From contig CAMOJK010000022.1 in NCBI GenBank assembly GCA_946616835.1, positions 1-32,188 of the forward strand: 32,188 nucleotides of DNA. The letters run 5' to 3'. Under the pieces are notes generated by a model. It searched no databases. It was not told the origin of the DNA and worked only from the letters and a program-made list of their open reading frames with translations. This document shows positions 1 through 32,188 of this stretch, one piece after another. Numbering within the stretch: the first letter of the stretch is position 1; every line of letters starts with the position of its first letter. This DNA comes from an uncultured Lachnospiraceae bacterium. GTDB taxonomy: Bacteria > Bacillota > Clostridia > Lachnospirales > Lachnospiraceae. The position numbers and the translations under genes are program-made.

Positions 1-414
1 TACATCATTCTTATCCGTATTCAGGTAGAAAGGAAATACGAGATTATCCCTGGTATTTGTTTCGGTAACAACATAGCTGATACTTATTATCAGACGCCCC
101 TCAAGTTCCTGATACTCTGTTGAAATATCGACATCGGATATGCGGGGTTCCTGGCTTGTTATCTGCCTTTTCAGATCATCCTCCATAATGTTTATGTTTG
201 TCACATTCACATCCATAAAGACATAATTCATTATGTTGCTGCCAAAATCAGGTCTGGCGATCCTCTCCATCTGCTGCGTCATAAGTATTATATATACGGA
301 CTCACGGACACTGTCCTCATATGAAGACATTTTAAAGCGCCCTGTCGTAGGATCTATGCTGACAGGATATGCTGTTCCGGTTCCGAGAAAACTTTTGTCT
401 TTTTTTTCTGCCAT
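1..414 (-). CDS. Baseplate wedge protein, GPW/gp25 family (3' end outside window)
   Basis: The frame opens at ATG (414-412) after an AAAGAGGT-type ribosome binding site and runs 138 codons without a stop to the window edge, so the C-terminus is missing. The visible protein carries the GPW/gp25 pattern: a short N-terminal arm, then SVRESVYIILMTQQMERI, RPDFGSNIMNYVF, and a C-terminal part predicted as helix-strand-strand. In T4, T6SS (TssE) and eCIS (Afp9/Pvc9), gp25 is the wedge core that nucleates sheath polymerisation at the baseplate. Usual length is about 130-160 residues, so little should be missing. Its place just downstream of the spike gene matches the Afp8-Afp9 order. Family assignment is firm; the exact end cannot be seen. 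An A8 run lies at codons 3-5. Confidence 0.9.
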   Translation of the reverse strand, partial: MAEKKDKSFLGTGTAYPVSIDPTTGRFKMSSYEDSVRESVYIILMTQQMERIARPDFGSNIMNYVFMDVNVTNINIMEDDLKRQITSQEPRISDVDISTEYQELEGRLIISISYVVTETNTRDNLVFPFYLNTDKNDV

Positions 415-437
415 TTTTCCAAACCTCTTTACTATGC

Positions 438-1277
438 TTACTTAATCTTTATCATTGAGCCGGTGACTGTAGTGGACGATGCACCGTCTCCAACCGTAGT
501 ACTTGCGGATCCTGAGCCCTTGAAGGTCCTTCCTGATGCAGAGAACTCACCGCTGGTCTTAAGCTCTACCTTGGCTCCTGTTCCCGAAGAATCAACCACA
601 AACTTGGTACACTTGAGATTTACCGTGCCACTGCTGTCATTCATAGTAAGCTCTATGCTGTTACCTACCTTTATGGTAAGTTTCTTTTCTGTCTGAATTG
701 AAATATTTCCGTTGTCATCAGCAGTCTTTATGACAATGGAATTCTTTTTGTCCTTATCTGCAATGGTTATAAGCCCCTTGTCATTGTCAAGCTCCACAAT
801 ATGAGCATTTGCGGCGGTTTCTATTTTTATCTTATCCTTAGTGCCGTCCTCAGTTTCATTGTCATCAGTAAATGTTATGGTAGAACCGTGTTTTGTTGTG
901 ATAGCCTTTGTCTTATTATTCTCGTCTACCACACTTTTTAAAAACTGATCCTTATCATATTTTGGCACACATCCTATTATGTAGGGGCGTTCGATATTTC
1001 CCTGCTCAAAAGCAAGAAGCACCTGGTCTCCAACTTCGGGAAGGAAATAGTGCCCCCACTTATTGCCTGATGAAGGCTGTGCCACCCTTACCCACATAAG
1101 CATCTGGTCCTGTTCCTGATCCTTGGTAGTCACATTTACGCAGACCCTGCCAGGCATCTTTGCATCATACTTATTCTGCACGGTGCCCAAAAGCACACCG
1201 AATATGCGGTTATCACCTGTCTCTGTCTTCTGGGTTTCTGCCGCAGATATATCGCTTATGATGTCGAATAATTCCAT
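438..1277 (-). CDS. Central spike protein, gp5/gpV (VgrG C-terminal half) like
   Basis: 279 residues. Residues about 26-106 form the OB-fold of gp5/VgrG/gpV proteins (GVLLGTVQNKYDAKMPGRV, then WVRVAQPSSGNKWGHYFLPE, GDQVLLAF, ERPYIIGCV). Residues about 120-275 are short alternating beta strands rich in T, S, D, K and I, typical of the triple-stranded beta-helix needle. The protein would trimerise to form the puncturing spike under the tube. The N-terminal gpD/gp27-like half of a normal VgrG is absent and is encoded by the next gene upstream, so the spike is split as in phages Mu and P2. RBS AGAGGAAATAGC precedes the ATG. No lysozyme or effector domain is fused to it. Confidence 0.88.
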   Translation of the reverse strand: MELFDIISDISAAETQKTETGDNRIFGVLLGTVQNKYDAKMPGRVCVNVTTKDQEQDQMLMWVRVAQPSSGNKWGHYFLPEVGDQVLLAFEQGNIERPYIIGCVPKYDKDQFLKSVVDENNKTKAITTKHGSTITFTDDNETEDGTKDKIKIETAANAHIVELDNDKGLITIADKDKKNSIVIKTADDNGNISIQTEKKLTIKVGNSIELTMNDSSGTVNLKCTKFVVDSSGTGAKVELKTSGEFSASGRTFKGSGSASTTVGDGASSTTVTGSMIKIK

Positions 1278-1299
1278 GCTATTTCCTCTGACAATTCCT

Positions 1300-1330
1300 T
1301 TTTTAATTATACTTTATCTATTGCAGCAAC
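1300..1330 (-). promoter_or_regulatory. Weak internal promoter candidate upstream of the spike gene
   Basis: The 80-bp gap between the hub and spike genes is AT-rich and contains a perfect TATAAT (1306-1311, minus strand) about 28 bp before the spike ATG. No good -35 box sits 16-18 bp upstream; the hexamers there are close to TAAGGT. This could give extra baseplate transcripts but may be chance. Spacing and AT-richness are seen; promoter function is inference. Confidence 0.22.
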
Positions 1331-1357
1331 CTTACATGACTCCTGCACTGCCTTAAA

Positions 1358-2479
1358 TCACTTTATCGTTGCGCTTCTGCCTTCCAATACAGTCCTGAAC
1401 TTTCCTGTTTCACCCATCTGAGTGTGTCTTACCCTGGTCAGATAGAACTGGTTGGAAACAGTGGTCCCCAGGGATGAAAGCTCTATAAAACAGCCTGGGA
1501 TGATCTCCGGGAGTCCTACCATCTCAGCCTTTAACGACCCGAACCTGTATGCCACCCTCTCTGCCAGGTATTCTGATCTGTACTGAGCCGTAGTCTTATT
1601 ATCAGCTGTAGGATCTATATAAACCTTCTTCTGACTGCTTATAATCTTCTTTGCCTTGGACTTCTGTGATATCTTATTGTTCATCTTGGAAGTTGATGCA
1701 AAAGGCTTGGCCTCACCCGGATTTTCATTTCTTACTTCCACGGAACCCACAAGTCCGCTGATGTCATATGTCACATCAAAGCTCTGCAATAGGGTTTCCG
1801 GCGAGATTGCGATCAGGGGGTTTTTATTTTCCTTGGCCTTTCTGAAATAAACAGTTCCACCTATTGTATAAAACTCATAATTAAACTTTTTAGCCGCCTT
1901 TACCACAAACTCATAATCACTTTCACAATTCATCTCCAAAGTATAAGCAGAAGGATTTTCGTCTGTGTTTTCAGGGGTTTCGGTAATTTTTAAGCCGCCG
2001 TTTAAATAACTTTCGTAAAATGGCTGCTCTAAGATTTTCTTAACAGCCAGAGAGTATTTCATATCACCGGTGAACTGCTTAAATGAACAATTGGCCATCA
2101 TAGCTCCCTTGACATCCATTGCAGTAACAATAATACATGGAGCATCCATCTGGTGATAGTTAAAATTAACCCTCATTATTATCCCGTAAAACACTTCCCT
2201 TGCCGAAGTGCCATACCCCATAAATATCTGCACGGTTGATCCCAGGGTTATATATTTCTGCACATCCTCGGTGATAAAACCGGTAAGATCCCTGTCGAAA
2301 GTATTGTACAGTGAAAAGGATGCTACGGAAGCCTCAAATCCACTGGTCAGTTCCACCTGTATATCGGATATGGCAAATCCCAGCTTGTCCTTTGATATGT
2401 CCTTGCCATCCACCTTGATGACTGAAACCGGTCGGCTGAAATTTCCATATGTCTTTTTTAATGAGTCAAAATCCAACAT
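1358..2479 (-). CDS. Baseplate hub protein, gpD/gp27-like (VgrG N-terminal half)
   Basis: 373 residues, the size of P2 gpD or the N-terminal part of VgrG (Phage_GPD/late control D family). Hallmarks are the first barrel (DIQVELTSGFEASVASFSLY), the IFMGYG...EVFYGIIMRV strand pair, and the second barrel region with YEFVVKAAKKFNYEFYTIGG and VYFRKA. The C-terminus has GCFIELSSLG...NQFYLTRVRHTQ, the conserved ending of this fold. It would form the trimeric hub joining the tube to the spike encoded next. RBS AAGGAT lies 9 bp before the ATG, and the gene begins 12 bp after the preceding stop, so the two are probably co-translated. Family assignment is strong from motif order; no enzymatic domain is visible. 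Confidence 0.85.
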   Translation of the reverse strand: MLDFDSLKKTYGNFSRPVSVIKVDGKDISKDKLGFAISDIQVELTSGFEASVASFSLYNTFDRDLTGFITEDVQKYITLGSTVQIFMGYGTSAREVFYGIIMRVNFNYHQMDAPCIIVTAMDVKGAMMANCSFKQFTGDMKYSLAVKKILEQPFYESYLNGGLKITETPENTDENPSAYTLEMNCESDYEFVVKAAKKFNYEFYTIGGTVYFRKAKENKNPLIAISPETLLQSFDVTYDISGLVGSVEVRNENPGEAKPFASTSKMNNKISQKSKAKKIISSQKKVYIDPTADNKTTAQYRSEYLAERVAYRFGSLKAEMVGLPEIIPGCFIELSSLGTTVSNQFYLTRVRHTQMGETGKFRTVLEGRSATIK

Positions 2480-2490
2480 AATTCTGATCC

Positions 2491-3336
2491 TTACATACTG
2501 AATATTGATTCGCCCACGCTCTGCATTATGCCCGTTGCGGTACCTGAATCCTCAAACAGCAGCTGATATGCCTTTTCCCATCTGCCCATGCTGGTCGCAT
2601 CAACCTCGTCATCCAACAGTACCATCTCGAAATCCACACTGGATCTGAGAGGCTCACCGCCTGATGTAAACATGGTATACTCTGCTGATGTATTACTTAT
2701 GACACCTCTGTATAACATATGTCCCCAGGCAAACTCGACAGTATTTGTTGCATCGCGTCTGCAGAGTGCCAGGAAAGCTTCAGTCCTTTCCCTTACCTTA
2801 TGAACCCCCGTGGTTGCACGGATTGTTTTTTTAGCACCTAATTCAAACGCATCCATAGCACTAACCGCAGCTATCTGAGCTGTACTTACGCCAATGCTGC
2901 CACTCGTAGCCGCTGATCCGGCGGTTGCTGCCACGAGAGCCTGCGACTTGGTAGCCATACCATAGTCCATATCAGCCCAGGTGACCTCATCAAATATGAG
3001 GCGCACCCTCATGGTTATACGAGGTTTAACCTCTTCATAGGAAACTGACGCAGCCATTTCCCCTTCTTTCTTTACTTCGCCGCCAAAGGACATCTTATTT
3101 ACCAGATCACCGCCCATACCACTGAACTTCAGTGTTGAAGGGTTAAACTGGACGGTAAAAGCCATTTTCTTAATGGCATTATTTTTACCAATCAGACTCC
3201 CCTTGCCCATGGGAAGCCCGCCGATTGCCGGCTGTTCTTCTATATTAGCCTGTTTGTCAGGAGCCCCATACAGCACAATTATCTTAGCTTTCTGTATAAG
3301 CCCCATATCAGCTCTGACACTATCTGCAAAATCCAT
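2491..3336 (-). CDS. CIS tube/adaptor protein (Pvc7/Afp7-type N-terminal domain), paralogue B
   Basis: 281 residues. It shows the contractile injection system tube-protein pattern: VQFNPSTLKFSG near residue 60, a basic and Gly-rich strand region, VRLIFDEVTW, FAWGHMLYRGVISNTSAEYTMF, and GEPLRSSVDFEMVL close to the C-terminus. In Afp and PVC this domain links the last tube ring to the hub. No LysM domain follows it here, unlike Afp7/Pvc7. The gene just upstream encodes a divergent paralogue with the same motif order, so the duplication may supply two stacked adaptor rings. RBS AAGAGG precedes the ATG. An Ala/Ser-rich insert at about residues 125-170 replaces a segment present in the paralogue. 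Confidence 0.78.
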   Translation of the reverse strand: MDFADSVRADMGLIQKAKIIVLYGAPDKQANIEEQPAIGGLPMGKGSLIGKNNAIKKMAFTVQFNPSTLKFSGMGGDLVNKMSFGGEVKKEGEMAASVSYEEVKPRITMRVRLIFDEVTWADMDYGMATKSQALVAATAGSAATSGSIGVSTAQIAAVSAMDAFELGAKKTIRATTGVHKVRERTEAFLALCRRDATNTVEFAWGHMLYRGVISNTSAEYTMFTSGGEPLRSSVDFEMVLLDDEVDATSMGRWEKAYQLLFEDSGTATGIMQSVGESIFSM

Positions 3337-3348
3337 ACTGTACCTCTT

Positions 3349-4257
3349 TTATAATCTAAGGTTGATCAGTTTGTTGTTGGTTAATTCTGATAACTTGTTT
3401 GTAAGTCCGGTATCTTTATCTTCTTTAAATACTTTTGCAAAAGCCGCATTCCACTGATCATCGGAACCCGGAATGCTGTCACGCTGTCTGATCCTGATAT
3501 TTGCAGTAGCCCTTACCGGCTCACCTGCAGGGTTGAACATGGTATAAGAACCGCTTACATTAACCAACTGCCCTCTGAAACACATCCCCGACCAGTAAAA
3601 CATCACCTGGCTGGAAAAGGGACTTACAAGAAGAGCCAGCAGACCATCCAGATATTTCTGTACTGAATGGTATTTATCCAGAGTATTTTCCTCCATTCCC
3701 GGCAAAAGGCTCTTGCTCATTCCATTGGCTGCCTTCTGGGCTATACTGTTTATGGGATTGTCCGTAAATGTCTGCTCCGTAAATGCATCATTAATCGACA
3801 TATCGTCGAATATAAGATCACAGCTCATAACAACATTTGTAACAACTTTATTCTGTCTCAGGTTTGTGGTTGCTCCCGCTCCCATTCCGGATGCCTCAGT
3901 ATCCACCTGTTTACCACTGGCAGAGCTGAAGGACAGTGTCTTAGGATTATACTGAACCTCCAATATGGAAAAATGATTCCTTGCAGCCATCATGGCAGCT
4001 TTTCGTGAAAACGAATTTGCTTTTGCCACCGCATCCTTTGAAGGATCTATACCGCTTAAAACATCGCTGAAATCCTCATCCAGCTTACTCATTCCGGTGA
4101 GATACTCGTTGGCACCGTCTCTTAATTCCTCCTCCAGCTCCCGAAGCTCCTCTGCCGCCGTTTTTGTAGCAGCTGCCCTTGCATCCTTTTCTGATACTGA
4201 ACTGTATTGCTCGGCAAAATATGAAAATTTAGGAACACAAAGTAACGCTCTTTCCAT
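3349..4257 (-). CDS. CIS tube/adaptor protein (Pvc7/Afp7-type N-terminal domain), paralogue A
   Basis: 302 residues. Residues about 25-60 form a Glu/Ala-rich helix (AAEELRELEEELRD). The conserved core then follows: LEVQYNPKTLSFSSASGK, MSCDLIFDDM, FYWSGMCFRGQLVNVSGSYT, MFNPAGEPVRATANIRI. These are the same landmarks as in the next gene, with the same spacing, so the two are paralogues of the CIS_tube/Pvc7 family. Likely role: ring between inner tube and gpD-like hub. There is no LysM domain. RBS ATAAAGGATAAAAAG precedes the ATG; 13 bp separate this gene from the preceding coiled-coil gene and 12 bp from the next paralogue. Family call is confident; the exact ring position is inferred. Confidence 0.78.
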   Translation of the reverse strand: MERALLCVPKFSYFAEQYSSVSEKDARAAATKTAAEELRELEEELRDGANEYLTGMSKLDEDFSDVLSGIDPSKDAVAKANSFSRKAAMMAARNHFSILEVQYNPKTLSFSSASGKQVDTEASGMGAGATTNLRQNKVVTNVVMSCDLIFDDMSINDAFTEQTFTDNPINSIAQKAANGMSKSLLPGMEENTLDKYHSVQKYLDGLLALLVSPFSSQVMFYWSGMCFRGQLVNVSGSYTMFNPAGEPVRATANIRIRQRDSIPGSDDQWNAAFAKVFKEDKDTGLTNKLSELTNNKLINLRL

Positions 4258-4270
4258 AACTTTTTATCCT

Positions 4271-6655
4271 TTATAATCCACGTCTGCTCTTTTCTAACTG
4301 CATCCTGTTTTCCAGCTTGGATACCACTGTCTCCGAAATTGTATTCATCTGCTGTCTTACACTCTGTTCTATCATACGCTTCAGTTCCACATCACTGCGC
4401 ACCGTCTCACTGACCATATTGGCATTCTCGATCTGCCTTACTGATGTGGTGTCCATCCGGTTCTCAAATGTCTGTTCCTTAACTACCGTATTGTTCTCAA
4501 CAGACTTTTTCAACTGACCGATTGTCTCGATTATTTCTTCCTCATCTATGGTCTCATTAATACGGTGAACCATAGAAGGATTGGATCTGAAGATTTTTTC
4601 ATCTACCCTGCGTCCGGGCACATCGGTGGCACGGCCCGTAATGCGTCCCAGCTCTTTTTCAGTCCTATCGATGCTCATCTCGCTGACAGGATGCTCTACA
4701 AATTCAATTGGAACGGTTGCCTTGGGCTGCTCCGGAATATGAGTCTCCTGCATAAGCTTGGCTATTGCATTCCTTGTCTCATCCTCTGCCCGCTTTGTCG
4801 TATCCCTGCCCTGAACATACTGCTCGATTACCTGCATGATTTCAGGATACTCGTCACTTCCCGACTGCAGAGCCTCCATTATTGCCTGCTGTCTTATATC
4901 CTTTTTTATCTCCGGCTTAACCTCAGCAGCTGCTGGCTTGTAATTTCTGTCTAAAAGTGCCTTTACCGATTCCCTTCGTGTAGCCGAAGGACCATCAATA
5001 CGCTCCCTTTCCTTAACCTTCTCCTGCTTCATGAGATTGTTCATTATCTCAACATACTTATCCTGCCTGAGGACATTCTGCTCATTTATCTTTGTAAGCT
5101 GCTGCTGCAGAAGATTAATATCCTCTTCCGGAGTAATACGCTCTTTTACTACCCTGGGGACAGGCTCTGCCTCGTTGGTTATATTTACAGTTGTGTTTTC
5201 AGGCTGTAAACGCTTCTCCCTGATCTCACTCCTGTTAAGCTGCGAGATCTTTTCTTCAGTCTCACGCTCCGTAAGGCTTCTAAGCTCACGCTCCACACGG
5301 TCAATCTCCGTAACATCAACATACTTATCCTGCCTGAGGACATTCTGCTCATTTATCTTTGTAAGCTGCTGCTGCAGAAGATTAATATCCTCTTCCGGAG
5401 TAATACGCTCTTTTACTACCCTGGGGACAGGCTCTGCCTCGTTGGTTATATTTACAGTTGTGTTTTCAGGCTGTAAACGCTTCTCCCTGATCTCACTCCT
5501 GTTAAGCTGCGAGATCTTTTCTTCAGTCTCACGCTCCGTAAGGCTTCTAAGCTCACGCTCCACACGGTCAATCTCCGTAACAGCAGCCTCCTCTGTTTCT
5601 TCAGGAAGCAGATTTTCCCTCTGTATTATCTCTATATTGCGCGCACCCTCATTTACCGCATTTACTCTGGTAGTAATATAATTATTGGCCGTCCTTGCCG
5701 CATCTGCCTTTATAAGTATACGGTTAACGGTATCACCTGCAGTCTGGTACAGAGCATTTGTAATATCAAGGTACTGGGTGTTTTGGCTTTCAACCTTATC
5801 AAACTGACTGATATAAAGGTTTCTGATTGTATCTAACAGTACTGATGAGGTAATCTGATTTTTTACATCAGGAGCTTTCTCTTCATCTCCGGCTTCAAAG
5901 ATTTCATCCTCATAAAGGTTTTCATTCTTGTATATGAGCTGTGAAGGACTGCCTGATGCATTCTCACGAAGCATATTCAGCATTATCTGTGAGGCTGTAT
6001 AATCCTGCGCCGCAAGAGTTATCTCATTTTTTTCCACCTGAGCCGGATAGATGCTCTTCCTGAAATTATTAATTATCCGGTAAACAGCCCCTGTCTTTAA
6101 TCTGTTAAAGATGCTCTGATACAGCGCCTCATGGTACTCGTCTGAGTAAGATACTTCCTGAGGTTCTTCACCGCTCTCATTATGTATATTCTCCTCGTAC
6201 TGCTCAAGCACCATACGGAAATTGTCCGCCTGTGAAAGATAATAACCTATCTTTTCCTGGGTTTCGTATATGTCAGTTTTGGCGTTACGCACCTCAGACA
6301 TGAAAGTCTTTACATCCGTTACCCCCAGACGCAGGAGCACATCAGTAATATATACCCGGTCTTTGTACGTAAGCTCCACACTGCCATTGTAAAGCACAGT
6401 ATTAAGGAAATGGTTTATTATCTCTGTCTTCTGGGCAAAAGATCCCGTATTGCTTATATTATTGAATATGCTTGTATTGTCACCCTCCGCAAAAATGATC
6501 TCAGGAGGTGTATTCAGCACATGAAGCAGATCCTCACCTGAAACCTTGCTGCTCATAAGCTTATAGGGGACCTGAAGACGCTCTGCGAAGCTTTCATTAT
6601 CGCTGACCATCCTGCGGCTGCAATTCAGTTCAATTGGTGCCTTTATTGTTAGCAT
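4271..6655 (-). CDS. Long coiled-coil protein, candidate tape measure
   Basis: 794 residues, almost entirely predicted helix and rich in E, R, Q, N and K, with no signal peptide or clear membrane span. The start follows RBS AGAGGAACAG. Two identical 89-residue blocks stand in tandem at about residues 358-536 (key segments TEIDRVERELRSL, LNRSEIREKRLQPEN, ITPEEDINLLQQQL). I do not recognise a family from the sequence. The position, shortly after the tail-assembly chaperone pair and before the hub adaptors, together with length and helicity, makes a tail tape measure the best guess. In phages the tape measure follows the chaperone genes. At about 1.5 angstrom per helical residue, 794 residues would span about 120 nm. 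Phage tape measures usually have hydrophobic segments and this one does not, so a structural baseplate or scaffold role remains possible. Confidence 0.5.
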   Translation of the reverse strand: MLTIKAPIELNCSRRMVSDNESFAERLQVPYKLMSSKVSGEDLLHVLNTPPEIIFAEGDNTSIFNNISNTGSFAQKTEIINHFLNTVLYNGSVELTYKDRVYITDVLLRLGVTDVKTFMSEVRNAKTDIYETQEKIGYYLSQADNFRMVLEQYEENIHNESGEEPQEVSYSDEYHEALYQSIFNRLKTGAVYRIINNFRKSIYPAQVEKNEITLAAQDYTASQIMLNMLRENASGSPSQLIYKNENLYEDEIFEAGDEEKAPDVKNQITSSVLLDTIRNLYISQFDKVESQNTQYLDITNALYQTAGDTVNRILIKADAARTANNYITTRVNAVNEGARNIEIIQRENLLPEETEEAAVTEIDRVERELRSLTERETEEKISQLNRSEIREKRLQPENTTVNITNEAEPVPRVVKERITPEEDINLLQQQLTKINEQNVLRQDKYVDVTEIDRVERELRSLTERETEEKISQLNRSEIREKRLQPENTTVNITNEAEPVPRVVKERITPEEDINLLQQQLTKINEQNVLRQDKYVEIMNNLMKQEKVKERERIDGPSATRRESVKALLDRNYKPAAAEVKPEIKKDIRQQAIMEALQSGSDEYPEIMQVIEQYVQGRDTTKRAEDETRNAIAKLMQETHIPEQPKATVPIEFVEHPVSEMSIDRTEKELGRITGRATDVPGRRVDEKIFRSNPSMVHRINETIDEEEIIETIGQLKKSVENNTVVKEQTFENRMDTTSVRQIENANMVSETVRSDVELKRMIEQSVRQQMNTISETVVSKLENRMQLEKSRRGL
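5049..5582 (-). repeat. Perfect 267-bp tandem duplication inside the tape-measure candidate
   Basis: Two copies, 5049-5315 and 5316-5582, are identical over 267 bp by direct comparison and abut with no spacer. The length is a multiple of three, adding exactly 89 codons in frame. Absence of even silent differences points to a very recent duplication or active homogenisation. Such an array can contract or expand by recombination. Confidence 0.97.
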
Positions 6656-6683
6656 TTAAATCTGTTCCTCTGAACTATCCCTC

Positions 6684-8528
6684 TTAGTTACCACCGCTAA
6701 GGAAAGCTGCTGACATACCCCTGTAACCCTTTGAAGGATTACCCTTGTCATACTTCCATACTCCCTGGAAAGAAGCTGCCTGCCAGCCGCTGCCATGGAA
6801 GATCTGTCTCTTCTGCGCTCTGGGTGACTTAACAGCATTATTATTACCATGATCAAGAGGTGCCTGTATGGAAGACTTGCCCTTGCCGCCTTTCTTTCCA
6901 TAATCGACATCTCTGGTAAGAGCTCTCAGATTTTCAGGAGGCATCTTACCTGATGAATACTCCCACTTAGCCTTAAGCTTTGCATCATTAGTCTTGGCAG
7001 TATAATCAAACATTCCTGTGGACATGGCGCGTTCGTTAGCTGTTCCATTCTTCGGATCCCATTTAGCCCCATTATCTGCTGAGGACCATCCGCCGCCATG
7101 ATATACCTCACGCGTAAGTGCGCGGACATTCTTCTGTGGAATCACACCGGACTGGTACTCCCATTTTTCCTTAAGCTTGGGATCTGTCGTCACTGCAGTA
7201 TAATCAAACATCCCCGTAGACATAGCGCGTTCATTCCTGACGCCGCTCTTAGGATCCCACTTAGCTGCATTATCAGCAGCAGACCAGCCACCGCCATGGT
7301 ATATCTCACGTGAAAGTGCACGAACATTTTTCTGCGGACTGACGCCAGACCGATACTCCCATTTAGCCTTAAGCTTAGGATCCACCTCAACTGCAGTATA
7401 ATCAAATATACCTGTAGACATGGCACGCTCATTCTTCGTGCCACCCTTAGGATCCCATTTAGACGCATTATCTGACTTTTCCCAGCCTGCTCCATGGTAT
7501 ATCTCACGGGAAAGCGCACGGACATTTTTCTGCGGGTTCACACCGGGCTGATATTCCCATTTAGCTGCATTATCTGACTTTTCCCAACCTGCTCCATGAT
7601 ATATCTCACGAGAAAGCGCACGGACATTTTTCTGCGGGTTCACACCAGGCTGATACTCCCATTTAGCCGCATGGTTAGTTTCCTGCCAGCCCGAACTGTG
7701 ATAAACATCCATAGACATAGCCCTTGTTGTCTTGGTCGGATCATTAGGATCCGGTTCCCATTTGGCTATATTTTGATTAATCCCTAAGCCTCTGGCATGG
7801 TATGTTCGTGCCCTCAGAACCCTTGTCGGCAAATTCTCATCATATTCCCACTTAGCCTTAAGCTCGGTATTCGTCCAATCACCGTCATGGTAGGGCTTCG
7901 CATTATTATTAGCTCTCTTATTTCCGGTAGGATTAGCCTTATCATATTGCCATTTTTCTTTAAATACACTTTCTTCCCAATTATCTCCATGGTAAACATT
8001 CCTGGTATTAGCCCACTTGGTCTTGTTTCCGTCAGTAGAATAATCCCATGGTCCTTTTCCCCCCGCATCATTCAGACCATCAGGGATATTTATGGGAGTC
8101 AGACTCGTATAACCGATAGTAATGTTTTCAGTAAAAAGTCCTGACCTTTCAGCAGAAAGCTCACCATACTCCTTCTCCATTACTACACAGCCTGAAAATG
8201 AAAACATGGAGGCTAACGACCCCCTGTCATTCCATACAAAAAGGATTACCGGAAGAACCAGTTCCGCACCATTTGGAAGCGGATCTATATAGTCGGTACC
8301 GGCATATCTTTCCACCACAAGCTTAAAGGGCTGGCTAATGGGTTTCCTGCGGATATGAACATAGTCATTCAATCCGCCCTCCTGAATAAATTCATATTCA
8401 TTCGGCTTTGTAAATGCCCTGATGCTTTTACAGGGAACATCAAAAATACCCCAGACCCTTAACATGAATCTGAAATTTATCGTAGGATGTAAGCCTTTAT
8501 TGCTGACTAATATATTATCAGAAGCCAT
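6684..8528 (-). CDS. gp19-family tube-like protein fused to aromatic tandem repeats
   Basis: 614 residues. Residues 1-150 look like a T4 gp19/Afp5-type tube domain: PTINFRFMLRVWGIFDVPC, a beta-hairpin YVHIRRKPISQPFKLVVER, LPVILFVWNDRG, then FSGCVVMEKEYGELSAERSG and ITIGYTSLTPI. After residue 155 the protein becomes about 13 tandem units of 31-34 residues to the C-terminus, with consensus KWEYxxGxxPQKNVRAL followed by SREIYHGxGW. The ordinary second tube protein of an eCIS is about 150 residues, so the repeat arm of about 460 residues is the odd part. It could line the tube, decorate the particle, bind a surface, or be an 'evolved' tube-effector fusion. The RBS AAGGAGGACCGC is strong and sits inside a small hairpin. 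The tube domain is moderately confident; the repeat function is unknown. Confidence 0.68.
   Translation of the reverse strand: MASDNILVSNKGLHPTINFRFMLRVWGIFDVPCKSIRAFTKPNEYEFIQEGGLNDYVHIRRKPISQPFKLVVERYAGTDYIDPLPNGAELVLPVILFVWNDRGSLASMFSFSGCVVMEKEYGELSAERSGLFTENITIGYTSLTPINIPDGLNDAGGKGPWDYSTDGNKTKWANTRNVYHGDNWEESVFKEKWQYDKANPTGNKRANNNAKPYHDGDWTNTELKAKWEYDENLPTRVLRARTYHARGLGINQNIAKWEPDPNDPTKTTRAMSMDVYHSSGWQETNHAAKWEYQPGVNPQKNVRALSREIYHGAGWEKSDNAAKWEYQPGVNPQKNVRALSREIYHGAGWEKSDNASKWDPKGGTKNERAMSTGIFDYTAVEVDPKLKAKWEYRSGVSPQKNVRALSREIYHGGGWSAADNAAKWDPKSGVRNERAMSTGMFDYTAVTTDPKLKEKWEYQSGVIPQKNVRALTREVYHGGGWSSADNGAKWDPKNGTANERAMSTGMFDYTAKTNDAKLKAKWEYSSGKMPPENLRALTRDVDYGKKGGKGKSSIQAPLDHGNNNAVKSPRAQKRQIFHGSGWQAASFQGVWKYDKGNPSKGYRGMSAAFLSGGN
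6690..8070 (-). repeat. Array of about 13 protein-coding repeats (31-34 codons each)
   Basis: Units begin with KW[EDQ][YP] and contain a YHGxGW or FDYTA block. Two unit types can be told apart: type A (34 aa, KWEY...NVRALSREIYHGxGW...DNAA) and type B (32 aa, KWDP...NERAMSTGxFDYTA...DPKLKA). From about 7570 down to 6960 they alternate A-B-A-B-A-B, giving a 66-aa (198-bp) higher-order repeat. Two adjacent A units (near 7490-7690) are almost identical at DNA level with a 102-bp period. The first units and the last two are degenerate. The array is in frame throughout, so it is protein-coding and not a CRISPR. Confidence 0.9.
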
Positions 8529-8529
8529 G

Positions 8530-8552
8530 CGGTCCTCCTTCTTTCGCGACCG
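8530..8552 (-). promoter_or_regulatory. Hairpin enclosing the ribosome binding site of the tube-repeat gene
   Basis: On the minus strand CGGTC and GACCG (5 bp, plus a G-T pair) flank a 13-nt loop holding AAGGAG, directly before the ATG at 8528. The stem would hide part of the binding site or the start region and could lower or gate translation. The stem is short, so the effect is uncertain. Confidence 0.3.
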
Positions 8553-8602
8553 TTAAATTCTCACGAGGTCATCCTTTTTATTATTCCAATGCAACATGTA
8601 CT

Positions 8603-8812
8603 CTATATGCGTCTGTCAGGCTTCATTTCGAGTATGCTCTTTTCCTTCTTCTTTTTAGAGGGATTAAGACTCTTATTGATCTCCGAAATCTCTGAGCACC
8701 ATCTGCGCCTGCTCACATGATCCAGGGACAGGACCTCATCTTCACTCCAATGGAAGTAATACGAGATAAAGGACATTTCCCTGTACAGCTCATCCTTCGG
8801 ATAGAGCCTCAA
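8603..8812 (-). CDS. Small GpE'-like / DUF6760-type protein, second half of the tail chaperone
   Basis: 69 codons counted from TTG at 8812. The sequence LYPKDELYREMSFISYYFHWSEDEVLSLDHVSRRRWCSEI has the pattern of the small eCIS protein DUF6760 and resembles the P2 GpE' element (FHW, then a Met/Leu-rich helix ending in W and basic residues). A Lys-rich tail follows. The TTG overlaps the TGA of the upstream chaperone (TTGA), and the SD-like GGGGAGGG almost touches it, a poor spacing for independent initiation. The same frame is open upstream into the chaperone gene as far as a -1 slippery heptamer, so the main product may be a frameshift fusion. It ends in TAG. The gene is real with good confidence; the mode of expression is inferred. 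Confidence 0.75.
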   Translation of the reverse strand: MRLYPKDELYREMSFISYYFHWSEDEVLSLDHVSRRRWCSEISEINKSLNPSKKKKEKSILEMKPDRRI

Positions 8813-8830
8813 CCCTCCCCGGTAAAATTT
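8788..8830 (-). promoter_or_regulatory. Candidate -1 programmed ribosomal frameshift site
   Basis: The chaperone's zero frame reads CTA AAT TTT ACC, containing the heptamer A-AAT-TTT (minus strand, 8830-8824), which fits X-XXY-YYZ. It lies five sense codons short of nothing but ACC GGG GAG GGT before the TGA, that is four codons before the stop. A -1 slip gives TAC CGG GGA GGG TTG AGG, which enters the downstream GpE'-like frame without a stop. Sixteen nucleotides after the heptamer an 8-bp stem with one bulge and a GAA loop can form (8807-8788). Phages P2 and lambda use a -1 shift at the same place in their tail chaperone genes. The spacer is longer than the usual 5-9 nt. Confidence 0.6.
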
Positions 8831-9171
8831 AGCGGCACCTCAAAAGTCTTGCCGCAGTCCGGGCATACTGCCGTCATTACAGGCGGCTCTATATCATTTA
8901 TCCTCTGGTACATGTCCTGAAGGAAAGCCAGATCAGCCGTAAAAAGTCTCTCAATAACGGTGGCATTTACCATTTCCAATCCCTCAAGCTCGGTTACCAC
9001 GCGGCTTAATATTACTATCGTAAGATAAGAAGGATTGGACAAAACCCTTGGATCTCTTGTAGCTGAAATTTCATCACCGGCGGTAGCAAGACGCATCTTG
9101 CCTCTCCTGTGAAGCTCTCCTGCCCCGTCCATATACCCCTTGGGAAGCTCAAATTCATACACTGTTTCCAT
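8809..9171 (-). CDS. Tail assembly chaperone-like protein (eCIS 'phage tail assembly' family)
   Basis: 120 residues: YEFELPKGYMDGAGELHRRG, then MRLATAGDEI, RDPRVLSNPSYLTIVILSRV, LEGLEMVNATVIERLF, ADLAFLQDMYQRIND, and a C-terminal CPDCGKTFEVPL. This is the family found beside tube genes in many eCIS loci and related to phage tail chaperones of the E/41/14 type. It probably binds the tape measure or tube subunits during assembly and is not in the finished particle. The single CxxC could be half of a zinc site. RBS GGAGAAAAGCAG fixes the ATG. The gene lacks a leader of its own beyond the 246-bp gap after the tube gene. A slippery site near the 3' end may extend it into the next frame. Confidence 0.78.
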   Translation of the reverse strand: METVYEFELPKGYMDGAGELHRRGKMRLATAGDEISATRDPRVLSNPSYLTIVILSRVVTELEGLEMVNATVIERLFTADLAFLQDMYQRINDIEPPVMTAVCPDCGKTFEVPLNFTGEG

Positions 9172-9228
9172 CTGCTTTTCTCCATTCTTTTATAGTGATA
9201 ACTGTTCAGAACCTGTCGGTTCTTCCTG

Positions 9229-9354
9229 TTACGGTTGCACGCTATTGAAGATTTGTTGCACAAAATTGCGGGCAGCTGTGCCTGCACTGCTCTTTAGTAT
9301 GCCCTCAGCAGCAAATGCTTCGGACTGTCCTGAATATTTACAATCACATTACAT
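9229..9354 (-). pseudogene. Possible remnant of a small ORF (about 41 codons, stop at codon 2)
   Basis: An ATG (9354-9352) preceded by GAGGAA is followed at once by TAA and then by 39 open codons reading CDCKYSGQSEAFAAEG, then SAGTAARNFVQQIFNSVQP, ending in TAA (9231-9229). The composition looks protein-like (Ala, Gln, Phe, Ser) and no other start exists in frame. A single base change in the TAA would restore a 41-codon gene. This could equally be chance in a short stretch. I cannot name a family. Confidence 0.2.
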
Positions 9355-9364
9355 TTCCTCACAC

Positions 9365-9394
9365 CGCAGCACAAGGGTTATCCCTTGTGCTGCG
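9365..9394 (-). other. 13-bp perfect hairpin downstream of the major tube gene
   Basis: The arms CGCAGCACAAGGG and CCCTTGTGCTGCG are perfect complements around a 4-nt loop. The structure begins about 26 nt past the tube stop. On the transcribed strand it is followed by GTGTGAGG, not a U-run, so it is not a textbook intrinsic terminator. A stable 3' hairpin here would suit an mRNA stabiliser or processing end that lets sheath and tube messages accumulate above downstream genes. Confidence 0.6.
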
Positions 9395-9419
9395 TCCGTC
9401 AGAAAACGGAAATTTTTGA

Positions 9420-9932
9420 TTAGTTAGGAATTACAAGCTCTTCGTATGCGATCTCGATAGACTCGATAGCAACATCGGAATTCTTTGCATCCATATCAGG
9501 TGCATTGTACTTAGCAACCCATGCATTGGTAAGTATCCAAACCTGTGTACCGCCGGTAAGTGCCTCAAGAGCAGCCTGAGGAGTACCCTGGTTTACATCA
9601 ATAAGCTCTATAGAAATATTGTGACGGGGAATCTCACCTCTGATTTCGGATACACACTCCTGTACCCAAGTCTTAAATGCTGTACCCTGTACATAACCAA
9701 GCTTAAGTGTTACATTACCATGCTTTACGAGACCGGGGAGCTTAACAGGTGCCATGCTTCCTGCATTACCCTGTCTGAACTCGATCACGTCTACTGATGA
9801 CTCAATGCCTGTTACTTCACTGAATGCAGCTGTTCCGTCTATACCGTCAACCTGAACGAAGAAGTTCATTTTTGTCAACGGATAAGCTGAACCTCTGCCA
9901 TTTGTATAAGCATCCTGAGTAGTTCCTGCCAT
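9420..9932 (-). CDS. Major inner tube protein (gp19/Afp1/Pvc1 family)
   Basis: 170 residues, the normal size of a T4 gp19-type or eCIS tube subunit. Landmarks: YPLTKMNFFVQVDGIDGTAAFSEVTG, the loop RQGNAGSMAPVKLPGLVKHG, VTLKLGYVQGTAFKTWV, ISIELIDVNQG, then WVAKYNAPDMDAKNSD and the final strand AIESIEIAYEELVIPN. Hexamers of this protein stack into the tube that is driven into the target. RBS AAAGGAGATTAAATT is near consensus, fitting high output. It lies 92 bp after the sheath gene; that gap holds a small TCCC/GGGA hairpin and no evident promoter. There is one canonical tube gene, unlike the several of Afp. A strong hairpin follows the stop. Confidence 0.95.
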   Translation of the reverse strand: MAGTTQDAYTNGRGSAYPLTKMNFFVQVDGIDGTAAFSEVTGIESSVDVIEFRQGNAGSMAPVKLPGLVKHGNVTLKLGYVQGTAFKTWVQECVSEIRGEIPRHNISIELIDVNQGTPQAALEALTGGTQVWILTNAWVAKYNAPDMDAKNSDVAIESIEIAYEELVIPN

Positions 9933-10024
9933 AATTTAATCTCCTTTCAAATCATCCACGTAACTGTCCAGCTCCCTCTGGGGACCGAACCGTTACTTAT
10001 TCTTTACTTTAGCCAATACTCTCG

Positions 10025-11728
10025 TCAGCCTTCTTCTCCGCCACCGCCGGCTTCAGCAGTATGCTGAGTTACACGGAAGATAACGAATTCAGCAGGTCTT
10101 GAAGGAGCGATACCGATGTTGCAGATAAGTCTGCCGTTCATGATGTCGTCCCTTGTCATTGTTGAAGTACCGATCTCTACGAAATAGCTTTCCGAAGCGG
10201 TGCTTCCTGCTAACATGCCATTTCTCCACAAACCATCCAGGAAGGAAGAAACAGTAAGTGCAACTCTCTGCCACAGCATCTGATCGTTGGGCTCGAATAC
10301 AACCCAGTTGGTGTTTGCCTTGATGCTCTCTTCCACGAAGATGAACAGACGGCGAACATTGACATACTTGAATGCAGAATTGGAGCTTGCAGTTCTTGCA
10401 CCCCATACTCTGATGCCCTGTCCCGGGAAGGAACGAATAAGGTTGATTCCTTCAGGATTGAGGATATCCTGCTCACCCTTGTTGTAATTGGTCTTAAGAC
10501 CTGTACAGAAGATAGTCTCATTCGCAGGTGCCTTGTGTACGCCGCGGGCGATATCGGTTCTGGAATATACACCCATGATTGCTCCCGAAGGAGGAATGAA
10601 ACCGGCATTGCCTGTTGAGCGGTCAAGTACCTGGATCCAGGGATGATACATAGCAGCATAAGTAGAATCAATGAGTCCGCGATAACGGATAAGATCCTCT
10701 GTCTTGTACATATCACCGGGCATATCCAGAACTGCAAATCTGTTCTTTAAGTTCTCGCAGTGTGCAACAAGTGCAACTATTACTTCAGGATCTGTAACAC
10801 CGGGTACAGCGATCATTGAAATAATGCTGTTCTCAAGGAAAGCCTGAAGACCTGTTCTGTTGCCGGGGCCGCCGTCCTCACCGATAAATGTGCCGGCCTT
10901 AACCTTAGCAATAGTACCATCGGAACCGCCTGCAAGAAGGAATGCGCCGCTTGTAACGCCCTTGCCAAGGATAGACTCTACAGGACTTAATGCCTTTTCT
11001 GTATCCTTAACTTCCAGCTTTACGATAGCGCTGTGCTTCATGCGGTTACCTATAAATGCAGGTGACTGGTTGTTCAGTGTCATATCTGTGTATGTCTCAG
11101 AATCATCCCCTGCAGTTACCATAAGGTCGAAGGTTACAAGATATACGAAATTCTTGGGAACCGCGCCGTTATCAACAACGCTGTCAGGCATCTTGTCTTC
11201 GAATACAACTACATCATCAAGGATAGCCTTGATCTTGTGGAATGTACCGTTGAATTCAACAACATCACCTTCTCTGAATCCCTCAGTCCTCTTAGCCCTG
11301 TAGCCAACCGGGGTCTTTTCAACAAGCTGCATCTTAACCTTCTTAACGGTTGTTAATGCAACCTGAATCTTGTCACCCCACTTACCGGGATTTGCAGCGA
11401 TGAACTTTACAACACCCTTATCTGCGCTTGCGGGAAGTGCATCCTGGGGAGCTACACGCATTACGTAGCATCTTGTTCCGCCGTTATTGAAAAACTGCTC
11501 TACGCTGTTAGCGAGATATCTGTACTCGCCATATTTAAATTCACTTAAGAAACCGCCAAACTGCTGACGGAAGCTCTTAAAGCTTGTCACAAGCTGAGGA
11601 ACTCCTGAAACAGGACCTTTTTCAGCCATTCCAACGAAACCGGCTGTACTTGTTCCTACACCCTCGATACTTCTGGGTGAATTATCATATTCCTCAACAT
11701 AGACTCCAGGTGAAAAATATTCTGCCAT
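10025..11728 (-). CDS. Contractile tail sheath protein
   Basis: 567 residues. The N-terminus has the sheath hallmark FSPGVYVEEYDNSPRSIEGVG and GTSTAGFVGMAEKGP. The middle (about residues 95-250) is a variable beta-rich insert. The C-terminal half carries the conserved core: ENSIISMIAVPGVTDPEVI, YHPWIQVLDRSTG, IPPSGAIMGVYSRTDIARGVHKAPANE, IRVWGARTAS, KYVNVRRLFIFVEESI, and the closing IGIAPSRPAEFVIFRVTQ, whose strand interlocks neighbouring subunits. A Gly/Glu tail ends the protein. Only one sheath gene is present, where Afp and PVC have three. The RBS is AAGGATAAGG. It contracts to drive the inner tube encoded next. The start is well supported by the SPGVYVEE N-terminus typical of the family. 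Confidence 0.97.
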   Translation of the reverse strand: MAEYFSPGVYVEEYDNSPRSIEGVGTSTAGFVGMAEKGPVSGVPQLVTSFKSFRQQFGGFLSEFKYGEYRYLANSVEQFFNNGGTRCYVMRVAPQDALPASADKGVVKFIAANPGKWGDKIQVALTTVKKVKMQLVEKTPVGYRAKRTEGFREGDVVEFNGTFHKIKAILDDVVVFEDKMPDSVVDNGAVPKNFVYLVTFDLMVTAGDDSETYTDMTLNNQSPAFIGNRMKHSAIVKLEVKDTEKALSPVESILGKGVTSGAFLLAGGSDGTIAKVKAGTFIGEDGGPGNRTGLQAFLENSIISMIAVPGVTDPEVIVALVAHCENLKNRFAVLDMPGDMYKTEDLIRYRGLIDSTYAAMYHPWIQVLDRSTGNAGFIPPSGAIMGVYSRTDIARGVHKAPANETIFCTGLKTNYNKGEQDILNPEGINLIRSFPGQGIRVWGARTASSNSAFKYVNVRRLFIFVEESIKANTNWVVFEPNDQMLWQRVALTVSSFLDGLWRNGMLAGSTASESYFVEIGTSTMTRDDIMNGRLICNIGIAPSRPAEFVIFRVTQHTAEAGGGGEEG

Positions 11729-11752
11729 AATTCTTACCTTATCCTTTCATTG

Positions 11753-12124
11753 TTATTGGTTTTGTGTCTTAACTTGTCCGGCACTGTCAATTGTGATAGT
11801 CCCGCCGTATGCGCACATTGTCGTGCATGTGTCCGTAAGTATCGGGTAATTCCCTGCCATATCCTTTGGATTTGCTCCCACCCAGGGTGTTCCTGTCATA
11901 GGGGTACAGGGCTGGGGTGCTCCCATTGCTGCTGCTACCGCCGGATTAGCCGGATTAGTACACATTCCGAATGGTCCCAAATTGGAAAAGGGCTGATTAT
12001 CACAAATTGTTGCCACAGGCTTTCCCTCGATACTCAGTTTCATCTGTGATGTAACTTTCAGTGGGGCTGTCGTGGCACTGAATGCGCATCTGCACATTGC
12101 TCCGTTCGTTACAACATTCGGCAT
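11753..12124 (-). CDS. PAAR-like tip protein, DUF4280 family
   Basis: 123 residues. VTNGAMCRCAFSATTAPLKV at the start, then MANDNQP-like ICDNQPFSNLGPFGMCTNPANPAV, PQPCTPMTGTPWV, and LTDTCTTMCAYGGTITIDSAGQ at the end give the DUF4280 pattern of PAAR-like proteins found in eCIS and T6SS-related loci. It would cap the spike with a sharp cone; the cysteines (CRC, CTNP, CTP, CTTMC) may bind metal. Oddly it lies upstream of the sheath, ten genes from the spike it should sit on. RBS GAAGGAGGAAGCA is near perfect. No toxin domain is attached. The length is normal for the family. Confidence 0.88.
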   Translation of the reverse strand: MPNVVTNGAMCRCAFSATTAPLKVTSQMKLSIEGKPVATICDNQPFSNLGPFGMCTNPANPAVAAAMGAPQPCTPMTGTPWVGANPKDMAGNYPILTDTCTTMCAYGGTITIDSAGQVKTQNQ

Positions 12125-12141
12125 TGCTTCCTCCTTCTACA

Positions 12142-12909
12142 TTACTCGCTTTCTTCTGCACTTTCCTGTACGATTACAGGTTTTCCATCATCTTCGAAGA
12201 CAATCATTTCAAATTCTTCATGATCATCATATCGTTTGCAGATGATGTATCTGTCATTCGGCCTTCCTGCCCTTACGCGGATAATATAATGCCCATCTTT
12301 TACCTGACCAAATATGATCCTGGCTATCGGTGCATTCTTATCCAGTCCTTCGGGCGGTGCGTCTTCCAGACGAACCTTCTGTGTTGACAGTACCTCTGTG
12401 ATCCTGACTTTTACATAGCCCTTTCTGTCCGGTTTCAGGATTGCGTAGTACTGGTTGTCGAATGTCAGACTGGTTCTCGCCTGACTGAAAAAATCCATTG
12501 AGTTGTCACGCTTGGTAAAGGACGCGAAGCTTATGTTAGTAGTATCAATGTTGATTGCTTCGATGGCCGTGATCGTCGGATCCTCGCCTGAGTAATCCAT
12601 TACCGGCATTCCGCTCTTCTTGCTCTCTGAAGGCATCAGGAACAACAGACATTGCGGTACTCTTTCATCGAGCTCGGCATACTTTATAGGCAATTCGCAG
12701 ACTTCGTATCCTCTTACCTCCACTCGCATGAGAAAGTCTTCTCTGTCCGTGTTGATAAATACGTAATTCCCGCCGCCTCTTGAAGCAGGCCTGGTCAGCT
12801 CTCCGTTGCGATAGATCCTCACATCCAATGTGTTTACCGGCTGTCCGGTAGTCGTGTCAAGTAGTGACACCAACAGATCCAGTCTCGCTCTGATTACAGA
12901 AATGCTCAC
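12142..12909 (-). CDS. CIS-associated protein with N-terminal carboxypeptidase-regulatory-like beta domain
   Basis: 255 residues beginning with GTG; the SD AAAGGAGG stands only about 3 nt before it, and an ATG one base upstream in another frame runs straight into TGA, so GTG is the usable start. Residues about 5-90 resemble a prealbumin-like or carboxypeptidase-regulatory beta sandwich (LLDTTTGQPVNTLDVRIYRNG, GNYVFINTDREDFLMRVEVRGYE). Residues 90-255 form a second beta-rich part (YAILKPDRKGYVKVRITEV, GHYIIRVRAGRPNDRYIICKRYDD), ending in an acidic tail. Genes of this layout often stand next to DUF4255 caps in eCIS loci. A structural or collar role is likely but not proven. There is no signal peptide. 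Confidence 0.6.
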   Translation of the reverse strand: MSISVIRARLDLLVSLLDTTTGQPVNTLDVRIYRNGELTRPASRGGGNYVFINTDREDFLMRVEVRGYEVCELPIKYAELDERVPQCLLFLMPSESKKSGMPVMDYSGEDPTITAIEAINIDTTNISFASFTKRDNSMDFFSQARTSLTFDNQYYAILKPDRKGYVKVRITEVLSTQKVRLEDAPPEGLDKNAPIARIIFGQVKDGHYIIRVRAGRPNDRYIICKRYDDHEEFEMIVFEDDGKPVIVQESAEESE

Positions 12910-12959
12910 ATTCCTCCTTTCTTCCTTTCAACCCTGCCATTTTACGCCTTTGGCAGAAG

Positions 12960-13553
12960 TCAGGATTCATTTGTATCACCGGTCACTCCCAGATTGAACT
13001 CGCTGTCAACAACACGAGGTGTATTGATAACGACTTCGCTCGACAGGTAAACGGGTGCCGCCTTATAAAACAGGCTTATCTGATAGGGCTTGTTGATAGC
13101 CTGCCACACCCTTACCTTCTCCTCCAGACTTATCTTCGCCTGAGACAGTACTATCGGAGGTTCCTGCGTATCCAACCAGCCCTGGAGCTCGTGTGGGTAC
13201 ACAGAATTGTGGTCGTTGACGATCTGTGCAGCTCGTCCGATGATTTTTTGTATATCCGGGTCTTTCAGGCCCATCTGGCCTCCCCCGTTTATGAAGACCA
13301 TATAGAAAAGATCATATGGTCTTGGCGGCTTTTGCAGCTGGAGCCTGCCCTTCTGGATTCTCTTGGGCTGTGCCACTTCCATGTCCTCTCTAATGTCATA
13401 CAGGTATAGTCCTACTATGTAGTCTACATCCTGTGATGCCGGAGAGGATATCTCTATATTATTCGGAGATGGAATAGGTTCCGGGCACATTTTTTCACGA
13501 AGCATCCTCACGATATATGAGCTAACGTCCGAGATTATAGGATAATCAGCCAT
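12960..13553 (-). CDS. Tail terminator/cap protein, Pvc16/Afp16 N-terminal family (DUF4255)
   Basis: 197 residues. ADYPIISDVSSYIVRMLREKM, then EISSPASQDVDYIVGLYLYDI, RPPRPYDLFYMVFINGG-like KPPRPYDLFYMVFI, and IGRAAQIVNDHNSVY follow the DUF4255/Pvc16_N order. The protein ends in a strand-rich part with VRVWQAINKPYQISLFYKA. In Afp and PVC the orthologue forms the hexameric cap that stops tube and sheath growth. It lies 3 bp after the 948-aa envelope gene and is the first particle component in the cluster. RBS GGGAGAATAACAG precedes the ATG. Length is that of the N-terminal domain only; the longer C-terminal part of Pvc16 is missing. Confidence 0.88.
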   Translation of the reverse strand: MADYPIISDVSSYIVRMLREKMCPEPIPSPNNIEISSPASQDVDYIVGLYLYDIREDMEVAQPKRIQKGRLQLQKPPRPYDLFYMVFINGGGQMGLKDPDIQKIIGRAAQIVNDHNSVYPHELQGWLDTQEPPIVLSQAKISLEEKVRVWQAINKPYQISLFYKAAPVYLSSEVVINTPRVVDSEFNLGVTGDTNES

Positions 13554-13556
13554 CTG

Positions 13557-16403
13557 TTATTCTCCCTTCAATTCACTAACCTTGTTCTCAGCATCATCCA
13601 TCTTTTTGCTGAGAAGACATACAGCATATGCACCGTCACAAGCCGGAACATTTACCGCTCTGCAGTCGAATATTGCCTTTGCGTCTTCACTTCTCAAATA
13701 CATACTGTTCTGTGTTACCACGGTATGCAGAAGGTCTTCCTCACTTGACTCACCCTCATCTAACTTCTCGTACTTAAGACCGTAAGGAGAGAATGTGAAA
13801 GTCAGTGATCCTTTGGTCTTTGCAAGGGTGCAGGAATCTCCGGTAGACACATATCTATATCCTGCTGCTGCCGATACGGACATTAGCGATATATAAATAT
13901 TGTCCGCATCATTTTTATACGGTGTATATATATACAGATTACCCTCTTCACTGAGTTCCTGTGCTATCTTGGCTGCAAGTGTGGCAAAATTATCATAGCC
14001 TTCATTGCCCAGTATCGAAAGCACTGCCAGAAATTCTGCTTTCATTCCGGGGCTCATTTCCTCAAATGACATTCCGAAAAGGTCCTCTAAAAGTGACATC
14101 ATTTCGTCATCAGAAAGACCTAAAATCCCGGTCTTATCATTTGCGCCTGTGCCATCGGCTCCTGTACCGTCGGCTCCTGTACCGTCGTCATTGCCGTTTG
14201 TACCATCCCCTGCAAGGGAATCCGGACCACTGTTTGCCTCCGCCTCTGCCAGAGCAGCCTCTGCATCTGCCATTACGTCTGCATTTGCTCCCATATCCTC
14301 AAGCTTATCCACCAGTTCTGCCATCTGCTCGGCAGCCCCCATTTCAGCCAGCGCGTCCATAGCTTTTGCCAGAGCAGCCTCTGCATCTGCCATAACGTCT
14401 GCATTTGCTCCCATATCCTCAAGCTTATCCACCAGTTCTGCCATCTGCTCGGCAGCACCCATTTCAGCCAGCGCATCCATAGCATTTGACAGAGCATCTG
14501 CATTACCTTCCGCAGCAGCCTCTTTTGCCTTATCCAACAGACTGTCTGCCAATGAGGAATTGCCGCTGCCTCCCAGCTCGTCTATCTGCTTATCTACTGC
14601 TGCTATGAGGGCATCATATTTTGCAGCACCAGCCAGATCGTTATTATCGAGTGCATTCTGGCGTTTTGTATTCAGGTCATCCTTCTGTGCCTGCAGCTTT
14701 TCAAGATCTCCCATCAGACTTCCGTCAGAGTTCTTAATGGTGCTCTCAAGATCCTTCAGGTACTTTATGAACTTATCCAGGGCATCCACTGCATCTCCCT
14801 TAAAGTCATCATTGGGAACCGTCCCCTTTAATTCCTCAGCCCAGGCTTTTATGCCCTGCACATATTCAAGTGCATCAGCCGCATCCATTCTCTTCTGCTT
14901 TGCATCTATAAGCGCCTGATACTGGCTTCTTCTTGATTCCGTCTCATTCGCAAGGTCTGTCAGTATCTGATTTGTAACTGCCTTGGACTTGCCTGATGCC
15001 ACTGCATTCCTATACTCACTGCTCTCACCGGATGTAACTATAGTCTTGAATTGACTCTGTCCGTAAGGAAGAAGATCACTCTCTAAAACCATCAGCTCCT
15101 TACTCTTATCAGCTATCACATCTTTTTCTATATTCATCAGTGCCCGGAGCTTGGTCAGTGATTCTTCACTCCTGGACTCCATTACACTATTGCTGTAAGT
15201 ATATTTATAGTGGCCAAGCACCGTATCCTCATCAGCCAGTGCCTTGGAAGAATACTCTATATAGCTGGTCTGGCAGGCACTGTTAGCCTCGTTAATGGCA
15301 TCCATTATTCCGGTATCCTGTTCAAAAGGATCATCATCATCATACTGACTTCCGGAACAGATATCGTACAGAGCGCCTACCAGGCTGTTAGTACGTTTAT
15401 CATAGTTCACCGGATACTCTTCAGGTGCCGAAATTGAAAACCAGGAGAAAGACGTCGACGCATTGGATTTCGGCATTACTGATGTCCCCAGCGCAGGGTT
15501 CGCTGACGTCCAGTTTTCTGACTCAGTTGCCAGCTTGTCATAAACTATGGCACGCCTCTGTGCGTCTATCATGGAGCAAAGGGAATATACCGTCTCAGCA
15601 TCCTCATCACGTCCGGCATTCATCAGTTCCTGTTTCCACGCATACATATTTGCAAGCTTTTCATCAAGCGCCTTTGTATCATCATCTGTCAGGTCAAGCT
15701 TGAAAAATGTGGATATGGCATCATACAGGTAGTTATCCGAATCCTCTACCTTCTTGTCCTCTGAAAATCTGTTTTCAAGGAACTTCTCCCTGGATACAGG
15801 TTCATGCGACGTTGACTGGGCATACTGGAACCACAGCTGCTCAAACTCCGGCAGGTTCGAAAGGTCATAGGGTGAAGGTATATCAAAAGGATTGATGACC
15901 TCATCCTTATAATTCTTTACGACACCATCTGCACCGACATAGAACTGTACTAAAAGCGGATCTATCTCGCTCTCGTCCACTAACGCCGTGCCTTCAGCGG
16001 TAATATCTGTTACATTCTCAGCCATTGAGAGATCATACCATTCACCATTGCCTATCTCGGACTTGTAGTAAGGAGTATCCTGGCCGGAAGCTGCTGCAGA
16101 ATCATATGCTTTTTCATAGAGTTCTTCAGTCATTGCATCTTTGTGTATGATATACGTTCCGATAAAGAGCACACTGTTCTCGATATTATGGGATGCCTTA
16201 TATTCCTGGAAAGTAATAGCATCCGTTTCGTCAAATGCACCCTTTGCGTATGAACCGTAGATTGCTGCAACCGCTGCTGCAACCATTACGACCATTGACA
16301 GTATAGCAATCCTGCCAAAGCTGCTCTTGTTAGCTGCACTGGATGCTTTATTTGTACTTTCGATCTTCTTAATTGCAGTTTTCTTAATCGCAGTTTTCTT
16401 CAT
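13557..16403 (-). CDS. Large single-span surface protein with coiled coils and a stalk-like C-terminal domain
   Basis: 948 residues. The N-terminus is strongly basic (MKKTAIKKTAIKK), followed by one membrane span at about 31-50, with no obvious cleavage site, so it is probably anchored with the rest outside. Residues about 150-630 are helical. At 639-718 a 40-aa block (AMDALAEMGAAEQMAEL and VDKLEDMGANADVM) is duplicated, and then come a GTGADGTGADGTGA linker and a helical segment. Residues about 800-940 resemble the copper-amine-oxidase N-terminal 'stalk' fold (ISLMSVSAAAGYRYV, VVTQNSMYLRSEDAKAIF). It overlaps the TolC-like gene by ATGA, so the two are translationally coupled, and the cap gene follows after 3 bp. 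I cannot assign a biochemical function; wall spanning or particle anchoring is inferred. Confidence 0.6.
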   Translation of the reverse strand: MKKTAIKKTAIKKIESTNKASSAANKSSFGRIAILSMVVMVAAAVAAIYGSYAKGAFDETDAITFQEYKASHNIENSVLFIGTYIIHKDAMTEELYEKAYDSAAASGQDTPYYKSEIGNGEWYDLSMAENVTDITAEGTALVDESEIDPLLVQFYVGADGVVKNYKDEVINPFDIPSPYDLSNLPEFEQLWFQYAQSTSHEPVSREKFLENRFSEDKKVEDSDNYLYDAISTFFKLDLTDDDTKALDEKLANMYAWKQELMNAGRDEDAETVYSLCSMIDAQRRAIVYDKLATESENWTSANPALGTSVMPKSNASTSFSWFSISAPEEYPVNYDKRTNSLVGALYDICSGSQYDDDDPFEQDTGIMDAINEANSACQTSYIEYSSKALADEDTVLGHYKYTYSNSVMESRSEESLTKLRALMNIEKDVIADKSKELMVLESDLLPYGQSQFKTIVTSGESSEYRNAVASGKSKAVTNQILTDLANETESRRSQYQALIDAKQKRMDAADALEYVQGIKAWAEELKGTVPNDDFKGDAVDALDKFIKYLKDLESTIKNSDGSLMGDLEKLQAQKDDLNTKRQNALDNNDLAGAAKYDALIAAVDKQIDELGGSGNSSLADSLLDKAKEAAAEGNADALSNAMDALAEMGAAEQMAELVDKLEDMGANADVMADAEAALAKAMDALAEMGAAEQMAELVDKLEDMGANADVMADAEAALAEAEANSGPDSLAGDGTNGNDDGTGADGTGADGTGANDKTGILGLSDDEMMSLLEDLFGMSFEEMSPGMKAEFLAVLSILGNEGYDNFATLAAKIAQELSEEGNLYIYTPYKNDADNIYISLMSVSAAAGYRYVSTGDSCTLAKTKGSLTFTFSPYGLKYEKLDEGESSEEDLLHTVVTQNSMYLRSEDAKAIFDCRAVNVPACDGAYAVCLLSKKMDDAENKVSELKGE
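14251..14490 (-). repeat. 120-bp direct tandem repeat in the 948-aa surface-protein gene
   Basis: Two copies (14251-14370 and 14371-14490) with a 120-bp period differ at only a few bases and encode two 40-residue units. A degenerate third unit may precede them, since the flanking SNAMDALAEMG and LAEAEA sequences resemble unit edges. In-frame length allows expansion or contraction without loss of the protein. Confidence 0.9.
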
Positions 16404-18538
16404 TGCGGTTCCCTCATTATCACAGAGCCTGAAGTTGCAAAATATCCTGTTTCAATAAGCGCTTTACCGTCATCATAAAATTCTACCGTCAGTGCCGACA
16501 TATCGCCGGTAATAAGATTCAGATACCTTAAAGATCCACCGGCTTCAATATAATCCTCGCTGCCTATGAACTGTCCCTCTGATGTCCTTATTCTGTAGAA
16601 GGAAGCCTTAACATCTGCCGAAGGAGTAACTGTGATCGTCGTCATTCCCACCGTATCAGGGCCGTCGGTAATATATGTAGCGAGTACATCACTCTCAGTG
16701 GTCTCCGTACCTCTATCAACAACTATATTCAGATAATCGCTGGTCTTGCTGGGCGATATCTCACAATCATCCACGAACTCATCACCATTATAAAATCTGA
16801 TAAAAGCTTTATTGATACATGTCTTTGCCACCGACACATGGCGAAGCTTTTCATCAATAGCTGTTCTCGGTCCTACCTGCACTCCATCGAGCCACAGCTC
16901 ATAATCACTGATCTCTGTATCAAAATCTTCAGGGATAGTGATCCTTAATTCAAATTCCTGATTCTGGATTATGGACTCCAGCGTATAATACGCTCTGTCC
17001 GAATCTTCCTTATAGCTTATACCGTTTGCTCCTGTACCGAGGCTTAAGGACTGATAATCAAGATATCCGCTCACCCAGCCCTTGGTAAGATCATCAAAAT
17101 TATTCAGGGTATCGGAGTATGACTGAAGAGCCTCTATCATGGTATTCTGTGACTCTTCATAGCTTTCAAGTACCTGCTGATACTCTTCAAAAGACATATC
17201 CCCTACCGCATTTTGTACTCTTGCCTTTTCAAGCAGATCCCTGTTGGTATTGACATTTTCCACTGCGGTTTCATATGCATTTCTTGCGGAAACATATCCG
17301 TCAAAAGCATCCACAACGGAATTTTCAAGTTCGGTTTCCGCCAATACCCTGTCAGACCTTGCTGACTGGTACTCCAGGGCATCTTCCTGAAGTACATAGG
17401 GGTCATCTTCTACAAATCTTGTTCCTGCGGTTGAACCTTTAAACCAGATCCTTGGTATCTTGATAAACAGTATTCTTTTCTTACCTTCCCAGTAACTGTC
17501 TACTTTCTTAAGGAAATTTTTATATGAATCCTTAAAAGCCCTTTTATTTATTGTCTGCCCGTTAAGAGCCTGCGTAACATACCCGGAGATAAGATTGATA
17601 TCGCTGCCATATTTCCTCTTCATTATGTCAAAGTTAGTCTGAAGCGAAAGCTTGGCGGTAGTCTCAGCCATGCAAACGTCGTAAAAATCTTCATCCTTGT
17701 CCTTGGTCCACTGTACTATGGAATCAAGCCTGGAATCAGGACTGTTGTACAGGAATTCCCTGTTTATATCAGCTGCAAGGAACGGCTCTTCAAAAGTATA
17801 TCCCGTAGTCACATCGATCCCTGTCTTCTGTGACATCTTTCTTAAGGAAGATGCAAGGCTCCTTTCCTCAGCCGCAATAGTCTTCTCCAGAGTATCATGC
17901 TTGGACTGCAGTGAATCGATATCCGCCTGGGATGCTTCCCCCGTTGCCAGCCTTGCCTTATTCTTGGCAAGGGCTTCATCCACTGACTCAAGCTTTTTCT
18001 TATTGAAATCAAGCTGAACCTGAGTAGTGTAGATGCTGCAGTAAAGCACATTTACTTCGTCATAAACCTTATACTTTACATTCGCAAGCTTTCTCTTGGA
18101 TACATCTATATCAGCCTGCTTCTCTGTGATCGAGAACTCCAGTTCGTAAAGGTCCTGCTGCTTGGGTGACTCAGGAAATTTAAAGCTAAGCAAAGGGGTC
18201 CAGCTGAAAGTATTCAGCCTCTTATATGTAAGTTCCATTGCCTTCTTCGCACTCTCAAGAGCCATATACTTGGCCTCAAGATCATCCTCTGCGCTTTCAA
18301 ATTCCGAACTGTTTGCCAGTGCCAGAGTCCTGGCTGCCGCAATGGTAAGGATCTTATTCTGCGTGCCAGCTGCATTAACCTCCAATGCACCTGTCCCCTG
18401 AACCATTCCCGAAAGCAGAGTCAGAGTGAGCATAAGTGACACCATGCTCTTTACAAGCTTTACAATATGGACTTTTTTATGCCTGCCGGATCCTGTAGAA
18501 TTCAAAGGCTCCCTGGGCGCTGCCGCAGATAAATTCAT
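16400..18538 (-). CDS. TolC-family (outer membrane efflux-like) coiled-coil exported protein
   Basis: 712 residues. A basic n-region, a hydrophobic stretch at about 32-46 and LEVNAAG suggest a signal peptide; the n-region is long, and an inner ATG at codon 32 is an alternative start. Residues about 62-245 and 385-490 are the paired long helices of TolC (ILTIAAARTLALANS, NVLYCSIYTTQVQLDFNKK, KARLATGEASQADIDSL; then ALEYQSARSDRVLAETELE, FDGYVSARNAYETAVENV, NAVGDMSFEEYQQVLESY). Residues 500-712 form an added beta-rich tail with no TolC counterpart. The gene overlaps the MORN gene by 62 bp and the next by 4 bp. TolC needs an outer membrane in Gram-negatives, so its use in a likely monoderm is unclear. 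Family membership is seen; role is inferred. Confidence 0.72.
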   Translation of the reverse strand: MNLSAAAPREPLNSTGSGRHKKVHIVKLVKSMVSLMLTLTLLSGMVQGTGALEVNAAGTQNKILTIAAARTLALANSSEFESAEDDLEAKYMALESAKKAMELTYKRLNTFSWTPLLSFKFPESPKQQDLYELEFSITEKQADIDVSKRKLANVKYKVYDEVNVLYCSIYTTQVQLDFNKKKLESVDEALAKNKARLATGEASQADIDSLQSKHDTLEKTIAAEERSLASSLRKMSQKTGIDVTTGYTFEEPFLAADINREFLYNSPDSRLDSIVQWTKDKDEDFYDVCMAETTAKLSLQTNFDIMKRKYGSDINLISGYVTQALNGQTINKRAFKDSYKNFLKKVDSYWEGKKRILFIKIPRIWFKGSTAGTRFVEDDPYVLQEDALEYQSARSDRVLAETELENSVVDAFDGYVSARNAYETAVENVNTNRDLLEKARVQNAVGDMSFEEYQQVLESYEESQNTMIEALQSYSDTLNNFDDLTKGWVSGYLDYQSLSLGTGANGISYKEDSDRAYYTLESIIQNQEFELRITIPEDFDTEISDYELWLDGVQVGPRTAIDEKLRHVSVAKTCINKAFIRFYNGDEFVDDCEISPSKTSDYLNIVVDRGTETTESDVLATYITDGPDTVGMTTITVTPSADVKASFYRIRTSEGQFIGSEDYIEAGGSLRYLNLITGDMSALTVEFYDDGKALIETGYFATSGSVIMREPQ

Positions 18539-19688
18539 ATATCAGCCCGTCCTTTTCAAAACTGTAAAGGTAAACAACCGCTTCTCTGTTATATCCTGTA
18601 ACCGTCGTCACATCCGTAAACTGCTCCGTACCGGTCAGATTTGCCTCATCATAAATCTTGCCTTCTCCTTTAAGCCTGCTTATAAGCACAGCTTCCGGAA
18701 AGATTACCTTCGATTCACCGTCATACAGCGGTGTTCCTAACAGTGTCTTTATCTCCTCTATGGTACGGACGCTGGTCTTTCCTGACCTGAATGAGTCTGA
18801 CAGTACATATACTTCACTGGTGGTCAGGTCATCCGATAAAGCTTCCGGATCAGCAGATGCAAAATACATTGCATCTATATCATCAAGTACTACACAAACG
18901 CCTTCGTCCGACTGATATACCTCGCGTTCTCCGCTGTATTTCTTTGCTGCTTCCGATGTGGGTATGCCTAAGAGGTCGGAATAAACTATGCTGTCGTAGG
19001 AAAAGTTTCCGTTATAGAGTTCATCGCCCGATGCATTATACAGAATTCCCTCACCGTTACGGTAACCTTCCATAAAGTTTCCGTCATATTCCAGTGTTCC
19101 GATACTCCTGTACTCCTTGCCCCTGCCGTCAAAAAGGTTATTATGGAAATTTCCTACATACCATACAGCCCCATCTTCGTAGTACGCCGTACCTTTGCCT
19201 TCATACTTATTTCCGGCAAACATTCCGCTATATGCACTGTTACCGTTTGGATAATACAGTATTCCGTTGCCGGATACGCTTCCGTCCTCCACATTTCCAT
19301 CATATGCTATGTACCCATCGTGGGCTTTTATCCTCACATGCCCGGTTACAAATCTTAATATAATTGAATTATAAGAGTATGTGCGTACCGTATTCTGACC
19401 TTTTCCGTACCCAAATGCAGAAACATTTGACAAAATGTACCAAATACTGACCACGCCAAGTATAAAAAGTGCCGCGTGAGCCAGTTTTTTACTTATCATC
19501 CAGCCAAAAAGCGTATAATAATCGTTTTTATCCTTTGGCTTGATATTCAGGAGCTTTCCGGCAAATGTCCTGAACTTGTCTATTATCCGCGCCTGAATAA
19601 AGCCCCTGCTGGTATATAGCCTGAACTTCGCTACCAACCTGGTGAGCCTGGACTTAATGACTGTGATTAAAGTGCTTAATATATTCAT
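18477..19688 (-). CDS. Membrane-anchored MORN-repeat protein
   Basis: 403 residues. A basic, helical N-terminus (1-65) is followed by one membrane span at about 68-89 (HAALFILGVVSIWYILSNVSA). Residues about 124-230 hold four to five MORN repeats (YDGNVEDGSVSGNGILYYPNG, YSGMFAGNKYEGKGTAYYEDG, YVGNFHNNLFDGRGKEY, YDGNFMEGYRNGEGILYNASG, YNGNFSYDS). The last 170 residues are mixed alpha/beta and end EFYRIRQA. MORN sheets act as rigid scaffolds or lipid/protein contact surfaces. By the positive-inside rule the repeats should face outside, but this is not certain. RBS CGGAGGATAA is strong. It stands between the cyclase-like and TolC-like genes, overlapping the latter, consistent with one envelope complex. 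Confidence 0.8.
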   Translation of the reverse strand: MNILSTLITVIKSRLTRLVAKFRLYTSRGFIQARIIDKFRTFAGKLLNIKPKDKNDYYTLFGWMISKKLAHAALFILGVVSIWYILSNVSAFGYGKGQNTVRTYSYNSIILRFVTGHVRIKAHDGYIAYDGNVEDGSVSGNGILYYPNGNSAYSGMFAGNKYEGKGTAYYEDGAVWYVGNFHNNLFDGRGKEYRSIGTLEYDGNFMEGYRNGEGILYNASGDELYNGNFSYDSIVYSDLLGIPTSEAAKKYSGEREVYQSDEGVCVVLDDIDAMYFASADPEALSDDLTTSEVYVLSDSFRSGKTSVRTIEEIKTLLGTPLYDGESKVIFPEAVLISRLKGEGKIYDEANLTGTEQFTDVTTVTGYNREAVVYLYSFEKDGLIYEFICGSAQGAFEFYRIRQA

Positions 19689-19716
19689 TTATCCTCCGAA
19701 AATAACAGCCTGCTCA

Positions 19717-22122
19717 TCAGATATCGTCATTATAATTAAGTACCATTCCGTTTTCACCGGGGAAATTGCCATCAAGGCATTTTTCACATTTGAAGAGGTA
19801 CCACTTTGCCAGTTTGTCCATAGGACAATTCTTCAAAAGATCCGAAAATCTGTTTCTTGCAAGATAATAGTCTGACTTATAGAGCAGATCTATCGAATCC
19901 TCAAACTTCTGTCTGTACTCCAGCTTGAGCTGACGCTCCCTTGCTTCGCAGGCATCCAGCACTTCGTACAGATCCTCCCTGCTTCCATCCGGAAGGAGCG
20001 TATAACCTATATATCTGACCTCTGCCTGTCCCGCATCGCGCTCCATTATCTTTTTGGTGACGACCATATTTATGCCCATGCTGCCGAACCACTCTCCAAA
20101 ACGCTCATACACCCTGACCTTTGGAGATGAAATGAATGTCATGGCCTGTGTGCTGTTACCTGCAATACCTACGGTAAACTCGGAGTAGTACACTACCAGT
20201 GACATATTGCTGTTCATTTCTTTTCTCACAGAATTGGTAAAGTACCCGATTCCCAGCTCCAGCATGCGCTTGTTGCTCCTGTCGAAGAACATCTCGACCT
20301 TAGACAGCATGCTGTCGTTGGATACAACAGTTCCTTCCATTTCAGATGCTTCCATGTATTCCATAAGGAATTTCATATTATCCAGAACTTCCCTGTTCTC
20401 CGGTGTGGATGAGGAGGAAAATACTGCCATGGAGCCCTTTGCTACTGCGGTATCACCTTCGTGTACCTCAGTAATCGAATCCTTATGCATAAGCTGCTCG
20501 ATATTCTTAGGTGAGAAACGGTAATATGCCGAATACATCTGGTACTTTGCATGGTTTATCCTGTTTATGCGTCTTACCAGCTCCCGGATAGCCGTATATA
20601 TCAGTTTCTGATCATCACTGACTTCCTTTGCGACCTCAGGCTCTTTTCCATCCTCAACTGCTTCCATGAGCGCTCTCTTGATAAGAGAAATATCCCTGTA
20701 CACCCTTACATCAACCGTAAAATTTACGATCAGGAAGATGACCACCATAAGCCCCACACAGTTATTTATGATACGAGCACATGTCTTCACATCGTCATCC
20801 GTGGCAGGACTGGTATAAAGACCGACAAGACAATATGAACCATTCCCGCTTGACAGCATCGGTGCACAGACAATGTAGTACCCAATGCCCCGTATTGTCG
20901 TATAAGCTGTCTTTGATTCCCTGTCTATGCTGCAGTTCTCTACAATCCGCCTGTAGTAATCGCCCAAAACTTCGCCTATATTCTGGCGGTTCATAAGCTC
21001 TGTATCTATCACGATATTGCCATTCTGTGCATTGACCACCATGAATCTCTCGCAAACCACATTACCGTATGCGCCAAGCTCATCCGTAACAGCAGTATAA
21101 AGGGAGTAATACCCGCTGCTTTCATAGAAATCCGCATCCCCCACTCCATAGTTTTCAGGCATTCCGATGTCATTCAGGCTGTAAACCGTCTCATCAGTAG
21201 CAAGCATTGTTGCTGACTCCTGACTTATGGTCTCCATAACAGCGTTTAGCACAAAAGAAACATTAACCGCTATGAATACTACCCAAACCGTTCCGGAAAG
21301 GATCATGCCCAGTACCCGGCTCTTCTTTTTTACGACAAGCAATACCATGAGCCCTGAAAAAATAACAAGGCAGGTAAATGCAAACACACCGGCAGTACGG
21401 CCCCCCCCCGTCTTTATATCAATAATTATATTGGAATTTCTCGAATTATAGATTTTTCTGATTTCATCAGGAACCGCAAACACACCGGCAGGAGCATCCG
21501 AATCCATCCTTGTGAAAAGCTGTCCGTCCTGATAGCAGGCCGAAGTAAATAAACGTGCGCCTTCGCTTTCCTTCGAATATATCATCGATAATGACGATGA
21601 TGAGGATTCGCTGTCTCTGTTTTCTTCAAAAATATCTTTTCCCAAAAGATAAACATCAGCACGGGTACGCTCCTCATCCATCACTGTTACAAAAAGCTCC
21701 CCATCCTGAACATCTATGCTGCAGGCCCATACATCCCTGTCAGTCTCAAATAATGCCGAAGATTCAACCGGCTTCAGTCCAAGATCGTACTTAAGTATCT
21801 GAAAATAAGCCTTCCCTTCCGGAGTGGTCTTTGTATACAGAACATAAAGGTTATTCTCGTCTGCCGCCATGCCTTCTATCGAAGCCGTCTCATTTTTCTT
21901 AACGTCATAACGGGTGCCGTATTTAACGCTTTTATTAGGTTTTATCCCGTAAATGCGTACACTGTTTCCACAGTCAGAGGAATAATAATATATGCCATTC
22001 TGCTCCACGTACTTGGTGGACTCGTTAAATTCCGACTTGTCACTGTACATCTGTATATAGAGCCAGAAAAACAACAGCGGGAAGAAAACCGTTACTATTA
22101 TTCCTATAATTCTTTTAGCCAT
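19717..22122 (-). CDS. Polytopic membrane protein with degenerate class III nucleotide-cyclase domain
   Basis: 801 residues. TM1 at about 5-24 and a strand-rich outer domain (25-240, beta-propeller-like) come first. TM2 at 245-263 and TM3 at 271-293 follow, then a second outer domain at 295-445 that resembles a Cache sensor, and TM4 at 451-470. The cytoplasmic part is a linker helix, then a cyclase-like domain at about 531-716 starting YYRFSPKNIEQLMHKDSI and TEVHEGDTAVAKGSMAVF. The metal-binding FSD(I/L) motif reads FSSSST, the second Asp motif is not recognisable, and the Asn of the transition-state pair appears to be Arg while the Arg is kept (VRVYERF). A TPR-like tail (730-785) follows. 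It is therefore probably a non-catalytic sensor or scaffold. A G9 tract lies at codons 238-240. Confidence 0.7.
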   Translation of the reverse strand: MAKRIIGIIVTVFFPLLFFWLYIQMYSDKSEFNESTKYVEQNGIYYYSSDCGNSVRIYGIKPNKSVKYGTRYDVKKNETASIEGMAADENNLYVLYTKTTPEGKAYFQILKYDLGLKPVESSALFETDRDVWACSIDVQDGELFVTVMDEERTRADVYLLGKDIFEENRDSESSSSSLSMIYSKESEGARLFTSACYQDGQLFTRMDSDAPAGVFAVPDEIRKIYNSRNSNIIIDIKTGGGRTAGVFAFTCLVIFSGLMVLLVVKKKSRVLGMILSGTVWVVFIAVNVSFVLNAVMETISQESATMLATDETVYSLNDIGMPENYGVGDADFYESSGYYSLYTAVTDELGAYGNVVCERFMVVNAQNGNIVIDTELMNRQNIGEVLGDYYRRIVENCSIDRESKTAYTTIRGIGYYIVCAPMLSSGNGSYCLVGLYTSPATDDDVKTCARIINNCVGLMVVIFLIVNFTVDVRVYRDISLIKRALMEAVEDGKEPEVAKEVSDDQKLIYTAIRELVRRINRINHAKYQMYSAYYRFSPKNIEQLMHKDSITEVHEGDTAVAKGSMAVFSSSSTPENREVLDNMKFLMEYMEASEMEGTVVSNDSMLSKVEMFFDRSNKRMLELGIGYFTNSVRKEMNSNMSLVVYYSEFTVGIAGNSTQAMTFISSPKVRVYERFGEWFGSMGINMVVTKKIMERDAGQAEVRYIGYTLLPDGSREDLYEVLDACEARERQLKLEYRQKFEDSIDLLYKSDYYLARNRFSDLLKNCPMDKLAKWYLFKCEKCLDGNFPGENGMVLNYNDDI
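21401..21409 (-). repeat. Nine-base G homopolymer inside the cyclase-like gene
   Basis: The coding strand reads ACGGGGGGGGGCC, a run of nine G encoding Thr-Gly-Gly-Gly-Arg at about residues 238-241, just before TM2. Mononucleotide tracts of this length can slip during replication. A change of one base would shift the frame and remove TM2-TM4 and the whole cytoplasmic domain. It is the longest G/C run I see in the window. Confidence 0.9.
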
Positions 22123-22153
22123 AACTTTTAAACCTCAGATAAACAATAATCCA

Positions 22154-23002
22154 TCATTCCAGTGATTGTGTACCTATCACTTTGAAATTGTTGTAAAAAA
22201 TCCTTAACCACGGCTGATCTCCAAAAAACAGATTTGAGAGCAGCATTACCAGTGCAACTATTGCAACGATAGAACATAATACAAACAGTATCCTGAAAAA
22301 AAGATCCGAATGCCTTGAGAAGAATTTCTTTATCCTCTTAAATATACCTATCTTACCTTCCGGCGCCGAAGCTATCCTAACGTCACGATACAGCTCGATG
22401 AACTGTGCATAGCTCTTATTTGCACTTTTTTTCATCAGTATCTGATAAGATATCGCCTTTTCATATGAGGCTCTCGCTAACAGATCCGTAAGTATCTCCG
22501 CACAGCATGCCACGCACTCTCTTTCGCCGGTCTTTTCATCCAGCTCGGAAAGATCCACGCCATAGCTCATATATATCGAATCGTCCCTGGAAAGATTGAC
22601 CAGCCTGTGCTTCAGTATCAGGTAAAGCATCGGATAGGGAAGCCCTGATGTAATGCAGGCAAGGATGACATTACAGCATATAGTCTCACACTGATTAATG
22701 CTCATTCCCTCACCCACAAAAAACTTATCCAGAGCCCTCTCCTGCCTGTACGGGAATACGAAAAAATGATCCCTTCCGGTAGAAAAGCTCTCTATCATCA
22801 CACCATTACTGCCATCGGGAGTCGCATTCACATCCAGCATTACAAGCAGCCTTTTTATCAGCTCATGGGATCTCACAAGGAAAACAGTATACTTACTCCT
22901 GTTTTCCCCTGACATATCCGCACATATAAGCACATCAAAATCTTCCGTGGAAAGAGCAGTGCTCAGAACCTCATATTTTGAGTTTTCGGATTCATATATC
23001 AT
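22154..23002 (-). CDS. C-tail membrane-anchored protein, possible pseudokinase fold
   Basis: 282 residues. The first 210 are soluble and the protein ends with a basic stretch (FKRIKKFFSRHSD) and one membrane span at about 234-260, leaving a short outer tail. The order of elements recalls a reduced kinase C-lobe: FFVFPYRQERALDKFF as hinge, SINQCETICCNVILACITSGLP as helix E region, and LVNLSRDDSIYMSYGVDLSEL where the catalytic and metal loops would lie. No HRD, DFG or P-loop is present, so catalysis is unlikely. EssB of type VII secretion has a comparable pseudokinase-plus-TM layout, but I cannot claim homology. Its ATG overlaps the previous stop (TAATG), so it is coupled to the 599-aa protein. 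Function unknown. Confidence 0.55.
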   Translation of the reverse strand: MIYESENSKYEVLSTALSTEDFDVLICADMSGENRSKYTVFLVRSHELIKRLLVMLDVNATPDGSNGVMIESFSTGRDHFFVFPYRQERALDKFFVGEGMSINQCETICCNVILACITSGLPYPMLYLILKHRLVNLSRDDSIYMSYGVDLSELDEKTGERECVACCAEILTDLLARASYEKAISYQILMKKSANKSYAQFIELYRDVRIASAPEGKIGIFKRIKKFFSRHSDLFFRILFVLCSIVAIVALVMLLSNLFFGDQPWLRIFYNNFKVIGTQSLE

Positions 23003-24801
23003 TATGCTTCTGTTTCATCCCCTGTTATCTTCTTTACGATTGCATAAGCATAAGTGCATACCACAGGCATATCGGTACAATAGATCCTGATCTCATAAAC
23101 ACCTTCCTTAGCCGGAGCAACATAGATACCATCAGCAGATATCTCACCGCTTCCGGGAGCCGTAAGCTCATAAGCAATACTGCTTTGAGGCATATTATGG
23201 AATCTGACACCGAAATAGTGACTCTCCTTAAGTCCAAGCACAACTGTGGGTGTCTCAGCCGAAATGCTCTTGTCATAATAATCACCGGGCATATCCAGAT
23301 CATTTCCTGCAGGGAACTTGATCGCAACCCAACGGTATGTAAGTACAAGGTAATTTACACTGCGTAACAGCTTGGCCGCCGCTACAAAGCTTCCCTTGTC
23401 ATTAAGCACCTTTACAGCTACCTCGGCATCAACCTTTTCTTCACCGGTCTCAAAAAGTGAAGGATTTCCATATACTGTGTTCTTTGCATCCATCCCCAGT
23501 GATTCATCATGGTCTATATGCTCATAGCCAAGCTGGACATATACATTTCCCTTACCCAGTCCATGGGTAATCTCCCCCGAGAACTTTACATCCCCGGGCT
23601 GTACATTACGGCCAAGGGGTATCTCCAGCACACCGGTAGCTACTTCGGGACCTGACTTTCTTTCCTTTGTTTCATTCCGGACATCCACGGGTCCCTGCTG
23701 GATCTCAGCTCTTTCCGTGATGTCAACATCCTTCTCATAATAGGATATGAAATGATTTCTCATATACTCCTGCCCGGGAGCAGTAATATACTTCTTTACG
23801 CCATCCTCTATGATCTTGTCTATAACATAAGCATTATCCGTGCGAAGAAGCTTTATCTCCGCCAGCCTGATATAATCGTTCCTGCTGCCGATAGCCATCA
23901 TTTCAAGATTAAGCATGCTTATTCTGTTGGTAACCAGCTCCAAAGGTGTTGCATCTGACATTATGACTTTTATACGGAAGCTGTTTGCCACATTCACTGC
24001 CGTATCATTCTCGTATGCATGTGCAGAGCCGCTTCTTAGGATGACTGCAGTATCATCAGCATCAGCAGGCATAACCTTCATCCAGTACTCTTTGGACCAT
24101 ACCTCACCCTTCTTAAGCTTAAGTCCCGAGCACTCAACGGCGATTGTATTTTCCCCGTTAGCACTTACAAAAAGAGGTGTCTCTAAAAGTCCATCTGCTG
24201 TCAGCTCCACATCAGCATCCGTAAGCTTCGTAACTACCAATTCAAGCCTTACATTCTTTCCCTTGCTAACATAGCCGGGAAGCATTACCTCGACTATAAA
24301 GTTGTCAGACTTAAGGAGTCTTTCTCTTACCAGGAACTCTGTTTCAGGCACATAATCAGGCTTTAAATTTTCTTTATCCGTGAGGAACAGTCCATACCCT
24401 TCCGAAATACGGTTGTACTCGTATTCCTTGCTGGCATTTCCGGTTGCGTTCACGGAATATACTGAATGAACTTCCTTTTCATTATACTTGAGGCAGAGCA
24501 CAGCCCTGTCAGTCTTCAGTGTGTCAAAACCATCTATGGCAGACAGCTTCTTTACCACTGAATTGTCAACTATTATCTCCCTGCCTTCGCCATCTATGGC
24601 CACACCGCTCTCTATCAGTATTGACAGGTCGTCTAAACTGAATGTCCCCAGTCCGCAGACAATACCGCTTCCATACATCAGCACATTGGAAAACCTCAGC
24701 CGATTAACAAAGTAATCCTGCTCTGCCTGAAAATCCGCACTTGTAAGCATCTTTCCCGGGTAGTAACGATTTTTTTCAAAGGGATACATCTGATTTGCCA
24801 T
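23002..24801 (-). CDS. eCIS-associated structural protein with C-terminal Ig-like domain
   Basis: 599 residues, no signal peptide. The N-terminus MYPFEKNRYYPGKMLTSADF, then QAEQDYFVNRLRFSNVLMYG and SGIVCGL, is a recurring signature of a large protein of unknown function in eCIS loci of many phyla. The middle is beta-rich. Residues about 510-592 look like a bacterial Ig (Big_2-like) domain (PTVVLGLKESHYFGVRF, GSGEISADGIYVAPAKEGVY). It follows the ATPase by 52 bp and is coupled to the membrane-anchored 282-aa protein by a TAATG overlap. This suggests it could bridge the particle and the membrane module. Family recognition is from memory of the motif; the function is not established. Confidence 0.6.
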   Translation of the reverse strand: MANQMYPFEKNRYYPGKMLTSADFQAEQDYFVNRLRFSNVLMYGSGIVCGLGTFSLDDLSILIESGVAIDGEGREIIVDNSVVKKLSAIDGFDTLKTDRAVLCLKYNEKEVHSVYSVNATGNASKEYEYNRISEGYGLFLTDKENLKPDYVPETEFLVRERLLKSDNFIVEVMLPGYVSKGKNVRLELVVTKLTDADVELTADGLLETPLFVSANGENTIAVECSGLKLKKGEVWSKEYWMKVMPADADDTAVILRSGSAHAYENDTAVNVANSFRIKVIMSDATPLELVTNRISMLNLEMMAIGSRNDYIRLAEIKLLRTDNAYVIDKIIEDGVKKYITAPGQEYMRNHFISYYEKDVDITERAEIQQGPVDVRNETKERKSGPEVATGVLEIPLGRNVQPGDVKFSGEITHGLGKGNVYVQLGYEHIDHDESLGMDAKNTVYGNPSLFETGEEKVDAEVAVKVLNDKGSFVAAAKLLRSVNYLVLTYRWVAIKFPAGNDLDMPGDYYDKSISAETPTVVLGLKESHYFGVRFHNMPQSSIAYELTAPGSGEISADGIYVAPAKEGVYEIRIYCTDMPVVCTYAYAIVKKITGDETEA

Positions 24802-24853
24802 AATGTTTTTCCTTCCTCATAAATTTTATTTTTATGCTGCCGTTATTATCATT

Positions 24854-27217
24854 TTACAGACCGATCTGATCCGCATAGGGTTCAAAATCCGATCTGGTAA
24901 ATACTTTACCTACCTTAACAAATTCATACTTTATCGCATTGAGATAATGTCTCATGCACACTTTACCGTTCGCAGTCTCGTCTGCCGCTGCAAGGAATGC
25001 CGCATTGAGGATGCAGTTCTTGATATTACCGCCGGCAAACTCATACTTCTCTGCAAGGTATCTGATATCAACATCCTCATCCAGAGGAGTAGTCTTAGGT
25101 ATCGTAGTCCTCCAGAGCATCTCACGGGTATCCGCATTGGGGAACTGGAATTCCACGATATATTTCATCCTTCGGAAGAAAGCGGGGTCGATATTGTGCT
25201 TGTAGTTGGTTGCCAGTACACACACACCATCGTAAGCTTCCATTTCCTGAAGGAGCAATGCCGTTTTATTATTAGCCGATGCCTGGTTAGAACCACCATC
25301 ATCGGAACGCTTCGCAAATATGGTATCGCACTCATCAAAGAATAGGACGACATTACATTTCTTTGCCTCACGGAATATCATGGAAAGGGATTTTTCCGTT
25401 TCACCGACATACTTATCTACAACCTTTGAAATATCTACTCTGTAAAGCTCCAGGTTAAGCTCATGCGCTAAAACCTGCGCCATCATGGACTTACCTGTAC
25501 CGGGAGCCCCGAAAAGCAGAACCGTAAGGCCTCGTCCGTAAGGATACTTCTTGGTATAATCCCACTGCTCATAAACCTGCTTTTTGAAATTCATCTGCTC
25601 TATGGCATGGGTAATAGTCTCTCTCTGGCTGGGATTCATAACGATATCGTCAAAGCCGAACTTTGCTTCCACTCTGGTAGCTTTCTGTGAAAGTTCGGAG
25701 GACATCTGCCTGTTACAGCCCTTGAAAAGATTCTTTCTGGAGATTACCGTCTCCTTATCCATAAGTGAAAGGTTTCTGGCTTCCTTAAGGGCATCCTTAA
25801 CCTTTCCGGCAGTAAAGATGAACTTTGTGGACATTTCCAGCAGATCCACATCTTCATCAAAGGAATACTGCTTTGCATAATACTCCCAGCATGCCAGTCG
25901 TTCGGTAGTGGTAGGAGCCGGCAGCTCAAATTCCGCAAAGGTCTCTTTCGTGATCTCCTTCATGGAGATATTAAGCTTGGACATTGCGAAAACGGTAATA
26001 TTTTTCTCAGTAAGTTTGGAGAAAGCAAGATCCATATACCCGAAAAACTTTTCCTTTTCCTCTTCCCTGTACTGAAGATCAGTCAGACAGCAGCATGCAT
26101 TAGTAAGGATACACTCACGGGTAACCGCCCAAAGAGCCCTGTTAACAAATTGGAAATCATAATCGAAAAGCTTCTTACAGTTTATGGTAATGGCACGAAG
26201 CTTATTCTTTTCGCAGAATTTCTTAACAAAGAACTTGCGTCCGCTTCCCTCGTCTCCATAGTAATAGAATATTCTGGTTCCTTCCGCATAGGCTATTTCC
26301 ATAGCTTCCAGAACGGTAGCATTAGCCATTATGGGATCGAGCTTCTCGCCGTCCTTAGTAAGTGTATTGAAAAATCTGGAGTAATCCTCATCCAGCTTGA
26401 AGGGGTCTCTTCCGAAAAGGAAGTCGATAACTCTTTTATCCGGCGACACCGCAGTAGAGAAAGGCATGCTGTTAACCACATGAAGGTCAAGTATTGGCAT
26501 GAGCTGCTCAAGGCAGGCACTCATTCCACCGTATGCGCCTGTTACGGAAAACTTGTCCCCGTAATAAAGTCTTGCGGCAGATTCTATGGTGGGACAGGAA
26601 AGTCCTCCATTTTCGTTAACGATCTGATAGACGCCGGCATAGTCAGTCTGGGTACTGGAGAGTATCCCGGCGGTAAAACAGAATATGGTAAAAGGCTCAA
26701 ACTCAAGTCTCTTGCATAATTCGTAAAGCGGAAGTTTTATTCCCTTTTCAATTGATGCCTCAGCCCTGCTGATAATGAAATCCAAGGTCTCATTAGCCCC
26801 CATCACATCAGACCTGGTGGGGATTTCCTTTACCTCTTCCTCATCATCTATTGCTTCCGTAAGACTCGAAAAAAGATCCAGAAGGTCGTCGCTTATAGCT
26901 TCACTCGCTTCCTTCTTCTCGGCTTTCTTCTTCCCTTTTCCGCCTTCCTCGTCAACCGATTCTTCAGTATCTGCGTTTGCTTCTACAGTACTGTCCCCCA
27001 TGACGAACTTCTCTATTCTTTCACGACAGACATCACTGGCCACCTCGATATCCGGATAAAGAACATTTTTATATTGTCCCTGTCCGGTAGAAAAGACAGC
27101 CTTCATCCTCTCCAGATATGCATCTATACATGTATTTACGCAGTCAAACATATACTGCATGAATTCATTATAATCCGCAAACGGCTTGTTTTTCAGTTTA
27201 TTGCTATATCGATCCAT
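24854..27217 (-). CDS. CIS-associated double AAA+ ATPase (Afp15/Pvc15 position)
   Basis: 787 residues. After a variable N-terminus with a charged low-complexity stretch (about 75-130) comes a degenerate first AAA module: YYYGDEGSGRKFF (321-328) has an Arg displacing the normal GKS/T, and no Walker B acid pair is clear. The second module is intact: Walker A GAPGTGKS (570-577), Walker B VVLFFDECD (623-631), sensor LATN (668-671), arginine finger FFRR (680-683) and a C-terminal helical lid. Afp15/Pvc15-type ATPases are needed for assembly, loading or disassembly. Here it is the second gene of the operon, not near the end as in Afp. RBS GGTGAGGAC precedes the ATG. The ATPase call is firm; the precise job is inferred. 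Confidence 0.92.
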   Translation of the reverse strand: MDRYSNKLKNKPFADYNEFMQYMFDCVNTCIDAYLERMKAVFSTGQGQYKNVLYPDIEVASDVCRERIEKFVMGDSTVEANADTEESVDEEGGKGKKKAEKKEASEAISDDLLDLFSSLTEAIDDEEEVKEIPTRSDVMGANETLDFIISRAEASIEKGIKLPLYELCKRLEFEPFTIFCFTAGILSSTQTDYAGVYQIVNENGGLSCPTIESAARLYYGDKFSVTGAYGGMSACLEQLMPILDLHVVNSMPFSTAVSPDKRVIDFLFGRDPFKLDEDYSRFFNTLTKDGEKLDPIMANATVLEAMEIAYAEGTRIFYYYGDEGSGRKFFVKKFCEKNKLRAITINCKKLFDYDFQFVNRALWAVTRECILTNACCCLTDLQYREEEKEKFFGYMDLAFSKLTEKNITVFAMSKLNISMKEITKETFAEFELPAPTTTERLACWEYYAKQYSFDEDVDLLEMSTKFIFTAGKVKDALKEARNLSLMDKETVISRKNLFKGCNRQMSSELSQKATRVEAKFGFDDIVMNPSQRETITHAIEQMNFKKQVYEQWDYTKKYPYGRGLTVLLFGAPGTGKSMMAQVLAHELNLELYRVDISKVVDKYVGETEKSLSMIFREAKKCNVVLFFDECDTIFAKRSDDGGSNQASANNKTALLLQEMEAYDGVCVLATNYKHNIDPAFFRRMKYIVEFQFPNADTREMLWRTTIPKTTPLDEDVDIRYLAEKYEFAGGNIKNCILNAAFLAAADETANGKVCMRHYLNAIKYEFVKVGKVFTRSDFEPYADQIGL

Positions 27218-27250
27218 TAGTCCTCACCCTATCTGTTTCAGAACTCAGTC

Positions 27251-27460
27251 TTACTGCCTGACTGATTTAAATATCGCATCTCTGTCAAACACCGAAGGGG
27301 CCGTATTTAGTGACTTTACATCCCTTTGCGTAAAAACATCATCACTGTCATTAAAATACTTCCTGCGTTCGACAGGCTTATACATAAGTGTCTCCTCATC
27401 CTCATCAAACACCTGAGACTGTTTTGACTTATTCTTTTGTATCAGCTCATCTGCAAGCAT
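27251..27460 (-). CDS. Small acidic/polar protein of unknown function, first gene of the CIS cluster
   Basis: 69 residues (start MLADELIQKNKSKQSQVFDE), highly charged, predicted mostly disordered, without membrane span or cysteine. GGGAG precedes the ATG by about 7 nt. It ends 33 bp before the ATPase gene, so it is very likely co-transcribed with it. Coding status rests on the good RBS, position and protein-like composition. Its place suggests a partner or regulator of the ATPase, but nothing in the sequence shows this. Confidence 0.6.
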   Translation of the reverse strand: MLADELIQKNKSKQSQVFDEDEETLMYKPVERRKYFNDSDDVFTQRDVKSLNTAPSVFDRDAIFKSVRQ

Positions 27461-27606
27461 AAAAACACTCCCAAAGTTTATAACAAACCCATGCTACATT
27501 TTATCATAATTGATAATTTTTTTTATTTTTTTTTGAAATATTCTGATATTTTGCCCAAAAGACCGTTATTCAGGCTCAAAAAAGACTGTTTTGTTTTACA
27601 TAAGAC
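27461..27606 (-). promoter_or_regulatory. AT-rich gap with probable CIS operon promoter
   Basis: This gap of 146 bp separates the ABC cassette from the CIS cluster. The minus strand has a TATGAT -10 candidate (27503-27508), which would give a leader of about 36 nt, but the -35 position falls in an A-tract, so recognition may depend on an UP element or an activator. A 6-4-6 inverted repeat (TTATCA/TGATAA, 27501-27516) overlaps the -10, a plausible operator. Runs of 8 and 9 T (27517-27524 and 27526-27534, plus strand) lie next to it. No U-run terminator for the ABC genes is visible on the transcribed strand, so readthrough is possible. Confidence 0.35.
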
Positions 27607-30270
27607 TTACTCATTTGCCTTAAGGCTGGCCACCATATCGATCTTCCTAAGACTCTGGGCTAAAACAATGCTTGTAATGACCATTACAAGAATAGTTCCC
27701 GCCGATGCTATGATATATGCGGAAGGATCGATATGAGCGTTAAAGTCGTACTCCTCACCTATGGCAAAGATAAACAGAAAATCTGTAAAACAATACCCCG
27801 CAGGAAGACCTATGGCTATACCGCAGAGTGTTATCCAGATATTCTGCATGGTATAAATCTTCATAATTTTAGGGAAACCAAAGCCCAGAACCTTGAGTGT
27901 CGAGAACTGGTACATCTTCTCATTCATTGAAAGAAGGCCCATATTGTAAATGATGATAAAGCCTAGTGCTCCAGCTACGACAATAAACAGGCCTAACATC
28001 CCCTGTATCATGGAGAGCATGCCGCTCATCTGTGTCCTGAGGGAAGGAAGCGTACTTATTGCGCTGACACCGTCTATATCCTCATCATCCACGCCGGTGA
28101 GATCAATATCCGTATAGAGAGTATCAGGCTCGTATTTTTCGCCAAGGCTTTCAAAAGCCTGTCTTGTCATGGCAAACTGCTGGGCCTGGGGATCCCTGTT
28201 GGCGGCGGCAATATTGCTTTCATACCAGTCGTTGCTGCCAAGGATATGCCACTTCAGCTTTTTGGTGATATCCAGTTTTTTGTTCTTTATGAGCTTTTCC
28301 GTGGCAAAAAGCGCTCCCGGAGCATTTATGTCGCTGTAAGTTGAACCGGGTATTCCTTCATTTATATCATGAGAAACCTTGTCATGGTCGCACAAAGCTA
28401 TCATGCCTTCGGAATCGTTTACAGTGATGACTGATGTCTGCAGCAGCCCGTTGCCATCATAATATTCTATGGCCACGCTCTGAGTAGTAGCCTTTCCGTA
28501 TTCCCTGTAGAGATCGCTTTTCTCGACATTTGTTATATCCGAGTCAAAGGTAAGCCTGGATGTAAACCTGAGTATGCCGGAGAACTCCCAATCGAGATAA
28601 TTAAGCATGGAATCTTCCATTCCGTATGCCATCACTATCAGAAGAGTCGAGCCTGCTACGCCTACAATTCCCATAACGGTACGCGCCTTGCTCCTTGCCA
28701 CATCCCTTAAGTTCCATTTGACTGCAAAGGAGAGCCTGGACATTATACCTCCCGGCTTTTCACTCTTCTTTTTCTGCTTGATCTTGGGTACTTCCAGCCT
28801 GAGGGTCTGTGCGGCAGGCTCGGAAAGTATCTTCCTGCTTGAGAAGTAAGTGACTACCGTAACCATAAGGACGATAACCGCTGCCACAATATAGTTTTTC
28901 TCAGCTATATACAGACCGCCTACCGGCACATCATAAAAGTCCATTTCCTCAGCATAAAGGTTCACGCCAAGAGAAGGTATTCCCACCGCAAAACCTACGA
29001 TAACACCGATCAGGCTTACAAAAAAACCGTATGAAATGTAATGCCTGTATATTCTTGAATTGCGGAAGCCCAGAGCCTTCAGCGCTCCGATCTGCATACG
29101 CTGTTTCTTCACGAAACGGTTCATGGTGGTTATTACAGACAATGATGCTATGAAAAGGAAAAGGAACGTAAACATACCCGAAAAGGTATCTCCCTCTTCA
29201 GACTCCGATTTATAAGCCGAATATGATGCACACATATCCCGGCCTGTGACAGAATCCACCGCTTCAATTTCATACAGATCCCTTTTTATCCGATCCAGCT
29301 TTTTTTCAAATGATCCGTCATCTTTATTTCCGCTGTATATTCCCGGTGCCTCGCCTTCCACATCCACACACACCATCGGATATACATAAGCCTTTTCCAG
29401 ATTGAAATCGGGATTCAGCGCCTTAATGAACGCATGCTTCTTTTCTTCTCCGGCAGTCTCATCCGCAATGTCAGGGGCCAGCTCCAGCGCAGTCTCCAGA
29501 TCCACATCAGGTGACATATCCCCTAACTGAGTCACGAGGATATTCCTCCATGACATACCATTTTCGTGCATCATATTCAGTGAATCCCTTGCAGACAGAA
29601 ATCCCTGTATGGCTTCGCTTTCTATCATATTGTCATACATAGCCTCCTGTGGAAACCATCGCATTGACATATATGCCCAGCCGTAATCCTCTGCCTGCTG
29701 GAAAATAACGGAAGCATCCTGGGTAACATAGACATGATCCGGAACAGAGATGATCCCCAGGACTTCTTTTGTGATCTCTGCATCCTCATACTTAAGCGTT
29801 ATGATATCCCCCGGATGTATATCACGTGCCTCGGCAAACATACGCCCGAGCCACAGACCATCCGCATCAGGATCGTAATCCTTCCCCTCTGCCACTCTGA
29901 AACGGTTGACAGAAAGTGTCTTTACGGACGTATCGATAAAAACGCCTTCCATCGGAACGGAAAATGACTCCTTACGCCCATCGGCATACTCCACCGTCCC
30001 CGTCATGGAAAGCGACATATAACGCATAGCATCCTCTACGCCATCCACAGACTTTATCTTATCCATATCAGACTCAGAAAACTCTGATCCTGACAGCCAA
30101 AGATCAGCCAGATTATATTCAGCATACATCTCGTCTCCGGAAACCTTCATTCCATCCCCGTAAGCACATATGCCCACATATACAGCCATCGCAATAGTGA
30201 CCATAGCAAATATTGTCAAAAATTGCGTGAAATTGCTGATTATGTCACGCAGCATTTTTCTTATAAGCAT
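27607..30270 (-). CDS. ABC transporter permease with two FtsX domains (MacB-like)
   Basis: 887 residues. TM1 (about 15-37) precedes a large outer domain. The first FtsX region (about 370-490) contains FLFLFIASLSVITTMNRFVKK, the QIGALKALGF motif and two more spans. Near 530 a second N-terminal-like TM begins after RDVARSKARTVMG, followed by a second outer domain. The C-terminal FtsX region holds GMLGLFIVVAGALGFIIIYN, EKMYQFSTLKVLGFG and LVMVITSIVLAQSLR. This is the long form common in Clostridia, with about eight spans. With the ATPase and adaptor upstream it makes a MacAB-type exporter or mechanotransmitter of unknown substrate (peptide, lipid or drug). RBS AAAGAGAG precedes the ATG. The family is secure. 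Confidence 0.92.
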   Translation of the reverse strand: MLIRKMLRDIISNFTQFLTIFAMVTIAMAVYVGICAYGDGMKVSGDEMYAEYNLADLWLSGSEFSESDMDKIKSVDGVEDAMRYMSLSMTGTVEYADGRKESFSVPMEGVFIDTSVKTLSVNRFRVAEGKDYDPDADGLWLGRMFAEARDIHPGDIITLKYEDAEITKEVLGIISVPDHVYVTQDASVIFQQAEDYGWAYMSMRWFPQEAMYDNMIESEAIQGFLSARDSLNMMHENGMSWRNILVTQLGDMSPDVDLETALELAPDIADETAGEEKKHAFIKALNPDFNLEKAYVYPMVCVDVEGEAPGIYSGNKDDGSFEKKLDRIKRDLYEIEAVDSVTGRDMCASYSAYKSESEEGDTFSGMFTFLFLFIASLSVITTMNRFVKKQRMQIGALKALGFRNSRIYRHYISYGFFVSLIGVIVGFAVGIPSLGVNLYAEEMDFYDVPVGGLYIAEKNYIVAAVIVLMVTVVTYFSSRKILSEPAAQTLRLEVPKIKQKKKSEKPGGIMSRLSFAVKWNLRDVARSKARTVMGIVGVAGSTLLIVMAYGMEDSMLNYLDWEFSGILRFTSRLTFDSDITNVEKSDLYREYGKATTQSVAIEYYDGNGLLQTSVITVNDSEGMIALCDHDKVSHDINEGIPGSTYSDINAPGALFATEKLIKNKKLDITKKLKWHILGSNDWYESNIAAANRDPQAQQFAMTRQAFESLGEKYEPDTLYTDIDLTGVDDEDIDGVSAISTLPSLRTQMSGMLSMIQGMLGLFIVVAGALGFIIIYNMGLLSMNEKMYQFSTLKVLGFGFPKIMKIYTMQNIWITLCGIAIGLPAGYCFTDFLFIFAIGEEYDFNAHIDPSAYIIASAGTILVMVITSIVLAQSLRKIDMVASLKANE

Positions 30271-30314
30271 CAGTCCGGCTCTCTTTCCTTAAATCATTTA
30301 CACATATCCGTTTC

Positions 30315-31025
30315 CTACCATGAGACATCATCTATATCCATGGGATTGGGATTTTCTTCCACACTCACAATATGTCCGTTTTTTACGCGAATCACCACAT
30401 CCGCCGTATCGGCTATAAGTGCGTTATGCGTAACTATTATCACCGTATTGCTTCCCCGGTCAGCATCGCACTGCCTCTTAAGTATCTTTAAAACCATTGC
30501 ACCGGTTGCTGAATCCAACGCTCCGGTAGGCTCATCGCAAAGGAGCAGGGCAGGATTCTTTGCAATGGCCCTGGCAATCGATACTCTCTGCTGCTCGCCG
30601 CCGGAAAGCTGGTTGGGGAATTTATAAAAATGATTTTCCAGCCCCACATCCCTTACGGCCTGCTTTGCGTCCACCTTTGTCTTTGTTATCTCTTTTACAA
30701 GCTCCACATTCTCAAGTACTGTAAGGGATGGAAGTATGTTGTAAAACTGGAAGATAAAGCCTATGGTGTGCGCCCTGAAATCGCTTAACTGCCTGTCGCT
30801 GTACTTTGAGATATTCTCGCCGTTTACAATGACATCCCCGCTGGTGGGATTGTCCATGCCTCCGATAAGGTTTAAAAGGGTGGACTTGCCGGCACCCGAA
30901 GGACCAAGGATAACCACAAAGCGTCCTTCTTCTATATTCAGGTCTACATGATCCAGCGCCCGGTACTCCGTCTCGCCTGTCTTATATATTTTTGAAACAT
31001 CTTTTAATACTACTTTGTCTGCCAT
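30315..31025 (-). CDS. ABC transporter ATP-binding protein (MacB/LolD type)
   Basis: 236 residues, complete. Walker A GPSGAGKS (41-48), Q-loop FIFQFYNILPSLT (about 91-103), signature LSGGEQQR (140-147), Walker B LLLCDEPTGALD (160-171) and the switch His in VIIVTHN near 200 are all intact. The FQFYNILPSLTVLENVE stretch is typical of the LolD/MacB/FtsE group that works with FtsX-type permeases. The partner permease begins 44 bp downstream and the HlyD-like adaptor lies upstream, giving a standard tripartite cassette. RBS AGGATGAGTG precedes the ATG. The substrate cannot be told from the ATPase. Confidence 0.96.
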   Translation of the reverse strand: MADKVVLKDVSKIYKTGETEYRALDHVDLNIEEGRFVVILGPSGAGKSTLLNLIGGMDNPTSGDVIVNGENISKYSDRQLSDFRAHTIGFIFQFYNILPSLTVLENVELVKEITKTKVDAKQAVRDVGLENHFYKFPNQLSGGEQQRVSIARAIAKNPALLLCDEPTGALDSATGAMVLKILKRQCDADRGSNTVIIVTHNALIADTADVVIRVKNGHIVSVEENPNPMDIDDVSW

Positions 31026-31215
31026 TTTTCACTCATCCTATATCATGTGTCCCGGACAGCCGAAGCAACCGGGCACAGTTGTCATCAGCATCCGCAGCTC
31101 TGACCGTTACATCCACGATGTAACATGCAGGTGCCGCGCAGTCTGCTGTATCTGCAATGCTGTCTGTATGCTCCGCCAAGGCCGCTACATCCGTGGTATT
31201 ATCTGTGTGCGCTAC
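31026..31215 (-). other. Gap holding a 60-codon in-frame continuation of the adaptor gene
   Basis: Past the adaptor's TAA (31218-31216) the same frame stays open for exactly 60 codons (VAHTDNTTDVAALAEHTDSI, then ADTADCAAPACYIVDVTVRA and on) to a TGA at 31035-31033, 7 bp before the ATPase start. The text echoes the adaptor's own ending (DVAD). It may be a C-terminal extension cut off by a nonsense change, or chance. A CCCGG/CCGGG hairpin with a TTCG loop lies near its end. I see no promoter here. Confidence 0.45.
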
Positions 31216-32188
31216 TTAATCCGCAACATCCACGCTGCTTCCGACATACTCCATGTAGTTTGCAGCTTCCGTTATGTAGGAAGTACCATTCTTTACATCT
31301 TTTCCTTCTATGACGCTCATATTCTTTCCGGAATAAATGATAGTCACAGCCGATTTATTCACAGCCACCTTTCCGTTGTCCTCGGAAGCCGTCAGTATGT
31401 ATTTCTCACCGTTCTCATCCGTGAATACCGCCTCATTGGGAACGGCAATGCAGTTTTCCTTTGAATATACGGAAAACTCCGCTTCGGCATTCATGCCTAT
31501 CCGGATCTTTTCATCGGGACTGTCAATTGTCACGGTCACCTTGTAATCCGCATCTTCGCCGGAGGTATCGGTCTTGCCGGAAGCATTCTTATATGCGGAT
31601 TCGGCAACACGTCCGACGCTGCCGCCGTATGTGTCCGAATTATCTGCCTTAGGTGTGACAAGTACCGACATATTCTCGGAGATACTGTTTATATCCTTCT
31701 CCGGTACTTTCGCTGTAAGCACCAGATCTTTGGTATCTTCTATAACAAATAGCACTCCGGTAGAGTTTTCTCCCACTTCGATATTTACCGCCGTTACGGT
31801 TCCGGAAAAATCAGCCAGGATCTGGGCATCCAGAAGCTTTTTCTGGAGCTGCGCCATCTGTATTTCTTCAACTGTAAGATCCCCTGTAATCCTTGCCTGC
31901 TCGATTGCATCCGCACTTAAGGCCCTCGCATTTTCCAGAGCCCTTACCGCTGCATTATAGGCAGTCTGGGCAGTTATGTAATTAAGCTCCGCATCCTCTG
32001 CACTCTTGGCATAATCAGCCAGGCGGATGTCACTCTGGCGCAGAAGATTTTCCCTGCTCTGTACTGCCTGAACATATGCAAGGTTTGCACTGTCCACCGC
32101 ATCCTCGGCTTTTTCCTTTTCTATATCGCTTACTCCATGCTCGTCATCCAGCTCGCTCTGCATGGACTTTGCCTGCTGTATTGCATTG
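31216..32188 (-). CDS. HlyD/MacA-type membrane-fusion adaptor (5' end outside window)
   Basis: The frame is open to the right edge, so the N-terminus with its membrane anchor is missing; 323 residues are visible. They begin in a long coiled coil (AKSMQSELDDEHGVSDIEKE to about residue 120). A lipoyl-like half (LLDAQILADFSGTVTAVNIEVGE) and the beta-barrel domain (VLTAKVPEKDINSISENMSV; KVTVTIDSPDEKIRIGMNAEAEF) follow. The last part is the membrane-proximal domain (IAVPNEAVFTDENGEKYILT). Such adaptors couple MacB-type ABC transporters to the outside. An ATG at 32163 is internal, not the start. The stop is followed by a 60-codon open extension. Confidence 0.9.
   Translation of the reverse strand, partial: NAIQQAKSMQSELDDEHGVSDIEKEKAEDAVDSANLAYVQAVQSRENLLRQSDIRLADYAKSAEDAELNYITAQTAYNAAVRALENARALSADAIEQARITGDLTVEEIQMAQLQKKLLDAQILADFSGTVTAVNIEVGENSTGVLFVIEDTKDLVLTAKVPEKDINSISENMSVLVTPKADNSDTYGGSVGRVAESAYKNASGKTDTSGEDADYKVTVTIDSPDEKIRIGMNAEAEFSVYSKENCIAVPNEAVFTDENGEKYILTASEDNGKVAVNKSAVTIIYSGKNMSVIEGKDVKNGTSYITEAANYMEYVGSSVDVAD

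Follow-up and report, generated by a model that had tools for sequence, protein, structure and literature searches.

How a contractile injection system (CIS) attaches to a membrane and fires there in the absence of T6SS proteins has so far been answered only in part. A Lachnospiraceae CIS cluster includes genes for five envelope proteins (A to E). The window, which is the whole stretch of DNA analysed (32,188 nucleotides), encodes the following features.

1..414, minus strand: gp25 baseplate wedge at the window edge (GPW_gp25, 1.9e-18)
438..4257, minus strand: two CIS_tube tube initiators, a LysM-like gene and the spike (Pfam)
9420..9932, minus strand: inner tube (T4 gp19 family, 3.3e-29)
10025..11728, minus strand: contractile sheath (Phage_sheath_1, 8.6e-18, and Phage_sheath_1C)
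11753..12124, minus strand: PAAR-like tip (DUF4280; Pfam, 8.8e-28)
12142..12909, minus strand: p255, a 255-aa CIS-cluster protein without a family, conserved between cap and PAAR
12960..13553, minus strand: CIS cap (Pvc16_N; Pfam, 4.4e-28), the next operon gene after E
13557..16403, minus strand: E, 948 aa, one-span outside protein (hydropathy scan)
16400..18538, minus strand: D, 712 aa, predicted exported TolC-fold protein (OEP/TolC match)
18477..19688, minus strand: C, 403 aa, one-span MORN protein with the MORN part outside (Pfam MORN, 4e-11)
19717..22122, minus strand: B, 801 aa, predicted four-span sensor with a dead class III cyclase domain (profile comparison)
22154..23002, minus strand: A, 282 aa, predicted pseudokinase-like protein with a C-terminal membrane anchor (profile comparison, hydropathy scan)
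23002..24801, minus strand: p599, 599 aa, putative Cis13-like baseplate adaptor and first gene of the block (NCBIfam CIS13_fam)
24854..27217, minus strand: AAA+ ATPase of the CIS, outside the membrane block (Pfam AAA, 2e-28)
27607-32163: HlyD, ABC and FtsX genes beside the CIS operon

The cluster is a true CIS of the eCIS lineage, with a sheath, gp19-type tube, gp25, spike, tube initiators, cap, PAAR-like tip, and AAA+ ATPase, the last being an eCIS hallmark. None of the TssJ, TssL, or TssM families was detected in a Pfam scan of 24 window proteins. The initial annotation had described five envelope genes in this cluster, and all are present on one strand, tightly packed between the p599 and cap genes. 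Its descriptions of the proteins also agree with hydropathy scans and profiles: a C-terminal segment in A, four segments in B, one each in C and E, and an OEP/TolC match in D. The overlaps by which it had coupled the genes were read from the sequence at the p599/A (TAATG) and D/E (ATGA) junctions; the 62-bp overlap of C and D exists as called, but the start codon of D is uncertain. E and the cap gene are separated by a 3-nt gap. Counts from a promoter and terminator scan were not above those in shuffles. We place the ATPase outside the membrane block because its position varies among clusters, in others of which it sits elsewhere.

The sheath is present in 21 of 200 genomes of the family. A and C have strong matches in the same 19 genomes, all sheath-positive, and neither has one in the 179 sheath-negative genomes. 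D and E are strong in the same 11 genomes, again all sheath-positive, and lack a strong match in the other ten of the 21, one of which (G046) has a lone sheath. These searches scored the best candidates per genome (up to five for B and D, four for E, 12 for A, and nine for C) with profiles made from CIS loci, which biases them toward CIS-linked copies. The co-occurrence with the sheath, for which the initial annotation had called, rules out a chance neighbourhood of A, C, D, and E, and both of the tests that it had set for dedication to the CIS contradict chance for these four genes, whose dedication is thus supported. For B, the plain count (192/200 genomes) is uninformative, as the HAMP region of B also picks up ordinary sensor proteins. 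Based on long strong matches and gene maps, B accompanies the CIS in 16 of the 21 sheath-positive genomes, and it has relatives outside CIS too.

The order p599-A-[B]-C-[D]-[E] recurs across loci, of which 80 were mapped. B is missing from three clusters in which D and E are both present (G176, G104, and G085), and so is not essential; in G106, G188, and others it lies apart from A and C, after the cap, PAAR, or p255. A was not found in G224. A single five-gene unit, as originally proposed, is ruled out by these three clusters and by the ten of 21 sheath-positive genomes without a strong D or E match. Instead, p599, A, and C form the core, B is a frequent partner, and D plus E (11/21) are an add-on of one subclade. 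Long matches to p599 occur in 7 of 291 genomes of the class, all sheath-positive. Correlation with sheath distances is close for p599, A, B, and C (r 0.86-0.94) and poor for D (r 0.53), without phylogenetic control in either comparison. The cluster also occurs in strains whose record titles carry no MAG label, such as Butyrivibrio sp. AE2015 and FCS014 and Lachnospiraceae XBB2008 and AB2028. Alignments were built from representatives: 16/16 for both A and p599, 12/12 for B, 22/25 for C, 28/29 for D, and 34/43 for E, where tandem copies and long outliers were dropped.

The initial annotation had not counted the 599-aa protein in the set, of which it is the key member: p599 shares the N-terminal domain of Cis13, a tail-fibre-like protein by which the thylakoid CIS of cyanobacteria is anchored. 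Residues 8-156 match NCBIfam CIS13_fam (NF053767; E 6.3e-28) with 98.1 bits, below the full-length cut-off of 370 bits, and all three further homologues scanned likewise have this domain (87.9-97.1 bits, also below 370). The resemblance to Cis13 covers only the N-terminal 150 residues; the C-terminal part is alignable across the clade, unlike a variable fibre. No match was found among solved-structure profiles. A hydrophobic segment is absent from 14 of 16 aligned rows, and in the other two it lies away from the C-terminus, at residue 55 or 260. In all ten clusters of the other arrangement, Tail_P2_I is directly followed by p599, and this slot is the usual fibre position (PMC12923769, in excerpt). 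The N-terminal part of Cis13 binds the baseplate in thylakoid CIS (PMC8894136, in excerpt). As p599 carries this domain, it is likely the baseplate link. In another clostridial CIS (G399), this domain heads three fibre-type proteins that end in Peptidase_S74, and A to C were not found in the 38 kb examined. Among these rumen bacteria, the envelope set of some relatives lies in the slot that holds target-binding fibres in related machines, which suggests a phage-tail-like injector that is docked to and triggered at its own cell surface, not released.

Release is what an ordinary extracellular CIS would require: particles would be freed by lysis, and the envelope proteins would serve regulation, assembly quality control, or release itself. 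The gene content of the particle is typical of an eCIS, and the cluster includes the AAA+ ATPase. We nevertheless consider this improbable, given that co-occurrence with membrane proteins is strict, that a Pfam scan of p599 matched no fibre family, and that gene maps of four loci (L123, L124, L126, and L129) have no fibre-sized gene directly after Tail_P2_I.

A is predicted to combine a cytoplasmic pseudokinase-like domain with a C-terminal anchor and a short outside tail (IGTxSL). Profile comparison with local Ser/Thr kinases gave E 1.3e-6 and a probability of 90.6 over 135 columns, versus 0.05-0.9 for six mismatched controls, and the best PDB profile was PAK1 (E 0.0024). No Pfam kinase family was matched by any of 16 members, none of which has HRD, DFG, or GxGxxG. 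A simple hydropathy scan placed a C-terminal membrane segment in 16/16 aligned homologues and another within the kinase-like region in 6/16; the A protein of G462 has no membrane segment. A search of 50,697 phage records returned nothing for A. C has one membrane segment in 22/22 rows by the same type of scan. Its one match in PHROGs (2.8e-10), to a family of unknown function, spans the MORN part, and five partial matches to plasmid records include none that reaches 80% coverage. On these results for A and C, a phage or plasmid origin of the module was rejected.

B is predicted to be a four-span sensor with a HAMP-like linker, a dead class III cyclase domain, and a helical tail. Its placement in the class III cyclase fold comes from profile comparison with local cyclases (E 2.4e-7, probability 93.5); Pfam Guanylate_cyc was detected only at 0.051 in one of 12 members. 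HAMP was detected in 4/12 members and four membrane segments in 9/12 (hydropathy scan). Among 19 CIS-linked copies, the first metal Asp is retained in none, the second in one, and the GD pair in none, whereas catalytic residues are intact in 7/7 comparison cyclases. The first metal Asp is also intact in a chromosomal B paralogue (G000:C12).

D has two OEP repeats with a helical hairpin fold (Pfam, profile, and model). We predict from the model that it is an exported TolC-fold protein lacking a bilayer-crossing beta-barrel and carrying additional C-terminal beta domains. Strands in the model are 3-4 residues long, at 112-120 and 353-362, where block pLDDT is 62-75. An outer membrane channel is ruled out by the lack of long strands in the model and by the outer membrane marker Omp85, found in 0/10 genomes tested. 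TolC-type trimers are narrower than a CIS tube, so D is an unlikely candidate for a plain conduit of the tube. Half of the CIS lack D and E, so a wall tunnel would be no general need.

E has one N-terminal segment in 34/34 aligned rows (hydropathy scan); a tandem copy outside the alignment (L105, 13044-16463) has no membrane segment. The protein is predicted to comprise a globular domain, a long helical rod, and a C-terminal domain like the N-terminal domain of amine oxidase. Only the small C-terminal domain stood out in structure comparison, and Foldseek returned no match at E 0.001. The best PDB profile match (E 0.0014) covers only a short helical stretch and was not accepted as homology. 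The match to PHROGs was weak.

The TolC fold of D and the nearby HlyD, ABC, and FtsX genes raise the idea that D and E belong with these genes to an export pathway that lies in the CIS operon by chance. A comparable case is G224 (L189), where an ABC gene and a many-span neighbour lie about 8.5 kb from B in a cluster with no D/E match. In the locus tables of other clusters, however, the transporter set is not directly beside the block, with ABC-type matches elsewhere in some loci, and HlyD-ABC-FtsX was rejected as a pump for D on this basis. The restriction of strong D and E matches to sheath-positive genomes also opposes the idea, which we regard as very unlikely.

We propose, with a probability of roughly 0.6, that the module serves as a platform for docking and firing, by which the CIS is coupled to the envelope of its own single-membrane (Gram-positive type) bacterium. 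From the co-occurrence, gene order, folds assigned by profile or model, and loss of catalytic residues, we infer docking, gating, and firing direction as follows. Via its Cis13-type N-terminal domain, p599 would plug into the baseplate at the fibre site, and its C-terminal part may bind a membrane complex of A and C. The pseudokinase domain of A would face inward and its short conserved tail outward, with C contributing a single span and an outside MORN part. Outside sensor regions of B may pick up a signal, relayed inside by the HAMP-like linker and dead cyclase domain through a change of shape, without synthesis of cAMP or cGMP. This signal would release the baseplate, leading to firing. In the D/E subclade, outside D and E could carry the platform across the cell wall, which would yield a T6SS-like device. 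Systems without D and E may fire at their own membrane, as CisA systems do. The anchor or sensor role suggested in the initial annotation fits this anatomy; its notion of a membrane-bound or signal-fired CIS was already in print.

A substantial possibility, though not the one we favour, is that firing serves self-perforation. As with CisA and thylakoid CIS, stress would lead the module to bring free particles to the membrane from inside the cell, and they would fire into the producer's membrane (programmed lysis), and D and E would be wall or surface remodelling proteins that offer no path for the tube. CisA is a precedent, being bitopic, needed for contraction, and encoded at the usual fibre place (PMC12237407, in excerpt). 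Several clusters are flanked by STAS, SpoIIE-HAMP, or response-regulator genes, which suits this reading and the docking platform alike, and nine sheath-positive family genomes have a CIS cluster and no strong D or E match. On the other hand, a self-kill trigger would not need as many dedicated outside proteins, of which D and E are large, and the scan of 24 window proteins revealed no lysis gene.

On the best reading, docking to the producer's membrane, combined with sensing, took the place of fibre attachment, and one subclade also has parts that span the wall. More tentatively, and at less than even odds, the locus may represent a trans-envelope CIS that is gated by a signal in single-membrane bacteria, the functional equivalent in Clostridia of T6SS. 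It would have arisen by a swap from fibre to membrane adaptor on a Cis13-type plug, with pseudokinase and pseudo-cyclase as mechanical switches and, in the subclade, a barrel-less TolC-fold protein and a rod crossing the thick wall. The docking question has been answered in part by CisA, Cis13, and the haloarchaeal anchor. The Lachnospiraceae clade would add a fourth answer, multi-protein and from a Gram-positive gut group, in which the evolutionary change from a fibre to a membrane adaptor can be read. If outward firing occurs in the D/E subclade, it would amount to a contact weapon in rumen and gut Lachnospiraceae, one not found in the searched literature.

Membrane-docked CIS are already published, including thylakoid CIS, Streptomyces CisA, haloarchaeal CIS, and T6SS subtype iv. 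An account of the Lachnospiraceae envelope set was not found in the CIS literature searched, and a term search within PMC8213781 returned no mention of Lachnospiraceae, MORN, TolC, or transmembrane. TolC and other outer membrane factors share the two-repeat helical hairpin fold with D, whose model differs in lacking a bilayer-crossing barrel and in its extra C-terminal beta domains; the outer membrane marker is absent from 10/10 genomes. The haloarchaeal T6SS-like CIS, likened here by description, has one six-span protein (Hbor_38620), unlike the multi-protein set. T6SS subtype iv of Amoebophilus, also likened by description, places an eCIS-like particle on the inner membrane with a fibre-like protein named Cis13, but in a Gram-negative cell (PMC12210884, in excerpt). 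The Streptomyces CIS is likewise Gram-positive and has a dedicated membrane protein that replaces fibres and is a proposed sensor and checkpoint. By description, CisA differs in being a single bitopic protein whose outside domain is solute-binding-like, and the excerpted account describes no pseudokinase, MORN, pseudo-cyclase, or TolC-like protein (PMC12237407). The thylakoid-anchored CIS of Anabaena (Cis13, Cis12, and Cis19) belongs to a different membrane and a different phylum. It has in common with the Lachnospiraceae CIS a Cis13-type N-terminal domain on the proposed link from baseplate to membrane, and the re-use of a fibre-like protein as anchor, likewise proposed here; Anabaena Cis13 has its own C-terminal membrane helix, whereas p599 has none and is followed by separate membrane proteins (PMC8894136, in excerpt).

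The window is one end of a contig in the draft genome of an uncultured Lachnospiraceae bacterium (3.05 Mb in 178 contigs, completeness 85.6%), and its main genes all lie on the minus strand, in the following transcription order:

Minus strand, first part: HlyD, ABC and FtsX; AAA+ ATPase; p599 (23002..24801, Cis13-like predicted baseplate adaptor); A (22154..23002, 282 aa, pseudokinase-like, C-tail anchored); B (19717..22122, 801 aa, four-span pseudo-cyclase sensor); C (18477..19688, 403 aa, one-span MORN protein); D (16400..18538, 712 aa, TolC-fold exported protein); E (13557..16403, 948 aa, one-span outside protein); cap (12960..13553, Pvc16_N)
Minus strand, after cap: 255-aa protein; PAAR-like DUF4280 protein; sheath; tube; 120-aa protein; p614; p794
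Minus strand, last part: two CIS_tube proteins; LysM-like protein; spike; gp25

The genes for p599 and A overlap by TAATG and those for D and E by ATGA, and 3 nt separate E from cap; the 62-bp overlap of C and D assumes the first ATG of D, possibly not the true start. A promoter and terminator scan returned sites no commoner than in shuffles. The HlyD, ABC and FtsX genes (27607-32163) lie immediately upstream of the ATPase of this contractile injection system (CIS); such a set directly adjoining the module was not seen in the locus tables of other clusters.

We searched 200 genomes drawn from the family with A–E profiles that were built from CIS loci and thus favour CIS-linked copies. The sheath protein occurs in 21 of them. 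At E 0.001, A is matched 24 times; 19 of these matches are strong (E 3.4e-26 or better), every one in a sheath-positive genome, and the five weak ones (3.9e-7 to 4.2e-4) come from genomes that lack the sheath. C, counted at E 1e-20 only, is present in the identical 19 genomes. Two sheath-positive genomes are without A and C: G006, whose contig stops inside C, and G046. D has 15 matches, 11 of them strong and these all sheath-positive, with G046 among the four weak ones (8.3e-8 to 4.5e-4), and 11 of 12 E matches are strong and fall in the same 11 genomes as D. Fisher tests, which ignore shared ancestry, give 1e-24 for A or C and 9e-13 for D or E. Long, strong B matches (E 5.5e-48 or better) were identified in 16 of the 21 sheath-positive genomes, on contigs shared with the sheath, or with p599, cap or PAAR; the gene maps of G176, G104 and G085 show no B. 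Two more long B matches lie outside CIS, on G125:C30 and on G000:C12, a contig of the window's own genome. The latter (L199, 11889-14699) is a 936-aa receptor cyclase related to B with intact catalytic residues, outside any CIS seen; other members of the genus also have cyclase genes of about this length. G046 carries a lone sheath-like gene (L198, 63% identical), with no other CIS genes in the 20 kb covered.

A scan of named genomes gave 174 stretches with a related sheath, of which the best 80 were retained as loci; these are mostly labelled Lachnospiraceae or Butyrivibrio, many with mention of a rumen, and partly overlap the 200-genome sample (L059 and L091 at least). Sheath identity is 96-97% in three cases, one of them strain AB2028. 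Among these best 80 of 174, 73 loci extend beyond the cap gene; 69 of these include E, 3 have D but no E, and 1 contains an unscored fragment. C and D are in order in all 55 loci reaching C, with E next in 52. Protein distance correlates with sheath distance at 0.94 for C, 0.94 for B, 0.91 for p599, 0.86 for A, 0.76 for E and 0.53 for D, without phylogenetic control and with duplicates kept. E occurs as two tandem copies in L090-L092 and L105 (L091 and L105 probably represent one genome).

Beyond the family, 291 genomes drawn from the class include 17 with sheath and 13 with a p599 match. In seven of these 13 the p599 match is long (E 1.3e-94 or better), and the same seven rank first by sheath match. 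The full p599-A-B-C-D-E-cap order is present in G358, from another family of the order, and in G420. G462, from another family, encodes p599, B, C and an A without a visible membrane segment; at D's position is a protein of 426 aa that begins with a signal-like segment and matches D weakly (29 bits), and for which a Pfam scan gave no match. G224 retains B and C, A was not found there, and its p599 is broken by stops. With this broken gene beside open B and C frames, the G224 cluster (L189, L190) is apparently in decay; ~8.5 kb from B there is an ABC gene whose neighbour has many spans. Of the ten remaining sheath-positive genomes, the one inspected, G399, has no A, B or C in the 38 kb covered.

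The match of p599 to the Cis13 family is confined to the first 150 residues (98.1 bits versus a 370-bit cut-off), and three of three further homologues behave alike. For the thylakoid CIS it is reported that Cis13 attaches to the baseplate by its N-terminal domain and inserts a C-terminal helix into the membrane; without this helix, 9 of 14 observed particles were free (PMC8894136). p599 immediately follows a Tail_P2_I relative in 10 of 10 clusters of the second arrangement; Tail_P2_I was Pfam-confirmed for L136 (second arrangement) and L123 (first arrangement), and the others were assigned by similarity to these. Fibres are reported in the slot after Tail_P2_I in ~90% of eCIS (PMC12923769), and the CisA gene likewise at a fibre-like position (PMC12237407). 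The clostridial CIS of G399 (L193, L194) has three tandem proteins of 873-1956 aa that start with the same Cis13-type N-terminal domain and have a Peptidase_S74 chaperone, typical of tail fibres, near the end. We read these findings together as a putative single plug for two kinds of attachment, which would carry either a fibre toward foreign cells or an adaptor to the cell's own membrane.

B itself and the flanking genes of relatives suggest a signal input. In five of six first-arrangement loci the gene right after Tail_P2_I encodes a STAS protein, SpoIIE-like phosphatases flank the clusters in L107, L126, L129, L196 and L197, and response regulators lie shortly before p599 in L108, L109, L110 and L186; Pfam confirmed one of the regulators, two of the STAS genes and three of the phosphatases. 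None of the three families was matched among 24 window proteins scanned. STAS and SpoIIE-type genes (HAMP; dCache in two loci) adjoin CIS clusters in L123, L124, L125, L126 and L129, and in L107, L196 and L197, neighbours that suggest a partner-switch signalling link. Firing through the wall was considered only because D and E are both outside the membrane; the width of a CIS tube counts against a simple tunnel.

Between the window and L023/L024, both CIS_tube proteins (2491-4257) are 71-80% identical and p614 is 75-77%, versus 97-99% for sheath, tube and spike. The CIS_tube proteins and p614 diverge far more than the latter and are, judged by sequence comparison, fast-evolving parts of the cluster. 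In p614 (6684-8528) the N-terminal ~145 residues are conserved and the remainder is hypervariable and repetitive; among 71 complete homologues the length varies between 143 and 1002 aa. By eye its N-terminus resembles a gp19-type tube protein; the tube profile does not detect it. p614 may carry cargo or be a variable extension of the tube.

The set of p599 with A–E was not found in the CIS literature searched. Membrane-anchored CIS are known: a dedicated anchor is described or proposed for cyanobacteria (PMC8894136), Streptomyces (PMC12237407), haloarchaea (PMC11566945) and Amoebophilus (PMC12210884).
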